A stretch of 45,290 bases of DNA from a virus. This document shows positions 1-45,290 of the stretch, in pieces. How positions within the stretch are numbered: the stretch's first letter is position 1; every line of letters starts with the position of its first letter. The stretch lies in the IMG/VR virus record IMGVR_UViG_3300042882_001578, positions 1 through 45,290 of that record; one strand, written 5' to 3'. The notes beneath the pieces are model-generated. The model did not search any database and had not been told where the DNA came from. It worked only from the letters and a program-made list of their open reading frames with translations. The translations under genes were made by a program, and so were the position numbers.

Positions 1-22
1 TATATGGTTATGCGGGGCAGTC

Positions 23-51
23 ATAATACACTGACTGATGATTTGACTTAA
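23..51 (-). promoter_or_regulatory. weak candidate promoter (minus strand)
   Basis: Reading the minus strand there is TTAAGT, a 17-nt spacer and TATTAT, a weak sigma70-like pair. If the window ends join as a circle, it would sit just upstream of the 53-codon gene and the DNA polymerase at the right end. The -35 matches only 3 of 6 consensus bases, so this is tentative. Confidence 0.2.
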
Positions 52-97
52 TTTTCTGAAACTTAATAGGGACATATTAGTCATACTCTTCTAAAGG

Positions 98-117
98 AGC
101 CCGGAGTTACCCGGGCT
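98..117 (-). terminator. hairpin at end of the minus-strand replication operon
   Basis: AGCCCGG and CCGGGCT form a perfect 7-bp GC-rich stem with a 6-nt loop. It lies 15 bases past the stop codon of the DUF669-type gene (132-845, minus). On the minus strand only a short T run follows (CCTTTAG), so it may be a weak terminator or an mRNA-stabilising 3' hairpin rather than a strong stop. Confidence 0.5.
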
Positions 118-131
118 TAGGTTAGGTTAGA

Positions 132-845
132 TTAACGCTGCCAAGGTGGTACTTCAGAACCAGCTTGAGGTGCCGCCTGTTGAACGGGGGCCTGCTGTAC
201 CGGGGCGGTTTGTTGAACCGGTGGTTGTTGCCAAGGTTGCTGTATTGGGGCTTGCTGGGCCGGTTGTTGCCAAGGTTGCTGTATTGGGGCTGCTTGTTGA
301 GCTGGAGCCTGCTGCCAAGGTTGCTGCACCGGCCCAGGATTGGTATCAGGGCCAGACTTGCTAGCATAATCACCCGCGTTATAAACAGGTGGTGGAGCTA
401 CTGGTGGTGGAGCTACTTGGGTGGTTTGTTGATTACCTGCTGCCCGGTATCCATCGATTTCATTTGAGGCTTCATAGTTTTTACCGTCAGCCCCAACACC
501 TGCTGCACGTAGTTTAACTTTTGCTTCTAAAGGTTTGTTATGTAATTGACTACTATCCTGAACCTGGATAACATTAACAGCGTGGCAAATGGCGGACAGG
601 GTACGATAACCGATTTCAACTGCTACTGGATTTTTGTTTTGCAGATTGATCCGGTCATATAAAGACGCTTTGGCAAACTCCGCTGGAGCTAACACCTCGT
701 ATTCTGTTTCCAAATATGATCCGGAACCATCCTTAGTTGGTTTCACTTCAGATTTCACCATTACCACGGTGTACCACCCGGCTGGGATTGCTTCCCGCGG
801 GGCGGCTGGGGCTACATCTGCTGCGTTAAAATTTAATAATGCCAT
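132..845 (-). CDS. DUF669-type ssDNA-binding protein with Q/P-rich tail
   Basis: 237 aa. Residues 1-135 resemble the phage DUF669 family, regarded as single-strand DNA-binding proteins that work with phage recombinases: an ALLNFNAADV start, a GWYTVVMVKSEVKPT strand and the SLYDRINLQN region. From about residue 140 the protein is a disordered tail of repeated QQPWQQ(A/P)PAQQ units, ending VPPWQR. Host SSB tails are also disordered and end in a short conserved partner-binding tip, so the tail may recruit partners; that is inference. The start is supported by AGGAG six bases upstream. It is the last gene of the minus-strand operon and sits directly after a RecA/Sak4-like ATPase, which fits a recombination pair. 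Confidence 0.72.
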   Translation of the reverse strand: MALLNFNAADVAPAAPREAIPAGWYTVVMVKSEVKPTKDGSGSYLETEYEVLAPAEFAKASLYDRINLQNKNPVAVEIGYRTLSAICHAVNVIQVQDSSQLHNKPLEAKVKLRAAGVGADGKNYEASNEIDGYRAAGNQQTTQVAPPPVAPPPVYNAGDYASKSGPDTNPGPVQQPWQQAPAQQAAPIQQPWQQPAQQAPIQQPWQQPPVQQTAPVQQAPVQQAAPQAGSEVPPWQR

Positions 846-854
846 GGAATACTC

Positions 855-1682
855 CTAATCTCTGTTAAAAAAATCTAATCCGCAAGACTGGTGGATAGCA
901 TTAGCTACATAGTTCCATCCTTGCGTTTTTGGTAAAGAAAGTTCACCGGTCAAACCATACCGGTTTCCTGCTACATATCCTGGAGTCCGTTCAAAACCGA
1001 TCATTCGACCTTTATTGGCGGACACCGCTTTGTTGATTGTTTTCCCCTCTGTTACGTAGATTGGTTCATAAATGAAGCCCACCAAATCTGCCCACTGGGT
1101 AGTCATTTCCCGCTTCCCATAGGCTTTTTGATTTTTTGGACTATGTAATAATAAATCATAACAATCGTACTCACCAGCGGTTGGATCGACTACTTTAGAG
1201 GCGAATACGTGGCTGGTTAGAATTATGTTGATCCCTTGCAAAGCCAACCAATCGCACCGCTGCAAGAACCCATGGTAAAGTTCATTGGCATACTGATAAG
1301 CTTTACCATATCCACCTAAAGCCGCTTCCATGGTTAAAGCCTTGGCATTACCCTTCGCGTAAACTGGATCCTTTCGTAGAACATCATCATGGATTAACCG
1401 CTCCAAGGCGGTAGCGCTATCGAAGGCCAATGTTTGATAAGCAAAGGTTCTCGCCGCAACGGCTTGACAGATTTCATCTAATAATAGAATGACATCTGAC
1501 CAAGCTTCTAACATCGGTGTCTTGTTGACAGATACCCCGCCGAAGCCTTGCTCCAAGGGAACTAGTAGAACCCGAGGAGCTGTACAAGCTAGGGTGGTTT
1601 TCCCGATTTTCTCCACCCCTGCCAAAACCGCCCGGATACCGGATGGTGTGGAGGAATGGTTTACTCTTGCCAAAATACTCAT
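855..1682 (-). CDS. Sak4-like RecA-family ATPase (AAA, single-strand annealing/recombination)
   Basis: 275 aa. Residues 22-30 form a Walker A loop (GVEKIGKTT) at the very N-terminus, followed by VLLVPLEQGFGGV and, near residue 83, a hydrophobic strand ending in LAFDSATALE, a Walker B-like segment. This layout is typical of phage Sak4/RadA-like ATPases that load on SSB-coated DNA and promote annealing or recombination-dependent replication. It acts in the cytoplasm. It lies between thymidylate synthase and the DUF669-type ssDNA-binding gene with only a few bases on each side, so co-transcription is clear. The start is preceded by AGGA. The family call is confident, the exact role less so. Confidence 0.72.
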   Translation of the reverse strand: MSILARVNHSSTPSGIRAVLAGVEKIGKTTLACTAPRVLLVPLEQGFGGVSVNKTPMLEAWSDVILLLDEICQAVAARTFAYQTLAFDSATALERLIHDDVLRKDPVYAKGNAKALTMEAALGGYGKAYQYANELYHGFLQRCDWLALQGINIILTSHVFASKVVDPTAGEYDCYDLLLHSPKNQKAYGKREMTTQWADLVGFIYEPIYVTEGKTINKAVSANKGRMIGFERTPGYVAGNRYGLTGELSLPKTQGWNYVANAIHQSCGLDFFNRD

Positions 1683-1690
1683 TTGAGTTC

Positions 1691-2533
1691 CTATAATAAG
1701 GTCGGCCGGATAGAACTGGCCGGAGCCGGAATCTCTCCAACCAAAGTGAAATCAGAGGCTAAAAAGGCTTCAGAAGTCGGAGTGTATTGTAGTTCGATTG
1801 GTGCAAACCCGCCGGATAATTGCTCACTTAAAATAGCATCTACCACGGTTTGATGAGTAGGTTCCCGGTAAATATGAGCATCCCCAAAATCCCATAGCAT
1901 TGAACCAACTCTTAGTCCTGCATGGTGAGCAAACCACATGAGCATAGCCCAGCTTTGTATCCAGTTATGCGGTACTCCTAATAGCATATCTGCGGAACGT
2001 TGATAAGTCCGCATGTGTAAAGAACCATTGGAAACAAAGAATTGGGTTAAAGTATTGTGGCAGCAGGTTGGAGTGTTCAAATTTTGGTTGATCTCCGTGA
2101 TGTTGGCCATATCATATGGATTCCAGGAAGTCAGTATAATCCGCCGGCTGTTTGGGTTATGTTTTAAAGCCATCTGAATAAACCCAATTTGATCATACAA
2201 TTTGGGCGTACCCTCTGTATTGACTCCAGCAAATCGGCGAAATTGATCACCATACCCAGCCCACAGATTACCTTCTGGAGAAAGCTGACCTTGCCACCAA
2301 TCCAACAATTCATCCGGGCATTTTGAGTCACCAGAAAGAAACCATTCCATTTCTCGAAGGGCTTTTTTCCAAGCTATCTTCCGGGAGGTTATGAAAGGGG
2401 TCTTGGTAAATTTTATAGTCTCCAAATCAAACACCCTGTAGGTATCGGCGTTTCGAGTAGTTACCAATTCACCATGCCGCATTATTGTTTTCAAATAACT
2501 TCGATAGACTATATCCGCTGGAGTTCTATTCAT
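1691..2533 (-). CDS. thyA: thymidylate synthase (ThyA type)
   Basis: 280 aa, close to the usual size of ThyA enzymes. It makes dTMP from dUMP using methylene-tetrahydrofolate. Visible motifs: DWWQGQLSPEGNLWAGYGDQ (folate/active-site region); the nucleophile in TPTCCHN (Cys158 next to His159); RSAD (phosphate-binding Arg-Ser and Asp); GVPHN; and FGDAHIY. The Asn of the usual PFN motif is kept, which argues for dUMP methylation rather than dCMP hydroxymethylation, although Phe is replaced by His. The ATG overlaps the upstream stop (ATGA), and AAGGAG lies inside the end of the upstream gene, so translation is coupled. Confidence 0.9.
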   Translation of the reverse strand: MNRTPADIVYRSYLKTIMRHGELVTTRNADTYRVFDLETIKFTKTPFITSRKIAWKKALREMEWFLSGDSKCPDELLDWWQGQLSPEGNLWAGYGDQFRRFAGVNTEGTPKLYDQIGFIQMALKHNPNSRRIILTSWNPYDMANITEINQNLNTPTCCHNTLTQFFVSNGSLHMRTYQRSADMLLGVPHNWIQSWAMLMWFAHHAGLRVGSMLWDFGDAHIYREPTHQTVVDAILSEQLSGGFAPIELQYTPTSEAFLASDFTLVGEIPAPASSIRPTLL

Positions 2534-2853
2534 TTTGGTAACTCCTTCAAAAGTTGCTGTTTCCGCCGGTTTGTGTAATAAAGGATCTTATTGAGTTCTC
2601 GCAATTCAGAACCACCCGGTTTGGTGACCCTGGCATCAAAAGCATAGGTCGCCTTCATGACTTCATGTTGCCATGGTTTCATATCCTTAGCTTCAATCAA
2701 ATCATTTAAAGTTTGTGGAAACAGGGCTCGGATGGCTTCCGCCAGGTCAATGAAATCTTTACCGTTCCAAGTATTCAAGAGTTTTGTTATCTCGGATAAT
2801 TCAGGGCTTGGTATAGCATAATAATCTGTTGAACCGCCGTTGTTTTTATCCAT
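2530..2853 (-). CDS. conserved phage protein, DUF3310-like
   Basis: 107 aa from the ATG at 2853. A GTG at 2865 would add four residues. The ATG sits inside the upstream stop region (AATGGATAA), the usual coupled arrangement. The middle and end (DLIEAKDMKPWQHEVMKATY, then ELRELNKILYYTNRRKQQL) recall the DUF3310 pattern found in many phage early genes, where a DLIEAKG...KA.YR block is followed by a DL.KI.YY.NR helix. Its function is not established. It sits in the nucleotide/recombination operon just before thymidylate synthase. Confidence 0.6.
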   Translation of the reverse strand: MDKNNGGSTDYYAIPSPELSEITKLLNTWNGKDFIDLAEAIRALFPQTLNDLIEAKDMKPWQHEVMKATYAFDARVTKPGGSELRELNKILYYTNRRKQQLLKELPK

Positions 2854-3292
2854 TCGCTTCACCAATAGGGGCTGGAGGTGGTACCATTTCCAAAGTCGGG
2901 GTTCCCGGCTTTATGGTTAAGCATTGGTCGAAAATCTTAATGGCCTCCTTATTTAGGTTTTGAAGACTTTTGTATTCCTTAATAGCCAGAGTCGGTTTGT
3001 AGGTAACCAAAGCGTCCGTGTTTGGAACCTGCTGTTCCCGCAAGGTGGCCAAAATAGTTGGCAGGGTCACTTGATTGATCTTACGCTCAATTTTAATGGT
3101 AGCCTTAACCTTCCATCCACCACCGTTTGGAAGTGGGATAGATTGAGCTCCTTCAATTTTGGTATTGAAGAATGCTTCCACCAACTCTTTTCGCAAGGTT
3201 ATCTCTTGCTCAATAATTGGTTTAAAGCCTTCTATTTGCTGGGTAAGGTTATACCATGCCTCCAGCTTTTTTAGTTTTTCGATCTCATCCAT
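2846..3292 (-). CDS. conserved phage hypothetical protein, first gene of minus operon
   Basis: 148 aa. It begins with a charged helical stretch (DEIEKLKKLEAWYNLTQQ) and has a central PNGGGWKVKATIKIERKIN segment that reads as a beta-hairpin, then more helix and a proline-rich end. I recognise the overall layout from short proteins in many podo- and myophage replication clusters, but no function is known to me. GGAG six bases before the ATG gives a good ribosome site. It is the first gene downstream of the minus-strand promoter at 3323-3350. Confidence 0.65.
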   Translation of the reverse strand: MDEIEKLKKLEAWYNLTQQIEGFKPIIEQEITLRKELVEAFFNTKIEGAQSIPLPNGGGWKVKATIKIERKINQVTLPTILATLREQQVPNTDALVTYKPTLAIKEYKSLQNLNKEAIKIFDQCLTIKPGTPTLEMVPPPAPIGEANG

Positions 3293-3322
3293 TGGATTCT
3301 CCGGTTAGTTAAACAGGACTTT

Positions 3323-3350
3323 ATTATAAGTGGAAAACTGGGAAAGTAAA
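3323..3350 (-). promoter_or_regulatory. sigma70-type promoter for the minus-strand replication operon
   Basis: On the minus strand: TTTACT, a 16-nt spacer and a perfect TATAAT. Transcription would start about 3316, leaving a short leader before the ATG at 3292. GTTAGTT-type repeats lie on both sides (3303-3310 and 3352-3358), positions suited to repression. Confidence 0.6.
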
Positions 3351-3381
3351 CAACTAACTTGATCCTATTAACAGAAAAAGG

Positions 3382-3410
3382 TAGATAGAATAAAGTGATT
3401 CCTTTATATT
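3382..3410 (+). promoter_or_regulatory. candidate promoter for HTH gene and primase-helicase
   Basis: TAGATA (4 of 6 to TTGACA), a 17-nt spacer and TATATT (5 of 6 to TATAAT). The predicted start, near 3417, is just upstream of the AACTAACC copy at 3423-3430 and the small regulator gene. It is back-to-back with the minus-strand promoter. Confidence 0.4.
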
Positions 3411-3480
3411 ATAGGCTCCTTAAACTAACCGAGATTTCACTATGGGAATAGAAAGCTGTTTCGACCAACCTGGTTCTTTG

Positions 3481-3651
3481 ATGACGAAGACTATTGATTT
3501 ATTAAAGGAGGCCGACCTGATGATTTTATACCGGGATACCGGGATACCTTTTTACTGGCTCCGGACTCTAGCCCAAGGGCGTTATAAAAACCCATCGGTA
3601 AACAGGGTGCAATTTGTATATGAAACATTGACAAAAACCAAGCTTATCTAA
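3481..3651 (+). CDS. small Cro-like HTH protein
   Basis: 56 aa from the ATG at 3481. The segment LLKEADLMILYRDTGIPFYW followed by LRTLAQGRYKNPSVNRVQFVYE reads as a compact helix-turn-helix of the kind seen in short phage Cro-like regulators. The start is uncertain. An in-frame ATG at 3442 gives 69 aa but has no ribosome site. The ATG at 3520 has the best one (AAAGGAGG, 8-nt spacer) but would delete the first helix and leave 43 aa. I chose 3481 because relatives normally keep the LLKEADL-type helix. Next to a divergent promoter with three GTTAGTT sites, an autoregulatory role is likely. Confidence 0.6.
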   Translation: MTKTIDLLKEADLMILYRDTGIPFYWLRTLAQGRYKNPSVNRVQFVYETLTKTKLI

Positions 3652-3661
3652 TGGAGCGGTC

Positions 3662-5971
3662 ATGCTCGAAAACATACCGGAAGAACTGAAAGTTCTACCG
3701 CAGTGGGTTATTGCTGGTAGAGATAAGAATTTATACAATCCAAGGAATAAAAAACAAGCAAGTGTAATTGACTCCCGTACATGGGGAACTTTTGAAGAAG
3801 CCAAGGCTAGTGGATCTACGTATATTGGTTTTGTATTAACACCGAAAGATCCATACTGCATTATCGATTTGGACAACAAGGCCTCCAATCCTTGTACCCC
3901 GGAACAATGGGCCAGACACGTTAAAATTCTGGAAGCTTTTGATAGCTATACAGAATACTCCGCTTCTGGGACCGGCTACCATATTATTATCAAAGGTGAG
4001 GTACCAGCAGGGATACATCGGGATAATGTTGAGGTATACAGCTCTGCCCGGTATATGATTTGTACCGGTAATGTGGTCAGGCAAAAACCGATTCAGGATT
4101 ACCAAGAGTTATTGGATGTTTTGTTCAGTGAGATGAAACCACCAGTCGTTCCATTGGAAGAGACCGGTGATTCGTTGTCTGATCAAGATATTTTTGCCAT
4201 GGCCTCTTCAGCGGTGAATGCCGACAAATTCAATGCTTTATGTAGTGGGGATTTGACAGGGTATCCAAGTCAGTCTGAGGCTGATTTTGCACTTTTGTCC
4301 ATCCTGGCTTTTTATAGCCAATCGAACGAACAGTGCCGCCGTCTATTTAGAATGACTGCTCTCGGCAAACGGATTAAAGCGGTTCGGAATGATACCTATT
4401 TGAATTACGCTCTAGGTAAAATTCGAGCCCAGCAACCGCCTCCAATTGATTTCGAGGAAGCGGCTGCTAATGCGGAGAGATTACTTCTTCAGGATAGAGC
4501 AGGAAATCAGCTCGGTGAGGAGGAGCGGTTCGAACTTAAGAACCAACCTCTCGGCGAGGGCGTAAGGGATGAGATCGAGGTCGTACGACCAAATAACCAT
4601 CAAAGCCAAATCAAACATGAGACACCTCCAGTTAAACAAGGTCCCATTGTACTCCCACCTGGCCTAATTGGACAACTGACGGAGTATTTTTTACATACCG
4701 CCGTACGCCCAGTTCCAGAAATAGCCTTGACTGCGGCTATTGGTTTGATGGCCGGTATTAGCGGTAGAGCCTACAACGTTTCCGGCACCGGCTTAAATCA
4801 GTATTTGATTTTGCTCGCTAGAACTGGTTCTGGAAAAGAAGGTATATTGACTGGGATAGATAGTATTCTATCCGCTGTCCGGCCAACTATACCTATGGCT
4901 ATGCAATTCATGGGGCCAGCCGCCTTCGCCTCCGGTCAAGCTCTGATTAAGGTATTGGATGAGAAACCATGCTTTGTTTCAGTCCTAGGTGAATTTGGTT
5001 TAACCCTCCAAGAAATATCAGATCGTCGAGCCAACAGCGCCCAAGTCATGCTACGTAAAGTTCTTCTGGACCTATATAATAAGTCAGGATGGAACCGAAA
5101 CCTGTATTCATCCACTTATAGTGACAAAGAAAAGAATACCCAAGTGGTACAAGCCCCGAATGTCACCATTCTTGGCGAATCCACCCCGGAGACTTTCTTC
5201 GACGGCCTGGACACCAGCCATATCGCGGAAGGCTTGATTCCTCGCTTTTCTATAATGGAATACACCGGGCCAAGGCCACCACGTAACCTAAATGCCTTTT
5301 GCCCTCCATCTCCAGATTTGATTCAAAAGGTAGCCGATCTCATCGCCATTAGTCTAACCACCCAGAACAATAACCAATGTATCCATGTTCGGTTAGATGC
5401 ACAAAGTCAAGCCCTAATGGATCGGTTTGACGCCCAGGCTGATCAGACCATGAACGGTAGTGAGAATGAAGTGGAGGTCCAGCTTTGGAATCGCGCTCAT
5501 TTAAAAGCCTTGAAACTAGCCGCCCTCCTGGCGGTAGGTATTAATCCCCATCAGCCAATCATTACCCAAGATCAAGCCCAGTGGGCCATTGATTTTTGTT
5601 CTCATGATATTGGAATCATGGTCAAACGATTCTCGTCCGGGGATGTCGGAGCCGGGGATAGCAAGCAGTTCAATGACCTGAAAAGAGTAATCAAGAACTA
5701 CCTAAAACGCCCATTCTCAGAACTCGAAAAGTACGGTGTTTGCAAGGCAATGCATAGCCACAAAATAGTACCTTATGTATACCTAATCAGGACTACGGCC
5801 AGTCTGATGAGTTATAGAACGGATAGATTAGGGGCGACTCAAGCACTCAAAAAACAATTGCAAGCGTTGAGTGACTCGGGTTTGATTAATGAGGTACACC
5901 ATAGTGCGATGAGTGAAAAATACGGGAATTCAGGGTTAGCTTATGCTATTGGAAAGGGGTGGAAAACCTGA
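3662..5971 (+). CDS. primase-polymerase/helicase fusion (NrS-1-type PrimPol plus DUF3987-like ATPase)
   Basis: 769 aa. The N-terminal 150 residues match the phage PrimPol-like fold: LPQWVIAG, YIGFVLTPKDPYCIIDLDNK with the metal-binding Asp-x-Asp near residues 69-71, then SYTEYSASGTGYHIIIKGE with the conserved His. A linker of about 150 residues follows. The C-terminal half has a Walker A loop near 386-393 (ARTGSGKEG) and VLGEFGLTLQEI, as in DUF3987 primase-associated ATPases. The protein likely unwinds DNA and lays down primers at the phage fork. GGAG five bases before the ATG supports the start. It follows the HTH gene by 10 bases and precedes the candidate origin. Confidence 0.78.
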   Translation: MLENIPEELKVLPQWVIAGRDKNLYNPRNKKQASVIDSRTWGTFEEAKASGSTYIGFVLTPKDPYCIIDLDNKASNPCTPEQWARHVKILEAFDSYTEYSASGTGYHIIIKGEVPAGIHRDNVEVYSSARYMICTGNVVRQKPIQDYQELLDVLFSEMKPPVVPLEETGDSLSDQDIFAMASSAVNADKFNALCSGDLTGYPSQSEADFALLSILAFYSQSNEQCRRLFRMTALGKRIKAVRNDTYLNYALGKIRAQQPPPIDFEEAAANAERLLLQDRAGNQLGEEERFELKNQPLGEGVRDEIEVVRPNNHQSQIKHETPPVKQGPIVLPPGLIGQLTEYFLHTAVRPVPEIALTAAIGLMAGISGRAYNVSGTGLNQYLILLARTGSGKEGILTGIDSILSAVRPTIPMAMQFMGPAAFASGQALIKVLDEKPCFVSVLGEFGLTLQEISDRRANSAQVMLRKVLLDLYNKSGWNRNLYSSTYSDKEKNTQVVQAPNVTILGESTPETFFDGLDTSHIAEGLIPRFSIMEYTGPRPPRNLNAFCPPSPDLIQKVADLIAISLTTQNNNQCIHVRLDAQSQALMDRFDAQADQTMNGSENEVEVQLWNRAHLKALKLAALLAVGINPHQPIITQDQAQWAIDFCSHDIGIMVKRFSSGDVGAGDSKQFNDLKRVIKNYLKRPFSELEKYGVCKAMHSHKIVPYVYLIRTTASLMSYRTDRLGATQALKKQLQALSDSGLINEVHHSAMSEKYGNSGLAYAIGKGWKT

Positions 5972-6384
5972 TTATTGAATGTTTTCATATAGTTATGGTT
6001 ACTCAAAAATATTGGTGATTTAAAAAATATTAATGATATCAATAAGATATAAAGATGAGTCATGTGGGTGTTTGTAAAATTTAATGCCTTGTTATTGAGA
6101 TTCCTTATTAAAATCAACAAGTTATAGAAATTTAAGCTGTTAAGGAAATATTAATAAATTACAGGGGTAAATGAGTAATGAGTAATGAGTAATGAGTAAT
6201 GAGTAATATACATTTTATTATTATTATATTTTATTAACAATTAAATAATATATATATCTATATGAAAAATAAGGAGAAACTAGCTTGTGTAAGAGTTTAT
6301 TCGGGGTTATTGGGTTAGTTAGGCCTCCCACATCCCTTGGTGGCTATGGGTTCTTAAAGAAAATGTTCAATTATTGGGTGAAAT
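5972..6384. other. AT-rich noncoding region, candidate replication origin
   Basis: 413 bases with no credible gene. The sequence is very AT-rich, with long runs such as TTATTATTATATTTTATTAA and ATATATATATCTATAT, a short tandem array at 6173-6207, and one further GGTTAGTT (6313-6320) like those at 3303-3430. It lies directly after the primase-helicase. Repeats beside an AT-rich unwinding stretch resemble phage origins; this is inference. Confidence 0.4.
6173..6207 (+). repeat. five tandem copies of GAGTAAT
   Basis: Five perfect head-to-tail 7-bp units (35 bp), immediately followed by an AT-rich tract. The heptamer also reads as ATGAGTA, so it creates several nested start/stop pairs (ATG AGT AAT GAG TAA) that cannot make a useful protein. 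It could be an iteron-like binding array or a polymerase-slippage expansion. Confidence 0.8.
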
Positions 6385-6807
6385 ATGAGTAGAATGAGTA
6401 AGACAAAAGGGGCAAACGGCGAACGAGAAGTAGCGAAATTGATTCAACCCATTGTGGACAAAGTGTACGCGGAGAAGGGACTCCCGAGTCCAGCTATCCA
6501 GAGGAACTTGACTCAGACTCGAGGTGGTGGTTTTGATTTGGATGGATTGGATTGGATAGCGATTGAAGTCAAGCGATGTGAGCAGTTGCAAGTGAATAAG
6601 TGGTGGGAACAAGCCGTCCGCCAAGCTGGTAAGAGTAGAGTGCCAATTTTGATCTATCGACAGAATAGAATGAGATGGTCGGTTTTCATGAGAGTGAGAC
6701 TAAAAACAGGGGATGGCTTGGGCTATTTGACCCGCGGAGAAGTCTCACTCGAAGCCTTCCTTTTCTGGCTGGAAAAAAGGTTGAGGCATGAACTAGGAAA
6801 GGGTTGA
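6385..6807 (+). CDS. PD-(D/E)XK nuclease, Holliday-junction-resolvase-like
   Basis: 140 aa. The pattern KGANGEREVAKLIQP, RNLTQTRGGGFDLDGLDWIAIEVKRCEQL, then VNKWWEQAVRQA is the RecB/archaeal-resolvase-like fold used by short phage resolvases. Glu of NGERE, Asp of GFDLDGLD and Glu-x-Lys of IEVKR are the expected metal and catalytic residues. It would cut branched DNA made during recombination-dependent replication. A second ATG three codons in (6394) is possible. The end of the gene overlaps a strong promoter for the small-gene ladder. The fold is convincing; the substrate is inferred. Confidence 0.7.
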   Translation: MSRMSKTKGANGEREVAKLIQPIVDKVYAEKGLPSPAIQRNLTQTRGGGFDLDGLDWIAIEVKRCEQLQVNKWWEQAVRQAGKSRVPILIYRQNRMRWSVFMRVRLKTGDGLGYLTRGEVSLEAFLFWLEKRLRHELGKG

Positions 6808-6831
6808 CCTTGAATCAAATCTCAGTATAAT
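6804..6831 (+). promoter_or_regulatory. strong sigma70 promoter for the small-gene ladder
   Basis: TTGACC (5 of 6), a 16-nt spacer and a perfect TATAAT. The -35 overlaps the stop codon of the resolvase-like gene. The start would be near 6838, giving a leader of about 20 bases to the GGAGGA ribosome site of the gene at 6859. Confidence 0.72.
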
Positions 6832-6858
6832 GGATTCATGTTTTGGAGGAATGAGTAA

Positions 6859-7098
6859 ATGAGTATTCAAGAGGATCTTAGATGGGCAGGGGAGTCAGGG
6901 GAGTTCGCCAACGCGGCGGAACTACTCCGGTACGTGGCTGCTATCAATCCTCTAGTAACCAGAAAGCAGTTTATCACGGCCTGTTCCGATTCAGGATACA
7001 GATCTAACACCGCTGCCAATCGGTTCCGCGAATCCCGTTTATGTAGCCTGGAGTTTGAACCTCTCCTAAGCATTACACCAGATGGATGTCTGGTATGA
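6859..7098 (+). CDS. hypothetical small protein
   Basis: 79 aa, function not recognised. The segment NAAELLRYVAAINPLVTRKQF continuing to a DSGYRSNTAANRFRESR stretch is helical and basic and could be a small DNA-binding fold. It is the first gene after the strong promoter at 6804-6831. GGAGGA lies eight bases before this ATG; an earlier ATG at 6851 makes only a 3-codon peptide overlapping this start. Confidence 0.65.
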   Translation: MSIQEDLRWAGESGEFANAAELLRYVAAINPLVTRKQFITACSDSGYRSNTAANRFRESRLCSLEFEPLLSITPDGCLV

Positions 7099-7346
7099 CG
7101 TACGTTAAGAACCGTGATGGTGTATTGGTCCAAATCCTTCGTTTATTGGAAGAGTCGAACGGTACCATGACTAAACCAGAACTTCGAAGCGCTTTATGTT
7201 ATAACAAACCTTTTCATAAACCAAACACTTTGATAAAAGGATTGGCTACTATGAGTTATTTGAACTTAGTTTCAATAAGAAACATACATGTGGAAATACT
7301 ACCGGGCGGGAAGGCTTTCCTAGCTTCTGCTAAGGAGGAAAAATGA
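7095..7346 (+). CDS. small winged-helix-like protein
   Basis: 83 aa. The ATG at 7095 overlaps the previous stop (ATGA), preferred over the in-frame ATG at 7086. Residues roughly 12-65 (ILRLLEESNGTMTKPELRSA, then a polar turn, then IKGLATMSYLNLVSIRN) read as a winged helix with a C-terminal hairpin (VEILPGGKAFL). This suggests a small transcription regulator, but no family is recognised. Confidence 0.55.
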   Translation: MTYVKNRDGVLVQILRLLEESNGTMTKPELRSALCYNKPFHKPNTLIKGLATMSYLNLVSIRNIHVEILPGGKAFLASAKEEK

Positions 7347-7498
7347 GAAAACAAAAACTACGGATGCATACTTACCGGGAACCTTATGTTTATGCAACAG
7401 AGGTGATTGTAAATAAGATGCGGGTGGCATTCCGTCATCCAGAACGGTTGACTAGTATGCGGATGGGCTCCGCTTTTGCTTGGGAGCAGATGAAATGA
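7343..7498 (+). CDS. small basic hypothetical protein
   Basis: 51 aa, rich in Arg, Lys and Met (starts MRKQKLRMHTYREPYVYATE, ends AWEQMK). It overlaps its neighbours by ATGA on both sides, with AAGGAGG just before the start, so it is probably translated. Function is not recognised. Confidence 0.5.
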   Translation: MRKQKLRMHTYREPYVYATEVIVNKMRVAFRHPERLTSMRMGSAFAWEQMK

Positions 7499-7743
7499 GT
7501 GGATTAATCAAGATTGTTAAGTACCAGGGTAAACGAGGCGGTTTCGCTACTCATGAAACTACTCTTTACCGAGTGGATGTGAAAGGTGAAGATAATTCGA
7601 TCCGGTACGGGAACCATTATGCTGAGGAAAAGTATGCAGTTGAAGAAGCTAATAACTGGCGAGACTTCACTGGCTGGCCTGTTCAGCGAATAGAACTTAA
7701 ACAGGAATATAGAGAAATCGAAGTCGTGGTAGCTTCTTTTTAG
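7495..7743 (+). CDS. hypothetical protein
   Basis: 82 aa. The start at 7495 uses the ATGA overlap and a GGAG 13 bases upstream. The sequence has beta-rich features (FATHETTLYRVDVKGEDNSI) and an EEANNWRDFTGWPV segment common in small phage proteins. Function unknown. Confidence 0.5.
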   Translation: MSGLIKIVKYQGKRGGFATHETTLYRVDVKGEDNSIRYGNHYAEEKYAVEEANNWRDFTGWPVQRIELKQEYREIEVVVASF

Positions 7744-7752
7744 GGGAATCAA

Positions 7753-7950
7753 ATGACTACCGAATTTTATGAAAGTATTAAGCAAAGCCTTGAGCAGAGG
7801 TTTGGTAAAGAATTGATCGGTTTTATCCAAGAGACCGTAGAGAAAGAAGTCCGGCAAGTGTTGGCGGATAGTTTTGATAATTATTTCAAAAGTGCAATAG
7901 AGCAATATGAAATAACAGCTACTTTTGATAAAAAATCACATACGAGGTAA
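7753..7950 (+). CDS. hypothetical helical protein
   Basis: 65 aa. Mostly one long amphipathic helix (FYESIKQSLEQRFGKELIGF, IQETVEKEVRQVLADSFDNY), so a coiled-coil oligomer is plausible. Preceded by AGGGG. No family recognised. Confidence 0.5.
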   Translation: MTTEFYESIKQSLEQRFGKELIGFIQETVEKEVRQVLADSFDNYFKSAIEQYEITATFDKKSHTR

Positions 7951-7954
7951 CGAG

Positions 7955-8149
7955 ATGACCAGAACTAGCTTAGGGTTGTTGCTAGACCAGATGACTAACG
8001 ACCGCTTTGCCAATGCTGCTAGCCGGGAACAACTTCTGGATTTTGCTGAAGCGGTTCAAAAGGCAGCTACCATCGAGGTGGTTGACCAAGTGGCTGAATA
8101 CTTAGTTAAGATGCAGAATCATCTACTTACTGTCAAACAGGCTGGTTAA
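7955..8149 (+). CDS. hypothetical helical protein
   Basis: 64 aa from the ATG at 7955, which has CGAGGTAACGAG in front; the longer reading from 7925 lacks a ribosome site. Helical throughout (QLLDFAEAVQKAATIEVVDQ, VAEYLVKMQNHLL). Function unknown. Confidence 0.5.
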   Translation: MTRTSLGLLLDQMTNDRFANAASREQLLDFAEAVQKAATIEVVDQVAEYLVKMQNHLLTVKQAG

Positions 8150-8151
8150 AT

Positions 8152-8313
8152 GTGGTAAAATGGTACCCACAAGATTACAGGTACCACACTCCATGTAGAA
8201 TCTGCGGGGAGTTGATTCATACGAATAGTCCGCAAAAGTTAACCCATAGAAGATGCCGGAATCTTGAAAAAGCGTCGAGGAAGAGAAATGATCGATATCC
8301 CCAAAAAATATAG
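8152..8313 (+). CDS. small zinc-ribbon-like protein (GTG start)
   Basis: 53 aa, starting at GTG two bases after the previous stop. Cys15-x2-Cys18 (CRICG) followed by His32 and Cys35 (LTHRRC) gives a four-ligand zinc site of treble-clef or ribbon type, then a basic tail (EKASRKRNDRYPQKI). Likely nucleic-acid binding, but no family is recognised. It is too short for ordinary ORF thresholds; position in the overlapping ladder and the clustered Cys/His residues support it. Confidence 0.5.
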   Translation: MVKWYPQDYRYHTPCRICGELIHTNSPQKLTHRRCRNLEKASRKRNDRYPQKI

Positions 8314-8350
8314 AACTCGAAGTGGATGTGAAGTGCGAGAGGTGGTGTGA
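8288..8350 (+). pseudogene. 20-codon remnant of a small phage gene
   Basis: ATG-initiated ORF of 20 codons (MIDIPKKYRTRSGCEVREVV). The segment KYRTRSGCEVR resembles the start of small conserved phage proteins that begin K.YRTRDG.EVR and usually continue for 60-90 residues. Here it stops at once, overlapping the next ATG. It reads either as a decayed gene or as a leader peptide coupled to the gene at 8350. Confidence 0.3.
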
Positions 8351-8598
8351 TGAGTCGTGACTTGTTGGAAGAATGCAGACAGGCAATTTTAGTAAACCTT
8401 CAAAAATGGCAACACAAAGATGAAGTAGTGCTTTATAACGTGCTGCAAAAAATTGAAACCGAACTAGCAAAGGATACTGATTGCACTGAGCACCTAATTG
8501 CTGATGCTGCTGATAAGTATGTTCAGTTAGGGTATAAGTATTGCTGTATCAAGTGCTGCACCTTGTTCAAAGCTGCTCCTGGTATCAGTGTTTTATGA
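8350..8598 (+). CDS. hypothetical protein with Cys-rich C-terminus
   Basis: 82 aa from ATG 8350, whose first base is also the last base of the preceding TGA. The first half is helical (DLLEECRQAILVNLQKWQHK). The second has a YCCIKCC cluster that could bind a metal or form disulfides. Function not recognised. Confidence 0.5.
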   Translation: MSRDLLEECRQAILVNLQKWQHKDEVVLYNVLQKIETELAKDTDCTEHLIADAADKYVQLGYKYCCIKCCTLFKAAPGISVL

Positions 8599-8747
8599 AT
8601 CATAAAATTAAAACACTTTGGATCATGCTTACAACTATTACCATCATCCTGATTGGAGCGGTTAAGATTATTTGGGCTCTTTTCTATGGTGGATGCTCTA
8701 TCATAGATCGTAAATTTGACAACTTTTTTAACTGGATAACAAAATGA
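8595..8747 (+). CDS. small single-pass membrane protein
   Basis: 50 aa, ATGA overlap with the gene upstream. Residues 5-30 (IKTLWIMLTTITIILIGAVK, IIWALF) form a transmembrane helix, followed by a short polar tail with one Cys. Paired with another one-helix protein immediately downstream. Role unknown; superinfection-exclusion or membrane-active early proteins are possible. Confidence 0.5.
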   Translation: MNHKIKTLWIMLTTITIILIGAVKIIWALFYGGCSIIDRKFDNFFNWITK

Positions 8748-8866
8748 GATATAAATCAGAACATAAATTTAGCCGGCCAACCAGTATCGTTATTCTCGCT
8801 GGTGGAATTCTTCTTGCTTTACTCTTTTCCATCTACAAGATATTCGATACCCTAAGCCATTGTTGA
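8744..8866 (+). CDS. small single-pass membrane protein
   Basis: 40 aa, ATGA overlap. A basic N-terminus (MRYKSEHKFSRP), a transmembrane helix at about 14-31 (SIVILAGGILLALLFSIY) and a short tail ending SHC. Last gene before the tRNA-like element. Function unknown. Confidence 0.45.
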   Translation: MRYKSEHKFSRPTSIVILAGGILLALLFSIYKIFDTLSHC

Positions 8867-8881
8867 CAGCTTGGAAAGACA

Positions 8882-9055
8882 AGCGCTTGAGCTTTGAATG
8901 ATTGGTGTAGCATCGATGGCCAATGCAGTTAATTAGGTAGGTTGCGCAGATACGCCTAAATAAAAGAGTGAAGGTTCGAATCCTTCCACCAATCCTTGAA
9001 AGCTCAACGCTCGAATAGCAACGGGTTCTGAAAAATCTTATTCTGTTGAGCTTTC
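8882..9055 (+). ncRNA. structured leader: mutually exclusive stems around the tRNA-like element
   Basis: Three arms share one sequence. Arm 1 at 8882-8895 (AGCGCTTGAGCTTT) and arm 3 at 9045-9055 (GTTGAGCTTTC) can each pair with arm 2 at 8998-9011 (GAAAGCTCAACGCT). Pairing 1:2 extends the tRNA-like acceptor stem into an imperfect stem of over 20 bp; pairing 2:3 makes an 11-bp perfect hairpin followed by TTAAATTTTT. This looks like a switchable leader before the gene at 9094. The fold is seen in sequence; regulation is inference. Confidence 0.4.
8901..8994 (+). tRNA. tRNA-like element, anticodon arm not resolvable
   Basis: A perfect 7-bp acceptor stem (ATTGGTG with CACCAAT), bases TA at positions 8-9, a 4-bp D-stem (GCAT/ATGC) with a GG-containing loop, and a perfect T-arm (GAAGG, TTCGAAT loop, CCTTC) are all present in the right order. 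The 43 nt between D-arm and T-arm do not form a normal 5-bp/7-nt anticodon arm. The best pairing there, TTAGG with CCTAA, encloses 17 nt. CCA is not encoded. It is either a degenerate tRNA, a tRNA with an insertion, or a tRNA mimic. No amino acid is assigned. Confidence 0.4.
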
Positions 9056-9093
9056 TTAAATTTTTACTTAAACAAGAACAAAGGGAGATTACT

Positions 9094-9318
9094 GTGAGTT
9101 TTTTAAACACTTGGCTTTTAATTTTATACATAAGTTCTTCTTCGACCTCTGTCTCCACCGAAAGGTTCAACACCCGGGAAGAATGTGTGATGGTGGCGGA
9201 GAAAATTGGGGCGGAGGTTCAATCCGCTCAAATCATAGCCCAATGCATACAACTACCTAGAAAACCAATAAAGAGGCTCAAACCAATGGGTAAAGAGTTT
9301 TCAGCTACCTACAACTAA
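9094..9318 (+). CDS. small exported or membrane-anchored protein (GTG start)
   Basis: 74 aa starting at GTG with AAGGGAG in front. The hydrophobic N-terminus (FLNTWLLILYISSSSTSV) is a signal or anchor segment, followed by a small domain with two Cys (REECVMVAEKIGAEVQSAQI, IAQCIQLP), a pattern seen in short phage proteins of unknown role (...F.T.E.C..AA..I......A.C...). Probably periplasmic. Confidence 0.5.
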   Translation: MSFLNTWLLILYISSSSTSVSTERFNTREECVMVAEKIGAEVQSAQIIAQCIQLPRKPIKRLKPMGKEFSATYN

Positions 9319-9329
9319 GGAGAACCGTT

Positions 9330-9518
9330 GTGTTGAAAGTATCCCTATTCTTCGCCTTTATTGCAGCCGTAGGCTATTTTTATGGTCTGAATCGATATTA
9401 TAATGTGACCCATGTTCCGGCCCGTTCCGGCGAAATAAAGATTAAGTCCGAAATGACCAAGCAACAAGTTTCAGCCCTTTGGATAGCGAAAGCTACTCCG
9501 GAGAAAAAGATTAAATAG
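9330..9518 (+). CDS. small membrane protein (GTG start)
   Basis: 62 aa from GTG with AAGGAG in front. Residues 1-20 (MLKVSLFFAFIAAVGYFYGL) are a transmembrane anchor; the rest is short, polar and lysine-rich, ending EKKIK. Last gene before the strong terminator at 9555-9590. Function unknown. Confidence 0.5.
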   Translation: MLKVSLFFAFIAAVGYFYGLNRYYNVTHVPARSGEIKIKSEMTKQQVSALWIAKATPEKKIK

Positions 9519-9554
9519 TACCTTTCCTCCCTACCCCGGTGCTCCGGGAACTCC

Positions 9555-9590
9555 GAGCCAGGTGGACCGTACGTCACTGGCTCTTTTTTT
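9555..9590 (+). terminator. rho-independent terminator closing the early rightward operon
   Basis: GAGCCAG(G)TG pairs with CACTGGCTC (9-bp stem with one bulged G) and is followed at once by seven T. It separates the small-gene ladder from the late operon. Confidence 0.85.
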
Positions 9591-9592
9591 GC

Positions 9593-9621
9593 TTGCCATT
9601 CTACCTTATCCTAGTTATCTT
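9593..9621 (+). promoter_or_regulatory. candidate late promoter before the terminase genes
   Basis: TTGCCA (5 of 6), a 17-nt spacer and TATCTT (4 of 6), lying directly after the terminator and 20 bases before the TerS ATG. A host-type promoter here would start the packaging and structural operon. Read-through of the terminator is an alternative. Confidence 0.42.
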
Positions 9622-9640
9622 GGAAATAAAGGAGACTACT

Positions 9641-10210
9641 ATGGCAAAAGATTCTAAATGTCCGCGGACCGGAACTCCATCCGAGGCTACCAAGTTAATG
9701 CAACAAAAAATCCTGGAAATGTACCGGGATACCCCAAACTTTCGTTGGATAAGCCAAGAGCTGGGCCTTTCCGATACCTATGTCAAAAAGCTTTACCGCA
9801 TGGCTCTAAAATCCATTATTGTGGACAATGTCGAGGATATGAGACGTTTGGAAGCTAAAAGATTAGACCGGCTTCATGAAAAAGCTATGCAAGTATTAGA
9901 AGCTTTTCACCCTTTAGTGAATTCCGGCCAGGTGGTTCGGGATATTATCGAGGATGCCAATGGTCGTCCGGTGATCAACCCGGTTACCGAGTTACCTATG
10001 ACTTACCGCTTACAAGATCAAGGCCCTTTGTTGGCAGCTATTGATCGGGTGGTTAAAGTATCCGAGCGCCGGTCAAAACTATTTGGATTGGACATGCCGA
10101 CTAAGACTACCTTCACCGACCCAACCGGCGAAAAAGAAGCAAGCTTCGTTCAATTCTATATTCCATCCAATAATCGTGATGCAGAAGAAGCTTTCGAAGA
10201 AGACGAGTAA
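9641..10210 (+). CDS. terS: terminase small subunit
   Basis: 189 aa from the ATG at 9641 (AAAGGAG, 9-nt spacing); the frame stays open back to 9539 but only through the terminator. Residues 15-50 include a helix-turn-helix (MYRDTPNFRWISQELGLSDT, YVKKLYRMAL) for pac-site recognition. A coiled-coil middle (MRRLEAKRLDRLHEKAMQVL) and a C-terminal acidic tail (EEAFEEDE) follow. The gene overlaps TerL by 32 bases, the classic arrangement. Confidence 0.8.
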   Translation: MAKDSKCPRTGTPSEATKLMQQKILEMYRDTPNFRWISQELGLSDTYVKKLYRMALKSIIVDNVEDMRRLEAKRLDRLHEKAMQVLEAFHPLVNSGQVVRDIIEDANGRPVINPVTELPMTYRLQDQGPLLAAIDRVVKVSERRSKLFGLDMPTKTTFTDPTGEKEASFVQFYIPSNNRDAEEAFEEDE

Positions 10211-11576
10211 ACCGGCCAGGCAGACTATTCGACCTCAACCTGGTCCACAGGAGCAATTCTTAGCTAGTGAAGCTGATATCGTTTTCTATGGTGGTTCAGC
10301 CGGTGGAGGTAAATCTTTCGGCCTCCTCATGGAGCCGCTTCGCCATGTAACCACGAATTCTGAATTCTATACAGTAATCTTCCGCCGGAACACCACTCAG
10401 ATCCGCAATCCGGGCGGCTTATGGGATGAGGCCATGAAGCTTTACCCTTGGGCGAACGGTAGGCCGGTCAATCATGTCTTGGAATGGCGTTGGAACAAAG
10501 GTGGAAAGATCCGTATGGCCCACCTGGAACATGAGAACTCTGTTTTAGACTGGCAGGGTGCCCAGATCCCACTTATCATGTTTGATGAGTTGACCCATTT
10601 CACAGAAAAGCAATTCTTTTATATGCTTTCCAGAAACCGATCAATGTGTGGAGTCCGCCCTTACATCCGAGGCACTACTAATCCAGATGCGGATAGTTGG
10701 GTGGCCCGTTTCATAGCTTGGTGGATTGATGAAGATGGTTCCCCGATTGAAGAACGCTCCGGTAAGATTAGATGGTTCATTCGATTAAGTGATACTATAA
10801 TTTGGGCGGACTCAGCAGAAGAATTGATAAAAGAATACGGTACGGATGTCAGGCCAAAGAGTTTTACCTTTATTCGCGCTCGTCTGGAAGATAATCCGGC
10901 CCTTCTAAAAGCCGACCCTGGCTACCGTGCCAATTTAATGGCCCTCTCTCGTGTCGAGCGTGAAAGGCTCCTGGGCGGTAACTGGAAGGTACGGCCATCC
11001 GCTGGAATGTATTTCAAAAGGCATGAGATCACCTTAGTTGATTCAATCCCTGATGACATAATAAAATTAGTCCGTTACTGGGACTTGGCCGCCACAGAAC
11101 CTGGTGAAGATAACCCTGATCCGGATTGGACAGCCGGTGTTTTGATGGGGCTTCGAAAAAATGGTAGATACATAGTCCTGGATGTTATACACTGCCGTAA
11201 GAAATCTGGTTCTGTTCGGGAACTGGTTCTTCGTACCGCAAGCAATGATACCCGTCAAGTTAAGATCGGATTACCGCAAGATCCTGGTCAGGCTGGTAAG
11301 GATCAAGCCGAGAGTTATGTCAGCCTCTTAGCCGGATTCCCTGTCGAGGTCGTTAGGGAGACGGGGGATAAAGTAACCCGCGCAGATCCATTTGCCGCTC
11401 AATGGCAAAACAATAATGTGGATATCCTGAGAGGTTCTTGGAATGAAGGGTATTTTGATGAACTAGAAGCTTTTCCTTCAAAAGCTCATGATGACCGTGT
11501 TGATGGTTCATCAGGGGCTTTTAGAATGTTGACAGGTAATTCTATAGCCGTTTGGTCTAAATTGGGGAAAAAATGA
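10179..11576 (+). CDS. terL: terminase large subunit
   Basis: 465 aa. Walker A at residues 38-46 (GGSAGGGKS) and Walker B near 131-137 (LIMFDEL) form the packaging ATPase. The C-terminal nuclease has RYWDLAAT near 300, LPQDPGQAGKDQ near 370 and HDDRVDG near 440, the acidic residues of a Terminase_6-type RNase H fold. It cuts and pumps phage DNA into the prohead through the portal. The ATG at 10179 lies inside terS with no clear ribosome site, so translation is probably coupled. Length is usual for the family. Confidence 0.92.
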   Translation: MQKKLSKKTSKPARQTIRPQPGPQEQFLASEADIVFYGGSAGGGKSFGLLMEPLRHVTTNSEFYTVIFRRNTTQIRNPGGLWDEAMKLYPWANGRPVNHVLEWRWNKGGKIRMAHLEHENSVLDWQGAQIPLIMFDELTHFTEKQFFYMLSRNRSMCGVRPYIRGTTNPDADSWVARFIAWWIDEDGSPIEERSGKIRWFIRLSDTIIWADSAEELIKEYGTDVRPKSFTFIRARLEDNPALLKADPGYRANLMALSRVERERLLGGNWKVRPSAGMYFKRHEITLVDSIPDDIIKLVRYWDLAATEPGEDNPDPDWTAGVLMGLRKNGRYIVLDVIHCRKKSGSVRELVLRTASNDTRQVKIGLPQDPGQAGKDQAESYVSLLAGFPVEVVRETGDKVTRADPFAAQWQNNNVDILRGSWNEGYFDELEAFPSKAHDDRVDGSSGAFRMLTGNSIAVWSKLGKK

Positions 11577-13399
11577 ATATCGAGCAACAAATCAAGAATG
11601 CAAAAGAGGCTGAGGCTGAGGCTAAAGAAACTTCAAAAACCGTAGATAGTTTTGTAAATTTTGCACACAACCTCGGGATTGGGGCCGATAACCCAATGAC
11701 CACTTCATCCTATGGATTCAACCCGGTCACCCGCAATAAAGTACTACTTGAATGGATTCACCGTGGTTCTTGGATCGGTGGTATCGCCGTGGATACTGTG
11801 GCTGATGATATGACCCGGGCCGGCGTCTCTATCCGTGGTGAATTGAGTCCAGATTACATTGCAGCTATTGAGGAAGAAGCTACCGTCTTGGACATCTGGA
11901 GTCAATTGAATGAGGCTATTAAGTGGGGCCGACTCTATGGTGGTAGCCTAGCTGTTATGTTAATCGATGGCCAGGATACTGAATCCCCGCTTCGATTAAA
12001 CACCATTCGTAAAGATCAGTTTTGTGGTTTCCTACCACTGGATCGGTGGATGGTGGAACCTAGTTTTAATGATCTTGTTACAGATTTCGGCCCTAACTTA
12101 GGAAAACCTAAGTATTATCGCGTAACTTCAAACGCTCCAGCATTGATAGGTCAACGAATTCACTTTAGCCGGTGTATCCGGTTTGAAGGAGTTACCCTCC
12201 CCTATAGCCAACGATTAATGGAAAATTTCTGGGGCTTATCAGTTCTTGAACGGTTGTATGATCGAATGATTGCTTTTGATTCGGCAACCACTGGGGCGGC
12301 TCAGTTGGTCTTCAAATCTTACCTCCGTACTTACAAAATCAAAGATCTTAGAGAAGTGGTAGCGGCTGGTGGAGAGGCTTTGGCCGGTCTAACCGCTTAT
12401 GTTGAAATGATGCGTCGATTCCAAGGGGTTGAAGGCATTACCTTGCTAGATGCAGATGATGAGTTTACCGCAGATAGCCACGGGGCTTTCGGTGGGTTAT
12501 CTGACGCTTTAATACAATTCAGTCAGCAGTTATCTGGAGCCCTGCAAATACCGTTGGTGCGGTTATTCGGTCAAAGTCCATCTGGTTTCAGTACCGGGGA
12601 GGCAGATTTACGTAACTACTATGATACTATTAAACAACAGCAGGTTCGGACACTCCAAGTCCCAATGACCAAAGCTTACCGGGCGATTGCGGCTTCTCTT
12701 GGTATCAAGGTACCAGAAGGGTTCCAGCTCCAGTTCAACAACTTATGGCAAGATACAGATTCCGAAAAAGGAGAGGTAGCTGGAAAGACTTTTGATGTGG
12801 TTAGTCGTGCAGAGGAATCTGGTTTGGTAGACAAAGCCTGTGCCTTAAGGGAGTTGCGCCAATCTTCGAAAATCACCGGTATCTTTACAAACATTACAGA
12901 CGAAATGATTGAAGAGGCGGAGAATGAACCACCTCCTCTACCTGAAACCGTACCCGGTGAAGAACCTCAAAAGGAGGAAGTTGTCCCAGAGGTTTTGAAT
13001 ACTCCAAAAACCACGGATACTAAGTTACGGGCCGCGGCTTTAGTTCCTTTCTCAAAGAATCGGCGAGTGCTTCTACTCCTCCGTGCTGAAGGGGCAGATT
13101 ATCCGGAGTACTGGGCCGGCCCTGGAGGCAAGATAGAAGGGAATGAAACACCTATTGGAACCGCTATCCGAGAAACCTCGGAAGAAACTGGTTTTGCCAT
13201 TGCCCCTAATATGATTGATACTCAAAAAGGTTTTGTTTACGATGGGGTACTGGTTCTACCAACAAAACCATTAGATTTTGAATTTGTACCAAGATTAAAC
13301 GATGAATCAGAAGCCGGTATGTGGTTCGATTTGACTGACCTACCCTCCCCTCTGCATCCTGTATGCTATGAAGCTTTGTGTACCTGGGGATGGGTATAA
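11573..13399 (+). CDS. portal protein (DUF1073-like) fused to a C-terminal Nudix hydrolase
   Basis: 608 aa. Residues 1-440 are a portal of the DUF1073 type (ATVLDIWSQLNEAIKWGRLY, WGLSVLERLYDRM, QIPLVRLFGQSPSGFSTGEA, then a DLRNYYDTI helix). A proline/glutamate linker follows (PPPLPETVPGEEPQKEEVVP). Residues 483-608 are a complete Nudix domain with a perfect box: G-x5-E-x7-R-E-T-S-E-E-T-G-F within a GGKIEGNETPIGTAIRETSE stretch. At the junction is K-T-T-D-T (479-483), matching the putative prohead-protease motif. ATGA overlap with terL. The portal is expected at one head vertex; the Nudix enzyme hydrolyses nucleoside-diphosphate-linked substrates, here unknown. Confidence 0.88.
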   Translation: MNIEQQIKNAKEAEAEAKETSKTVDSFVNFAHNLGIGADNPMTTSSYGFNPVTRNKVLLEWIHRGSWIGGIAVDTVADDMTRAGVSIRGELSPDYIAAIEEEATVLDIWSQLNEAIKWGRLYGGSLAVMLIDGQDTESPLRLNTIRKDQFCGFLPLDRWMVEPSFNDLVTDFGPNLGKPKYYRVTSNAPALIGQRIHFSRCIRFEGVTLPYSQRLMENFWGLSVLERLYDRMIAFDSATTGAAQLVFKSYLRTYKIKDLREVVAAGGEALAGLTAYVEMMRRFQGVEGITLLDADDEFTADSHGAFGGLSDALIQFSQQLSGALQIPLVRLFGQSPSGFSTGEADLRNYYDTIKQQQVRTLQVPMTKAYRAIAASLGIKVPEGFQLQFNNLWQDTDSEKGEVAGKTFDVVSRAEESGLVDKACALRELRQSSKITGIFTNITDEMIEEAENEPPPLPETVPGEEPQKEEVVPEVLNTPKTTDTKLRAAALVPFSKNRRVLLLLRAEGADYPEYWAGPGGKIEGNETPIGTAIRETSEETGFAIAPNMIDTQKGFVYDGVLVLPTKPLDFEFVPRLNDESEAGMWFDLTDLPSPLHPVCYEALCTWGWV

Positions 13400-13417
13400 C
13401 CTTACTTGGAGAATTGA

Positions 13418-13828
13418 ATGGCTAGTAGGAAGATTGAAGATTTACAACAACCCGTAGCTACCAGATGCCGACAGTTTATACGTAAATGTGAAGACATTGG
13501 TATCGATGTAATTATCACCTGTACCTACCGCTCCATTGAAGAACAGAACATCTTATTTGCTCAAGGTCGTAGCCGGCCAGGCAACCGGGTAACCCAAGTC
13601 AAAGGCGGAGATTCTTTTCATCAATGGGGAGTGGCATTTGACTTTGCCCCATTACACCATGGAAAGATAGACTGGAATGATATTGACCTGTTTAAAAAAT
13701 GCGGCAAAATAGCAGAATCCTGTGGCCTTGAGTGGGGTGGTAGTTGGACCAAGTTCAAGGATTATCCTCATTGTCAATACACCGGTGGGTTGACCATTGC
13801 AGACTTCAAAGCCGGTAAAAAGCTGTGA
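13418..13828 (+). CDS. endolysin, M15-family peptidase (VanY/L-Ala-D-Glu peptidase type)
   Basis: 136 aa. TCTYRSIEEQNILFAQGRS, SFHQWGVAFDF (zinc ligands His and Asp in S-x-H-x-x-G-x-A-x-D) and DYPHCQY (third zinc ligand His) are the hallmarks of M15 peptidases such as phage L-alanyl-D-glutamate peptidases that cut peptidoglycan stem peptides. There is no signal sequence, so it needs a holin for release. Unusually it sits between portal and Mu F-like head genes, away from the holin-like cluster at 16079-17004. GGAG lies seven bases before the ATG. Confidence 0.85.
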   Translation: MASRKIEDLQQPVATRCRQFIRKCEDIGIDVIITCTYRSIEEQNILFAQGRSRPGNRVTQVKGGDSFHQWGVAFDFAPLHHGKIDWNDIDLFKKCGKIAESCGLEWGGSWTKFKDYPHCQYTGGLTIADFKAGKKL

Positions 13829-14562
13829 ATGAAAAACGTCGAGCAAAAGAACGTTTTGCCTTGGCTACCCGCCTAGAGAAAGAATACTCCCGGCAACTCC
13901 GCATGGTAACTCGCCAGATTGATCGGATGGTTAAAAGCATGGTAGACAAAGGGGTGGTGCGATCCGATGAATTAGTCAAGATGCTTAAGCAGTATGCGGA
14001 GACCATATCCCCTTGGGCTAGAGTTACTGCTGAGAAGATGATTCTGCGAATAGCAAAGAAGGATGAAAGTAACTGGATTCAGCTAAGCCGGGAGATAGGT
14101 AAAACCCTTCATAAACAGCTACAAGATGCTCCGGTGGAGAATGAGTTAATCCAGTTCCTGGAAACCCAGGTTTCGTTGATCAAAAGCCTCCCTATTGAAG
14201 CTGCCCAAAGAGTTCACCTCTTAACCTTAGAGGGACTAGCGACTGGGAGGCGTGCCGATCATATTGCTAAAGAGATTTTGGAGACCGGGGAGATAACGGA
14301 AAACCGTGCTAAACTGATTGCCAGGACAGAGGTGGCCAGGACAGCATCTGGTTTGACTATGGCTAGAGCAAGGCATGTCGGGTCAACTCATTATTATTGG
14401 CGAACTAGTGGGGATGGAGATGTCCGCTCAACCCACAAAGCCATGAACGGTAAGATTGTGGAATGGGATAATCCTCCAGAAGTTGATCCTGGTAAATTCT
14501 ACCACGCCGGGCAATTTCCAAATTGCAGGTGCTACCCTGAACCTATAATTGATGATATTTAA
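13825..14562 (+). CDS. Mu gpF-like / SPP1 gp7-like minor head protein
   Basis: 245 aa, GTG start overlapping the endolysin stop (GTGA). The N-terminal half is helical and basic. The C-terminal half carries the Phage_Mu_F signature: RAKLIARTEVARTASGLTMA, STHYYWRTSGDGDVRSTHKA, then a G...PG..PNCRC ending (FPNCRCYPEP). These proteins sit inside the head near the portal and help DNA packaging or ejection. Its position straight after the portal region is standard. Confidence 0.82.
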   Translation: MNEKRRAKERFALATRLEKEYSRQLRMVTRQIDRMVKSMVDKGVVRSDELVKMLKQYAETISPWARVTAEKMILRIAKKDESNWIQLSREIGKTLHKQLQDAPVENELIQFLETQVSLIKSLPIEAAQRVHLLTLEGLATGRRADHIAKEILETGEITENRAKLIARTEVARTASGLTMARARHVGSTHYYWRTSGDGDVRSTHKAMNGKIVEWDNPPEVDPGKFYHAGQFPNCRCYPEPIIDDI

Positions 14563-14587
14563 AATCAATTGCTTTTTAAATAGGATC

Positions 14588-14597
14588 GGTTAATAAT
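14588..14597 (+). repeat. left flank GGTTAATAAT of the 14.6-21.0 kb cassette
   Basis: A 10-bp direct repeat of the sequence at 21013-21022. The two copies bracket a block that interrupts the usual order minor head protein then prohead protease. Confidence 0.4.
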
Positions 14598-14629
14598 CCA
14601 AAGAAAATTTAATCCTTCGGAGAATTCAA

Positions 14630-16003
14630 ATGGGTAAAGCAATAAGTTCGGCAGATCCTGGTGTCAATATTAGCCTTGAAAATGGATTTCCGTCCGGGAT
14701 TAGTTTCCACGGAAAGAAAACGTCTATTAGACCGTCCCTTGGTTCAGGTGAGCCAGGACAAGAGAAACTGAAATATATTAGCCAGAACAACCAAGGCCGC
14801 GCAAATTGGCGGGCGGCTGGCGGTATACAAAAAATTATAGATATCGCCTCAATGACAAGCTCAACGGCTGGCGTTGGTTTCACAGCTAGTTATAACAATT
14901 GCACTGGATCATTAGTTGTTGATGAAACTGTCGATGGCGGTGAAGCTATTTATTGCACTCATACAGCATCAGCAACGAGTATTTATGCAAACTTTCTTCT
15001 CACAAGCTTCCCTAAAACCACGGTAACGCGAAAAGAGCTTGGCGTGTGGATTAAGTTTGACGATTGGTCACAGGTTAGCATTTTAACGATCTATGCGGGC
15101 GTATCAGGTTTAGCAACGACCGACACAACGGCAGTTACGATTACAAATAACGGCGATTATCAGGGTAATGGTTGGCGGTTTTTTAGCTATTATGCCGCAG
15201 TACCAAACACCACATCTATTGTTAATCTGCGCGTTAGAATTGACACAACCGGCGCAACTTCAGGTGTTAACTTCTCAATCGGGCCAGCTTATGCGGATAT
15301 TTCACAAACGCCCACATTTTCATTCAGTTTTGACGATGGCTATCTGGAGCATTACACGCTTGCAGCGCCTCTGTTAGAAGCATATGGTTTTAGAGGCACT
15401 TTTAGCATTATCGGCGAAAAAATAGATACTGCAAACTATATGACTAAAAGTCAGTTGATTGACTTGGTTAATCGAGGGCATGACTTACAAGTGCACGGTT
15501 TATCAGCGCTTAATACTTTTTCGTCAGATGAAGCAGCTTATGCAGATATTAAAGCTAATTATGATTATTTGGTTGGTATTGGTGTATTCCCAGAAGTCTA
15601 TGTCTTTCCTAACGGTGTATTACGATCTTATAAAAAAGATTTAGATTTTCTTAAAACACTGGGCATTAAATTAGCGCGTGGTGTTGGAAATGATGCGGCT
15701 GGTTCAACGACATTGCCGATGTTTTTCTTAAATGAACGGCCAAATTATGTTGAGCCGCGCAACATGGGTTGGAGCGTTACTGTTACGGGTACGCCAGCCC
15801 AATATCTGACAAATCTGGATGCTAACGTCACAAGAAAATCAAACTCGATAGGCATGTTCCACCAGATTGACTTATCCGGCGCAACTGGGCAAAGAATCAA
15901 TCTTGCCGATTTTGAAACGATTGTGGCAGGCGTTAGAACTCGACATGATTCGGGGGCGCTTAAATGCATGACTGTGAAAGAGTTGTTAAACGGTTATGTT
16001 TAA
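14630..16003 (+). CDS. polysaccharide-deacetylase-like (NodB fold) virion or secreted protein
   Basis: 457 aa. Residues 1-75 are an unassigned N-terminal region that could attach to the virion. Residues 75-220 form a beta-rich domain (carbohydrate-binding-like). From about 228 the NodB fold starts: FSFDDGY (Asp235-Asp236, catalytic/metal Asp), RGTFSIIGEKI, and GHDLQVHGLSAL, where His289 is kept but the second zinc His of H-x-x-x-H is Ala. Canonical enzymes remove acetyl groups from surface polysaccharides; the missing ligand makes activity doubtful. CGGAG precedes the start. Codon use looks different from the neighbouring head genes. First gene of the inserted cassette. Confidence 0.75.
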   Translation: MGKAISSADPGVNISLENGFPSGISFHGKKTSIRPSLGSGEPGQEKLKYISQNNQGRANWRAAGGIQKIIDIASMTSSTAGVGFTASYNNCTGSLVVDETVDGGEAIYCTHTASATSIYANFLLTSFPKTTVTRKELGVWIKFDDWSQVSILTIYAGVSGLATTDTTAVTITNNGDYQGNGWRFFSYYAAVPNTTSIVNLRVRIDTTGATSGVNFSIGPAYADISQTPTFSFSFDDGYLEHYTLAAPLLEAYGFRGTFSIIGEKIDTANYMTKSQLIDLVNRGHDLQVHGLSALNTFSSDEAAYADIKANYDYLVGIGVFPEVYVFPNGVLRSYKKDLDFLKTLGIKLARGVGNDAAGSTTLPMFFLNERPNYVEPRNMGWSVTVTGTPAQYLTNLDANVTRKSNSIGMFHQIDLSGATGQRINLADFETIVAGVRTRHDSGALKCMTVKELLNGYV

Positions 16004-16082
16004 AAAATGGAAAGCCGTATCTATGCCAATTCGGTGTTGGCGATTGGTTAAATTTTTATTTAGATCAAGGCTGAAACGATGA
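15996..16082 (+). CDS. possible 28-residue cationic peptide
   Basis: The ORF overlaps the deacetylase stop and ends in an ATGA overlap with the next gene. The product (MFKKWKAVSMPIRCWRLVKF, then LFRSRLKR) is very basic and amphipathic. It may be real or just the linker between coupled genes; there is no independent evidence. Confidence 0.22.
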   Translation: MFKKWKAVSMPIRCWRLVKFLFRSRLKR

Positions 16083-16249
16083 AAATCCACTGGAATCAAC
16101 CGAGCACGAAACGCAATGCTATCTGGTTAGTTGTTGGCATTGCTGGATTAATACAGTCTTGGGGAAATATATCTGTGCAGGATTTAATGTATCTTGGCGC
16201 TACGGTTGCGGGTGGTATGGGTGTAATGTCTGATGATTCTAAAAACTAG
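16079..16249 (+). CDS. small holin-like membrane protein
   Basis: 56 aa. A basic N-terminus (MKIHWNQPSTKRN) is followed by a transmembrane helix (AIWLVVGIAGLIQSW) and a second, weaker hydrophobic segment (DLMYLGATVAGGMGVM). Size and topology suit a small holin or lysis accessory protein. Next to a lipobox lipoprotein and more membrane genes, it belongs to a lysis cluster. The specific holin class is not recognised. Confidence 0.5.
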   Translation: MKIHWNQPSTKRNAIWLVVGIAGLIQSWGNISVQDLMYLGATVAGGMGVMSDDSKN

Positions 16250-16496
16250 CTTACTGCTCCTGCTCACAGCATGTAGCCACATTACATACGAAGCTCACCC
16301 TGACGGCAGCACCAAGGCCGAAGGGTGGGAATTTGGCACGACTACGGCGCTAGATGGAGCGAGGTTTGAAACGCGAACCGATGGATCACGGTATTTAAAA
16401 CTAGATGGATATAACGCTGATAGAGTGGAAGGAATGAAACAAATAAACCAAGGTTTGAGCCTTATAATCGAAGGTGCTGCAAAAGGAGTGAAATAG
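16233..16496 (+). CDS. small lipoprotein, possible outer-membrane spanin
   Basis: 87 aa. A short signal peptide with lipobox LLLLLTAC-S (Cys13 becomes lipidated), then a beta-like segment (ALDGARFETRTDGSRYLKLD) and a helical end. It overlaps the holin-like gene by 17 bases in another frame, the kind of nesting seen in spanin/lysis cassettes. Lipid anchoring is strongly predicted; the spanin role is inference, as there is no clear inner-membrane partner other than the one-helix protein at 16855. Confidence 0.55.
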   Translation: MILKTSLLLLLTACSHITYEAHPDGSTKAEGWEFGTTTALDGARFETRTDGSRYLKLDGYNADRVEGMKQINQGLSLIIEGAAKGVK

Positions 16497-16858
16497 TGGC
16501 GACACCCGTTTCAGAAACAATCCTGACCATATCAGCAGGATTGGCTACAACATTCATAACTGGCCCATATTGGGGTGCATTTGTTATTGCATTTGTGGCT
16601 AGCTTCACTCGGACGGCCTTCGAAGATAGTTGCGGGAGTTCCCATAGCCTGTGCTTCAGGCGGTGGATGCGCTTCCTGATGATGGCAATGGGGGTCAGCT
16701 TCTTAATGGTTAGTGTTGCGGCCTGGATGTTGATACCCACCCACCCGGCGATAGTGTTTGCCGGTTTTTTCGCGTGCTTCGCTGAAGAAACATTGATGGC
16801 TTTGAAACACTTACCGAAAAAAATGATCGAGAAGTTCTTTTCTGAGGTTACGAAATGA
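16496..16858 (+). CDS. multi-pass membrane protein, holin candidate (GTG start)
   Basis: 120 aa, GTG overlapping the previous TAG by one base. About three hydrophobic segments: residues 8-38 (ILTISAGLATTFITGPYWGA), 58-80 (FLMMAMGVSFLMVSVAAWML) and 83-100 (HPAIVFAGFFACFAEE), with a basic cytoplasmic end (LPKKMIEKFFSEVTK). This suits a class I-like holin. No named family recognised. Confidence 0.5.
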   Translation: MATPVSETILTISAGLATTFITGPYWGAFVIAFVASFTRTAFEDSCGSSHSLCFRRWMRFLMMAMGVSFLMVSVAAWMLIPTHPAIVFAGFFACFAEETLMALKHLPKKMIEKFFSEVTK

Positions 16859-17004
16859 CCGATTGTTATGTTGAAAAAAGAACACATTCAAGACGCTCCA
16901 CAGATCGATCAAAAAGATGGCAACTCATTGTGACAATGGGAACTCTATTCATTATTTGGTCGGCATTGGTCTATATTCATTGGTTGGTATCTAACTCTCA
17001 ATGA
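16855..17004 (+). CDS. single-pass membrane protein in lysis cluster
   Basis: 49 aa, ATGA overlaps on both sides. A basic N-terminus (EKRTHSRRSTDRSKRW) precedes one transmembrane helix (LIVTMGTLFIIWSALVYIHW) and a very short tail. Orientation is N-in. Could be an antiholin or small spanin partner; unproven. Confidence 0.45.
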   Translation: MTDCYVEKRTHSRRSTDRSKRWQLIVTMGTLFIIWSALVYIHWLVSNSQ

Positions 17005-17351
17005 AAACATACTGTATCCTCCATAAGGAATGTCGAGGGTGTTCCGAAGGGTTAATGTACTCAGCACGGTTCTACGGTGAACCGGTTGATGCGTCAGTAC
17101 CGTTCAATGTACTGCCGATATACGATGGTAGTTGTGCATTAAAGATGATCGATAATAATTGTCATATTAGTCGTATGGTTTTTCAACGAGGGAGATTTGA
17201 AAACCATCACCATTTAGATTTATGCTTGAGAATACTCGAACACGAACCACATATCGAAACGGCCACATTCGAACGTCATAAAAAAGACTCTGAGGTTGTT
17301 CGAACAGTGCGTATAATTGACAGAATTAAATTTTTGACAAGAGGGTCATGA
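17001..17351 (+). CDS. hypothetical Cys/His-rich protein
   Basis: 116 aa. Early cysteines (CILHKECRGCSE), a FENHHHLDLC stretch and a basic C-terminus. These could bind metal, but no known motif is complete. It lies between the lysis cluster and adhesin-type genes, coupled by ATGA to the gene before. Not recognised. Confidence 0.5.
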   Translation: MKTYCILHKECRGCSEGLMYSARFYGEPVDASVPFNVLPIYDGSCALKMIDNNCHISRMVFQRGRFENHHHLDLCLRILEHEPHIETATFERHKKDSEVVRTVRIIDRIKFLTRGS

Positions 17352-17352
17352 C

Positions 17353-17781
17353 ATGGCTTCAGCTAATTTTAGAAACTTACCTCGCGCATTAGCAAAAGCT
17401 GATGTAGATTTCGATACAATGACCTGTAAAGTGTTATTGGTGTCATCTATACCTTCGGATGCAAACCTGGATGCATGGGTGAACCGTTCTGATGTGACGA
17501 ATGAGATCACAGGTACTGGTTATACTGCTGGTGGTGTGGCTCAAGCATTCACGTTGGATGCTCTGGACACAACCAACAATCGTCAATCAGTCACTTACAC
17601 TGACAATCTCACTGCCTGGACGACAGCGACTATCACTGCGGTTGGTGCTATCATTTACAAAAACTCAGGGTCGGCAGCAACTGATACCCTGTTGCATTTT
17701 GTGGACTTCGGTGGAACGGTGTCGGTGACTGCTGGTACATTTGGTCTGGATTACACATCACCATTCTATATCAACGCGTAA
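17353..17781 (+). CDS. phage structural-type hypothetical protein (beta-rich)
   Basis: 142 aa, Thr/Ser/Ala-rich with alternating hydrophobics (TDNLTAWTTATITAVGAIIY), no charged clusters. Looks like a beta-sandwich virion protein of the kind found near tail-fibre genes. GGGTC lies before the start. Function not known. Confidence 0.5.
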   Translation: MASANFRNLPRALAKADVDFDTMTCKVLLVSSIPSDANLDAWVNRSDVTNEITGTGYTAGGVAQAFTLDALDTTNNRQSVTYTDNLTAWTTATITAVGAIIYKNSGSAATDTLLHFVDFGGTVSVTAGTFGLDYTSPFYINA

Positions 17782-17790
17782 GGAGTCAAC

Positions 17791-18309
17791 ATGAAAAGAA
17801 TTTTATATTTCATTATGCTGTTAAGCATGACATTTAGTGTATTAGCGCTAGACAGTACACAAAAAACCACGCTCAAGGCAGCGGTATTAGCTGAGCCAAC
17901 ACTGGCAACAGCCATTACAAACGGTGATGATATGACTGTTGCAGCCTGGTTTAACGCTAATTCAAGTTTTATAGTTTGGCGCACTAATGTTTCGTGCAAA
18001 GAGTATCGAGATTCAGCAATCGTATGGACTGCGGTAGATGCATTGACAGCAGGCAAGGCACGCATATGGGAATGGATGTGTAAAGACGAGTATATAAACC
18101 CGAGTAAAACTAATGTAAGACAAGGCTTTATTGATTCGTTTGGTGCAGCGAGTGCAACCACTACGGCAGCAACAGCACTTTCAAAGCGTAACGCAACCAA
18201 CGCCGAAAGGGCATTGGCAACCGGCACTGGTACAACAGGGAATCCTGGTTTGTTAACGTTCGAAGGGATGATTAGTGTTAATGAAATACCAGAAATGCTG
18301 AGGCCGTAA
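17791..18309 (+). CDS. phage hypothetical protein with signal-like N-terminus
   Basis: 172 aa. Residues 1-19 (MKRILYFIMLLSMTFSVLA) look like a cleavable signal peptide. The body (AAWFNANSSFIVWRTNVSCK, INPSKTNVRQGF, KRNATNAERALATGTGT) matches a recurrent phage protein type found next to tail-tip or fibre genes. In those it usually has no signal, so export here is odd. Function unknown. AAGGAG lies before the ATG. Confidence 0.5.
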   Translation: MKRILYFIMLLSMTFSVLALDSTQKTTLKAAVLAEPTLATAITNGDDMTVAAWFNANSSFIVWRTNVSCKEYRDSAIVWTAVDALTAGKARIWEWMCKDEYINPSKTNVRQGFIDSFGAASATTTAATALSKRNATNAERALATGTGTTGNPGLLTFEGMISVNEIPEMLRP

Positions 18310-18310
18310 A

Positions 18311-18757
18311 ATGTCAACTTTGATTGATGAATTAACGACTGGCCCACTGTCTCAAGAAATCGCTTTTGATTTATCTCAAGGTAATGATGGGGCTGTTCTT
18401 GCGGTGTTGCAACGCAAAGATGTTCAGCGATTGGGGAAGATAACGGCTCATGACATTAAGCAATATCTGTCGTTGATCGATGTCAGAATCCCAATCATGG
18501 AAAGCAGCGCACCTGCTTGTAAAGCAGTAACTCTGGCATTAGAGGACTTTCCGGTATTTGACCTTACTATCCCTATGGTACAGGTCAAGTTCATTGCCTT
18601 GTTAGACGCTCTGGTTGCGGAACCTCTTATACCCGATTTCACTGAAGAGCATAAAGCAACGTTGCTTACCATTGCTACTGAGCAAATAAGCAGATTAGAT
18701 GAAGTCGGGCTAAATGTAACAGCCCAAGACATTGCCCAAGCAAGGGAGTTAATCTAA
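18311..18757 (+). CDS. hypothetical phage protein
   Basis: 148 aa, helical, acidic. SLIDVRIPIMESSAPACKAV and DEVGLNVTAQDIAQAREL are visible but match no family I know. One-base gap after the preceding gene and one-base overlap with the next (TAATG), so tightly coupled inside the adhesin group. Confidence 0.5.
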   Translation: MSTLIDELTTGPLSQEIAFDLSQGNDGAVLAVLQRKDVQRLGKITAHDIKQYLSLIDVRIPIMESSAPACKAVTLALEDFPVFDLTIPMVQVKFIALLDALVAEPLIPDFTEEHKATLLTIATEQISRLDEVGLNVTAQDIAQARELI

Positions 18758-19209
18758 TGGCAACTATTACAGTTAAAGCCGGTACTAGAACCACACTGAC
18801 AACTTCAGCGCTGAACTCGCTAGGTAATGGAACTTATGTTTCAGCGGGTACTGTTGACGTTTCAGCGACAGACCCGATTGACGTGGTTATTGAGGTCGAG
18901 GTTACGCCTGGCACTGTGTCGAGCAATAAACAGTTAGTGGTATTTTTAAAACCTTCCTTTGACAATACCAATTTCGGCACTGGGCCAGAAACCGGCACAA
19001 CTACAACTGACGAAGCTAATCTGCGCTTTTTAGGCACTGTTCCACTTAATACGAACAGCACACAGCAAAGGAAATCGTTTAGTGTGGCGGCGTGTCTTGG
19101 GTATGTACCGCCATACTTTAAACCTATCTGCAAGAATGAATCAGGCGCAGCTTTGGCGGCTTCCGGCCATGCTGTTTATTACACAACTTTCGTAGGCGAC
19201 AGTGCGTAA
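18757..19209 (+). CDS. beta-rich virion-type hypothetical protein
   Basis: 150 aa, rich in Thr, Ser, Val; VVIEVEVTPGTVSSNKQLVV and AALAASGHAVYYTTFVGDSA suggest a beta-sandwich decoration or tail-associated protein. It overlaps its upstream gene by one base and abuts the adhesin gene. Function inferred only from neighbours. Confidence 0.5.
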   Translation: MATITVKAGTRTTLTTSALNSLGNGTYVSAGTVDVSATDPIDVVIEVEVTPGTVSSNKQLVVFLKPSFDNTNFGTGPETGTTTTDEANLRFLGTVPLNTNSTQQRKSFSVAACLGYVPPYFKPICKNESGAALAASGHAVYYTTFVGDSA

Positions 19210-20682
19210 ATGGGTATTATCAAATACCCAATACTAAAGAATATACAGCCACAGCAATTTGCTGGTTTAGCGAGTGACAACTATTTTGCTAGAAATCTCA
19301 AAGCTTTAGTTCTTGGTAATGAGCTGATAAACCCACTGTTACCTAATACGGGTGGTAATAACTCGCCAGCAAAGGTAGTCAGTTCAGCCGGGGTGGGTTG
19401 GGATGGTACTGGTTCAAAGTATTTATATAACCAGTCATTAACAACTGCAAGCGTAACCAACGGCAATATTGTTGGAACACTGTTTGTCCTATTTGTTCCA
19501 ACTTCTACAGCAATAAATCAAACATGGGCATCATTAGTCAATGGCTATGCATCAGCTCAAGAAAAATACACAGAATTTGGGTTAGGCACCAATGCAAGTG
19601 GGCAATACTCGCTGGTATCTCGTGGCGGTTTAGGTCGTGTATATGTCGGAAACGTTGGAACCCCTACAATAGGGCTTCCAACATTTTTTGCATGTTCGCA
19701 AACTAACAACGCAAGCAGACTATTTTGCTTAAACGGTATTATTTCAAGTAACACTACCAGCACTTCAGGCTCTGGCACTATGTATGCCGACAGTCTATCT
19801 GTTGGCTCTATCTATCGACCTCAACTTGGTTCTGTGTCGTTTACATCGGCAGGCCCGGTATTACTGGCAGGATGGATCAATAAAGCGCTAACCGAGCTGG
19901 AACTGAGAGAGTTATCAGCTAACCCTTGGCAAATTATTGAGCCGAAGCATAGGTCATTCTTTTTCAGTTCGATAAGCAGCACATCCGTAACAGGTTCTGG
20001 TACTATCGCTTCGTGTGATTTGTCGGCACCGAATACAAGTGTGACAACAAGTGCAACTGTCGGTATATCACTACCTATCATTGACCTATCAGCACCGAAT
20101 GCGACAGCAATTACTGTAAGCACTTCTATCGCTTCAGGGTCAATTGCTGTAACAACATTGACAGCACCATCATCGAGTGCAATAACAAACGCGAGTGCTT
20201 CAGGTAATATCGATTCAATTGATCTATCAGCACCGAACGCAACCGCGACAACAGTCGGTACAGTAATAGCATCGGGTACTATCGATTCAGTTGATCTATT
20301 GGCACCCAATGCTTCAGTCGTCGGTGCTAGTAGTGTAGTAGGGGTAGGTAGCTTACAACCAATCGATTTATCCGCACCGAACATATCGGCTGTTGCTGTG
20401 GTGATGGGATCGGGTAATTTCACCGGTATCACGCTTACAGCACCGTCGATACAAGGTGTTGCAGTAGTTGCTGCTGTTGGTGGTATATCATCAATCTCAC
20501 TCACTGCACCAACCATCACACAGGCACCGACTATAACCATGCCGGAGATTGTGAATTTTATGTTTGACATAAATACAGAATTCAGTCTTCCTTTTAACAT
20601 TGAAACAGAGTTTAATTTAGCTCAAAATTTAAACAAAGAACATACTTTTGAACCATTTAAAATTGTGGAAATGAGCCGATGA
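19210..20682 (+). CDS. LamG-like adhesin with eight DLSAPN-type repeats (tail fibre candidate)
   Basis: 490 aa. Residues 1-255 resemble concanavalin-A/LamG-like phage adhesins and contain the signature ELRELSANPWQIIEPKHRSF. Residues 270-440 hold about eight imperfect repeats of 22-25 aa, each centred on (I/V)(D/T)L(S/T)AP(N/S/T) and spaced by V/A/S/T/G-rich strands. The last 50 residues (TMPEIVNFMFDINTEFSLPF and on) are different and may bind the virion or the BppU-like partner encoded next. Probably a receptor-binding or surface-binding protein. Confidence 0.62.
   Translation: MGIIKYPILKNIQPQQFAGLASDNYFARNLKALVLGNELINPLLPNTGGNNSPAKVVSSAGVGWDGTGSKYLYNQSLTTASVTNGNIVGTLFVLFVPTSTAINQTWASLVNGYASAQEKYTEFGLGTNASGQYSLVSRGGLGRVYVGNVGTPTIGLPTFFACSQTNNASRLFCLNGIISSNTTSTSGSGTMYADSLSVGSIYRPQLGSVSFTSAGPVLLAGWINKALTELELRELSANPWQIIEPKHRSFFFSSISSTSVTGSGTIASCDLSAPNTSVTTSATVGISLPIIDLSAPNATAITVSTSIASGSIAVTTLTAPSSSAITNASASGNIDSIDLSAPNATATTVGTVIASGTIDSVDLLAPNASVVGASSVVGVGSLQPIDLSAPNISAVAVVMGSGNFTGITLTAPSIQGVAVVAAVGGISSISLTAPTITQAPTITMPEIVNFMFDINTEFSLPFNIETEFNLAQNLNKEHTFEPFKIVEMSR
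19992..20527 (+). repeat. intragenic tandem repeats (DLSAPN units)
   Basis: About eight degenerate 66-75-bp units inside the adhesin gene, recognisable at DNA level by variants of GATCTATCAGCACCGAA. Repeats of this kind can change copy number by recombination and alter fibre length. Confidence 0.6.
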
Positions 20683-20984
20683 AGCTGCGACGAAATACGA
20701 AAAACGTGTTATTCAATTTCCGTATATCTTCTGGGAATAGAGCTGTTAACCTAGGTGCTTATACCGTTACTGTACACATTCTTCCACCAAACAAGGTATT
20801 GATTTCGAAAGATGCTACTTTAATCGATGTTGGTATCAATGGTGGATGTAAAGTGCTCCTCACCGAGGTTGGAACATTTTCCCAGCTTGGACAATACGAA
20901 ATTCAATTAGAGGTAAAGGACGGTACTTCAATGTATCCAAGTGATATACAAACCTTCATGGTTGTTAGAAATAATTTTGATTGA
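20679..20984 (+). CDS. BppU N-terminal-like baseplate/fibre attachment protein
   Basis: 101 aa. KNVLFNFRISSGNRAVNLGA, then TVTVHILPPNK and GQYEIQLEVKDGTSMYPSDI, look like the Ig-like N-terminal domain of BppU-type baseplate proteins. Here it is a stand-alone domain, overlapping the adhesin gene by ATGA, so it may be the adaptor that mounts the adhesin. Confidence 0.5.
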   Translation: MKLRRNTKNVLFNFRISSGNRAVNLGAYTVTVHILPPNKVLISKDATLIDVGINGGCKVLLTEVGTFSQLGQYEIQLEVKDGTSMYPSDIQTFMVVRNNFD

Positions 20985-21012
20985 ATAATTTTGTTGCTTA
21001 TTTCAAATGACG

Positions 21013-21041
21013 GGTTAATAATTAAGCCTTAATAATTAACC
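21013..21041. other. AT-rich hairpin containing the right GGTTAATAAT flank
   Basis: GGTTAATAATTAA and TTAATAATTAACC pair over 12 of 13 positions with a 3-nt GCC loop. No T run follows. It lies in the 79-base gap between the BppU-like gene and the signal-peptide protein gene and includes the second copy (21013-21022) of the 10-bp repeat seen at 14588. Confidence 0.45.
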
Positions 21042-21063
21042 TCACGTTATTTTAGGAGATGTA

Positions 21064-21552
21064 ATGAAAATCTTATCGATTCTCAAGTTTATCGGAACAT
21101 TGGTTATACCCATGTTCTGCTCTATGTTTTATGCCCCTACCTCCTCCGCCTACACTATTAGTAAACCGCTATACGAGCCAATGGCTCAAACTGCAGCCAT
21201 TACCCTACCAGTTGGAGCTTCCACCTCAACTGTTATGCCACTTAATGATATTGGAATTGTGGCACTACGAGTTTCAGGTACATGTACTGGGTTAACTTCT
21301 GCTATCCAAATTACTAATGATGTCGGTGCTACTAAAACTAATTGGACTTCTGTAAACTTCTGGGCTCCGCCAGCCTTAGGTACCGCTGCGGGTGTCATTG
21401 ATACGGATGGATCTTTGACGGCTACGGGATTTTATAAGATCAAGACAGATGGTGCAACTCAAATTCGATTAAACGTATCAGCCTTAACAGGGACTCCGTG
21501 TATTGCACAAATGACCGGGTCCAATTGGGATTTTAATGGTTCTTTCTTTTAA
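21064..21552 (+). CDS. signal-peptide-bearing hypothetical virion-type protein
   Basis: 162 aa. N-terminal about 29 residues (basic start, hydrophobic core LKFIGTLVIPMFCSMFYA, TSSAYT cleavage region) look like a secretion signal. The rest is beta-rich (VSGTCTGLTSAIQITNDVGA) with two Cys. It resembles small beta-barrel proteins often found just before head genes; export of such a protein is unexplained. AGGAG precedes the ATG. Confidence 0.5.
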   Translation: MKILSILKFIGTLVIPMFCSMFYAPTSSAYTISKPLYEPMAQTAAITLPVGASTSTVMPLNDIGIVALRVSGTCTGLTSAIQITNDVGATKTNWTSVNFWAPPALGTAAGVIDTDGSLTATGFYKIKTDGATQIRLNVSALTGTPCIAQMTGSNWDFNGSFF

Positions 21553-21561
21553 GGGTTACAC

Positions 21562-22941
21562 ATGGCTACAAGTACTTTTTATACCATAGAGCAGATTGGA
21601 CCAAAACAGAGTTTTACTCCTGAGGGTTTTTTGCTTTGTGAAGATGTACCTGTGGCCAGGACCGGAATGATGATTTACGGCCCAAATGAAACTCCAGTTG
21701 AAGCAGGTCCAGATGGCCTTGTAAAGATTCACCGTGAAGATGCCGATGTTTTCAGACCGGAGACTATTGCCAGCGCTCAAGGTAAATCAGTTACTAATGA
21801 CCATCCCGATGACGATGTCACACCAAACCTATGGAAAGAACTTAGCCATGGAATAATGCTTAACGTCCGCAGAGGTGTTGGCGCTTTTGATGATTTGCTT
21901 TTAGCTGATCTTTTGATTACAACAGAGGATGGTATAAAAGCAGTTCAAGAAGGCAAACGGGAGGTTAGCTTAGGTTATGAGGCAGACTATGTCCAATTAG
22001 CCCCAGGTATAGGCAAACAAACAAACATTATCATTAACCATGTAGCCTTAGTAGAACAAGGTAGATGTGGCCCACGTTGTGCAATTAAAGACGAGAAACC
22101 TGAAATTTCAAAAACAGAGGTAATTATGAAAACCAGAAAGACAAGAAGCATCCATGACAAACTAGCTTCCCTGCTGCGTCGTTCGTTTAAAGCGAAAGAT
22201 GAGGCGGAATTGGAAGATGTTATCCAAGACGCTGCAGAACTAGAAATTGGGGCAGTTTCTGGTGATGAAGAATTTGAACCACCGGTTGAGAAAGAGGATG
22301 AGGATATCCACATTCATGTTGATGGTCAGGATGATGGTGAAGATTTCCGTACCAACGATGACGAGTTATGGGAACAGAATGCTGCAGAGCATGCCGCTCT
22401 TTGGGAAGCTATCCATGAGTTAAGAGCTCAACTGGGTGGTGGAGTCGAAGATTCCGATCCAGACCTGGATATAAATGAGCAATCCTCAGAGCAGGCTATG
22501 TTGGATGAAGTTCCTGAAGGTTTGGAAGAAGAAGCTGCCAAAGCCCAAGATTCTCGTTACTTAGGTGAATCCTACCGAGACACCGTAGCTCTTGCCGAGA
22601 TCCTGGTTCCAGGTATTCAGCAACCGACTTTCGATAGTGCCACAAAACCAATGCAAACCTTTAAAAAGATTTGTGGTTTCCGTCGCAAAGCTTTGGACCT
22701 GGCTTACAAGGACAGTACCTCTAAACCCATCCTGGACGATTTGTTGCTTGGTAAACCGATGAACACTAAAAACATGACCTGCGACGCTGTTCGCACTTTG
22801 TTTAATTCAGCCGCTGCTACAAAACGCCGGATGAATAATAGTTCCGGTACCCGGGATTCTATTCAATTACCAAAATCACCTAAACCTTTGACTTTGGCTG
22901 AACTGAATGCTCGCAACCGCGAAAAATACGCTGTAAAATAA
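21562..22941 (+). CDS. prohead protease (DUF2213-like) fused to scaffold
   Basis: 459 aa. Residues 1-175 are the protease: RTGMMIYGPNETPVE, ITNDHPDDDV-type segment (TNDHPDDDVT, catalytic His), then GKREVSLGYEADY (Ser) and NHVALVEQGRCGPRC. Residues 189-459 are a highly charged, helical scaffold region. Inside it lie D-I-H-I-H-V (248-253), K-A-K-D-E (210-214) and K-A-Q-D-S (327-331). The protease should cleave scaffold and capsid proteins during maturation. It sits just before decoration and capsid genes. The fusion and an internal start (22126) parallel phages where protease and scaffold share one gene. Confidence 0.82.
   Translation: MATSTFYTIEQIGPKQSFTPEGFLLCEDVPVARTGMMIYGPNETPVEAGPDGLVKIHREDADVFRPETIASAQGKSVTNDHPDDDVTPNLWKELSHGIMLNVRRGVGAFDDLLLADLLITTEDGIKAVQEGKREVSLGYEADYVQLAPGIGKQTNIIINHVALVEQGRCGPRCAIKDEKPEISKTEVIMKTRKTRSIHDKLASLLRRSFKAKDEAELEDVIQDAAELEIGAVSGDEEFEPPVEKEDEDIHIHVDGQDDGEDFRTNDDELWEQNAAEHAALWEAIHELRAQLGGGVEDSDPDLDINEQSSEQAMLDEVPEGLEEEAAKAQDSRYLGESYRDTVALAEILVPGIQQPTFDSATKPMQTFKKICGFRRKALDLAYKDSTSKPILDDLLLGKPMNTKNMTCDAVRTLFNSAAATKRRMNNSSGTRDSIQLPKSPKPLTLAELNARNREKYAVK
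22126..22941 (+). CDS. probable scaffold protein from internal in-frame start
   Basis: Met189 of the protease-scaffold gene is preceded by AGAGG with five bases of spacing, and this is exactly where protease homology ends and charged helical sequence begins (MKTRKTRSIHDKLASLLRRS). It would give a 271-aa free scaffold, like lambda Nu3 inside gene C. The nested start is inferred. Confidence 0.4.
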   Translation: MKTRKTRSIHDKLASLLRRSFKAKDEAELEDVIQDAAELEIGAVSGDEEFEPPVEKEDEDIHIHVDGQDDGEDFRTNDDELWEQNAAEHAALWEAIHELRAQLGGGVEDSDPDLDINEQSSEQAMLDEVPEGLEEEAAKAQDSRYLGESYRDTVALAEILVPGIQQPTFDSATKPMQTFKKICGFRRKALDLAYKDSTSKPILDDLLLGKPMNTKNMTCDAVRTLFNSAAATKRRMNNSSGTRDSIQLPKSPKPLTLAELNARNREKYAVK

Positions 22942-22964
22942 CCCTTCCATAACGGAGATTTGAT

Positions 22965-23498
22965 ATGAAGAAAATGAGAATGAAAACCCGTGATGCGGCT
23001 TTCGGTTTCCGTATGGGAGCTGGTTTCGCGGGCGATGTAAACCGTACCCATCCGTCTAGCATTGAGCCTGCTTTAAACGATACCGGAACTCCTGTTGGAG
23101 CATTTGGCCACGCCGTTCTGGTCGACCAAACAGACCAAACTGTTCGTCCTTTTGCAGCTGGTGACACTGCTATAACTGTGGCCTACGGTGTTTCCGTTAG
23201 ACCCTATCCCTTTCAACAATCTTCTGCCAGTAACTTCGGTGAAGCTACTTTCGGAGATGCTGTTCCACCTGCTGGTGCCATCGATATCCTACGTTCGGGC
23301 TACATCATGGCAAAAGTGACTGGTACACCTAAAAAAGGTAACCCAGTCTATGTCTGGTGTGCGGCTTCTTCTGGGGCTCACGTACAAGGTCAGTTTGAAG
23401 CTTCCGCGACCGGTGGCTCCACAGCAGCTTTGGCAAACGCTACTTTCAACGGCTCACCTGATTCCTCTGGTGTAGTCGAAGTTGCTTTTAACATTTAA
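22965..23498 (+). CDS. head decoration / capsid-associated protein
   Basis: 177 aa. Lies between the protease-scaffold gene and the major capsid gene, the normal place for a decoration protein. The first 11 residues are basic (MKKMRMKTRDA) and contain K-T-R-D-A, the putative cleavage motif; the body is small-residue-rich beta sequence (PAGAIDILRSGYIMAKVTGT). Structural relatives in DUF2184 phages occupy the same slot. ACGGAG precedes the start. Confidence 0.68.
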   Translation: MKKMRMKTRDAAFGFRMGAGFAGDVNRTHPSSIEPALNDTGTPVGAFGHAVLVDQTDQTVRPFAAGDTAITVAYGVSVRPYPFQQSSASNFGEATFGDAVPPAGAIDILRSGYIMAKVTGTPKKGNPVYVWCAASSGAHVQGQFEASATGGSTAALANATFNGSPDSSGVVEVAFNI

Positions 23499-23510
23499 TA
23501 GGGGTTCAAG

Positions 23511-24656
23511 ATGAGCAAACTAGGTAAACATATCGCCCTTGCATTAGCACCGGCTATTATCACTCGCAGTAAGACCAGAGACATTATGACCTTCGATGAC
23601 TCTGGCTACCGTACTATTGACCGCTCTGGTACTCAAATGGGTCGTCCGTTAGGTAACTCTTTTCAAACACATGATGGACGCACTGTTGACTCAACCGGGG
23701 CTTTCTTGGTTGGTGAGCTGGAGCGCCTGGACTTAACCTTACATGAGCCATTGGCTTCTGTAACTTGGGGTCGAGATATTGACTTACGAGAAGACGTAAC
23801 CATAGCGGATGAAGTTTCATCCTTTACCTTAAGCACCTTCGCCGCTTCTGGTGGTTTAGGAACCGGTAATGGTATCCGTAACGGTAAAGCTTGGATCGGT
23901 AAAGATACCAATCAGATCTCTGGTATTGCTGCGGATATCGCTAAAATTCCACATCAATTGCGTCCTTGGGCTATGGAGTTGAAATACTCTATCTTGGAAT
24001 TGGAATCAGCTGCCAAGCTGGGCCGTCCAATTGACAACCAAAAATACGAAGGCTTGGCTCTGAAACATCAGATGGATATTGATGAGCAGGTTTACGTTGG
24101 TGATTCGACTACTGGTGACACCGGTTTGTTGAACAACTCCTTGGTAACCAATGTTCAAAACCTTCCGAACGGTGTAGCTGGTTCAACCAATTGGTCCGAT
24201 AAAACTCCGGATGAGATCCTGGCCGATGTTAACTTAATGTTGACTTCAGTCTGGTCCGCTTCAGCTTGGGCCGTTATGCCTACCCGGTTGCTATTGCCGC
24301 CTGCTCAATTTGGTTACATTAGCACTCAAAAGGTTTCCGCCGCTGGTAACGTTTCAATCTTGAAGTATATCCAAGAAAACAATTTGTTGACTACTTCTGG
24401 CCGCGGTTCGTTGGAAATCTTACCTGTAAAATGGTTAATTGGTGCAGGTGTTGGTGGTACTTTAGGTACTACCGGTACTGTGGACAGGGCAGTCGTCTAC
24501 ACGAAAGAGAAAAACCGTGTTCGTTTTCCAATGACCCTATTGCAACGTACTCCCGTTCAATATGATAGTATCTACCACAAAACCACATACTTTTGCCGCC
24601 TTGGTGCGGTTGAAGCGGTGTATCCGGAAACTATCGGTTACTTTGACGGAATCTAA
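23511..24656 (+). CDS. major capsid protein (DUF2184-like, HK97 fold)
   Basis: 381 aa. Recognisable by YRTIDRSGTQMGRPLGNSFQ, VTWGRDIDLREDV, PWAMELKYSILELESAAKLG and the QVYVGDSTTGDTGLLN loop, all typical of DUF2184 capsid proteins. The N-terminal 24 residues are basic and hydrophobic and end K-T-R-D-I, so residues 1-24 may be trimmed by the prohead protease. It forms the icosahedral shell. GGGG lies eight bases before the ATG. Confidence 0.88.
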   Translation: MSKLGKHIALALAPAIITRSKTRDIMTFDDSGYRTIDRSGTQMGRPLGNSFQTHDGRTVDSTGAFLVGELERLDLTLHEPLASVTWGRDIDLREDVTIADEVSSFTLSTFAASGGLGTGNGIRNGKAWIGKDTNQISGIAADIAKIPHQLRPWAMELKYSILELESAAKLGRPIDNQKYEGLALKHQMDIDEQVYVGDSTTGDTGLLNNSLVTNVQNLPNGVAGSTNWSDKTPDEILADVNLMLTSVWSASAWAVMPTRLLLPPAQFGYISTQKVSAAGNVSILKYIQENNLLTTSGRGSLEILPVKWLIGAGVGGTLGTTGTVDRAVVYTKEKNRVRFPMTLLQRTPVQYDSIYHKTTYFCRLGAVEAVYPETIGYFDGI

Positions 24657-24667
24657 GGAGAACTCTC

Positions 24668-25093
24668 ATGGCTAAAGCGCAAGCAAAAAAACCATGGGAA
24701 GCAACTGAAGCAGCGGCTGAAGAGGCCGCTGTACCTTCGACCAATCCCGTTACCGAGGAAGCTACCGATGTAGTTTCTGAGGAACCTGTGGTTGAATCAG
24801 TTGTCCCTGAGGAACCTGTGGTTGAGGAAGTAGTAGATTCGACTGATGAAGCCTCTGATACACCTACGGTTGAAGAAGATGCAAGTGAAGGTAAAGAACC
24901 TGAATCGGTTCCTACCCCAGCCCTCATTGGTGAGTTATTGCATACTGTGGTTGTTGTAGTTCCTAAGCAATACATCTTGAACCTTGATCACCATAAAAGT
25001 GTGACCTACCAAGCAGGTACTCAACGAATGGAACGTTCCCACGCAGATCATTGGTGGTCAAAAGCCAATGGTGTAACTATTTTTGTAGGCTAA
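24668..25093 (+). CDS. acidic-linker protein after the capsid gene
   Basis: 141 aa. Residues 10-85 are very acidic, with repeated EEPVVE units (two close copies of TGAGGAACCTGTGGTTGA in the DNA). Residues 90-141 form a compact domain (VPKQYILNLDHHKSVTYQAG, then WWSKANGV) seen in small phage head or neck proteins. The acidic arm could bind basic capsid-interior surfaces. AAGGAG precedes the start. Function unknown. Confidence 0.6.
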   Translation: MAKAQAKKPWEATEAAAEEAAVPSTNPVTEEATDVVSEEPVVESVVPEEPVVEEVVDSTDEASDTPTVEEDASEGKEPESVPTPALIGELLHTVVVVVPKQYILNLDHHKSVTYQAGTQRMERSHADHWWSKANGVTIFVG

Positions 25094-25094
25094 T

Positions 25095-25256
25095 ATGGAA
25101 GGCCAAGTCGATAAACCAGTTGGCCTTCCAATAAAGGATCTTGCTCAGGTGGAAGAGAATGATGTTTCTTTTTTACCTGTAGCAGAATCCCTATCTCTTC
25201 AACAGCTGAACGATAATAACAGAAAGTATTGGGAACAAGGGGAAAACCATGACTAA
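25095..25256 (+). CDS. small hypothetical protein with start codon inside a hairpin
   Basis: 53 aa, not found by length cut-offs. The C-terminal LSLQQLNDNNRKYWEQGEN resembles a short motif (..A.NRKYW...) seen in other phage proteins. It overlaps the first HIH-tag gene by eight bases. Its ATG lies at the edge of an 11-bp perfect hairpin (25096-25130) that should hide the start. Confidence 0.5.
   Translation: MEGQVDKPVGLPIKDLAQVEENDVSFLPVAESLSLQQLNDNNRKYWEQGENHD
25096..25130 (+). promoter_or_regulatory. 11-bp perfect hairpin over a start codon
   Basis: TGGAAGGCCAA and TTGGCCTTCCA pair perfectly around a 13-nt loop. The 5' arm begins at the second base of the ATG at 25095. No T tract follows, so it is more likely a translation-control or RNA-processing hairpin than a terminator. 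Confidence 0.55.
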
Positions 25257-25467
25257 ACATATTCACGTCCACATTGGCAAAAAGAAAACCACTGATGCTG
25301 ATTATTCCTATAATGTTGGTCAAGCTACGTTGGCCCTGGATAAAGCCCACTATGAACTTTTATCTGCTCAAAGAAGCGATGATATTGACCAAGATGGTGA
25401 TTCCAGAATCGAGGATGCTTTGAAACTTATCCGGAAGGCAAAAGATATTGTACTCAGGATAAAGTAA
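25249..25467 (+). CDS. HIH-tag small protein 1 (putative internal head protein)
   Basis: 72 aa. Begins MTKHIHVHIGKKKTTDA: alternating His residues on a short strand, a lysine run, then K-T-T-D-A. The remaining 56 residues form a two-helix hairpin (YNVGQATLALDKAHYELLSA and EDALKLIRKAKDIVLRIK). The same start occurs in four other genes of this window whose bodies differ. It lies between capsid-associated and connector genes. I infer a capsid-targeting tag removed by cleavage after Asp16; function of the mature part is unknown. Confidence 0.65.
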   Translation: MTKHIHVHIGKKKTTDADYSYNVGQATLALDKAHYELLSAQRSDDIDQDGDSRIEDALKLIRKAKDIVLRIK

Positions 25468-25929
25468 ATGACCATTACACCCCAACAACTTCGCTCCGAT
25501 TATCCGGAGTTCGCCAGTACAGTAGCCTATCCAAACTCTGCTTTGGAGTATTGGTTAAATCTGGCTTACTTGATGTTGAATGCACCTCGTTGGGGCAGTA
25601 TGTTAGATCTTGGAGCGGCTTTATTTGTGGCTCACCATGTTACCATTGAAGCGCGGAACCAAGCGGTTGCAGCTAATGGAGGTATCCCAGGTGAACAAAC
25701 TGGGCCTCTTTCGAGCAAATCGGTTGACAAAGTATCAATTAGCTATGATACTGGTTCTGGGATTCAAGCCGATGCAGGCCATTGGAACATGACCGTTTAT
25801 GGGACTCGCTTTATTCGGTTGATGAGAATGTTCGGAGCTGGGCCAGTACAAGTAGGTATTGGCCAAGTTCCTTCTGGTTCTGGTCTTGGTTGGCCAGGCC
25901 CAATTGGTTCAAATATTTACGGGAACTGA
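25468..25929 (+). CDS. head-tail connector, DUF4054-like
   Basis: 153 aa. LRSDYPEFASTVAYPNSALE, a helical middle with ALFVAHHVTIEARNQ, and VDKVSISYDTG match the DUF4054 adaptor family found after capsid genes in myophages. It would bind the portal ring. The start is joined to the previous stop, with AGGATAAAGTAA supplying the ribosome site. The Gly-rich tail (SGSGLGWPGPIG) is typical. Confidence 0.75.
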   Translation: MTITPQQLRSDYPEFASTVAYPNSALEYWLNLAYLMLNAPRWGSMLDLGAALFVAHHVTIEARNQAVAANGGIPGEQTGPLSSKSVDKVSISYDTGSGIQADAGHWNMTVYGTRFIRLMRMFGAGPVQVGIGQVPSGSGLGWPGPIGSNIYGN

Positions 25930-25930
25930 G

Positions 25931-26488
25931 GTGAACCTCAAGAACGCCTTGCAGATGACCTTGGATCTACTGCCGGATGTGAAGATCAGGCTTTCGTCCT
26001 TGGTTGATGCGGAAGTTCTTGTTGGTGTTCCAGAAGATAATACCCAACGTCAGGATAATGGTCCGACCAATTCAATGCTGGCCTATATTCATGACAACGG
26101 TTCCCCGATTAGGAATATTCCAGCCAGGCCTTTTATGAGGCCTGGAATAGCTTCTGCTAAAAGTGATGTTATTCGGGCTCTTAAGTGGGGAGCGGATGAA
26201 GTTTTGGATGGTAATGAAAACGCCGGCCGTTTGGCTTTACATAAAGCCGGATTAATAGCTCAAGCTAAAATACGCGCAGCTATTAATGAAGGAATCCCAC
26301 CTCCACTAGCCGACTCTACCTTGAAAGGTAGGATAAGAGCGCGAAGAGGGGTAAAAGGTGCCACCGCGGAATTAGCTGCTAGAAAAGCCGGGGAAATGCC
26401 TTCCCTTGGGTTGGCTAAGCCTTTAATTAATACCGGGCAGCTTCGCAACTCAATTAACTACATTGTAAGGAAAAAGAAAAATGGCTAG
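25931..26488 (+). CDS. tail-completion / virion morphogenesis protein (HK97 gp10-like region)
   Basis: 185 aa from GTG 25931, one base after the previous stop (TGAGGTG). The reading frame is open back to 25859, but that part only shadows the connector gene. Features: VGVPEDNTQRQDN, SMLAYIHDNGSP, IPARPFMRPGI and a basic C-terminus with LINTGQLRNSINYIVRKKKN, the pattern of gp10/Mu G-type neck proteins where PARPF.RPG and TG.L..SI recur. Ends eight bases inside the next HIH-tag gene. Confidence 0.72.
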   Translation: MNLKNALQMTLDLLPDVKIRLSSLVDAEVLVGVPEDNTQRQDNGPTNSMLAYIHDNGSPIRNIPARPFMRPGIASAKSDVIRALKWGADEVLDGNENAGRLALHKAGLIAQAKIRAAINEGIPPPLADSTLKGRIRARRGVKGATAELAARKAGEMPSLGLAKPLINTGQLRNSINYIVRKKKNG

Positions 26489-26516
26489 ACATATTCATAT
26501 TCATATAGGAATGAAA
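26447..26516 (+). repeat. duplicated block, copy A (gene end plus HIH tag)
   Basis: From AACTCAATTAACTACATT through the HIH-tag codons this block is closely similar to 26963-27032, including an identical GTAAGGAAAAAGAAAAATGG stretch. In copy A it is the 3' end of the tail-completion gene and the start of HIH protein 2. Confidence 0.7.
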
Positions 26517-26918
26517 ACTACCTCCAGAGTTCGAGATTCGGAAGATCCTCGAGTCCTCGAAGGATTGGCTAACCATGCTATTGAAAAATTACGATCAGGT
26601 AACACCGGGTTTCCATTTGAAAATGTCGCTAACCAAGCCATTAAGTCTTATCAAACAGCCTCAGAACTATATACAAACCAAAATGATCCACAAGGGCAAC
26701 GGAGATGCAACCTTAAGGTCCAAGCTATTAAAAAAGCTCTTTCAGAATATGAAAGATTAGTGGGTGATGTTAAGAGGCTTTCGGCTTTATCGATGGAAAT
26801 ATACAAAAAAGAATCTTCTGGGGCTGAGGTTCCAAGAGCCGAAAAATTACGAGTCTCTAGGGAGTACAAGGCAGCGGAAGCTTCCCTACGGAAACCGTTT
26901 CAAAATATCAGTATCTAA
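26481..26918 (+). CDS. HIH-tag small protein 2 (putative internal head protein)
   Basis: 145 aa. Begins MARHIHIHIGMKTTSRVRDS; the tag is kept but the K-x-x-D-A site is altered to a longer K-T-T-S-R-V-R-D-S. The body is entirely helical and charged (NQAIKSYQTASELYTNQNDP, AIKKALSEYERLVGDVKRLS), like a TPR/coiled-coil repeat. It overlaps the tail-completion gene by eight bases; the ribosome site (GTAAGGAAAAAG) is inside that gene. Function unknown. Confidence 0.62.
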   Translation: MARHIHIHIGMKTTSRVRDSEDPRVLEGLANHAIEKLRSGNTGFPFENVANQAIKSYQTASELYTNQNDPQGQRRCNLKVQAIKKALSEYERLVGDVKRLSALSMEIYKKESSGAEVPRAEKLRVSREYKAAEASLRKPFQNISI

Positions 26919-26962
26919 ATAATACCATACTATATTGACTAAACAAATGACCGTTACTCAGT

Positions 26963-27032
26963 AACTCAATCGACTATGGTGTAAGGAAAAAGAAAAATGG
27001 CTAAACATATCCACATTCACGTAGGAAAAAGA
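26963..27032 (+). repeat. duplicated block, copy B (fossil gene end plus HIH tag)
   Basis: AACTCAATCGACTATGGTGTAAGG followed by the shared GAAAAAGAAAAATGG leader. The noncoding part still reads V-R-K-K-K-N-G-stop, the exact C-terminus of the tail-completion protein, so it is a leftover of that gene carried along with the tag. Confidence 0.7.
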
Positions 27033-27275
27033 AAAACCACTGATGCTTTCAATCCTCAATCTATGATAGCCCTTTGTAGATCCGCAATCAAGAATGCAGC
27101 AGCTTTCCAAGAAGCTGCAGGCAATAGACCTGGTGCGGCTAAAGTTTACGCGGAGGCTATTTCCGCTTATGAGAAAGGGATGTCGGCTGCAAGAAAAGGG
27201 AATGAGGATGAAAGCAAATCTTATTATACCAAAGGTAACAACCTCACTAGGCAAGCACATACCATAGCAGCTTAA
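26997..27275 (+). CDS. HIH-tag small protein 3 (putative internal head protein)
   Basis: 92 aa. MAKHIHIHVGKRKTTDA is followed by a 76-residue helical body (CRSAIKNAAAFQEAAGNRPG, AAKVYAEAISAYEKGMSAAR), a TPR-like hairpin loosely similar to protein 1. Both flanks are fossil sequence: the upstream leader is the 3' end of the tail-completion gene, and 27331-27349 repeats the 3' end of HIH gene 1. It looks like an inserted, recombined cassette. Confidence 0.63.
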   Translation: MAKHIHIHVGKRKTTDAFNPQSMIALCRSAIKNAAAFQEAAGNRPGAAKVYAEAISAYEKGMSAARKGNEDESKSYYTKGNNLTRQAHTIAA

Positions 27276-27281
27276 AGGTTT

Positions 27282-27311
27282 GAATACAGATGCTTGAGTA
27301 TATCTGTATTC
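27282..27311 (+). other. 10-bp perfect hairpin after HIH gene 3
   Basis: GAATACAGAT and ATCTGTATTC pair around a 10-nt loop, seven bases past the stop codon. No T run, so probably an RNA-stability or processing element, or a trace of the insertion event. Confidence 0.5.
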
Positions 27312-27346
27312 TTGCAGAAAAGAAGAAACCCTTGAGGATAAAGTAA

Positions 27347-27790
27347 ATGCCATTTCTAGATGTCACCTCAGTTTTAACTGATCCGGACTTCGCGGATAGT
27401 TTTACAGTAGAGCGCCGTTCTGAGGTGGTGGATGAATACGGCCGGTCAATTCAGACTATCTTACCTTTCAGGACTTCTGGTGTAGTGACTGTTGGGTCAC
27501 CAAATGATCTAGACAGGCCCGAAGAATATGAAAAGTTCACCAGATCCATTACTGTGGTCACTAAAGCTCGTTTACGGGGAGCGGTTCAAGGCTTCCAGCC
27601 AGATGTAATCGTTTGGCGGGATAGTAGGTTCGTGGTGAAAGCTATAGACTTGTATCCGCATTTTGGGGCTGGTTTTTATCAAATCGAAGCCGAGTCCATG
27701 GAAATGGTAGATAATAATACCGATCCGACTTCCGAAGGGAAGTTCATTTTTAATAATGTAGCTAATGCAGGCTTCGTTGGAGTTTTATGA
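27347..27790 (+). CDS. neck/head-tail joining protein
   Basis: 147 aa. FTVERRSEVVDEYGRSIQTI, then GVVTVGSPNDL and SRFVVKAIDLYPHFGAGFYQ: a beta-barrel-like protein similar to head-tail joining and stopper proteins in this gene position. Starts at an ATG with AGGATAAAGTAA in front, the same 15-mer that precedes the DUF4054 gene. Overlaps the next gene by ATGA. Confidence 0.6.
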   Translation: MPFLDVTSVLTDPDFADSFTVERRSEVVDEYGRSIQTILPFRTSGVVTVGSPNDLDRPEEYEKFTRSITVVTKARLRGAVQGFQPDVIVWRDSRFVVKAIDLYPHFGAGFYQIEAESMEMVDNNTDPTSEGKFIFNNVANAGFVGVL

Positions 27791-28116
27791 AACTTAATGT
27801 CTTAGATGCTTCTGGGGTACCTCAGCAATTACTGGTCGAAGGATTAGAGGCGATTACTGATAAATCAGGTTCCATTACCGCAACCGGTGTCTCCCAAGTC
27901 GCTATTGCGGCTAATAGTGCCCGGTCTGGATTTCTGATCCAGAATAGAAGTCTGAATCCGATGCATATTAATGACCTCGGAGCAGCTACTGTCGGGGCTA
28001 GTTCTTTTACTTTGGCCCCTGGCGAATGCTTTCCACCAGCCGGCTACCCAATAACTGCCAATGCGATCAATATCCTTGGTACTGTTTCAGATATATTTTC
28101 CGCGAGGGAGTGGTAA
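27787..28116 (+). CDS. small beta-rich virion protein
   Basis: 109 aa. SQVAIAANSARSGFLIQNRS, then PMHINDLGAATVGASSFTLA, GYPITANAINILGT: a jelly-roll-like fold common in small phage structural proteins. Coupled by ATGA at its start and TAATG at its end to HIH gene 4. Exact role unknown. Confidence 0.55.
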   Translation: MKLNVLDASGVPQQLLVEGLEAITDKSGSITATGVSQVAIAANSARSGFLIQNRSLNPMHINDLGAATVGASSFTLAPGECFPPAGYPITANAINILGTVSDIFSAREW

Positions 28117-28538
28117 TGGCAATTCATATTCATATTGGAAAAAAGAAGGCTAAAGATGCTGTTAAGTACGTCAGTAATATCGATATCCGCCTTCCGAATG
28201 GTAAAGTGGTCCCGAACGGGACTGTTTTCTATAAAATTGGGCCAAACCTTTATCGGCCTTATTTTGCCAGACCGGGAGAGTCAGATGTCCGCATCTCTCC
28301 AGATAGATTCGTTATTGAGGATAGTAAAGCTAAAGATGCTACTCCATCCGCTTTTTTGAAAAAGCACCCAATGTGGAGTGAATCCGATTACTCCTATTTT
28401 AAAAACAAAGGGTATACGGACAAGGAGATTTTAGCTCTTTGGGATCGAGATCAAAAAAGTGGTGGAGGCCCGGTTAATCATAAACCTATTCCAAATGTGC
28501 TCGGCAGGATAAACGGTAAAATTGTAACTAATGCCTAA
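28116..28538 (+). CDS. HIH-tag small protein 4, possible two-part precursor
   Basis: 140 aa from ATG 28116 (TAATG overlap); an upstream in-frame start at 28026 only shadows the previous gene. MAIHIHIGKKKAKDA is the tag with K-A-K-D-A. Residues 16-70 are a beta-rich domain (NGTVFYKIGPNLYRPYFARP). Then a second K-A-K-D-A occurs, followed by a helical domain (SESDYSYFKNKGYTDKEILA) known as a short module in other phage proteins. If the motif is a cleavage site, one precursor would give two mature peptides. Confidence 0.63.
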   Translation: MAIHIHIGKKKAKDAVKYVSNIDIRLPNGKVVPNGTVFYKIGPNLYRPYFARPGESDVRISPDRFVIEDSKAKDATPSAFLKKHPMWSESDYSYFKNKGYTDKEILALWDRDQKSGGGPVNHKPIPNVLGRINGKIVTNA

Positions 28539-29115
28539 CACCAGCGCCACTGGCGGTTTCCTTTTACCTAATTCAAATCCGGAAGTTCTCGATGGAGAAC
28601 TTCTCCAAAATATTATACATGATTGGATAACTGGGATTACAGGATTAGCTCCTGATCTGGTTAGGCCAAGGTGGCAACCAGAACCGGCTAACATCCCGGA
28701 TTTCGGAATCAATTGGTGTGCTTTTGGAATCGTTCGACGGGAGAATGACCCTTTTGCTAGTCAACAGCATTGGGGTACTAACAACGGTTATGATGAGATC
28801 CGCAGGCACCAATTGCTCCATTGCTTGGCTTCGTTTTATGGAACTGATGCTGATACCAGCCTCCTTTTGTTCCAAGAGGGGATGCAAATTGCCCAGAACC
28901 GGGACTTGTTGACGGCTAATGAGATGAATTTGGTTGGTTCAGAAGAACCAATTACTGTTCCAGAATTTATTAAAGAACGTTGGCTGTACCGGGTGGATTT
29001 GCCTTTTACCCTCAGACGCCGGATAATCCTAAGGTATCCAATACTTAATCTGCTCTCTGCTGAAGTCGATATCAACAATGAGCATTATACTGAAAATGTT
29101 TTAATTACCAACTAG
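28531..29115 (+). CDS. neck / tail terminator protein (gp12-like, LIC_12616-type)
   Basis: 194 aa. ELLQNIIHDWITGITGLAPD, LVRPRWQPEPANIPDFGINW, then EIRRHQLLHCLASFYGTDAD and PFTLRRRIILRYPIL match the neck terminator proteins that lie directly before DUF3383-type sheath genes. It would cap the tail tube at the neck. Overlaps HIH gene 4 by eight bases. Confidence 0.7.
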   Translation: MPNTSATGGFLLPNSNPEVLDGELLQNIIHDWITGITGLAPDLVRPRWQPEPANIPDFGINWCAFGIVRRENDPFASQQHWGTNNGYDEIRRHQLLHCLASFYGTDADTSLLLFQEGMQIAQNRDLLTANEMNLVGSEEPITVPEFIKERWLYRVDLPFTLRRRIILRYPILNLLSAEVDINNEHYTENVLITN

Positions 29116-29123
29116 GAGCAACC

Positions 29124-30623
29124 ATGGCCAAGGCTCTACCGATTAGCAGGCTCATCAACGTTGATGTAAACCTGTCTCCTTCTGCCGCTCAGATGCAGAA
29201 TATTTCCACCTTGTTGATTCTTGGAACCTCCACGGTAATTGATGTTATCGAACGTTTCAGAACTTACGCCTCAATCGATGCTGTAGCCAGTGATTTCGGT
29301 ACTAGTGCCGAAGAGTACCTGGCTGCTTTATTATGGTTTGAACAAGCTCCTCAACCAAACGAATTACTGATTGGGCGTTGGGCGAAAACAGCTACAAAAG
29401 GTCGCCTCACCGGCAAAACCCTTAGTGCTGCTGAACAGCAGTTAGCGTCTTGGAAGGCGGTTACCACCCCATCCTTTCGGGTAGCTATTGACGGTGGAGC
29501 ACCGTCTGATATTGGCGTAGGTAGCTTTGCCACTGTGACGAATCTCAACGGTGTTGCTGCTTTAATCCAAACAGCTTTGAATTCGTTTATGACCGGTTCC
29601 ACTTGTGTTTGGGATGGTAATTACAACCGTTTTGTGATCGAATCAGGAACTGCCGGAGCCTTATCCAATGTGAGTTTCTTGGTGGCTCCATCTACCGGAA
29701 CAGATATCTCTTTGATGTTGGGGATGCGTGCTACTAGTTCTGGAGCCTATGTATCCGACGGTGTTGCTGCAGAAACTGCAGTGACTGCTGTTTCTAAGTT
29801 TGATGCAGATTATGGCCAACGGTGGTATGCCACTACAGTCCTTGGTTCAGCCTCTAATGCTGACCACCAAGCGATTGCTGCTTATCTTGAAGCTACCGAC
29901 ACCAAGCACCTTTACGGGGTATCCACACAAGAAGCTGGTGTCCTGGTTTCTGGTGATACTACGAATATTGCTTATTTGTTAAGTCAGGCAGAGTATAAGC
30001 GTTCAGTGGTACAATACTCTAGCTCAAATCCCTATTCCGTATGTTCTTTGCTTGGACGTATCTTGACGGTGAATTACAATGGTAACAACACTGTAATCAC
30101 CTTGATGTATAAACAGGAACCTGGAATTGTCCCAGAAACTTTGAATAGCAATCAGGTTACTAACCTGGAAAATTTCAAATGCAACGTATTCGTATCTTAT
30201 AACAACGATACCGCCATCATTGAAAAAGGGGTTGTCTCTAGTGGGGACTTCCTGGATATCATAACTGGTACCGATTGGTTGGCGCTACAGATTCAGAACG
30301 AAGTTTTCAATTTACTGTACACTAGCTTGACCAAGATTCCACAAACAGATCCTGGGCATCATATTTTAGTGACTGCTATTGAAGGGGTTTGTTCCCAAGC
30401 GGTTAGGAATGGTTTATTGGCACCTGGTACTTGGACTTCAGGTGGTTTTGGTATTTTGGAACAAAATGATTTCTTACCGAAGGGCTTCTATGTATACGCA
30501 CCACCGGTAGCCCAACAATTCGCAGCCGATAGAGCCGCCCGTAGATCTGTCCCGATCCAAGTAGCCGCTAAATTGGCTGGCGCAATCCACACTGTGGACA
30601 TTACTATTAACGTAAACAGATAA
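29124..30623 (+). CDS. tail sheath protein (DUF3383-like)
   Basis: 499 aa. RLINVDVNLSPSAAQMQNIS, EEYLAALLWFEQAPQPNELL, IGRWAKTATKGRL, then KQEPGIVPETLNSNQVTNLE and GGFGILEQNDFLPKGFYVYA are classic DUF3383 sheath features. It forms the contractile outer tail. GAGCAACC precedes the ATG. It proves the myophage morphology together with the baseplate genes. Confidence 0.9.
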   Translation: MAKALPISRLINVDVNLSPSAAQMQNISTLLILGTSTVIDVIERFRTYASIDAVASDFGTSAEEYLAALLWFEQAPQPNELLIGRWAKTATKGRLTGKTLSAAEQQLASWKAVTTPSFRVAIDGGAPSDIGVGSFATVTNLNGVAALIQTALNSFMTGSTCVWDGNYNRFVIESGTAGALSNVSFLVAPSTGTDISLMLGMRATSSGAYVSDGVAAETAVTAVSKFDADYGQRWYATTVLGSASNADHQAIAAYLEATDTKHLYGVSTQEAGVLVSGDTTNIAYLLSQAEYKRSVVQYSSSNPYSVCSLLGRILTVNYNGNNTVITLMYKQEPGIVPETLNSNQVTNLENFKCNVFVSYNNDTAIIEKGVVSSGDFLDIITGTDWLALQIQNEVFNLLYTSLTKIPQTDPGHHILVTAIEGVCSQAVRNGLLAPGTWTSGGFGILEQNDFLPKGFYVYAPPVAQQFAADRAARRSVPIQVAAKLAGAIHTVDITINVNR

Positions 30624-30632
30624 GGAGTTTAG

Positions 30633-31076
30633 ATGACCACTTACTCATTTTTAGAGGTCAATGCGGCGCTTGTTGGTCCAGGTGGAGCAATCAACTTGGG
30701 GCAAGGGGCAGCTGCCTCGGAAGAAGGTATAAGCATTGATCCAACTAGTCCAATCAACACCATGACTATTGCCGCGGATGGTACTCCAATGCAATCCCTT
30801 GGTGCCGATAAATCCGGGGTTGTCACCGTTACCTTGTTGAAAACCTCTCCTACTAATGCAAAGCTGTCAGCTATGTATGCTTTGCAAACAGCCTCTCCGG
30901 CTAGCCATGGACAGAACACCTTAACGGTGGCTTTGACTCATCTCGGTGACGTAATTACTTGTCAGCAAGTAGCTTTTCAAAAAGCCCCAAGTTTGAAGTA
31001 TGCGAAAGAAGGTGGTACTAATGACTGGGTTTTTGACGCCGGTATCATTGATCGTACGCTTGGTGGATTGATCTAA
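30633..31076 (+). CDS. tail tube protein (DUF3277-like)
   Basis: 147 aa. TYSFLEVNAALVGPGGAINL, SEEGISIDPTSPINTMTIAA, GTPMQSLGADKSGVVTVTLL, then NDWVFDAGIIDRTLGGLI: a standard DUF3277 tube subunit, following the sheath gene as usual. AAGGAG nine bases before the ATG. Its last base is the first of HIH gene 5's ATG. Confidence 0.9.
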   Translation: MTTYSFLEVNAALVGPGGAINLGQGAAASEEGISIDPTSPINTMTIAADGTPMQSLGADKSGVVTVTLLKTSPTNAKLSAMYALQTASPASHGQNTLTVALTHLGDVITCQQVAFQKAPSLKYAKEGGTNDWVFDAGIIDRTLGGLI

Positions 31077-31300
31077 TGGCTATCCATATCCATGTTGGAA
31101 AGAAAACGGTTGATGCTGATCCAATAAGTACCCGGAACCTTGATCCTGAGCAGGTTAAAAAAGAAAGGCGGGATGATAAAAGAATCCTTAGCAATATCTC
31201 ACAAAATCTAAAACAATTGAGCTATTGGTCGAAACAAAAGGCTTCTCGTATTGAAACCGAAATCGATAAATTACTTGACCAGATAGATGACCGCCAATGA
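31076..31300 (+). CDS. HIH-tag small protein 5 (putative internal head protein)
   Basis: 74 aa. MAIHIHVGKKTVDA is the tag with K-T-V-D-A. The rest is one long charged helix pair (NLDPEQVKKERRDDKRILSN, LKQLSYWSKQKASRIETEID). It is wedged with 1- and 4-base overlaps between tube and chaperone genes, a place where an extra gene is unusual. Function unknown; grouped with the other four by its N-terminus only. Confidence 0.62.
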   Translation: MAIHIHVGKKTVDADPISTRNLDPEQVKKERRDDKRILSNISQNLKQLSYWSKQKASRIETEIDKLLDQIDDRQ

Positions 31301-31674
31301 GCATTCAAGACACTTATTCACTATCCGGAAAACTGGATGTCTTTACACAGCTTTCCTTAGCCCGTAAATTGGCACCAGCTTTACCCATAGTTGATGTACA
31401 ACTGCAAAAGGAGAACAAAGGCAAACCAAAAGCCATCCTAGTGGTTATGATGTTAGCCCAGATCTCCGATGAAGATTCCGCTTTCGTTGTCCGCAAATGC
31501 TTATCAATAGTTATGCGGAAACAGGATACAGGGTTAGCTAAGGTTCAAGCGGATAATGGCTCAATTATGTTTGATGACATCCCCATGGAGGAAATCCTGG
31601 AAATGGTGTCTTGGGTTATTGAGGAAAACCTTGGGGATTTTTTGCGTACCGCCCTAACCGATTCGGCAGTTTAG
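31297..31674 (+). CDS. tail assembly chaperone, short form (G-like)
   Basis: 125 aa. LSLARKLAPALPIVDVQLQK and MEEILEMVSWVIEENLGDFL are typical of tail assembly chaperones placed between tube and tape-measure genes. Translation of most copies ends at 31674; a slippery T TTT TTG at 31638-31644 should let some ribosomes shift to the -1 frame. Confidence 0.75.
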   Translation: MSIQDTYSLSGKLDVFTQLSLARKLAPALPIVDVQLQKENKGKPKAILVVMMLAQISDEDSAFVVRKCLSIVMRKQDTGLAKVQADNGSIMFDDIPMEEILEMVSWVIEENLGDFLRTALTDSAV

Positions 31675-31859
31675 GTGGCGGCAACTCTTCTCTGGTCTCC
31701 ATGGCCAGTGAAGAGGATTGGTTGTTTAGACCAATTATGCGGGGTATGTGCCGATATGAATCTTTAAAAGATGGTACCTTGAATCTATTGGATATATCAA
31801 AGATGAACGAAGCCATCGATGTCGAAATAGAAAATCAGAAGAGGTTAAGTCGTGGGTAA
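31297..31859 (+). CDS. tail assembly chaperone, -1 frameshift product (GT-like)
   Basis: Joined product: 116 codons to the slippery heptamer T-TTT-TTG (31638-31644), then the -1 frame to TAA at 31857-31859, adding 71 aa for 187 in total. The added part (SEEDWLFRPIMRGMCRYESL, then DGTLNLLDISKMNEAIDVEI) is an open, protein-like frame that otherwise has no start, and it resembles the T part of GT chaperones that recruit the tape measure. It overlaps the tape-measure GTG. Confidence 0.78.
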
Positions 31860-33243
31860 TTCTGAAATCATGCGTGAATATTTGGTACGCCTCGGTTATC
31901 AAACCGATGTCGTATCTTTGCGCCGATTTGAAGATAACCTAGGCCGCACATCAAAACGCCTCCTTAAGGTGGGCTCCACCGTAGCTGGAATAGCTACTTC
32001 GATCGGAGCCGCTACAACAGCGTTTTCCTACCACATGCGGAGAATGTATTTCGCCTCCGAATTAGCCAATTCTTCTGTGAAGAATCTTAATGCGATGGGA
32101 TATGCCGGAAAGCAAATTGGAATTAGTGGCGACGCTATGGAGAGCGCTATCAAGGGAATGGCCCAAGCTTTCCGCTTAAATCCCGGCATGAAAGCTTTGA
32201 TTGAAAGTTTCGGTATTAAAGTATCAGGAAGAGATGTTAGTGATGTGATGGTCGATACCGTTGAGGCCTTTAGTAAGATGCCAGAATGGCAGGGTATTCA
32301 ATTCGCTCAAATGTTTGGTCTTGACCCAGATACTTATCACATGATGATTACTCATCTTGATACTTTGAAACAGAAAAAAGAAGAAGACTTGGCTATATTC
32401 AAAAAAATGAATGTCGATGTTGATGCTTCTAAATCAGTTATCATGGAATATACCTCTACCTTGGATCGGCTTGGTGAAGAATTTGAGGCTGTCGGTACTA
32501 AGATTCTGTTAAAATTGGTCCCAGCCTTCAAAGAAGCCACAGAATGGACGGATAAACTCCTTGAAGGAACAGCTTATGGTTTGGACCATCTCGACCAAGA
32601 AGTAGGAGCTTGGTGGGAAAAAGATCCAATGTGGTTAAAAACCATGTTCGGTAAAGCTAAATCTTCTGGTTTAACGGATAAAGTTTCTGGGACAGCTGAA
32701 TCCGTAATGGATTTTTTTATTAAGAAAGGGTGGAGTTCCGAGCAATCTGCCGGCATAGCTGCCAACCTTCATGCGGAAAGCGGACTAAACCATTCAGCAA
32801 GAGGAGATTCAGGGAAAGCTTATGGCCTTGGACAATGGCATCCGGACAGACAACGGAAGTTTGCTGCTTGGGCGGGCCATCCTATTACCACATCTACTAT
32901 GCAAGAGCAATTGGCTTTTGTAGATTGGGAATTAAAAAACACAGAGAAAATGGCTGGTTCTAAATTACGTGGAGCAAGATCTGCAGGCGAAGCTGGTGCC
33001 TTGGTTTCCAAATACTATGAGAGGCCAGCCGATACTTCTGGGGCTATGGCTTACAGGAGTGGTTTGGCAGAATCCTTCGCCACGAAGCTTGGATCAGGTA
33101 GTTCTTCAGGAGTTACTTTACACCAAGAAACCAATATCAATGTGCAAGGTGGGGATTCAGAAAGTATTGGTAAAACCGTGGCCAAGCGCCAAGACGAGGT
33201 CAACCGTAACCTAGTCAGAAACTTCTCCGGAGCACCAAGATGA
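31852..33243 (+). CDS. short tape measure protein with tail lysozyme domain (GTG start)
   Basis: 463 aa, short for a tape measure, consistent with a short contractile tail. Residues 1-230: helical, with GSTVAGIATSIGAATTAFSY. Residues 285-410: a phage tail lysozyme-like domain (FIKKGWSSEQSAGIAANLHA, ESGLNHSARGDSGKAYGLGQ, W) with Glu of AESG as the likely catalytic acid. The end (TNINVQGGDSESIGKTVAKR) is typical of tape measures. It sets tail length and probably opens the cell wall during injection. Confidence 0.8.
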   Translation: MGNSEIMREYLVRLGYQTDVVSLRRFEDNLGRTSKRLLKVGSTVAGIATSIGAATTAFSYHMRRMYFASELANSSVKNLNAMGYAGKQIGISGDAMESAIKGMAQAFRLNPGMKALIESFGIKVSGRDVSDVMVDTVEAFSKMPEWQGIQFAQMFGLDPDTYHMMITHLDTLKQKKEEDLAIFKKMNVDVDASKSVIMEYTSTLDRLGEEFEAVGTKILLKLVPAFKEATEWTDKLLEGTAYGLDHLDQEVGAWWEKDPMWLKTMFGKAKSSGLTDKVSGTAESVMDFFIKKGWSSEQSAGIAANLHAESGLNHSARGDSGKAYGLGQWHPDRQRKFAAWAGHPITTSTMQEQLAFVDWELKNTEKMAGSKLRGARSAGEAGALVSKYYERPADTSGAMAYRSGLAESFATKLGSGSSSGVTLHQETNINVQGGDSESIGKTVAKRQDEVNRNLVRNFSGAPR

Positions 33244-33917
33244 ACTACAGTGGTTTCGTAACAGCAGCCGCTCAGCTTGGGTTGACCTCCTTGTTGATAA
33301 AACCAGAGCGAGGTATAACCAGCCCATTGCTCCCAGATGGTGAAACCTATTTGGAAGACATAGTGGCCCAAGCTGTTATCGAAGAGCGTCATGTCGATCA
33401 ATTGGAGGTAACAGAGCATCCAATAGAAGTCGGGGCCTCAGTATCAGATCATGCTTTTAAGTTACCTCCGGAAGTCATTATCCGTATGGCATGGTCAAAT
33501 TCACCTAATAATCAGAACAGTTTAATTAATGCCGCGGTTGGTGCTGCTGCTGCTGCCAATTCCGTAGCCAGAGGGGTTATAGGAGGTGGGGCTTTCATTG
33601 GTGGAATTCAATCTGTAGTATCTGGGTATGGCTCAGATCAACTTCAAAGGATATACAACAACCTTTTAATCCTTCAAGAGAGCCGGGCAATTTTCCACTT
33701 GTATACGGGGAAACGCCGCTACTCGAACATGATTTGCCGCACGATCTCCACAGAGACAGATAACACTTTGGCAAACACTCTACTTGTGGTTATGGAATGT
33801 CGTCAGGTTATCCTGGTAAATACCCAGATCCGGAAGATCAAAGCAGCCTCATCTGAACAGGCTTTGGCCTCTCCGACAAATCGAGGAACTATTCAAGCTA
33901 CGGGGGTTAATCCGTGA
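33240..33917 (+). CDS. baseplate/tail tip protein (DUF6046-like)
   Basis: 225 aa, ATGA overlap with the tape measure. AVIEERHVDQLEVTEHPIEV, GASVSDHAFKLPPEVIIRMA, then LYTGKRRYSNMICRTISTET and VVMECRQVILVNTQ match the distal tail/baseplate proteins that follow tape measures in simple myophages. An Ala/Gly-rich stretch (AAVGAAAAANSVARGVIGGG) is a flexible or hydrophobic insert. Confidence 0.68.
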   Translation: MNYSGFVTAAAQLGLTSLLIKPERGITSPLLPDGETYLEDIVAQAVIEERHVDQLEVTEHPIEVGASVSDHAFKLPPEVIIRMAWSNSPNNQNSLINAAVGAAAAANSVARGVIGGGAFIGGIQSVVSGYGSDQLQRIYNNLLILQESRAIFHLYTGKRRYSNMICRTISTETDNTLANTLLVVMECRQVILVNTQIRKIKAASSEQALASPTNRGTIQATGVNP

Positions 33918-34180
33918 GCAGTTACCTGATTCCAATCTTAGCTGAAAATCAAACTTTTACCACGTCTTTGAACAATGTGAATTATACTTTCACCATAGTT
34001 TGGAATGCGAAAACTAATACCTGGGATATGAGTTTAGTTGTCACTAAAACTAAAGAAAGAATATTGAGTAGTATTCCGTTGGTTCCTGGAACCAATTTGT
34101 TGGAGCAATTCAAATACCTAGGATTCGGTTTAAGCTTGATAACAGATCTTCCCAGTAACTTGGTATACCAACCCATATGA
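33914..34180 (+). CDS. baseplate plug-type protein (DUF6983-like)
   Basis: 88 aa, one beta-sandwich. ILAENQTFTTSLNNVNYTFT, WNAKTNTWDMSLV and PGTNLLEQFKYLGFGLSLIT are the pattern of the small baseplate plug found in minimal myophages. ATGA overlaps on both sides. Confidence 0.65.
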   Translation: MSSYLIPILAENQTFTTSLNNVNYTFTIVWNAKTNTWDMSLVVTKTKERILSSIPLVPGTNLLEQFKYLGFGLSLITDLPSNLVYQPI

Positions 34181-35124
34181 GTATTGTCGACCAATGGATC
34201 AGGAAGGTTGGGTTGTTCTTATATTCAAACGGAGAGGTGCTAGACTTCTCTGAATTCCATATAAAGTTCAGTGTTATCAACGCTGATGTCGAATCACCCA
34301 ATAATGCAGCTATTCGAGTTTATAACCCATCAAAAAGTACCTTAAACAGAATTGTAGGGAAAAAAGAATTTACCTCCGTTGTGCTCAATGCCGGTTATGA
34401 ATCCGGTAATTATGGTGTCATTTTTAGTGGAACTATAAAACAACTTCGTATTGGACATGAAGACAATGTTACTAGTTATGTCGATATTCTAGCTTCTGAT
34501 GGAGATATTGGATATAATCAAGGGTTGATAAACACCACATTAGCTAAAGGTACTACTTATGCGGCTGCTCTAGAGGAATCTGCCAAAGCCATGGCTCCAG
34601 CCTCCGATTTGACTTTACTGAAGGTCGACAAGCAGCATACCCCTAGTATTCGAGGCCAGGTAATGTTCGGGCTAGCCCGATCAAAAGTTCGAAATCTTGC
34701 TTCTTCTTTGGACGCCTCGTGGTCGATTCAAGATGGAGTAGTGGTAGTTACCGATTATGCCGGTTATGATGATTCAGATATAATTCAATTGAGTGCTATG
34801 ACTGGTTTAATTGGTTTTCCGGAACAGACTGATGGTGGCATCCATATAAAATGTCTACTGAATCCAAGAATAAGGATCGGGAGTGCAGTAGAGTTAAATA
34901 ATGATTTAATCAATAAAATGGTCGAGGCTGATCCTGAATCCGCTCCACTTTCTTTCGATAGTTATAGCCTGTATAACCTGGCCCCTATAAGTGAAGATGG
35001 AGTATACCGAGTGTTTGTGGTTGAGTTTGAAGGGGATACCCGAGGCCAATCCTGGTATACTAAAATAGTCGGCCTGGCGGTGAATAAAACTCTCCCAGTT
35101 GAAAAAGGGGTTGTTGATGGATAG
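34177..35124 (+). CDS. baseplate hub protein (gpD/gp27-like)
   Basis: 315 aa. LDFSEFHIKFSVINADVESP, NNAAIRVYNPSKSTLNRIVG, ASDGDIGYNQGLINTTLAKG and the central domain match hub proteins of simple contractile tails. It would form the ring to which spike and plug attach. Overlaps neighbours by 4 and 8 bases. Confidence 0.68.
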   Translation: MSIVDQWIRKVGLFLYSNGEVLDFSEFHIKFSVINADVESPNNAAIRVYNPSKSTLNRIVGKKEFTSVVLNAGYESGNYGVIFSGTIKQLRIGHEDNVTSYVDILASDGDIGYNQGLINTTLAKGTTYAAALEESAKAMAPASDLTLLKVDKQHTPSIRGQVMFGLARSKVRNLASSLDASWSIQDGVVVVTDYAGYDDSDIIQLSAMTGLIGFPEQTDGGIHIKCLLNPRIRIGSAVELNNDLINKMVEADPESAPLSFDSYSLYNLAPISEDGVYRVFVVEFEGDTRGQSWYTKIVGLAVNKTLPVEKGVVDG

Positions 35125-35782
35125 ATTAGAGAGATATGAGGATGATCATGCAGCAATGCTTACCGTGCTCCAATCCCATCAAAGTGAGTTATGGACAGCC
35201 CTCCCGGGCATAATAGTCTCCTTTGATCCGGAAGCTATGACTTGTGAGGTGCAACCAGCTATTCAGGCGCAGGTAACAAACCAAGAGGACAAATCGAAAA
35301 AGAGCTGGGTGAATCTACCATTATTGGTAGATTGTCCAATCTATTTCCCGGCTGGTGGTGGATGCACCCTAACTTTCCCTGTAGTGGCTGGAGATGAGGT
35401 TCTGGTTGTTTTTTCTTCCAGATGCATTGATTCCTGGTGGCAATCAGGCGGGTTTGAGAATCAGCAGGCCATTATGAGGATGCATGATTTATCCGATGGC
35501 TTCATTTTTGTTGGGTTCCGTTCTCAACCAAATGTGATTCCAACAGTTAGCCAAACGGCTACCCAATTGCGTTCTGATGATGGCTCGGCTATAATAGAGC
35601 TGAATCCAGTTAACCACAAAATTACTTTGATAGCACCTGGGGGTGTTCAAGTTACGGGTGATATAACGGTTACCGGAACTATAACAGCTTCCGGAGAGAT
35701 AACAGGTCAAGGTACTCATTTGCATACGCATACGCATGGTGGGGTGCAACCTGGATCAGGTTCAACAGGAGCTCCAAACTAA
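35117..35782 (+). CDS. baseplate spike (gp138 N-terminal-like, gpV-type)
   Basis: 221 aa from ATG 35117, inside the end of the hub gene; the longer reading from 35099 has no better ribosome site. TALPGIIVSFDPEAMTCEVQ, VNLPLLVDCPIYFPAGGGCT and GDEVLVVFSSRCIDSWWQSG are the OB-fold of the gp138 family. Then a beta-helix-like run (GDITVTGTITASGEITGQGT) ends HLHTHTHGG, a His-rich apex that probably binds a metal ion at the tip of the membrane-piercing trimer. Confidence 0.8.
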   Translation: MDRLERYEDDHAAMLTVLQSHQSELWTALPGIIVSFDPEAMTCEVQPAIQAQVTNQEDKSKKSWVNLPLLVDCPIYFPAGGGCTLTFPVVAGDEVLVVFSSRCIDSWWQSGGFENQQAIMRMHDLSDGFIFVGFRSQPNVIPTVSQTATQLRSDDGSAIIELNPVNHKITLIAPGGVQVTGDITVTGTITASGEITGQGTHLHTHTHGGVQPGSGSTGAPN

Positions 35783-36135
35783 TGTTATATCGGAAACTTG
35801 ATAGCGAAGGAGATTTCCAATTTGGTAGCAATACTCAGGATTTCTATAAAGATGTCCCCGAGGCCGTTGCCCAGGCGGTTAAAACCAGACTGCTTTTAAT
35901 GGAAGGCGAATGGTTTTTAGATCGAAATCAAGGTACTCCGTACTCCTCAAGAATTTTAGGTGCCGGCAACCTCCAAAAATACGACCTCGCCATTCAAGAA
36001 GTTATTCTTAACACAGTCGGCGTTTCGTCTTTAGTGGAATATGCTAGCGATTATTCAACAGAGACTAGAAAAATAACAGTTGTGGCTACCATTTCCACAA
36101 TTTACGGTAGGACTTCTTTCGAGACGATTTTATGA
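35782..36135 (+). CDS. baseplate wedge protein (gp25/gpW-like)
   Basis: 117 aa. AVAQAVKTRLLLMEGEWFLD, RNQGTPYSSRILG and the EVILNTVGVSSL segment are the gp25-like lysozyme-fold wedge without catalytic role. TAATG overlap before, ATGA after. Confidence 0.72.
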   Translation: MLYRKLDSEGDFQFGSNTQDFYKDVPEAVAQAVKTRLLLMEGEWFLDRNQGTPYSSRILGAGNLQKYDLAIQEVILNTVGVSSLVEYASDYSTETRKITVVATISTIYGRTSFETIL

Positions 36136-37319
36136 CAGCTTATCCACTAGCCACTTTAGCTCCAACAGTAGATTCTTCAGGGATTTCTGTACCAAGCTAT
36201 GAGGATGTATATAATAGCCTGATCGAATCGTTCAAATTGATTTACGGGACGGACCTATATGTTGCTCCGGATAGTCAGGATGGCCAGCTTATTGCGGTAT
36301 TTGCAAAGGCAATCTTCGACAGTAATCAAACAGCAGTAGCTATTTTTCAATCTTTTAGCCCAACCTATGCTCAAAATGCCGGTTTGTCTTCAGTAGTGAA
36401 AATCAACGGTATTCAACGCCTAGTCGCAACAAAATCGACTGTCGATCTTACCTTGATCGGACAGGTTGGTACGGTTGTTCTAAATGGTAAAGCATCAAGT
36501 TCTTCTGGGGATGTTTGGGAGCTTCCACCTTCCGTAACTATACCAATAACAGGTTCTATTACAGTAACCGCCACGGCTGCGGAAGCCGGGGCTATCCAAG
36601 CTCCAATTGATACTATTCAAAAAATTGCTACTCCGACAAAAGGTTGGCAATCTGTTACCAATAGCTCACCAGCCGTAATCGGTAACCCTATTGAAACAGA
36701 TGCTGAGTTAAGGAAGAGGCAGACTATATCCACTGCTCTTCCAGCTTTATCCATCCTTGCTAGTACTATCGGTGCAGTGGCCAGGATAGAAGGGGTGTCT
36801 AAATATAAAATCTACGAAAATGATACCAACTCTACCGATTCAGATGGGTTACCAGCCCACAGTATCAGTGTTGTCGTAGAAGGTGGTGATTCCCAATTAA
36901 TCGCAGATGCTATTGCTTTTCGAAAAACTCCTGGTACTGGAACACATGGAACCACCTCCGTTCCTTCATATGATCCATGCGGAGTAGTGAATATAATAAA
37001 CTTTTTCAGGCCAACACCGGCTCTCATAACCGTTGAGATAACCATCTCCCCGTTCAATACTTATAGTACAACTACGGCCGATCTGATTAAAGCTGCCGTA
37101 TCGCAAAGTCTGATGGTTTTGGAAATAGGGGATGACGTCTATATTCATAAACTATATGTCCCAGCAAACCTACCCACTGTTCCAGAGGGTGCAACCTTTG
37201 ACATAACACAAATTAGAGTAGCTAAGAATGGTGGCGGCTTCGGGACAGGGAATATTTCGAACACCTTCAATGAATTGGTCTCTTGTTTGGTTACTGATGT
37301 GACCGTTATAGTATTATGA
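36132..37319 (+). CDS. baseplate J-like protein
   Basis: 395 aa. SGISVPSYEDVYNSLIESFK, YGTDLYVAPDSQDGQLIAVF, then ETDAELRKRQTISTALPALS, IGAVARIEGVSKYKIYEND and VVEGGDSQLIADAIAFRKTP are textbook baseplate J features. It forms the wedge that holds fibres and transmits contraction. Confidence 0.88.
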   Translation: MTAYPLATLAPTVDSSGISVPSYEDVYNSLIESFKLIYGTDLYVAPDSQDGQLIAVFAKAIFDSNQTAVAIFQSFSPTYAQNAGLSSVVKINGIQRLVATKSTVDLTLIGQVGTVVLNGKASSSSGDVWELPPSVTIPITGSITVTATAAEAGAIQAPIDTIQKIATPTKGWQSVTNSSPAVIGNPIETDAELRKRQTISTALPALSILASTIGAVARIEGVSKYKIYENDTNSTDSDGLPAHSISVVVEGGDSQLIADAIAFRKTPGTGTHGTTSVPSYDPCGVVNIINFFRPTPALITVEITISPFNTYSTTTADLIKAAVSQSLMVLEIGDDVYIHKLYVPANLPTVPEGATFDITQIRVAKNGGGFGTGNISNTFNELVSCLVTDVTVIVL

Positions 37320-38053
37320 CTTATTCTGATCTAATAACCTCTGAGCATAATGATAAACCGAATTTTGTTGCGGTTGTTGATTTATTAACCTCAGAGTTCG
37401 TAGATCTACAATCATTATATGTGGACATCACCCGGCTATATGACTTAGATACAGCTGTTGGTTCCCAGCTTGATGTAGTTGGTCAATGGGTAGGGTTTTC
37501 CAGACGGATACCTACTCCTCTTGAAAATGTCTATTTTGAATGGGATGGAGAAGCTTCTCTTGGGTGGAACTATGGGGCTTGGCAAGGAGCTTATGATTCG
37601 GATACTGGGTTAACTATCCTTAGCGATGAATACTACCGCACCCTTCTTCGAGCTAAGATATTGGCAAACCGTTGGGATGGTTCTATTCCAATGGCGTATT
37701 CAATTTATGCCGCGGCCTTCAACTGGGATTCAAGAGTTCAAAATTCAAATCGATGGGATGACGGAACTTTTGTCTGGGATATATCTTTATGGGATGTTGG
37801 AATAGAACTAGCTTCCCATTTAATCATACAAGATTATCAAGATATGACTATGGTCATCATTTTGGTTGGTAAACGGTTAGAAGCTGTAGAAAAAGCTATC
37901 CTCTTAAACGGTTATTTTCCAATAAAACCAGAGGGAGTAAGATTACTAGCGATTGCCGAATCCGCCACCACTACCGGCCCAGTATTTAGTTGGGATACCA
38001 ATGAGTCCACTTTAGTTGAAGGTTGGGGAGCTGGTGAATGGGCTATATTCTAA
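37316..38053 (+). CDS. baseplate protein (DUF2612-like)
   Basis: 245 aa. SLYVDITRLYDLDTAVGSQL, DVVGQWVGFSRRIP, LSDEYYRTLLRAKILANRWD, GSIPMAYSIY match DUF2612, usually the last baseplate protein before fibre genes. ATGA overlap with baseplate J. Trp-rich repeats (WDSRVQNSNRWDDGTFVWDI) are typical. Confidence 0.82.
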   Translation: MTYSDLITSEHNDKPNFVAVVDLLTSEFVDLQSLYVDITRLYDLDTAVGSQLDVVGQWVGFSRRIPTPLENVYFEWDGEASLGWNYGAWQGAYDSDTGLTILSDEYYRTLLRAKILANRWDGSIPMAYSIYAAAFNWDSRVQNSNRWDDGTFVWDISLWDVGIELASHLIIQDYQDMTMVIILVGKRLEAVEKAILLNGYFPIKPEGVRLLAIAESATTTGPVFSWDTNESTLVEGWGAGEWAIF

Positions 38054-38065
38054 TTAGGAGTTGAA

Positions 38066-40171
38066 ATGACAGATTTATACACCCCAAGTGGTGAACCAGA
38101 AGATAACTCGTTGGCGGTATCTGCTTTTATCCGCAACGAGTTTAACCTCATTAAGGATGCAGTCAATGCTTTGGAAGCCTTGGTGAACAATGTAACCTTG
38201 ACTCCTGGTCCTCCCGGAGCTAATGGTACCAAAAGCATAACCTTGACGGCTTTCAAATGGTCAAATTCCGGGGTAGGTTCTTTTGCTCAGGCTTTCTCCT
38301 TTGATTGGACAACTAAAGTAGTTTCCAATTACCCTTCTGGATGGAGTGCTTCCGCCCCAAGTGCTCCCGGGAGCGGTTACACCTTGTATATGCTTCAGCT
38401 TGTTCTGACTGATGTTGCCTCTGTTCCTTCTTCCTCTGGAAACTGGTCCGGTGCTGCTAGTAGTTCCGTTGGGTACAAAGTAGATGGTAATGCCGGAGCT
38501 AATGGTACCAAAAGCATAACCTTGACGGCTTTCAAATGGTCGAACTCAGGAGCGGGTACTTTTTCCGGTACTTTTGGTTATACCTGGGCTTCCGGCAATG
38601 TTTCCAATTACCCTTCTGGATGGAGTGCAGCAGCTCCTGGATCTCCCGGGAGCGGTTACATCCTTTATATGCTTCAATTAGTCCTTACGGCAACGGCTAC
38701 TGATACAGTGACTGCCGGAGATTGGGCTCTAGCCTCAACAAACTCTATTGGTTACCGGACAGATGGAAGCATAGGTCCTCAAGGGCAAGGACAAGTCAAG
38801 GGGATAAGTTTTATAAGATCTGCAACATCCCCTAGTACCCCGGCGGTGAGCGGTAGTTTTGTTTCTCCTGTTGCGGCCGGTTGGAGCGACGGTATTCCAG
38901 CAGGGTCAGATCCTTTATACTCAACCACCCGTATATTCACTTCCGATGGTCTTTCACCACAGCAGGCTGCTTGGACAACGCCGACTTTGTTCGCTTTGGA
39001 TGGAGTTGATGGCACAAACGGGGCGAACGGGCAAGGGGCTAAGCTTAGGCATATTTTCAGTTCTGCAGCCTCGGCTCCAGCCCTTCCAGCCCCGAATGCT
39101 ACTACTGGTTGGAACACCTCCCCTGATTCAACAACGGTATGGTGGAGTTTCCAAACGAATACCACAGATCATACTGGGACAATTATTTCATACGGTGGTT
39201 GGGAAGCCGCAGTTAAAATCAAAGGTGAAACAGGGAACATTGGTCAAACTGGCCAATCAGCCAGAAGAGCTTATGTGGTTACCACCTTAGCGACTCCACC
39301 AGCTATCGTGGCCGGCTCCGGGGATGTGGTACCTTCTAATTCCCCGGCTGGTCAAGTAGTTGGTAAAGGGTGGAGTTTCAATGCTTATTCAACTTTAGCT
39401 TCAGGTGAATTTCAATACGTCACCGATGGAATCTATACTCCTGGTGGAAACATTGCTTGGGGTGACGCTTATTTGAACTACCTAAAAGTAGGTAGTCTGT
39501 CGGCATTGTCCGCTTACTTGGGTAATGTTGAGTTGGATACCCTAGGCAACATTCACACCACTGGTAAGAGTTTTGGTAGCTCTGGAAGTGGTATAATGCT
39601 TGGCTATTCCGGCGGTAATTATGTCCTAGATGTCGGAAACGCCTTAAAATACCTACGTTGGAACGGTGTCGATTTACAAGTGGGTGGGGATATTATTTCT
39701 ACCGGTAATTTGAAAACTGAGACAGTAGTCATAACTAGAGTAGGAGCTACTCTACTTGGGACAAGTGGTACAGTAGGAAGTGGTGTAGGTTTTGATTCTG
39801 AAGTTATAACACTTCCTGCAGTAACTTCGTCTCAAGATAGAGGATATATTCAAATTGAAGGGCTAATAGAGGCAACAATAAAGCCTAGTACTAATTACTT
39901 TTTCTCAGCTTCAGCTAAAATAACTATAAATGGTAGTTACATAACTGTATTAACTAAAACATTCTATGTGCCATCATCTACTGGTTACGATGGAACTTCT
40001 CTAGGGCATACATACTGTATATACCTTTCGGTAGCTTATTTAAACTCTTTAATTGCTTTTTACGGAGGTAGTATTTTAGACGCAATAAGTATAAAAATTG
40101 GACTTGCTTCAGTGACAACAGGTACTTTTAATCTGAGAGTAATACCAAGAGCCCAAGAATTTAAACGGTAG
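38066..40171 (+). CDS. tail fibre protein with duplicated domains
   Basis: 701 aa. N-terminal coiled coil (FIRNEFNLIKDAVNALEALV) and short collagen-like turns (GPPGANGTK, GPQGQG). Two tandem copies of a roughly 93-residue domain, each starting KSITLTAFKWSNSG and containing NYPSGWSA, at about residues 55-145 and 147-240. The rest is beta-rich. The C-terminal 150 residues (from 39720) have a more AT-rich, different-looking sequence, as expected for a receptor-binding tip exchanged between phages. Confidence 0.78.
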   Translation: MTDLYTPSGEPEDNSLAVSAFIRNEFNLIKDAVNALEALVNNVTLTPGPPGANGTKSITLTAFKWSNSGVGSFAQAFSFDWTTKVVSNYPSGWSASAPSAPGSGYTLYMLQLVLTDVASVPSSSGNWSGAASSSVGYKVDGNAGANGTKSITLTAFKWSNSGAGTFSGTFGYTWASGNVSNYPSGWSAAAPGSPGSGYILYMLQLVLTATATDTVTAGDWALASTNSIGYRTDGSIGPQGQGQVKGISFIRSATSPSTPAVSGSFVSPVAAGWSDGIPAGSDPLYSTTRIFTSDGLSPQQAAWTTPTLFALDGVDGTNGANGQGAKLRHIFSSAASAPALPAPNATTGWNTSPDSTTVWWSFQTNTTDHTGTIISYGGWEAAVKIKGETGNIGQTGQSARRAYVVTTLATPPAIVAGSGDVVPSNSPAGQVVGKGWSFNAYSTLASGEFQYVTDGIYTPGGNIAWGDAYLNYLKVGSLSALSAYLGNVELDTLGNIHTTGKSFGSSGSGIMLGYSGGNYVLDVGNALKYLRWNGVDLQVGGDIISTGNLKTETVVITRVGATLLGTSGTVGSGVGFDSEVITLPAVTSSQDRGYIQIEGLIEATIKPSTNYFFSASAKITINGSYITVLTKTFYVPSSTGYDGTSLGHTYCIYLSVAYLNSLIAFYGGSILDAISIKIGLASVTTGTFNLRVIPRAQEFKR
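38216..38770 (+). repeat. tandem domain duplication in tail fibre
   Basis: The DNA beginning GGAGCTAATGGTACCAAAAG at 38216 recurs at 38496 with very few changes over some 50 bases; TTTCCAATTACCCTTCTGGA also recurs (38320 and 38600). The unit is 280 bp. The near identity points to a recent duplication or recombination. Confidence 0.75.
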
Positions 40172-40180
40172 AGGAACTTT

Positions 40181-40597
40181 ATGCCTATTATCCTAGACAA
40201 TAGCCTAGCAACACAGATAACAATTCCACAAACTAGTGGAGTACTTTTAGAAGTGTCTGGGGATGCACCTATAACATCTAATAACTTAACCATAGATTAC
40301 ATCGCCAATGTAATAAAAGCCCCTACTGCTACCGGTACCTTGGTGTATTCCGTAGGATTGTATATAAACGGAAGTGATGTAGCCACTACCTCGTCTGGTG
40401 TATATAAACAATCCTTGCAAGCTGGCTCAGCTTACTCAGTTATAAGTTTAAAGGATTTCTACAATACCATACAAATGCTTGCTCCTATTTATGACTATAA
40501 AGTAAAAATAACTGGGTATACTTATGGTACTGTTAGCAAAATTTACCTCACCAACCAACGACTACATGTAGAATTACCGAACGAAATAAGTAATTAA
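40181..40597 (+). CDS. fibre-associated hypothetical protein
   Basis: 138 aa, beta-rich (SGVLLEVSGDAPITSNNLTI, GTLVYSVGLYINGSDVATTS). Composition is AT-rich like the fibre tip just upstream, so both probably moved together. Could be a fibre tip subunit or chaperone. AGGAAC precedes the ATG. Confidence 0.5.
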   Translation: MPIILDNSLATQITIPQTSGVLLEVSGDAPITSNNLTIDYIANVIKAPTATGTLVYSVGLYINGSDVATTSSGVYKQSLQAGSAYSVISLKDFYNTIQMLAPIYDYKVKITGYTYGTVSKIYLTNQRLHVELPNEISN

Positions 40598-40622
40598 TTG
40601 CCTATTTTAACAAGGAAAAACA

Positions 40623-41417
40623 ATGGCCACAAATTCAATATTAACTTTTGCTGCAACCGGGACTACTGCAGATCTTTTAACAGATGGTGAATATAGTGCC
40701 GATGCGCAACGGGGTATCGGTCACCAGCCTGGAGTGGCAAGGGCTAAACTTGCTAACAAAGTAGCTAAACAGAGTTCTCTCCTTTCTGCGGCTTTGGCCC
40801 AGTTCATAGCAGACAACCAAAGTAATAATATTTCGGACTCTTTGTCCGTCGCGACTTTGGCTGGGTACCTAGATCAAGCTGTTGCTGCTAGCCTCCTCGA
40901 TAGAGGGTTTGTGATAATCGGAGAGGTTCGTTATGTTTGTCAACCTTCTCCGCCAGCAGGTTGGTTAAAAGCGAATGGTGTAGCCATTTCCCGGACAACC
41001 TACGCAGCCTTATTCGGAGCGCTCGGTACCCTTTATGGAGCAGGAGATGGTTCAACAACTTTCAATCTACCTGACTTAAGAGGTGAATTTATTCGAGGTT
41101 TCGATGATGGAAGAGGGGTTGATCCAGCCCGAAGCCTCGGGACTAAACAGAAAGGTACTTTAATCGGTTATGATAAAAGTAACGATGCTGTTTTTGGGGT
41201 ATCTACCACAACGGACTTTGGTTCCGCTTCGCAGGCTGTTGTAGGAGTAGATCCTTACAGTACAGCTGACTACGCTGGGGCTAACTTGCGAGGAGCCACC
41301 GATGTCGGGTCAAATGCTTTACCGGGTAATGCAGACGGAGCCTCCGGGGGTTATTCTGGGGTAGCAAGACCACGTAATATAGCCTTGCTCCCAATTATCT
41401 ATACTGGTGTGGTTTAA
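40623..41417 (+). CDS. tail collar-domain fibre protein
   Basis: 264 aa. VCQPSPPAGWLKANGVAISR, TTYAALFGALGTLYGAGDGS and TTFNLPDLRGEFIRGFDDGR form the phage tail collar domain (residues about 103-165). The end (RPRNIALLPIIYTG) is the standard receptor-end motif. Its stop TAA (41415-41417) overlaps the stop of the opposite-strand gene at 41414. AAGGAAA precedes the ATG. Confidence 0.82.
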   Translation: MATNSILTFAATGTTADLLTDGEYSADAQRGIGHQPGVARAKLANKVAKQSSLLSAALAQFIADNQSNNISDSLSVATLAGYLDQAVAASLLDRGFVIIGEVRYVCQPSPPAGWLKANGVAISRTTYAALFGALGTLYGAGDGSTTFNLPDLRGEFIRGFDDGRGVDPARSLGTKQKGTLIGYDKSNDAVFGVSTTTDFGSASQAVVGVDPYSTADYAGANLRGATDVGSNALPGNADGASGGYSGVARPRNIALLPIIYTGVV

Positions 41418-41689
41418 AAGAACATGGTACCGACCCGGATGCGGCCATCATCAAGAAACTGCATCCGGGAAAAGTAATCACCAGTCCTGCGGAACCATTC
41501 TGCCCCACCTTTGACTTCGACTCGGACGGATGTAGGTTGAACTTTTACCCGGACTTTTCTGAAGACTTTTTCTTTGGTTTCTCTATGAATAAATTCCAAT
41601 TCTTTGTGGTAGTGACCAAACCGATCTTTTATCCAACCAGCCTCTTCTAGTTTGGTGAAGAAGGTTATTTTTATATCTTTAGTTTTCAT
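41414..41689 (-). CDS. small hypothetical protein
   Basis: 91 aa. ITFFTKLEEAGWIKDRFGHY, then KVRVKVQPTSVRVEVKGGAE: alpha/beta, basic, resembles small phage proteins with an aromatic Gly-Trp core. GAGGAA lies seven bases before the ATG; ATGA-like overlap with the upstream glycosylase gene. Stop codons of this gene and the collar gene overlap on opposite strands. Function unknown. Confidence 0.55.
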   Translation of the reverse strand: MKTKDIKITFFTKLEEAGWIKDRFGHYHKELEFIHRETKEKVFRKVRVKVQPTSVRVEVKGGAEWFRRTGDYFSRMQFLDDGRIRVGTMFF

Positions 41690-42041
41690 GGGCTAATTCC
41701 TCAAAACGTTTTTGGCACTCCGGGCACCTCCGAAGTAATTCTTTAAGGGAAGCTTCTTTATCTACCACTTTAAGCAGGTAGTCTGGATTTCCGCTTGGTT
41801 GGAACTTATACCAAGCTATAGCAGGCAATTCAGATTTGTGGTTATATCCGCGGGATTCCATTTCTAGGACCAGTTCCCAATGCCTAGTGACCAAAGCCAT
41901 AGGTTCCATCAAATTATCTCGGATGTACCCAGCCATGGAGATCCCTTTGTTAATGGAACCGACAAACATATGGTGTTCCACATGTTCCCCGAGGAGGTGT
42001 TGCCGACACATAATTTTTGGGTCAACCATCCACATTCTCAT
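41679..42041 (-). CDS. pyrimidine dimer DNA glycosylase-like (T4 endonuclease V family)
   Basis: 120 aa from the ATG at 42041, which overlaps the previous stop (ATGA); a GTG at 42050 is less likely. MRMWMVDPKIMCRQHLLGEH, VEHHMFVGSINKGISMAGYI, RHWELVLEMESRGYNHKSEL are characteristic of phage proteins assigned to the pyrimidine-dimer glycosylase family, which remove UV dimers with an N-terminal nucleophile. A CPECQKRF C-terminus may be an added metal site. The UV-repair role is by family only. Confidence 0.6.
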   Translation of the reverse strand: MRMWMVDPKIMCRQHLLGEHVEHHMFVGSINKGISMAGYIRDNLMEPMALVTRHWELVLEMESRGYNHKSELPAIAWYKFQPSGNPDYLLKVVDKEASLKELLRRCPECQKRFEELAHEN

Positions 42042-42292
42042 GGGATACACCGGATAAAACTGAAATCCCCAACAACATCATCCCGGCTTTTCAAATTAAG
42101 CAGGCCGGCAAGGTACCAATCACTTTTCAACCCATACGCGGTTAATTTTTTACGTTTATCTTGAACGGATACGGCGCGCCACGCGATTTTACCGTGGATG
42201 GGTACCCACTGGGTAGGTACCTCCTCTTTCCGATAGGTGACGGTGGCCAGGCTTTTCAATTCCTCAGCCACCCGTTTGGATAAGGTTTTCAT
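42038..42292 (-). CDS. small hypothetical protein
   Basis: 84 aa from ATG 42292, which has AGGAG eight bases before it and a promoter just upstream (42324-42352); the longer frame to 42352 would overlap that promoter. Basic N-terminus (LSKRVAEELKSLATVTYRKE), then IHGKIAWRAVSVQDKRKKLT. No family recognised. Confidence 0.55.
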   Translation of the reverse strand: MKTLSKRVAEELKSLATVTYRKEEVPTQWVPIHGKIAWRAVSVQDKRKKLTAYGLKSDWYLAGLLNLKSRDDVVGDFSFIRCIP

Positions 42293-42323
42293 CTCATTTC
42301 TCCTGTTTGTTAAAGTATGCCTA

Positions 42324-42352
42324 ATTATCAGACTAAAACAGAATAAAGTCAA
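42324..42352 (-). promoter_or_regulatory. sigma70-type promoter after the polymerase gene
   Basis: On the minus strand: TTGACT (5 of 6), a 17-nt spacer and GATAAT (5 of 6). It lies in the 68-base gap downstream of the DNA polymerase and would transcribe the three small minus-strand genes independently. Confidence 0.62.
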
Positions 42353-42360
42353 CCTTTTTC

Positions 42361-45102
42361 TTATTCAACTAGCTCTTCAACATGGCCCCAATCTGGCCCA
42401 ATATCGCAATCCGCAATAATTGGAATCTTCAATGGGATGGCGGTTTCCAACACCCTTTTCATTTCCCTGAAAGCTTCATCCTTTCCACCCGGATCGCTAA
42501 AATCCAATTCATCATGAACCGTTAAGCGTGGGGTACCGGTCTCTGCGAAGATCCCATCTTTCCAGCATATCCACATAGCCTTTTTCATTAAGTCAGCAGC
42601 GGAACCTTGTAGGCGCCGGTTTAAGGCTTTATGTGTTTGTGCTCGGCGAATGTTCCCATACTTAAGAATGGCTTGATCATAAGGCAGTGGAATGGTATCC
42701 CGACCCCAATTGTCCGGTTCCCATAAGTCAAACCTAGATTTGCGCCCAAGAATCGTACGAATAACTCCTGTGGTCAAAGCCTCCTGTATGGCCTCCTCCA
42801 TAGTGGCCTTGGCGAAAGGTGCTCCTTCATGGTAGGCCGCAAACAGTTTTTTACCCTCAGATGCCTTCAATCCGAGGCCAGCTGATAAGGCATCCACACC
42901 CATCCCATAGATCAAACCGAAGTTGATGTTTTTAACAGCCTTTCGACTTAGTTCTTGACCAGTTTGCCTAGTAACTAATTCCTGGGTCATCACATGGTAA
43001 TCTGTATGCGGGTCACGATTAAAGATGTCCCGGACTTCTTGGCTCATTTTACCTACTGCGAAATGGGCCAGGAACCTGTACTCTACTTGACTATTATGGG
43101 AGCATAACCCCTCTGCAATGAATGTTTTGTGATCCGTTTCAACGGCTATGACCTCCTGTTCCCCGAGGTACTCAATAGCGAGCACCTCATCCGCCGGTCC
43201 CCAATTCTGGACATTCACTCCTTCGATCAATTTTTCTGGAACTTTTGCCAAGAGCCTGAGTGGGCGCACCTGTCCTAAAAAGCGCCAAATTGCATCACGG
43301 CCACCTGTTAAACGCAAGAGCCACACTCCTCCTTTATTCAAATGCTCCTCGTAGGCGAAATCGTATTTATCGAGAAGACGTTTAACTTCCGCATAGCACA
43401 AACCTTCTTTCTGTCCGACACCGACAATACCTGAACTTATCCAACCTTCTCCATCGAAGAATCCGGAGAGCCACCCAAGGTCATAATTTTCTGTAAGGTT
43501 CTCCCAAGGCTCTACCGCGCGCAGGATGCTTGCTCCAACCTTCAATGTCTCGGTAAACATCCAACGCGCCGGCGCATTCTTGTTCTGGCCAGGCCGGCCA
43601 AGCCACCGGTGTTTATCCGAACAGATGATTGAACCTTTGTTTGTCATAATTCGATAACATGGCCGGGTAAGCTTTTTCAATGCTGTAACTATTGAATTTC
43701 GAAGGTAACGCCTGCCTTTATCCGCTTGAGCCCCGGAATATTTTTTGTCTTCATCGAAAGCAACTATTGGCATACCAACCTCTAGGCTACAGGCTGGAAT
43801 CCAACGTAGATCAGGGGTCAGTACCCTAGTTTCTGGGGCGACACAATAATCATATTTGCGCCAGCACATGTGTTCATAATCAGGGGTAAAAATTCCTCGT
43901 ACCATAGGGGCTAATTCATCGTCTCTAGATGGCAAATTCTGAAGGTTAGGGGTAGAACTGCTGAACCGGCCGGATCGGGTTCCGCCTTCATCTCCGCGAA
44001 GCAGATGGAATTGGCCATATACCTTACCATTGACATGGGAATCGAGAACATAGGACTCCACAAAGGTTCCACGAAGTTTTGCTAGTTTTCGGATTTCGTT
44101 GATACTTGCAGAGATTGGATGATTGACTTCTTTGAGGAATCCTTTTGTGAAACTCGGGTTCCCTTTATCCGTCCGCGGGTAAGGAAGGCCGGCTTCATCA
44201 AAAGCCTTGGCTAAACTGGCTGAAGCATTAATTTCCACGTGGAAACCAACAAGTTTATCCAGTTTTTGCTGCTCCTGGTCTTCTTTGGCTTTTAGTTTGT
44301 CCCGCAGTTTTTCAGCGGCATCCACATCCACGGACACCCCTTCAAAGCGCATGTCGATAGTCAAATAGATAAGGTCACATTCCATGCGGAATAAATCGTA
44401 GAGGCCTTCCCGCCAGATCAACGGATATAATACTTCAGCTAACCGTAGAGGGAGATCGGCATCACTTTCAGCATATGGGCCAACTAGCCTGGCCGGTGCC
44501 CGATAAATGTTTGCCCTTTGTTTCCCAGTAATAGCCCCACCGTAATAATCGGAACACCACCGGTAAAGAAGAGAAGACTCTTTCCCCTCACCTAGATATT
44601 TTGTGGCCAGTGTTTCTAAAGCCACTTGAGCCCGTTCATCCAGTAGAGCTTCAGCGAATTGAACATCAAACAATTCACCTCGAACAATGACACCCTCTTG
44701 GCGGAGCCACCCGATATCGTAGGTTAGGTTAGCCCCGATTTTAGGTTGTTTTGGATTACCTAAAGTATCCCGGAGCCAGGCTAATACCGGTTCAACTGGC
44801 CAATTATACTCCGGTTCCACTTCGTGGCGAAGCGGGTAATACCACCGCCCACCTCCAGGTACCCCAATAGAAACTCCAACTAAATGACCTTTGCCACGAG
44901 CCCATCCTGGCCCATTGTCCTCCAGTTCCGGGTCATAGGTTTCCACATCAATGGCAATAGCCTTTGCTGAAGATAGATCTGGTAAATAAGTAGGTGGTAA
45001 CCATCCGGTATCTGGGATCGAAGGCATGACCCGGACGGTTTTGTTCCGACCAGTCGCTTGAACATCTTCCCAAAATAAACCTACAGCATCGACTCTAGCC
45101 AT
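42361..45102 (-). CDS. polA: family A DNA polymerase with 3'-5' exonuclease, interrupted by an intein
   Basis: 913 aa precursor; 662 aa after splicing. Exonuclease: AIAIDVETYD (Asp-x-Glu near residue 51) and GANLTYDIGW. Polymerase: GGTRSGRFSSSTPNLQNLPS, motif A DYSQVEYR split between Tyr419 and Ser671, motif B (RKAVKNINFGLIYGMG), motif C (TVHDELD near 862). The insertion of 251 residues at motif A begins with Cys420 and ends His-Asn, followed by Ser. This is the replicative polymerase; the phage needs splicing to make it active. It lies downstream of the 53-codon gene with no clear ribosome site of its own. Confidence 0.92.
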   Translation of the reverse strand: MARVDAVGLFWEDVQATGRNKTVRVMPSIPDTGWLPPTYLPDLSSAKAIAIDVETYDPELEDNGPGWARGKGHLVGVSIGVPGGGRWYYPLRHEVEPEYNWPVEPVLAWLRDTLGNPKQPKIGANLTYDIGWLRQEGVIVRGELFDVQFAEALLDERAQVALETLATKYLGEGKESSLLYRWCSDYYGGAITGKQRANIYRAPARLVGPYAESDADLPLRLAEVLYPLIWREGLYDLFRMECDLIYLTIDMRFEGVSVDVDAAEKLRDKLKAKEDQEQQKLDKLVGFHVEINASASLAKAFDEAGLPYPRTDKGNPSFTKGFLKEVNHPISASINEIRKLAKLRGTFVESYVLDSHVNGKVYGQFHLLRGDEGGTRSGRFSSSTPNLQNLPSRDDELAPMVRGIFTPDYEHMCWRKYDYCVAPETRVLTPDLRWIPACSLEVGMPIVAFDEDKKYSGAQADKGRRYLRNSIVTALKKLTRPCYRIMTNKGSIICSDKHRWLGRPGQNKNAPARWMFTETLKVGASILRAVEPWENLTENYDLGWLSGFFDGEGWISSGIVGVGQKEGLCYAEVKRLLDKYDFAYEEHLNKGGVWLLRLTGGRDAIWRFLGQVRPLRLLAKVPEKLIEGVNVQNWGPADEVLAIEYLGEQEVIAVETDHKTFIAEGLCSHNSQVEYRFLAHFAVGKMSQEVRDIFNRDPHTDYHVMTQELVTRQTGQELSRKAVKNINFGLIYGMGVDALSAGLGLKASEGKKLFAAYHEGAPFAKATMEEAIQEALTTGVIRTILGRKSRFDLWEPDNWGRDTIPLPYDQAILKYGNIRRAQTHKALNRRLQGSAADLMKKAMWICWKDGIFAETGTPRLTVHDELDFSDPGGKDEAFREMKRVLETAIPLKIPIIADCDIGPDWGHVEELVE
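43093..43845 (-). mobile_element. intein with LAGLIDADG segment in polymerase motif A
   Basis: Polymerase residues 420-670 (251 aa). Starts Cys (CVAPETRVLTPDLRWIPACS, block A), has a block-B-like segment (IICSDKHRW), one clear LAGLIDADG-type motif (LGWLSGFFDGEGW near 43441-43485), block F (DHKTFIAEGL) and ends Cys-Ser-His-Asn before Ser. The N- and C-terminal splicing residues are intact. Only one LAGLIDADG copy is obvious, so homing activity may be reduced or depend on a dimer. Confidence 0.88.
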
Positions 45103-45104
45103 AA

Positions 45105-45266
45105 TCAGGAAAGGGATATTACTTCAGTAACCCATTCTCCGGAGAAACACTTAGCTTCAGCTATGCTCCTGGCCTCCAGGTCATTGCTGGCTTCAATTTC
45201 AAAAGTACGGAAATCTTCCACCTCCCCAAGAACATCATGGCTAGTATACACTAAAAATTGTTTCAT
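45105..45266 (-). CDS. small hypothetical protein upstream of polymerase
   Basis: 53 aa (MKQFLVYTSHDVLGEVEDFR, then ...FEIEASNDLEARSIAEAKCF). Compact alpha/beta; resembles short phage proteins with a similar F.VE.ASN..EA...A pattern. GGGA lies eight bases before the ATG. It ends two bases before the polymerase ATG, so translation is coupled. It was below the length threshold of simple ORF lists. Confidence 0.55.
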   Translation of the reverse strand: MKQFLVYTSHDVLGEVEDFRTFEIEASNDLEARSIAEAKCFSGEWVTEVISLS

Positions 45267-45290
45267 GATCGCATTCCCATTATGACACCC

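Follow-up and report, generated by a model that had tools for sequence, protein, structure and literature searches.

The DNA analysed here (the window), a virus record of 45,290 bases, encodes a contractile-tail phage; its gene products include a tail sheath, a T4-type terminase, a thymidylate synthase and a portal protein with a C-terminal fusion to a NUDIX domain (11573-13399). A tRNA-like element lies in a 227-nt gap (8867-9093) between same-strand genes and is co-directional with these neighbours. The gap belongs to a rightward run of small genes and is shortly upstream of the terminase genes (features in Table 1). A minus-strand open reading frame spanning the element (8790-9173) had no Pfam match and was dropped, as was a sigma-70 promoter ahead of the element, the region holding 9 promoter-like sites where 7.2 were expected. 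Elsewhere in the window, the gene in the small-terminase position (9635-10210) matched PHROG 645, whose label, 'RNase E', may be wrong. The DNA polymerase frame (42361-45102, minus strand) is, by eye, apparently split by an intein-like insert that has a C at its start and HN at its end.

Table 1. Positions of the tRNA-like element and its surroundings in the window, and of T5 RNA1, T5 RNA2 and their homologues.
Feature	Position	Strand	Description	Basis
Arm A	8882-8895	+	5' half of the rod extending the acceptor stem; pairs with 8999-9011, C8886 bulged	sequence; in the MFE fold at 37°C and 20°C
Acceptor stem, 5' strand	8900-8907	+	G8900 is position -1; 8901-8907 are positions 1-7	Rfam tRNA alignment
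T8908 A8909	8908-8909	+	positions 8-9	Rfam tRNA alignment
D arm	8910-8926	+	4 bp, loop CGATGGCCA with GG pair	Rfam alignment; perfect pairing
Hairpin replacing the anticodon arm	8929-8963	+	TTAaTTAGG / CCTAAaTAA, 17-nt loop 8938-8954	MFE at 20°C
T arm	8970-8986	+	GAAGG-TTCGAAT-CCTTC	Rfam alignment
Acceptor stem, 3' strand, and position 73	8987-8994	+	C8994 pairs with G-1	sequence, Rfam alignment
Arm B	8998-9011	+	pairs with A (8999-9011) or C (8998-9008)	sequence, folding
Arm C	9045-9055	+	perfect 11-nt complement of 8998-9008, then TTAAATTTTT	sequence, shuffles
Ribosome-binding-like AAGGGAG	9081-9087	+	precedes the GTG start at 9094	sequence
Next gene	9094-9318	+	74 aa	weak PHROG 5579 match
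T5 RNA1	AY543070 30501-30644 (L181 3002-3145)	-		T5 record annotation
T5 RNA2	AY543070 32959-33083 (L181 5460-5584)	-		T5 record annotation
RNA1 homologue, Salmonella phage smaug	L161 299-428		unannotated; between tRNAs	
Other RNA1 homologue regions	L162-L175			
RNA2 homologue regions	L182 200-330; L183-L186			

The core of the element matched the Rfam tRNA model (RF00005) at 8901-8994 over the entire model (positions 1-71 of 71), with 37.7 bits against a cut-off of 29 bits and an E value of 4e-8 in a search of the whole record. This was the sole tRNA match within the record, and when 8800-9150 was compared with all of Rfam, tRNA was the only family above its own cut-off. Up to E 10, the same comparison returned, besides tRNA, four families that scored far under their cut-offs; T-box and other Rfam leaders and the C4 antisense RNA (RF01695) were not matched. 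A sequence-only reading of the window had described the acceptor, D and T arms as perfect and had proposed a covariance-model check of the Infernal type; the pairing proved complete at the places given and the full-model match passes that check. The acceptor strands 8901-8907 and 8987-8993 pair at 7/7 positions, with G8900-C8994 forming an eighth pair (-1:73), the D stem (8910-8913 with 8923-8926) at 4/4 and the T stem (8970-8974 with 8982-8986) at 5/5. Since the T loop reads TTCGAAT and the GG is kept in the D loop, the elbow contact can form. Position 14 of tRNAs is usually A; the core has C there, which counts against the explanation favoured below. CCA is not encoded, C8994 being followed by CTT, and a G-1:C73 pair by itself would arise by chance in about 1 of 16 cases. 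The stretch 8875-9065 folds with a z-score of -2.64, a single shuffle in 200 being as stable. The tRNA-like fold of 8901-8994 is real and above chance. ARAGORN called no tRNA for the element, presumably owing to the insert in the anticodon region, and neither ARAGORN nor Rfam gave a tmRNA match; two gathering-mode Rfam scans also missed the core, presumably through their speed filters.

An anticodon arm with a 5-bp stem and a 7-nt loop is absent from the element. The anticodon region had been flagged as not tRNA-like, rightly so: its place is taken by an arm of 35 nt, in which 8929-8937 and 8955-8963 pair at 8/9 positions with one A-A mismatch. Because of this exchange the element cannot decode. 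Two decoding alternatives were discarded by eye. No removal of a single piece was seen to yield the 5-bp/7-nt arm expected of an intron-bearing tRNA, and the 43-nt gap, though of suitable length for the long variable arm of a class II tRNA, does not pair accordingly. The replacing arm is not structured above chance, being equalled in stability by 699 of 2000 shuffles at 37°C and 437 of 2000 at 20°C. Evidence for selection therefore comes from the core.

The core is flanked by arms A, B and C, all of which we found where they had been proposed. A and B form 13 pairs with one bulge, a rod that joins the acceptor stem through a mismatched segment, and B can instead pair with C (8998-9008 with 9045-9055) at 11/11 positions. 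The rod together with the cloverleaf is the MFE structure at 20°C; when enforced, its ensemble lies 0.89 kcal/mol above the free one at this temperature and 1.65 kcal/mol above it at 37°C. Enforcing B:C costs 5.6 to 5.7 kcal/mol at 37°C and 20°C. A:B is favoured over B:C by 5-6 kcal/mol, the difference in ensemble energy being about 5.5 kcal/mol at both temperatures, so that a balanced switch is unsupported and the earlier description of the arms as interchangeable was too strong. The longest Watson-Crick run in A:B (9 bp) was reached in 35 of 5000 flank shuffles and its duplex energy in 46 of 1000, and flanks pairing as well as A:B occur at 9 of 104 ordinary phage tRNAs (distinct ARAGORN tRNAs from the collected loci). 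The rod is moderately above chance. The stability of the B:C hairpin was matched in 6 of 1000 shuffles; a triple within 180 bases, made up of a 9-mer, its complement and a second copy of the 9-mer, is present once in the window and turned up twice over 30 whole-window shuffles. From the shuffle, tRNA-flank and triple counts, the three arms are probably more than an accident, though not overwhelmingly.

No relative of the element was found, which is not proof of absence, as records very near the window may fall outside the searches. A blastn search of 8861-9070 in 50,697 phage records returned no homologue (best E 0.2); one row, to Salmonella phage smaug, lay next to T5 RNA1 and was similar in the T arm and little beyond. 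Among the terminase (TerL) relatives (34 loci), a strict script scan, covering these loci and the window, revealed no such core; these loci and a further one (L117) were also run through ARAGORN. The search for capsid (MCP) relatives, up to 87% identical, gave 183, of which 80 were kept. RF00005 matched in 9 of 50 records including the window's own, that is, in 8 of the 49 others (several of them fragments), where no match was of comparable length, those listed spanning 70-88 nt. No homologues were found of the protein encoded at 9094-9318. Patterns of the element run against viral contigs gave 15 stretches in one scan, none with the element's anatomy, none in each of three further scans, and 5 in another, all without tRNA context; one scan of genome contigs gave none. 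On the minus strand of a tRNA-rich viral contig (L036 4865-4994), we noted a 130-nt tRNA match of 45.3 bits with a large insert, and on that of a second viral contig (L039 10760-10840) a match of 47.8 bits whose anticodon stem has 7 bp and its loop 10 nt, a few tens of bases ahead of a ribosome-binding-like site and an ATG; ARAGORN was silent on both. In one capsid relative, a long imperfect hairpin (AATGACAATGA... / ...TTCATTGTCATT; L117 1101-1186) lies directly 5' of an ordinary tRNA-Met between the genes for terminase and portal.

The closest known kind of RNA is found in phage T5. In the T5 record, RNA1 and RNA2 bear the annotation 'tRNA-like stable RNA with unknown functions', while RNA3 is entered as a putative tRNA-like RNA, and RNAI, RNAIII, RNAIV and RNA2H as stable RNAs. 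Both RNA1 and RNA2 fold with an inflated anticodon domain. RNA1 has relatives in 490 of the 50,697 phage records, and in 422 of these a single place spans 80% or more of the query; the smaug stretch is 95% identical to T5 RNA1 over 137 nt, and in none of the 14 T5-like regions opened was the homologue annotated as an RNA. In 15 aligned sequences, 9 of the 33 predicted RNA1 pairs differ at both positions without losing the pairing; these compensatory pairs fall in the acceptor, the lengthened anticodon stem and the inner hairpin, and once in the variable arm. The inner hairpin, which sits in the enlarged anticodon arm, has a strongly conserved loop, AACATCCA. RNA2 has relatives in 431 of the 50,697 records. 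The domain that replaces its anticodon arm holds a second T-arm-like hairpin with the loop TTCGATT, and 14 of its 35 pairs show compensatory change among six aligned sequences, a count that leans partly on a doubtful row, since only five of the six, T5 included, have the full plan and Acinetobacter phage Acj9 convincingly shares only the extra domain and the T arm. The Acj9 stretch, which follows the tRNA genes of this T4-like phage, has an unremarkable fold of its own (31 of 200 shuffles reach its stability).

The window element has the building plan of these RNAs: judged from its sequence, the tRNA top half is complete and the anticodon arm has been exchanged for a longer hairpin. Like RNA2, it combines a tRNA-like core, a D arm and a T arm with a long domain that replaces the anticodon arm, is encoded by a tailed phage among small genes and, in our reading of the RNA2 sequence, has an 8-bp acceptor including an N-1:N73 pair. 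With RNA1 it shares the tRNA top half and an extended anticodon arm, and with the smaug homologue of RNA1 the extra pairs outside the acceptor. Unlike the window element, RNA2 carries the T-arm-like hairpin in its extra domain and is widely conserved, while RNA1 has an extra variable arm, its conserved inner loop and a Leu-like D arm. Moreover, the T5 RNAs lie within a tRNA cluster, whereas the element is alone in its record. Outside the T arm, sequence comparison revealed no homology to either RNA: the similarity to RNA2 does not go beyond that arm (13 nt), and that to RNA1 is a 19-nt T-arm match plus chance-level pieces. What is shared is the plan and not homology. RNA1 scores 24.0 bits with the tRNA model, below the cut-off, and RNA2 is absent at E 0.1, so that the window element, at 37.7 bits, is closer to tRNA than either. 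More distantly, it resembles the tRNA-like domain of tmRNA in having a tRNA top half without an anticodon; unlike tmRNA, it has a D stem.

The explanation that we favour, tentatively and with a probability of roughly 0.4, is that a tailed phage carries, in its rightward (late) operon and just before its packaging genes, an RNA that derives from a tRNA but does not decode. Host RNase P, RNase Z and CCA-adding enzyme would recognise the top half of the core within the transcript and excise it, yielding a stable RNA comparable to the tRNA-like RNA1 and RNA2 of T5. Because the element cannot decode, the excised RNA would act by occupying a tRNA-binding protein. The element would then be a variant of a known but neglected kind. 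The earlier suggestion of a tRNA mimic or RNase P-type element finds support as regards form, in the full tRNA model match, the elbow bases, the missing anticodon and the T5 precedent. RNase P and RNase Z prefer a single-stranded 5' leader and 3' trailer; the A:B rod pairs up both and would hinder end processing, which counts against the favoured explanation. The rod would probably guard or time processing of the core, and B:C could form on the downstream mRNA after the core is removed. HisRS is the most specific guess for the bound protein, because it charges minihelices with the G-1:C73 pair that the core possesses. According to passages of PMC9976931, HisRS charges such minihelices without an anticodon, all plant-virus tRNA-like structures (TLSs) can form N-1:N73, and these elements are missing from some alphaproteobacteria. 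The 3' TLSs of plant viruses are thus, like the element, viral tRNA mimics able to form this pair, but they stand at the 3' end of RNA genomes, whereas the element lies inside a DNA phage operon and has no CCA. A stronger version, in which the phage mRNA carries a tRNA-His-like mimic and HisRS processing or binding of the G-1:C73 core frees B from A to pair with C, coupling the host tRNA machinery to packaging-gene expression, strikes us as far-fetched.

Two other readings, both unlikely, deserve weighing against such an excised, protein-occupying RNA. The element may be what is left of a phage tRNA gene that lost its anticodon arm through a small insertion or rearrangement and is now functionless. 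Its single copy and lack of relatives in the searches would fit this, as would the chance-level structure of the replacing arm, the ordinary phage tRNAs with flanks paired as strongly as A:B, and the enlarged or odd anticodon regions in the L036 and L039 tRNA matches; but all 16 acceptor, D and T pairs and G-1:C73 are intact, so that the decay must be recent, and the rod and B:C are placed exactly around the core. Improbable to almost the same degree is a role in punctuating the mRNA, with the core as a cleavage mark cut by RNase P, perhaps with RNase III acting on the rod, B:C capping and protecting the 5' end of the downstream mRNA, and the excised piece having no role. The intercistronic position on the strand of the neighbours is consistent with this, a cut at 8994/8995 would free B such that B:C would begin 3 nt from the new 5' end, and the B:C hairpin exceeds 994 of 1000 shuffles in stability. 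A far simpler hairpin would be enough for this purpose, however, with no need to retain the D arm and elbow bases, and A:B would hinder the cut. In favour of such a role, RNase P is known, from passages of PMC11143913, to act on tRNA-like sites outside tRNAs, including the bacteriophage M3 and C4 RNAs.

The sequence-only reading had also raised an attenuator, in which A:B with the core would allow read-through, B:C ahead of the T-rich stretch would give the stop, and the choice would depend on whether the core is bound or cut. The two pairings are mutually exclusive, the 9-mer triple is as rare as stated above, and the ribosome-binding site is predicted to be more open at 37°C in the B:C fold (0.51) than in the A:B fold (0.20). 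Against this, A:B forms first in transcription and is the better fold by the margin given, TTAAATTTTT is a poor terminator tract, no T-box was matched, and the contrast in openness depends on the model, as the free fold at 37°C gives 0.13; a terminator scan listed no intrinsic terminator at B:C, a result to be read with its 8-nt loop limit, which would exclude such a hairpin anyway. With unbalanced folds, no listed terminator and no relative of the element in the searches, the case for an attenuator or switch is weak, and we regard it as quite improbable. Still less credible is an antisense regulator like the P1/P7 C4 or P4 CI RNA, an RNase P-cut RNA in which B would pair with the A and C arms of further copies of the leader. 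The P4 CI RNA system has seqA, seqB and seqC arms, which the order A-B-C, with B complementary to both, resembles; these phage leader RNAs also share with the element competing complementary arms and a link to RNase P. According to PMC5320573, C4 RNA is a substrate of RNase P and base-pairs close to ribosome-binding sites, but it consists of three stem-loops, unlike the cloverleaf with a T arm found here. Arm B, moreover, is outside the tRNA-like core, the C4 model was not matched up to E 10, and the 17 distinct window frames scanned, an incomplete set, yielded no integrase or repressor. The element may, lastly, be a decoy for a tRNA-cleaving defence, but without an anticodon loop it is no natural bait for an anticodon nuclease.

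Anticodon-less tRNA-like RNAs are passed over in phages because screening programs expect an anticodon, as the silence of ARAGORN on the element and the T5 RNA1 homologues left without RNA annotation illustrate. Should such RNAs recur in unrelated phages, they would form a neglected class whose role is directly testable; feeding, blocking or escaping the host enzymes that handle tRNA are candidate roles, and T5 RNA1 and RNA2 would be tractable models for such a class.

Follow-up and report, generated by a model that had tools for sequence, protein, structure and literature searches.

A predicted prohead-protease cleavage code after aspartate in the head proteins and HxHxH-tagged small proteins of a DUF2213 phage

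The window analysed here is the whole 45,290-nucleotide stretch of the IMG/VR virus record IMGVR_UViG_3300042882_001578. It carries genes for a portal protein fused to a NUDIX domain, a DUF2213 protein joining a protease to a scaffold, a cement (decoration) protein, a major capsid protein and five small proteins with an HIH tag at the N-terminus, which are called cargo below on the interpretation proposed. The features are as follows, a slash within a site marking the predicted cut.

11573–13399, plus strand: portal protein, 608 aa, with a C-terminal NUDIX domain at residues 485–594 (PF06381, E=1.5e-92; PF00293, E=2e-13)
11636–11650, plus strand: N-terminal portal site K22-T-V-D25/S26, conserved in homologous portals
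13007–13021, plus strand: portal site K479-T-T-D482/T483, directly before the NUDIX domain, recurring in fusions
21562–22941, plus strand: DUF2213 protease-scaffold protein, 459 aa, protease at residues ~10–178 and helical scaffold at ~180–459
21802–21804, plus strand: His81, candidate catalytic residue, invariant in 83 homologues
21967–21969, plus strand: Ser136 (E-V-S-x-G-Y), candidate nucleophile, invariant in 83 homologues
22039–22041, plus strand: His160 (G-N-H-x-A-L-V), candidate third catalytic residue, invariant in 83 homologues
22189–22203, plus strand: scaffold site 1, K210-A-K-D213/E214, at the break between helices 197–210 and 214–230
22306–22326, plus strand: scaffold H-x-H motif I249-H-I-H-V-D-G, in a disordered loop (pLDDT <50 at 233–262)
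22540–22554, plus strand: scaffold site 2, K327-A-Q-D330/S331, between helices
22846–22860, plus strand: scaffold site 3, G429-T-R-D432/S433, ahead of the last helix
22965–23498, plus strand: cement protein, 177 aa (PF23982, E=6e-22; PF22758, E=2e-20)
22983–22997, plus strand: cement site K7-T-R-D10/A11, in register with extensionless homologues
23511–24656, plus strand: major capsid protein, 381 aa (PF09950, E=2e-78)
23571–23585, plus strand: capsid site A, K21-T-R-D24/I25, in register in extended homologues
23679–23693, plus strand: capsid site B, R57-T-V-D60/S61, candidate mature N-terminus by conservation
25249–25467, plus strand: HIH-tagged cargo 1, 72 aa; tag MTKHIHVHIGKKKTTD/A at 25249–25299
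26481–26918, plus strand: HIH-tagged cargo 2, 145 aa; tag MARHIHIHIGMKTTSRVRD/S at 26481–26540
26997–27275, plus strand: HIH-tagged cargo 3, 92 aa; tag MAKHIHIHVGKRKTTD/A at 26997–27047
28116–28538, plus strand: HIH-tagged cargo 4, 140 aa; tag MAIHIHIGKKKAKD/A at 28116–28160
31076–31300, plus strand: HIH-tagged cargo 5, 74 aa, with a homologue in L021; tag MAIHIHVGKKTVD/A at 31076–31117

Computation gives good support for regarding the DUF2213 protein as a protease of the assemblin/T4 gp21 fold with a helical scaffold tail, its proteolytic activity being inferred. The protein matches PF09979 (E=2.4e-48) and is assigned in PHROG to head maturation protease. Its AF2 model, for which phage-record rows were left out of the input, reaches a pLDDT of ~97 over residues 10–178, and the modelled protease aligns with T4 gp21 (5jbl) at Z=11.3 and rmsd 2.5 over 129 residues (VIA-align), the next-best fold matches being herpesvirus proteases at Z 6–8.6. 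A Foldseek search of the whole protein against the PDB gave nothing at E<=0.001. The conserved serine with histidine partners fits assemblin-type proteases as far as conservation goes, but the catalytic roles are inferred without active-site geometry. The arrangement of assemblin-type systems, a protease fused to its scaffold and encoded beside the capsid gene, is also met.

A short K-(T/A)-x-D motif is shared by these proteins, and the sequence-only reading had placed it at residues 7–11 of the cement protein, 21–25 of the capsid protein, and 210–214 and 327–331 of the protease-scaffold protein. All four positions held, whereas both portal sites, the better-conserved capsid site B and the third strong scaffold site had been overlooked. 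The count against shuffled sequences that it suggested has been carried out, and the motif exceeds the shuffled level in head and cargo proteins and lies near chance elsewhere. K[TAV]xD occurs 15 times in the head and cargo proteins (2148 aa) against a shuffled mean of 1.94, a number reached by none of 1000 shuffles, and 10 times in all remaining window proteins (11993 aa) against a mean of 6.10 (P 0.09). When a small residue is required after Asp, the counts are 9 against 0.56 expected and 1 against 1.97, respectively. Moreover, the motif starts within residues 1–35 in 7 of 9 head and cargo proteins and in only 2 of 55 others (Fisher 2e-6). Some circularity attaches to these window counts, since the proteins counted are those from which the motif was derived; tests on relatives escape this, because there a motif learned on one class of protein is tried on a different class.

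Across relatives the sites keep their register. In extended cement homologues the gap from the site Asp to the R-M core is 5 in 33 of 35, and most homologues without the extension have 5–6 residues from Met to the core, which matches it. Of 98 extended capsid homologues, 86 have an Asp 2–3 residues ahead of the T[FY]D core (9.7 expected), and the extensionless ones have 1–2 residues from Met to the core. Thus, where the extension is missing, capsid and cement homologues begin at the position of the predicted new N-terminus. Capsid site B is conserved still more widely (T 120/129, D 129/129, S 112/129), extensionless proteins included. The N-terminal portal site, although the motif was no condition of the search, retains D in 63/63, T in 46/63 and S in 56/63 homologues, and in all six portal-NUDIX fusions a site lies at most 14 aa from the NUDIX start (shuffled mean 0.08). 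It is possible that conservation of the portal D-S-F, as well as that of capsid D60, is structural. In the scaffold the sites coincide with helix breaks of the model; Asp213 is invariant in 7 and at least 90% conserved in 87 homologues, and the aligned relatives read T-R-D-[AS] at site 1.

The code derived from 149 related loci reads [KR]-[TA]-x-D/[small], with Asp at P1 in all inferred sites; the (L/I)xE specificity of the T4 type, with Glu at P1, was not met. The rule first proposed, a cut after Asp in K-(T/A/V)-x-D-small, therefore held in part: Asp is kept, the code widens to [KR]x[TA]xD/[ASGN], and other lineages have AMD/S or [IV]GD/A. Lysine as an obligatory residue was rejected, P4 being R or K in 70 of 92 capsid sites, or else aromatic. 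A profile trained on these 92 capsid sites only finds a site directly behind the HIH tags in 27 of 47 cases at shuffle P<0.05, as against 6 of 204 control N-termini (P = 1e-14), and on scaffolds it finds 586 sites against 121 expected. It should be noted that related loci are not independent of one another.

The tagged proteins are mostly small and without family match, and many pairs align over residues 1–13 to 1–20 only, the remainder being unrelated mosaics. Cargo 4 has a second KAKD/A at 28326–28340, between two modules that relatives carry separately, and cargo leaders without a good site exist, for example L016 11408 and L035 11510. LPD3 is present in 3 of 48 tagged proteins, one of them L134, and in none of the window cargo. 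The H-x-H loop motif has a match in 57 of 148 scaffold homologues. Among loci of at least 10 kb, tagged ORFs are found in 21 of 39 with a scaffold HxHxH but in 1 of 83 without it; the tags are thus almost confined to phages with the scaffold motif, which suggests capsid targeting like that of T4, although in roughly half the loci whose scaffold has HxHxH the available stretch contains no tagged ORF. A blind DNA scan of 2.9 million contigs for the tag found 35, of which 20 encode DUF2213; a stricter pattern found one contig and a scrambled pattern no match. The tag matches in L202, L204 and L211 were discarded as not being real ORFs (9–34 aa). Two cultured relatives, Edwardsiella phage ZHS and Burkholderia phage BgManors32, carry the tag as well as the code; in ZHS the predicted cuts follow ARTRD in the cement protein, TMD in the portal, and ARTRD and/or RTVD in the capsid protein, and the tagged proteins would lose their HIH leader. 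It is unlikely that the tag is conserved as a DNA element rather than as a peptide, because the five window tags differ in synonymous codons. A literature search on HIHIH gave no phage-head paper among the best-ranked results.

More distant phages show related codes. The Pbunavirus E217/Pa193 head (gp23/gp24 scaffold) likewise has a DUF2213-like protease-scaffold, cement, capsid and a portal ending in an extra domain, here InPase, and the window protease domain matches 9b40_G at E=6.5e-5. AMD/S occurs there in portal, capsid and scaffold, a motif picked after looking, and the deduced code is A-x-D/S, with Ala at P3 and Met, Ala or Gln at P2. The solved E217 capsid chain begins at N66, two residues past D64; the visible portal chain begins at residue 97 in E217 and at 94 in Pa193, and LC-MS did not detect the first 93 residues. 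In both proteins the unseen N-terminal parts end at or beyond AMD/S. The Pa193 authors were unable to tell whether gp24 is cut. For Pa193 the code predicts new N-termini at S65 of the capsid protein and S73 of the portal, and cuts at AAD/S, AMD/S and AQD/S in gp24. These phages differ from ours in this code and in having a cement protein without a leader. In Acinetobacter phage 5W, [IV]GD, also picked after looking, occurs 9 times in portal, capsid and scaffold (0.46 expected) and once in the other ORFs (1.5 expected). In XM1 the 324-aa capsid protein lacks density for only 30 N-terminal residues, close to the offset at which related Vibrio capsid proteins have their D-site; this agreement is of length only, since the XM1 sequence was not found.

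Among known systems, T4 IPI–III and Alt (PMC7411985, PMC9024508) offer the same layout, a short N-terminal leader on unrelated internal proteins that is removed by the gp21 prohead protease, to which the DUF2213 protease is related in fold. Two features of the T4-type capsid-targeting leader are met, in that the leader is shared by otherwise unrelated proteins and ends in the capsid/scaffold site (the 27 of 47 above). T4 uses Glu at P1. Here, unlike in T4, the leader is HxHxH with Asp at P1, the protease is fused to the scaffold, and portal and cement bear the site; the leader sequences themselves were not compared. SPN3US gp245 (PMC7411985), of gp21-like specificity, resembles our case in applying one code, A-x-E, to capsid, ejection proteins and protease propeptide, but the residue here is Asp rather than Glu, and the propeptides have 10–60 residues rather than over 100; no HxHxH tag is reported in the relevant sections of that paper. 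Phage P1 DarB/DarA are head-loaded proteins with a localisation signal, and the N-termini of capsid and DarA are thought to be cut by Pro, but these are large proteins with a different signal. Domains of the polyvalent protein class (Iyer et al. 2017, PMC5512222) recur as LPD3 in three tagged proteins and as InPase in the E217 portal; unlike that class, the tagged proteins here are mostly small and without family match.

We consider it likely (probability about 0.85) that the prohead protease encoded by this phage uses the motif as its cleavage code. This agrees with the earlier suggestion of a prohead protease cutting after Asp, which computation supports well, the cutting itself being inferred: no cleavage has been measured in this phage, and no cleavage, virion-proteome or N-terminal data stand behind the code for it or close relatives. 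Sequence analysis shows a common code that keeps its register and is confined to head and cargo proteins, the fold of the protease, and an association of the tag with the scaffold motif. That the sites are in fact cut, and in what order, that the tag targets its bearers and that cargo is ejected are inferences. In the mechanism proposed, the DUF2213 serine protease, of the assemblin/gp21 type and joined to the helical scaffold, would sit in the prohead core and at maturation cut after Asp in [KR]-x-[TAV]-x-D/[ASGNIE]. It would cut its own scaffold in the interhelix linkers at D213, D330 and D432, the cement leader at D10, the capsid N-arm at D24 and/or D60, the portal N-terminus at D25 and, at D482, the linker tying the NUDIX enzyme to the portal. 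The leaders of the five small tagged proteins would also be cut. The most likely role of the HxHxH leader, a copy of the scaffold HxHxH segment, is to target proteins to the capsid; its bearers would therefore be taken into the core, after which removal of the tag would set them free as cargo in the head, from where they may be ejected with the DNA. A bolder reading, against which we lean slightly, has the cargo joining the scaffold's own intermolecular HxHxH strand or metal-linked stack and being freed by the scaffold's protease, with the T-x-D, AMD-S or [IV]GD code evolving in step by lineage in portal, scaffold, capsid, cement and cargo.

The alternative that survives best, to which we give about even odds, is that cutting of the leaders does occur, with the deeper D60 as the one site that matters in the capsid protein, D24 being unused or a mere intermediate. 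R-T-[VI]-D-S is found in nearly all homologues, extensionless included, and the 30-residue gap of XM1 approximates the Vibrio D-site offset; on the other side, D24 shares R/K-T-R-D with the cement and cargo leaders and fits the extensionless starts, and D60 adjoins the conserved fold and may be structural. As the capsid protein has at least two candidate sites, cutting at D24 may come early, or D24 may instead serve in binding, and it is possible that the mature end is S61 rather than I25. AF2 cannot separate the two because the capsid model is poor (pLDDT 63.6, residues 1–87 mostly under 50). A search for solved relatives of the capsid protein gave only Pam3 at E<0.01.

It is also possible, though less likely, that HxHxH has no targeting role; it might, for instance, form a strand that binds metal or oligomerises in small regulatory or tail proteins, the processing of these proteins being incidental. 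Alternating histidines can bind metal, and some tagged genes lie among tail genes. Against this, cargo proteins are often alike only in the first 13–20 residues, the tag co-occurs with the scaffold HxHxH, a head-protease site follows it, and the peptide is kept while codons vary.

Very unlikely is the view that T-x-D is an uncut assembly or docking motif of head proteins, such as an arm binding capsid or scaffold. In its favour, the motif lies in N-terminal arms, which often make contacts, and the capsid R-x-x-T-R-D plus T[FY]D exceeds a minimal cut site in length. However, the motif also stands between portal and NUDIX and between scaffold helices, extensionless homologues lack it and start exactly behind its position, and in E217 the invisible part of both capsid and portal reaches the site or extends beyond it. 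Chance origin of short motifs in lysine-rich proteins is all but excluded: the MKTKDI of the unrelated minus-strand gene at 41414, a caveat raised at the outset, is real and ten K[TAV]xD lie outside head proteins, but that is about the shuffled level, inside the excess is 8-fold, the sites are conserved over 149 loci, and shuffles plus transfer tests reject it.

DUF2213 phages are common (473 phage records), though Pfam lists the protein as uncharacterised, and the authors of the XM1 structure left its scaffold unidentified and could offer a metalloprotease candidate only as a guess. The code would account for missing density in published virion structures. In this phage and many relatives, head-loaded and head-trimmed proteins would become predictable from what appears to be one short Thr-any-Asp site, and a portal-NUDIX fusion with a built-in cut site suggests a second route for loading. 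The leader suggests a compact targeting tag for loading proteins into the capsids of DUF2213 phages; if the bolder reading is true, a leader of 15–20 residues would predict head-loaded phage proteins without further data. With a testable code and a readable leader, small phage genes that are otherwise anonymous could be recognised as predicted head cargo.

The sequence-only reading, made by a model, had proposed K-(T/A)-x-D as the cleavage code of the prohead protease, pointing to K-T-R-D-A at residues 7-11 of the decoration protein, K-T-R-D-I at residues 21-25 of the capsid protein, and K-A-K-D-E (210-214) and K-A-Q-D-S (327-331) in the scaffold half of the DUF2213 protein, which also carries the protease domain. 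All four motifs are present at these residues. The window makes up an entire IMG/VR virus record, 45,290 bases long. The genes concerned are as follows.

21562-22941, DUF2213 gene (protease-scaffold)
22965-23498, cement (decoration) gene, PF23982/PF22758
23511-24656, major capsid gene, PF09950
Starts 25249, 26481, 26997, 28116 and 31076, the related HIH-tag genes (cargo 1-5; predicted head cargo with an HxHxH leader)

Directly after the capsid gene, 24668-25093 encodes an acidic Val/Glu-rich protein that matches no family and lacks a cut-site. A gene block at 14630-20984, between a MuF-like gene and the protease, breaks the usual head-gene order and includes a polysaccharide deacetylase (PF01522).

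When K-[TAV]-x-D was counted against shuffled sequences, the head and cargo proteins were enriched (portal, protease-scaffold, cement, capsid and cargo, 15 versus 1.94 expected), while the remaining window proteins were near expectation (10 versus 6.10); the motif lies within residues 1-35 in 7 of 9 head or cargo proteins versus 2 of 55 others. There is some circularity in this count, the motif having been taken from these very proteins, and therefore relatives were examined: six related phages, 80 viral loci from the DUF2213 alignment and 80 prokaryotic-genome loci from the capsid alignment, or 149 loci once near-duplicates are removed. These loci are not statistically independent and their gene starts are predicted.

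The capsid site has the consensus R(82)-x-[RK](70)-T(80)-R(68)-D-[GSAN] (n = 92 capsid proteins), and 86 of the 98 capsid proteins with an extension have the Asp 2-3 residues upstream of the T[FY]D core (9.7 expected). Many homologues, chiefly of enterobacterial prophages, lack the N-terminal extension and start with ML-TFD, MPM-TFD or MF-TVD, that is, with the end that cutting the extended forms after Asp would give. The cement protein follows the same pattern, D/VAFTYRM in extended and M/VAFTYRM in extensionless forms (the slash marks the predicted cut), with a gap of 5 between Asp and the R-M core in 33 of 35, and of 5 or 6 between Met and the core in most. Since these two unrelated proteins agree, a cut directly after Asp is inferred, from sequence alone and without any measured cleavage. 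A profile built only from capsid sites finds 586 sites in the scaffold halves (121 expected) and just 116 in the protease halves (63 expected).

The capsid site of the sequence-only reading must be corrected, as there is a deeper, better-conserved second site, R-T-[VI]-D60/S61 (T 120/129, D 129/129, S 112/129), which is also kept in extensionless capsid proteins; more distant relatives retain T-x-D at the aligned D60 position. In phage XM1, 30 of the 324 capsid residues are missing at the N-terminus (PMC10457771), which is closer to the deeper site. For these reasons D24 is probably cut, although no cleavage has been measured, and S61 is a possible mature N-terminus; the quality of the AF2 model of the capsid protein is too low for a decision.

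The portal sites had been overlooked. In 63 portals, the element preceding F-x-N-F, searched for without demanding D or T, has D in 63/63, T at -2 in 46/63 and S at +1 in 56/63, and in the window it reads K22-T-V-D25/S26. The window portal (PF06381, residues 62-410) is fused to NUDIX (PF00293, residues 485-594), and K-T-T-D482/T lies immediately upstream of the NUDIX domain, a layout matched in five related fusions. With a pattern widened slightly after looking, a site falls no more than 14 residues from the NUDIX start in 6/6 fusions versus 0.08 expected. The C-terminal NUDIX lies at 13025-13354; in the comparison phage E217 the portal bears an InPase domain in its place. Fusion to the portal thus looks like a loading route for enzymes that has been used repeatedly.

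As to the protease, H81, S136 and H160 are invariant in 83 homologues. The AF2 model (pLDDT about 97 over residues 10-178) best matches T4 gp21 (5jbl; Z 11.3, 2.5 A over 129 residues), followed by herpesvirus assemblins; the remainder is modelled as helical, and D213, D330 and D432, where the protein is predicted to cut itself, lie at inter-helix breaks. Two proteases of related loci (L006:9832 and L005:5644) have an additional N-terminal leader bearing RTRDG or KTTDS, so the enzyme might trim its own N-terminus as well.

Leaders of the form M-x(1-4)-H-[IV]-H-[IV]-H number 47 on the coding strand versus 5 on the opposite strand. Among loci of at least 10 kb they are nearly confined to those with HxHxH in the scaffold loop (21/39; 1/83 without it, that one apparently false); the window protease gene product has I-H-I-H-V-D-G at residues 249-255. 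When 2.9 million viral contigs were scanned blind at the DNA level with two tag patterns, 35 matched; 20 of these encode DUF2213 (including 14 of the 17 that measure 20 kb or more) and a further two the capsid family. A scrambled tag pattern found none. Here [TAVS]xD follows the tag in 21 of 27 distinct N-termini, several of the 27 being chance non-ORFs. Of 47 tagged proteins, 27 have a site directly after the tag according to the capsid-only profile (shuffle P<0.05), versus 6 of 204 control N-termini (Mann-Whitney 1e-14), and some tagged proteins have no good site. Tagged proteins are often alike only over the first 13-20 residues and otherwise mosaics; most have no family match, and three contain LPD3, a polyvalent-protein domain. 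The simplest reading, by analogy with the detachable capsid-targeting leader of T4 (PMC7411985, PMC9024508) and with no cleavage measured, is that the tag is such a leader, and its likeness to the scaffold HxHxH segment may hint at its mode of action.

Cargo 4 (28116-28538) has a second site, KAKD/A, between two modules that appear separately or reordered in tagged proteins of the related loci L001, L015 and L082, as though a single tag could deliver two peptides. Cargo genes 2 and 3 have a nearly identical 16-base leader (GTAAGGAAAAAGAAAA) abutting ATG (26461-26480 and 26977-26996), which suggests recent duplication. Many tagged proteins (L001, L005, L006, L047, L082, L134, L185, L193) continue with W-x-E-x-x-H-P-R-x-x-x-G-x-F, also found inside PHROG 30637 (1119 positions) and the L124 portal linker. 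L183 is a 28,868-base contig with a tagged ORF in which no DUF2213 and no capsid protein of the PF09950 family was detected; it may be a fragment or another head type with the same tag.

In other phages, used as an independent check, the code differs, the variants having been picked after looking. The distant Pbunavirus E217/Pa193, whose scaffold is DUF2213-like, has A-M-D-S in the capsid protein (D64), portal (D72) and scaffold (D412), the last with A-A-D-S and A-Q-D-S in addition. The first 65 residues of the E217 capsid protein are not visible (PMC10329688) and the deposited chain begins at N66; the portal becomes visible only at residue 97 in E217 and at 94 in Pa193, where the first 93 residues were not found by LC-MS and the authors were unable to say whether the scaffold is cut (PMC11042391). 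Acinetobacter phage 5W has [IV]-G-D in the portal, capsid and scaffold (9 versus 0.46 expected; 1 versus 1.5 in its other ORFs). The recurrence of each variant in three proteins of one phage is what would be expected if substrates track their protease.

Follow-up and report, generated by a model that had tools for sequence, protein, structure and literature searches.

The locus analysed here raises the question of why a short peptide of alternating histidine and beta-branched residues should occur both inside the scaffold region of a phage head-maturation protease and at the very start of several other proteins of the same virus. According to the earlier note, the window, meaning the whole stretch of 45,290 nucleotides, encodes the scaffold copy as DIHIHV, its DNA resembles that of an N-terminal tag on a nearby gene, and the tag could be a copied scaffold segment that recruits cargo into the prohead. 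We consider it probable, at roughly 70%, that the tag is a two-part, removable capsid-targeting propeptide that mimics a docking motif of the scaffold.

The protein at 21562-22941 (+) is a DUF2213 head-maturation protease of 459 aa with a C-terminal scaffold region, as indicated by its match to PF09979 (E 2.4e-48, 164.7 bits against a Pfam cut-off of 22) and to the head-maturation protease families phrog_1961 and phrog_530. In its AlphaFold (AF2) model (pLDDT 84, pTM 0.47), residues 14-166 are closest to the T4 gp21 protease (5jbl_A; VIA Z 10.6, rmsd 2.8, 131 aligned), and herpesvirus assemblin proteases score up to Z 8.7; both matches come from a second structural comparison, plain Foldseek with the model having given no match at E<=0.001. 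The predicted fold of the DUF2213 protease domain is that of T4 gp21 or herpesvirus assemblin, and the candidate catalytic Ser-His-His residues (H81, S136 and H160) are invariant in an alignment of 70 relatives. After the protease domain the model shows helices at 197-231, a disordered acidic linker at 232-263, a long helix at 266-292 (22357-22437, +) and a helical C-terminal domain. The phage Pa193 protein gp24 is a distant homologue of the window scaffold (profile search, E 3e-13), and helix 266-292 corresponds roughly to its capsid-binding hairpin as described in the available part of the Pa193 paper, the profile alignment being weak at this point (PMC11042391).

The motif itself (D248 to V253, 22303-22320, +) lies in the low-confidence linker directly before this helix, and the translation places it where the earlier note had put it, with E247-D248-I249-H250-I251-H252-V253-D254 encoded at 22300-22323. 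Among the 70 relatives that have the motif, the rest of the linker varies, but H250 never changes and H252 is present in at least 90%; the motif forms a conserved island inside a disordered acidic linker. The family form, derived from anchored counts in which two histidines are fixed by construction, is (G)(D/E)-T-H-[IV]-H-[IV]-H with a Gly-rich stretch behind it; measured against THIHIHxG, the window has a shorter copy, IHIHVDG. We found the motif in 73 of 136 non-redundant scaffold tails of DUF2213 proteins, and the background was 25 occurrences in 551,726 residues of other ORFs, or 0.013 per 280 residues (counted as [IVL]H[IVL]H or H[IVL]H[IVL] beyond residue 12). At the DNA level the window contains 9 matches to the degenerate core CAYATHCAYRT versus 0.61 expected, a number reached by none of 100 shuffles; seven matches fall in five tagged genes, one in the scaffold and one at 42566. 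As a separate observation, a DNA polymerase I-like gene at 42361-45102 (-) has, by eye, an apparent intein (...KYDYCVAPETRVL ... AEGLCSHNSQVEYR).

Five genes of the window, all on the + strand, begin with M-x-(x)-HIHIH-like sequence followed by K/R-x-[KRTV]-D-[AS]. They are gene 1 (25249-25467, 72 aa; tag with K-T-T-D16/A at 25249-25299), gene 2 (26481-26918, 145 aa; R-V-R-D19/S at 26481-26540), gene 3, which was used in the earlier comparison (26997-27275, 92 aa; K-T-T-D16/A at 26997-27047), gene 4 (28116-28538, 140 aa; K-A-K-D14/A at 28116-28160) and gene 5 (31076-31300, 74 aa; K-T-V-D13/A at 31076-31117). Gene 4 starts at the ATG at 28116 within the listed ORF 28026-28538 and contains a second, internal site, K71-A-K-D74/A, at 28326-28337. 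None of the five proteins matched Pfam above the cut-off. Judged by sequence, this is an N-terminal peptide common to otherwise unrelated proteins of one phage. A direct repeat of 76 nt (26447-26522 and 26963-27038, 80%) covers, in both gene 2 and gene 3, the tag together with the ribosome site and the region upstream, and the bodies of the two genes may be paralogues; because this repeat joins the two genes, the tag may have spread between cargo genes by DNA duplication.

In the propeptide reading, the first part of the tag, an alternating His/beta-branched strand (HIHIHxG), would be a peptide mimic of the docking motif, which the scaffold would show in its disordered linker beside a helix that probably binds the capsid wall, and it would bring the tagged proteins into the prohead scaffold core. 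The second part, K-x-[KRT]-D/[A/S], would be recognised by the DUF2213 prohead protease, and this enzyme would also cut the capsid, portal, cement and scaffold proteins. During maturation the tag would be cleaved off and the scaffold removed, and the cargo, freed of its tag, would remain with the DNA in the virion and then be ejected into the host.

A variant that differs in the docking partner is a serious possibility, if a less probable one. Here the scaffold motif and the tag would not bind each other but would both bind a common groove, for instance in the capsid protein interior, the protease domain or the C-terminal scaffold domain, and the tag would compete for a site used by the scaffold itself. 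Such docking would fit the placement of the motif, a short linear one, in a disordered linker next to the helix that corresponds to the capsid-binding hairpin of Pa193 gp24, but no candidate groove was found. The letters of scaffold motif and tag also track each other poorly (Val fraction, rho 0.01; His count weakly, rho 0.36, p 0.05), a result that carries little weight either way. Homotypic pairing of HIHIH strands is about as likely as a third shared docking partner. It is attractive because the docking strand resembles the designed zinc-binding amyloid peptides IHIHIQI and IHVHLQI, in which His and beta-branched residues alternate in the same way and which bind zinc and self-assemble, as stated in the accessible part of that paper (PMC10008563); the designed peptides are 7-mers without homology to the phage motif, and the resemblance is one of pattern only. 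By this analogy, any protein with an HIHIH start might join the core by beta-pairing, perhaps zinc-bridged. The pattern match, the disordered and exposed motif and the shuffled modules described below are the basis of a broader and rather tentative proposal, in which homotypic pairing would both hold and load the core and the cargo would consist partly of small polyproteins with K-x-K-D/A sites between their modules, one protease cutting the tag, the scaffold, the capsid protein and the cargo linkers in one maturation step.

The sequence K-x-[KRT]-D-[AS] in the second half of the tag is probably a prohead-protease site, as its distribution suggests. The pattern [KR]x[KRTV]D[ASTIGE] was found in 9 of the 44 listed window genes, namely the portal (twice), the protease-scaffold, the cement protein, the capsid protein (twice) and the five tagged genes, and was absent from the other 35, tail and terminase included. 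The major capsid protein (23511-24656, +; PF09950, E 2.1e-78) has the candidate sites K-T-R-D24/I at 23571-23582 and R-T-V-D60/S at 23679-23690, and the cement protein of the E217 gp24/Pam3 gp6 type (22965-23498, +; PF22758, PF23982) has K-T-R-D10/A. In the scaffold, the candidate sites K210-A-K-D213/E (22189-22200, +; D213 in at least 90% of the 70 relatives) and K327-A-Q-D330/S (22540-22551, +; D330 invariant, S331 in at least 90%) lie upstream and downstream of the motif, so that the motif and the next helix are situated between D213 and D330-S331. The probable portal (11573-13399, +), identified from gene order and length, has K22-T-V-D/S and K479-T-T-D/T. Directly after the second of these, PKTTD/TK at 13007-13018, we noted by eye a NUDIX-like C-terminal stretch, an arrangement that looks like a way of delivering an enzyme fused to the portal and then cleaved off; in E217, too, the portal extends into a long additional part at its C-terminus.

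Over all loci, the density of [KR]x[KR]D[AST] was 2.05 per 1000 residues in tagged bodies, counted without their first 30 residues; the corresponding values were 2.39 for scaffolds, 0.52 for capsid proteins and 0.17 for the remaining ORFs. The 12 sites observed in tagged bodies compare with a mean of 1.9 and a maximum of 7 after shuffling, and the reversed motif was also somewhat raised in these bodies (0.51). Near the capsid N-terminus a [KR]TRD-like site occurs in most loci, whether the scaffold motif is present or absent, and 22 of the 56 tags kept by hand lack a clear site under the regular expression.

Published Pbunavirus structures are consistent with cleavage between Asp and Ser or Ala. 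The capsid protein is visible only from residue 66 in the published structure of E217 and, according to the part of the paper available, in Pa193, where the first 93 residues of the portal are also missing from the map and from mass spectrometry (PMC11042391). The sequence of E217 gp25 reads A-M-D64/S65-N66 at this position, the E217 portal has AMD72/S73 and its scaffold AMD/S and AQD/S/A. The E217 cut position is compared here by site and not by aligned column, because the alignment of the window and E217 capsid proteins is unreliable; a PDB search with the window capsid protein returned only 8hdt. The second half of the tag, the occurrence of the same site in four head proteins and the shuffled cargo modules go beyond what the earlier note had described.

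The nature of the tagged proteins bears on whether they would be ejected. When about 31 distinct tagged proteins were scanned for domains, sequence matches to effector or LPD domains were found outside the window. The tagged protein L166:2375 is an ADP-ribosyltransferase (PF03496, E 1.2e-24) that also matches phrog_802 (Alt-like) and phrog_595, that of Burkholderia phage BgManors32 (L191:9187; UEW68637.1) has an LPD3 domain (PF18798, E 9.5e-29) and is homologous to the tagged protein L195:4963 of phage WC36-2, and L031:14236 has a UBA_4 domain. Packaging and injection are either predicted or established for polyvalent proteins and for T4 Alt, as described in the available part of PMC5512222. 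We observed in addition that phrog_595, a head-maturation protease family, matches L166:2375-3058 in its C-terminal region 341-499, possibly reflecting a protease-effector fusion as another route for loading cargo. A signature like E-x-DHPRxxNGxFGSGG follows right after the tag in L061:2918, L195:4963, L191:9187 and others, and is found in untagged phage proteins too. The cargo at L061:3258, suspected by eye of being an ADP-ribosyltransferase, is not claimed as one (AF2 pLDDT 36).

Small modules recur in varying combinations, often split by K-x-K-D-A-like sites, as seen in L022:5428-6168, L023:8807-9793, L050, L017 and L028; the protein L022:5428, for instance, joins blocks found separately in the window gene at 28116, in L023:8807 and in genes of L050, L017 and L028. 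This shuffling, together with the sites between modules, suggests from sequence that some cargo is made as polyproteins. An untagged ORF segment of L017 (from 4992, 535 aa) has a NUDIX-like start (by eye), tagged-cargo modules and the sites KAKDA/RSKDA. It is conceivable, though we regard it as unlikely, that the tagged proteins are instead structural or core-assembly helpers that are consumed in head assembly and not ejected. Many of them are short and without known domains, and the internal candidate sites of some could destroy them at maturation; however, ADP-ribosyltransferase and LPD3 domains fit injected effectors better, and the recurrence of modules in shuffled order also speaks against helpers.

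The result that the earlier note had named as refuting, a lack of co-occurrence between scaffold motif and tagged genes in relatives, did not appear, as we found strong co-occurrence in both directions. The survey loci comprised 7 of 473 matching phage records and the best 80 of 535 and best 80 of 580 viral relatives; 139 protease clusters were reduced to 136, since two held only loci fetched by tag and one (L006) had a fragment, and the counts exclude the 7 loci that had been obtained by way of the tag (L008-L014). With a tagged ORF defined by the motif within 8 residues of the ATG, at least one was present in 36 of the 73 loci with the scaffold motif, the window being one of these, versus 5 of the 63 without (Fisher p=7.6e-8). 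This corresponds to 62 tagged ORFs in 1.17 Mb and 5 in 1.12 Mb, with 1 and 3 matches, respectively, on the opposite strand as a control. None of the five tagged ORFs in motif-negative loci appeared tag-like on inspection. A stricter automatic definition (motif plus cleavage-like site by regular expression) gave 18/73 versus 0/63 (p=4.7e-6). Curation by hand, which discards 6 of the 62 tags found with the scaffold motif and all 5 found without it, gave 31/73 versus 0/63, a difference that is partly by construction, and we therefore prefer the uncurated and the automatic strict counts. The 56 tags kept by hand are spread over 31 loci, 15 of them with more than one, and the bodies are mostly dissimilar to each other. 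Among viral contigs of at least 15 kb, tags were found in 19/36 with the motif versus 2/17 without (p=0.006), and the effect also persisted when only viral contigs or only long loci were counted. No tag was seen in 37 of the 73 motif-positive loci; many loci are fragments. In the reverse direction, searching viral contigs for starts of the form MAxHIHxH, independently of the protease, gave 34 contigs, of which 21 have DUF2213, and all 21 of those have the scaffold motif (17 distinct proteins; HMM); of the 13 without DUF2213, ten are shorter than 9 kb and three measure 17.7, 28.9 and 32.5 kb.

Shared ancestry could in principle produce such a pattern if the HIHIH starts existed for an unrelated reason, e.g. 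metal binding. The test of phylogenetically independent pairs, underpowered with only 3 supported pairs on the tree (p 1), leaves room for this, and clustering of the proteases at 50% (8 clusters) left no co-occurrence signal. However, the effect survives clustering at 70% (p=5.6e-5) and 60% (p=8e-4), the tree shows at least 16 changes of the scaffold motif, the motif accompanies DUF2213 in every tag contig that has it, and the site downstream of the tag is the same as in head proteins, which together make ancestry as the sole explanation improbable.

The proposal that the tag arose by recent copying of the scaffold DNA is hardly tenable: 16 of 18 bases are indeed identical in the same frame between the scaffold and the gene 3 tag (27006-27025), and a repeat search finds a 29-nt repeat at 76% between the scaffold and the third tag (family D6), but scaffold and tags of the same genome share 98 of 192 comparable codons (0.51), no more than those of different genomes of similar GC (846/1619, 0.52), and some window tags are nearer to the consensus THIHIHxG than is the window's own scaffold motif. 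The DNA likeness arises because the peptide is shared, the resemblance is at the peptide level, and in the absence of any synonymous-codon signal recent copying is rejected. What stands of the original idea is recruitment into the prohead, with which the co-occurrence and the shared cleavage-like site agree.

The propeptide reading has parallels in known systems. The DUF2213 protease has the same predicted fold as T4 gp21, but the cleavage position of gp21 is Glu, unlike the candidate Asp of the window; T4 is set apart here by description and not by sequence. The capsid targeting sequence of the T4 core proteins IPII and IPIII is likewise a short N-terminal peptide, and gp21 removes a small N-terminal peptide from T4 core proteins, according to the accessible part of PMC9958956; in contrast to T4, the window tag mimics the motif of the protease-scaffold itself and sits on many unrelated proteins. 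In phage P1 an N-terminal peptide of DarB directs both this antirestriction protein and a reporter to the inside of the head, and the Dar proteins are described as having no common N-terminal sequence in the available part of the paper (PMC9024508), whereas the window tag has a shared sequence and a likely template is visible. Head proteins of the SPN3US type also have N-terminal propeptides removed in the prohead, but at another site, and scaffold mimicry is not described in the part of the paper available (PMC10052503). The Pbunavirus E217/Pa193 scaffold, a distant DUF2213-like homologue, shares with the window the D/S sites in capsid, portal and scaffold, but the E217 scaffold has no HIHIH motif. 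The tag would thus work like the T4 and P1 capsid signals, though we do not file it as a member of either class, as it is known here from sequence alone.

Literature searches, with a coverage that stops short of subscription papers and preprints, found no description of this tag; by titles and the starts of abstracts, papers on HIHIH and phage mostly concern imaging tags or unrelated matters, and none on DUF2213 concerns a tag. Capsid-targeting peptides are already known, and what is new is the tag sequence, the unusual scaffold-mimicry design and the site rule; for the protease family to which this rule applies, little experimental work was found in the searches. Sequence rules for the selection of phage head proteins are known only for a few models. 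The tag would explain cargo recruitment as imitation of the scaffold, and it would provide a short signal that could be transferred to other proteins to bring them into phage heads. As it can be read from sequence, it could be used to predict lists of head cargo, and with them candidates for early host takeover and anti-defence, in DUF2213 phages.

Follow-up and report, generated by a model that had tools for sequence, protein, structure and literature searches.

Five small genes in the head-tail region of a viral DNA begin with nearly the same histidine-rich stretch and continue into different bodies, which raises the question of what the common N-terminus is for. The DNA analysed was a single stretch of 45,290 nucleotides (IMG/VR record IMGVR_UViG_3300042882_001578, positions 1 to 45,290), referred to below as the window. 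It had been predicted, by analogy with T4, that the stretch is a capsid-targeting tag cut off by the prohead protease.

Tagged genes in the window

All five open reading frames were found at the starts originally assigned to them (Table 1), with the N-termini MTKHIHVHIGKKKTTDA (gene 25249), MARHIHIHIGMKTTSRVRDSE (26481), MAKHIHIHVGKRKTTDA (26997), MAIHIHIGKKKAKDA (28116) and MAIHIHVGKKTVDA (31076). The pattern H[IV]H[IV] was present within the first 11 residues of 5 of the 37 window genes, where shuffled proteins gave an expectation of 0.0037, and over 3000 shuffles of the window proteins the maximum was one such gene. As a description of the tag, HIH held, but the G-K-(K/R)-K said to follow it was not strict (G-M-K-T-T in 26481, G-K-K-T in 31076). 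The ending was K-[TA]-x-D-A or K-T-V-D-A in four of the five and RVRD-S in the remaining one. The description of the genes as inserted singly among structural genes failed for 26481 and 26997, which adjoin each other.

Above threshold, none of the five proteins matched any family in Pfam, PHROG or NCBIfam. Protein 25249 was without any match in Pfam and PHROG searches, 26481 gave only a sub-threshold SNAP/TPR-like match and 26997 sub-threshold TPR matches, while 31076 has a tagged homologue in a relative (L119, 56% identity). Family profile searches found no known conflict or effector domain in the five window proteins, candidates for such domains being seen in relatives only, and Pfam, PHROG and NCBIfam gave no sequence relationship of these proteins to the T4 internal proteins or the T4 targeting sequence. 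The 28116 protein contains a second KAKD↓A site (28326-28340; ↓, candidate cut) between its two modules; module 2 (HPMWSESDYSYFKNKGYTDKEILALWDRD) was also found in four other tagged proteins with differing partners.

Table 1. Coordinates of the tagged genes and of the head genes bearing candidate cleavage sites (↓)
Feature	Position	Strand	Details
Portal protein with C-terminal NUDIX domain (residues 485-594)	11573..13399	+	PF06381 and PF00293
DUF2213 protease-scaffold	21562..22941	+	PF09979 and head maturation protease PHROGs
Cement protein, E217/Pam3/XM1 type	22965..23498	+	PF22758/PF23982; putative propeptide end MKTRD↓A (K at 22983)
Major capsid protein	23511..24656	+	PF09950; variable propeptide, putative end SKTRD↓I (K at 23571)
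Tagged protein 1, 72 aa	25249..25467	+	tag HIHVHIGKKKTTD↓A (25249-25299), then small body
Tagged protein 2, 145 aa	26481..26918	+	tag HIHIHIGMKTTSRVRD↓S
Tagged protein 3, 92 aa	26997..27275	+	tag HIHIHVGKRKTTD↓A
Tagged protein 4, 140 aa, two modules	28116..28538	+	tag HIHIGKKKAKD↓A, then module 1
Tagged protein 5, 74 aa	31076..31300	+	tag HIHVGKKTVD↓A, coil-like body

Profile searches placed the five genes within the head-tail region of a contractile-tail phage, the other genes of which encode a MuF-like head protein, a DUF4054 head protein, a neck protein, a sheath, a tube-like protein and a tail chaperone. A gene for a D-Ala-D-Ala carboxypeptidase-type endolysin (13418-13828) lies between the portal and MuF-like head genes.

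Tagged proteins in related phages

Tagged proteins were collected by searches for relatives of the capsid and protease and by an unbiased DNA-pattern scan, and curation, with judgement on the start sites, gave a set of 68. These 68 proteins (62-467 aa) fell into about 41 unrelated body groups by BLAST. In their consensus H-[IV]-H is invariant and the third His usual, the other positions varying among I, V and L. Many tags lead into W-x-E-x-K/D-HPR-x-x-x-G-x-F-G-S-G-G, which was seen also on portal extensions and on proteins of other phages (motif loci L024:13449-14090, L110:7412-7978, L114:4926-5642, L163:2918-3235 and L253:9187-9720).

DUF2213 was present in 17 of the 41 contigs examined from the pattern scan; those with the tag pattern and no DUF2213 were short, ended close to the head genes, or had matched by chance. 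The original prediction had named occurrence of the tag in phages without a prohead protease as evidence against it, and no such case was met among the pattern-scan contigs. The same kind of scan in bacterial genomes (GTDB) gave 19 chance-like matches, the tag being essentially absent there. Viral contigs were also scanned with a shifted pattern as a control; the 4 matches were not used as a base rate, as this pattern was one codon longer and the comparison unfair. Named isolates found with the tag were Edwardsiella phage ZHS, phage WC36-2 and Burkholderia phage BgManors32 (tagged gene UEW68637), all three of which have a motif-bearing DUF2213 protease.

A common motif in capsid, cement, portal and tagged proteins

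The K-x-x-D motif at the cement and capsid N-termini and in the portal, the HIHV in the protease linker and the second KAKDA in 28116 had all been absent from the original prediction. Among relatives of the capsid protein, K/R-x-x-D stands directly before the mature part in 52 of 72 distinct N-termini, and 12 further genes begin at the mature N-terminus itself. The motif is likewise conserved among cement relatives, some genes of which also begin at the mature N-terminus. In both families the propeptide is free to vary in length and sequence while K/R-x-x-D is retained. The cement and capsid propeptides of L091:7864-9695, L071 and L060 resemble secretion signal peptides (MKK...LALA) ahead of R-T-x-D.

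A strict form of the motif, K/R-[TAS]-[KRGNTQ]-D-[AST], occurred 96 times in the proteases (6.5 in shuffled sequences) and 14 times in the cargo bodies (1.6 in shuffled sequences, the observed count being reached in 0 of 1000 shuffles); this consensus was picked after the first sites had been seen, which makes its significance somewhat optimistic, though control motifs were without excess. No excess over shuffles was found in the sheath, tube, neck and DUF4054 proteins of relatives. The loose form K-x-x-D-[AST] gave just 30 occurrences in cargo bodies against 18.7.

In the related DUF2213 phage E217, capsid residues 1-65 are not visible in the structure (PMC10329688), and the deposited chain begins at N66, directly after SAMD64-S65. 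The E217 DUF2213 protein also has an AMDS string. The E217 site, AMD↓S, matches only the D↓S part of the motif, and this phage has neither tag nor HxHxH. The first 30 residues of the XM1 capsid are likewise missing (PMC10457771). In both E217 (PMC10329688) and XM1 (PMC10457771) the cement is located on the outer capsid surface, so that its cutting by an internal protease needs explaining.

In the window portal, KTVD↓S (11636) lies close to the N-terminus and KTTD↓T (13007) at the NUDIX boundary. D-S-F-x-N-F is kept behind a variable leader in portal N-termini (window 11573-11650 and relatives), as if the portal too were trimmed after Asp. Portals of related phages frequently have C-terminal extensions, which are enzyme-like and in some cases stand behind a K-x-x-D motif (11 vs 4.5), and such an extension may represent a second loading route. 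Relatives' portals have other enzyme-like domains in the NUDIX position, an ART-like one among them (L188).

The protease linker

The window DUF2213 protein consists of a protease domain (residues 17-178) and a helical scaffold. The linker contains K-x-x-D-[AS] sites and a tag-like HIHV (22309), which the AlphaFold2 model places in a low-confidence loop between helices (residues 233-263). H81, S136 and H160 are invariant in this protease family. Assignment as a protease rests on profiles and the invariant His and Ser, because a fold search with the model against PDB gave no match at E <= 0.001. Of 73 relatives, 53 have HxHxH in the linker that joins the protease domain to the scaffold helices, typically as G-D/E-T-H-I-H-I-H-x-G.

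Over 93 distinct proteases, tag genes accompanied 26 of the 47 with linker HxHxH and 0 of the 46 without it (p 2e-10, a tip-level value that ignores relatedness). On the protease-domain tree, each of the 11 independent tag gains was on a branch with HxHxH (p 6e-4 by branch length); this test was a simple parsimony count, and its p value is the one to be trusted. Before the co-occurrence test, two apparent tag genes beside HxHxH-negative proteases, which were neck-like proteins, and one spurious tag gene on the HxHxH-positive side had been removed. The remaining 21 of the 47 phages with linker HxHxH had no tag gene within ~10 kb, which suggests that the first role of the motif is in the scaffold itself.

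Modular tagged proteins

The longer tagged proteins have additional K-[TAS]-x-D-[AST] sites inside their bodies. Modules common to several proteins started near such sites in 11 of 26 cases against 4.35 at random (4/5000), and one module, the only one behind its tag in L004, closes a protein of several modules in L019. The longer proteins, 28116 included, look like polyproteins in which modules are joined by K-x-x-D-A/S sites.

ParB-like matches were found in some tagged proteins of relatives. In a tagged protein of 467 aa (L163:3258-4658), the C-terminal half has the R, S-x-S, E-x-E pattern of ADP-ribosyltransferases; the pattern residues are conserved in a Bacillus phage SP-15 protein (30% identity), and neither Pfam nor NCBIfam supported the assignment. 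A single-sequence model of this candidate was poor (mean pLDDT 36) and was discarded. The candidate enzyme and the ParB-like matches may point to cargo that acts on the host.

Interpretation and alternatives

As far as sequence can tell, the five proteins probably carry a capsid-targeting sequence of the T4 kind in a DUF2213 phage, one that would dock on the scaffold and be removed by the prohead protease. One N-terminal propeptide is common to several proteins with unrelated bodies and, at the level of sequence, ends in a motif found also at the capsid and scaffold. The original prediction gained strong sequence support from the motif common to capsid, cement and scaffold, from the lack of any excess of it in sheath, tube, neck and DUF4054 proteins, from the co-occurrence with the matching protease motif and from the E217 N-terminus; the part played by the scaffold and the polyprotein build had escaped it.

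The five genes would then encode cargo brought into the prohead by its N-terminal propeptide, the HIHIH stretch docking on the internal scaffold during assembly. This scaffold would be the C-terminal half of the DUF2213 protease, the flexible linker of which bears the matching HIHIH. The protease, once activated, would cleave K/R-[TA]-x-D↓[AST] behind its Asp, both in its own scaffold half and in the capsid and cement propeptides and the cargo tags, as well as at the repeated sites within multi-module cargo, so that small mature proteins would be freed in the head and probably ejected with the DNA. Of these steps, cleavage of the tag in this phage is very likely and loading of the tagged proteins into the head likely; docking through HIHIH is somewhat favoured, and ejection of the cargo as host-acting effectors only marginally so. 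Alternation of His with Ile or Val suggests a beta strand, and the identical motifs on tag and scaffold suggest strand pairing, but homotypic pairing of the two HIHIH stretches can be put forward only tentatively. The designed catalytic amyloid peptide IHIHIQI binds zinc according to the literature, which is a chemical analogy and not evidence. Taken whole, a scheme of homotypic recruitment, possibly zinc-pinned, in which loaded polyproteins are turned by the protease into sets of small injected effectors, is doubtful.

Instead, the tagged proteins might act in head assembly, as aids to scaffolding or to setting the size of the prohead, and be cleaved to pieces and discarded along with the scaffold; they would then be neither kept nor injected. 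They do bear the scaffold's own motif and sites, many are small, and those with several sites would fragment as the scaffold does; their bodies, however, are highly variable across relatives and missing from many, unlike core assembly factors, and some have enzyme-like domains (the candidate ADP-ribosyltransferase of L163, the ParB-like matches). This role is considered unlikely. It is very improbable that HIHIH belongs to the tail, as an element that binds metal or has a structural role, comparable to the HxH metal sites of tail tips and unconnected with the head: the invariance of His among positions that vary between I, V and L would suit such an element, as would the location of some tagged genes among tail genes, but every tag runs into the head-protease motif, the protease linker has the same motif, tag genes were never found without it, and tail proteins have no excess of cleavage sites. 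Some window tags are alike in DNA (up to 28/36 bases), as would be expected of a leader recently duplicated and without any targeting role. Such shared ancestry alone is scarcely tenable given that the tag is retained in phages and on bodies that have diverged widely, with H-x-H invariant between variable flanks, and tracks a motif in a different protein, the protease. Docking, cleavage after Asp and retention in the head would account for everything that the sequences show: the tag and the motif it shares, how these are distributed, the co-occurrence with the protease motif and the placing of sites at module starts.

Comparison with known systems

Capsid-targeting propeptides cut by a prohead protease are a kind already known from T4, and the HIHIH tag is previously undescribed in the literature searched: searching full texts for HIHIH together with phage and capsid returned nothing, and the tag, its scaffold copy and polyprotein cargo were not mentioned there. 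The tag offers a sequence signature by which proteins loaded into the head, and probably injected, could be recognised in a large group of little-studied contractile-tail phages, where they otherwise look like unrelated hypothetical genes. A likely cleavage motif can be named for DUF2213 proteases and a route proposed by which cargo reaches the scaffold. Should the tag prove sufficient by itself, it would also serve as a small handle for placing proteins of choice in phage heads.

In T4, the internal proteins IPI-III and Alt carry a capsid-targeting sequence that is removed by gp21. The present system is similar in that a short N-terminal propeptide, predicted to be removed by the prohead protease, stands on several small proteins with different bodies and the cargo varies among relatives. 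It differs in the tag (HIHIH) and the site (K/R-T-x-D↓A/S, not the T4 gp21 motif), in the visibility of the tag motif in the protease-scaffold, in the many cargos that resemble multi-module polyproteins, and in a protease of the DUF2213 family from another phage lineage. In SPN3US and P1 several head proteins, ejected ones included, are matured by one prohead protease. Processing of several head proteins by one such protease, as predicted here, is a point of likeness; we know of no common short HIHIH tag in those phages. Packaging and injection have also been predicted for the multi-domain polyvalent proteins encoded by phages and by conjugative elements (Iyer et al. 2017, PMC5512222). They are described as large multidomain effectors, and the part of that account considered here mentions neither an HIHIH tag nor K-x-x-D↓A spacing of modules, while the term DUF2213 is absent from the paper; in their multi-domain build and their ART and ParB-like domains they resemble some tagged proteins of relatives, in which such domains are candidates.

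Follow-up and report, generated by a model that had tools for sequence, protein, structure and literature searches.

Copied gene ends on both sides of an HIH-tagged gene suggest recombination at the gene junctions of a phage morphogenesis operon

The accessory genes of phage head operons usually reveal only their present position; here traces of an arrival are preserved, and one relative seems to have been caught midway. The question raised by the locus is how a small gene, HIH gene 3, came to lie between the tail-completion (TC) gene and the gene found immediately after TC in most relatives. The window, a 45,290-base IMG/VR virus record, carries on its plus strand a contractile-tail morphogenesis operon in the order DUF2213 protease-scaffold, decoration-like, major capsid protein (MCP), connector, TC, phrog_939, tail terminator, sheath, tube, chaperone and tape measure (position and the annotation of relatives supply the names decoration, sheath, tube, chaperone and tape measure). 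Five small genes in it, starting at 25249, 26481, 26997, 28116 and 31076, bear an "HIH tag" of about 17 residues, H-I-H-I-H followed by K-x-K-D-A. We consider it likely that non-allelic recombination left the scars seen around gene 3, and that tagged genes have been inserted where two genes of the operon meet. Events of this kind are already known; their setting here was not found described in the literature searched. The observation itself, made in a first-pass annotation of the sequence, is real and was largely well read.

HIH gene 1 (72 aa, 25249-25467) is followed by the connector gene (25468-25929, identified by family match as DUF4054/phrog_302) and by the TC or Neck1 gene (25931-26488, identified by its match to phrog_222, E 2.5e-38, and by an alignment), the last codons of which also form the ribosome site of HIH gene 2 (145 aa, 26481-26918), which overlaps the TC stop. 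Then come HIH gene 3 (92 aa, 26997-27275) and the gene for the phrog_939 head protein (27347-27790), identified by its phrog match and by the gene order of relatives. HIH gene 4 (28116-28538) and HIH gene 5 (31076-31300, recognized as an ORF with an HIH tag) lie farther along. A perfect 10-bp inverted repeat, GAATACAGAT, with a 10-nt loop and without a T run, is seen at 27282-27311 between gene 3 and phrog_939; an Rfam search matched no family, this repeat included.

A copy of the TC end stands in front of gene 3. The functional TC 3' end (26447-26488, the repeat continuing to 26522) and the left scar (26963-27004, continuing to 27038) are 80% identical over 76 nt, 26447-26522 against 26963-27038, and enclose an exact 24-mer (26464-26487 = 26980-27003) that is the only dispersed exact repeat of at least 20 nt among 81 loci spanning MCP to sheath. 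The first copy runs from the functional TC end into gene 2, the second from the leader of gene 3 into the start of its tag. In translation the functional end reads NSINYIVRKKKNG-stop and the scar NSIDYGVRKKKNG-stop, the common reading being NSI[N/D]Y..VRKKKNG-stop. The earlier claim that the gene 3 leader spells the last codons and stop of TC is thus borne out. Its description as a noncoding leader needs amending: the stop of the scar (27002-27004) falls within gene 3's own start (ATGGCTAA), so the left repeat is a TC::HIH junction and not purely a leader. The TC of most close relatives ends in approximately R-K-K, and a KNG-stop extension is common to the functional end and the scar. This extension exists because the TC frame enters the ATGGCTA of an HIH gene, and its presence in the scar therefore indicates descent from a junction that was already joined; the gene 3 leader is a TC 3' end already fused to an HIH tag.

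The residues of the scar beyond the exact repeat firmly support the TC origin. On a profile built from 92 TC ends of other loci, the scar's LSNSIDYGVR scored 15.1 bits and the next best leader 10-mer 8.4, among 34,648 10-mers from 898 leaders, the scar's own leader included. The leader with the second-best score, in locus L076, was examined as a second TC scar and rejected, being the end of a connector gene in another frame. That leader also holds a mini-ORF, MAHIHRGR, immediately 5' of its HIH gene; in 379,926 bases, such HIH mini-ORFs number two outside known genes on the forward strand (three in all) versus four on the reverse strand.

On the other side of gene 3, the stretch before phrog_939 is a second occurrence of a junction sequence found elsewhere in the operon. 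The 15-mer AGGATAAAGTAAATG occurs at 25456-25470 and at 27335-27349, exactly alike and at these two places only, ending at the start codon of the connector gene in the one case and of phrog_939 in the other, where it now serves as ribosome site and start. By simple arithmetic about one 15-mer pair is expected somewhere in 45 kb, so that such a pair is unremarkable when taken alone. The first-pass annotation had read both copies as L-R-I-K-stop, the end of gene 1; the 15-nt identity is exact, but the L lies outside it and uses a different codon (CTC vs. TTG). We regard the right repeat as a real repeat of a gene junction, which gene 1, TC or an earlier state of gene 3 may have supplied. That gene 1 was its source and not its recipient is not established, since in relatives L003 and L004 the TC itself ends in L-R-K-K-stop (TTGAGGAAGAAGTAG) beside the start of the next gene, close to TTGAGGATAAAGTAA in the window. 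It is possible that the right scar is a displaced TC end, though we do not prefer this; the codons before it (K-K-K-P-L-R-I-K) are unlike a TC end.

Relatives were gathered with TC, connector, MCP and HIH gene queries, giving 193 loci besides the window, and 125 sequences in all after overlaps had been removed by shared 31-mers. The TC-phrog_939 junction was compared in 96 loci: 78 have no HIH gene there, with less than 100 nt between the two genes, 10 have HIH genes and 8 have some other insert. The gene order without the insert, which the first-pass annotation had proposed to look for in related phages, thus exists. On an MCP tree of 84 rows, the nine with an HIH gene at the TC junction require at least eight changes; insertion and loss at this junction have recurred. 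Where an HIH gene comes directly after TC, its ribosome site lies within the TC end, and because the last TC codons are the ribosome site of the following gene, an HIH gene that moves carries a TC end along with it. The scar of a TC end is found only in the window and in L016, the other HIH inserts at this junction being clean. No phage in which gene 3 directly follows TC was found in the viral_contigs and phages sets searched. Genes 1 and 2 had no relative in viral_contigs, where an exact search with the junction 28-mer also gave 0 other matches; gene 3 matched three loci there, two by the tag alone and one weakly, and in phages had a single match at E 2. The DNA of the region matched nothing in phages and plasmids.

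The relative L016, which like the window has a second TC end between two HIH genes, appears from its sequence to be the same architecture at an earlier stage. Its TC (6478-7053) is followed by a decayed HIH copy, a TC fragment in which TC nt 139-279 are fused to 538-576, and an intact HIH gene (7366-7593). The join of the internal deletion is CTAAA, shared with both parents, and the repeated parts are 87% and 88% identical. L016:7060-7593 has the look of a tandem TC + HIH gene duplication midway through decay. Among 121 loci, significant self-repeats touching HIH genes occur only in the window, L016, L032 and L041. Of the cassette duplication and shuffling that had been read from the window, it holds that gene 3 sits between a copied TC end and a copied junction, and L016 supplies an independent case of a duplicated TC and HIH gene with decay.

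The 125 loci contain 69 HIH ORFs, a count in which at least two false rows were kept, and at E 0.01 36 of 68 bodies cluster with no other. The bodies of genes 1, 2 and 3 have no detectable similarity to one another, and the tag and leader DNA is about 80% alike despite this; since the body of gene 3 is unlike those of genes 1 and 2, plain duplication is insufficient. The gene 3 tag is 82% identical to that of gene 1 over 51 nt (42/51, ranking third of 2,346 pairs). A tag from another phage reaches 39/51 against it, so that tag identity alone is weak evidence. In four within-genome pairs with similar tags, identity drops to background right after the tag, which together with the unlike bodies suggests that bodies are exchanged behind tags or that a segment came from another phage. 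Related bodies occupy different junctions in different phages, that of gene 4, for example, matching one between g141 and the connector in L045 (E 1.4e-22). The likeness of tag codons is 0.53 within genomes vs. 0.44 between, and homogenisation of tags within genomes was set aside, the excess being so small. Of the proposed recombination among tag-bearing loci, the recombination is supported, but crossovers at the tags themselves are not established. A second motif, E-x-K/E-H-P-R-x-x-x-G-K/Q-F, is found right after the tag in L105:11240-11759, L195:139-483 and L100:2139-2483.

The sequence of events that we propose is that a further TC-end::HIH segment, supplied by a related phage or by a tandem copy arising in place, would have been joined behind gene 2, and that the redundant TC sequence would then have been deleted, the bases kept being those that form the ribosome sites of gene 3 and phrog_939. 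Bodies behind the tag may have been exchanged or have diverged fast, which would be why tag and leader are still alike and the bodies are not. Insertion from a donor seems to us slightly ahead of duplication in place. Phage T4 is described as amplifying segments between microhomologies and deleting elsewhere (PMC9391042).

In-place tandem amplification, as a sub-version of this explanation with its source in the same genome, would take the block gene 1-connector-TC-HIH as the unit, the extra connector and TC copies having collapsed and genes 2 and 3 being diverged copies of one gene; it is possible, but clearly more likely wrong than right. L016 is exactly such a case, and its two HIH copies are alike along their length (169 nt at 87%), as those of the window are not. 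Before the TC scar, at 26936-26957, lie what may be scraps of the starts of gene 1 and of the connector, collinear with the block, which hint that the whole block could once have been duplicated. None of 3000 shuffles yielded such a collinear pair, in a test chosen after the matches had been seen; the scraps are weak singly, single matches of like strength turning up in 16 of 60 shuffles, and the connector match is not specific. The main difficulty for amplification in place is that the bodies of genes 1, 2 and 3 are dissimilar though the DNA of tag and leader has kept its likeness.

Preferring recombination with exchange or divergence of bodies, we give very little weight to an assembly artefact, in which two strains, one with gene 2 and the other with gene 3 behind TC, were wrongly joined. 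The window is a single-copy public virus record without reads, and its repeat has 24 nt without a mismatch, as such an error would have it. Joining at a shared k-mer would not, however, yield a cut-off TC end that lacks the remainder of a second TC, which is what the scar is; the operon is otherwise intact, and L016 shows the same architecture independently.

There is also the question of how unusual the matches are for sites of translation initiation. Among the 44 start sites of the window, two pairs share 17 and 12 nt of identity upstream of the start codon and all others at most 5, and none of 2000 column shuffles reached 12 nt. When all loci are taken together, at least 12 nt are shared by 2 of 5,714 within-locus pairs, both flanking gene 3, against 1 of 617,713 pairs formed between loci from different genes. 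That there was no recombination, and that both repeats are just similar ribosome sites selected for strength and stop-start coupling, is the least probable reading of all, as the shared stretches do include ribosome sites and start codons but the 17- and 12-nt runs are outliers among these pairs and the left match extends upstream of the ribosome site into TC-specific codons. This selection, which the first-pass annotation had named as what could overturn it, accounts for neither repeat and is refuted for the left one by the pair counts, the shuffles and the TC-end profile.

A function for the tag is suggested by the scaffold. The DUF2213 protease-scaffold protein of the window (21562-22941; PF09979, E 2.4e-48) carries an IHIHV motif in a linker, the HIH codons beginning at 22309. 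H[IV]H[IVL] is present in 67 of 103 DUF2213 proteins, always at one place, the linker between the protease and scaffold parts, and in none of 12 other core families tested. The consensus of 38 HIH-bearing DUF2213 proteins includes AFKAKDA and GDTHIHIH; [KRT]DA is found within the first 32 residues of 24/69 HIH ORFs, vs. 3% of 3,160 ORFs. In the structural model of the window protein (pLDDT 80.9) the HIH motif falls in a low-confidence linker. Comparison of this model places the protease domain closest to T4 gp21 and the herpesvirus proteases; residues 14-166 align with gp21 in VIA-align at Z 10.6 and rmsd 2.7 over 130 residues (unrelated rows, Z 5.5), and the gp21 match comes from VIA-align, a Foldseek search with the model giving no match at E 0.001 or better. 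Herpesvirus proteases have a Ser-His-His triad, which His81, Ser136 and His160, invariant in 38/38 DUF2213 proteins, would suit.

HIH-bearing scaffolds accompany HIH genes in 30/32 loci, against 25/50 (Fisher p 2.7e-5, 43 of the 125 loci having been dropped beforehand), and the tags of the two exceptions are apparently false. The trait tracks the tree, independent pairs being without significance, and the co-occurrence is therefore not counted as proof. The cultured Edwardsiella phage vB_EpM_ZHS has one tagged protein, ZHS_5, and an HIH-bearing scaffold; the scaffold of Burkholderia phage Magia has no HIH motif. The motif common to scaffold and tag suggests that tagged proteins are loaded into the prohead, as proteins with the capsid-targeting sequence (CTS) are in T4; the tagged proteins are probably head cargo, and the comparison suggests a capsid-loading tag working like that of the T4 internal proteins. 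A wider joint reading, somewhat more apt to be wrong than right, would have the tag copying the K-x-K-D-A and H-I-H-I-H of the phage's own scaffold linker, loading bodies into the prohead and, together with the leader, doubling as a recombination handle, as a system of exchangeable cargo distinct from the T4 CTS. Cassettes would then move between junctions and bodies swap behind the tag, TC-end scars marking some of these events, in a whole lineage of mostly uncultured contractile-tailed phages, the cargo perhaps being injected counter-defence proteins. As far as the literature was searched, no description of the HIH tag was found. If the tag does load heads, it would provide a simple rule by which injected phage proteins, some of them perhaps directed against host defences, could be recognized from sequence in many uncultured genomes, and a portable means of loading proteins into the heads of another phage group.

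Among known systems, morons are accessory genes between conserved genes, with their own promoter and terminator. The HIH genes resemble them as extra genes at conserved operon junctions in some relatives only, but take their ribosome sites from the 3' end of the gene before them; consensus scans found no plus-strand promoter-like site at 26447-26997, other promoter types lying outside the scan, and no plus-strand terminator-like site at 25000-27726. The internal-protein genes of T-even phages were reportedly the subject of Repoila 1994. The T4 internal proteins Ip1-Ip3 are loaded into the prohead by the CTS (PMC3012670, PMC5694885), and, once injected, T4 internal proteins inhibit restriction enzymes (PMC12373910). 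They resemble the HIH genes in having very diverse bodies, a short conserved N-terminal sequence and several genes per phage (PMC3012670, PMC5694885, PMC12373910), and the window phage would also share with T4 a prohead protease of predicted gp21 fold. Unlike the T4 CTS proteins, the HIH genes, known here from sequence alone, lie inside the head-tail operon and share their motif with the DUF2213 scaffold. At the T4 tifA locus, tandem repeats were made at microhomologies and deletions followed, which matches L016; those events were recent and selected in the laboratory, whereas the event in the window is old, with short ends left and bodies changed (PMC9391042).

The DUF2213 profile also matches the solved scaffolding protein chain 9b40_G (E 5e-13), which we infer to be from an entry for Pseudomonas phage Pa193, by the shared name gp24 and the residues EMSGE in both. 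In Pa193, a helix hairpin of gp24 lies inside the capsid at the five-fold vertices (PMC11042391). Unlike the window scaffold, 9b40_G has no clear HIHIH motif in the aligned linker.

Two features lie away from the morphogenesis genes. A short tandem AATGAGT repeat occupies 6170-6200, 5' of the gene at 6385. On the minus strand, 42361-45102 encodes a DNA polymerase ORF, seemingly with an intein (starting CVAPETRVL and ending near SHNS, as judged by eye from the translation) that includes a possible homing-endonuclease part.
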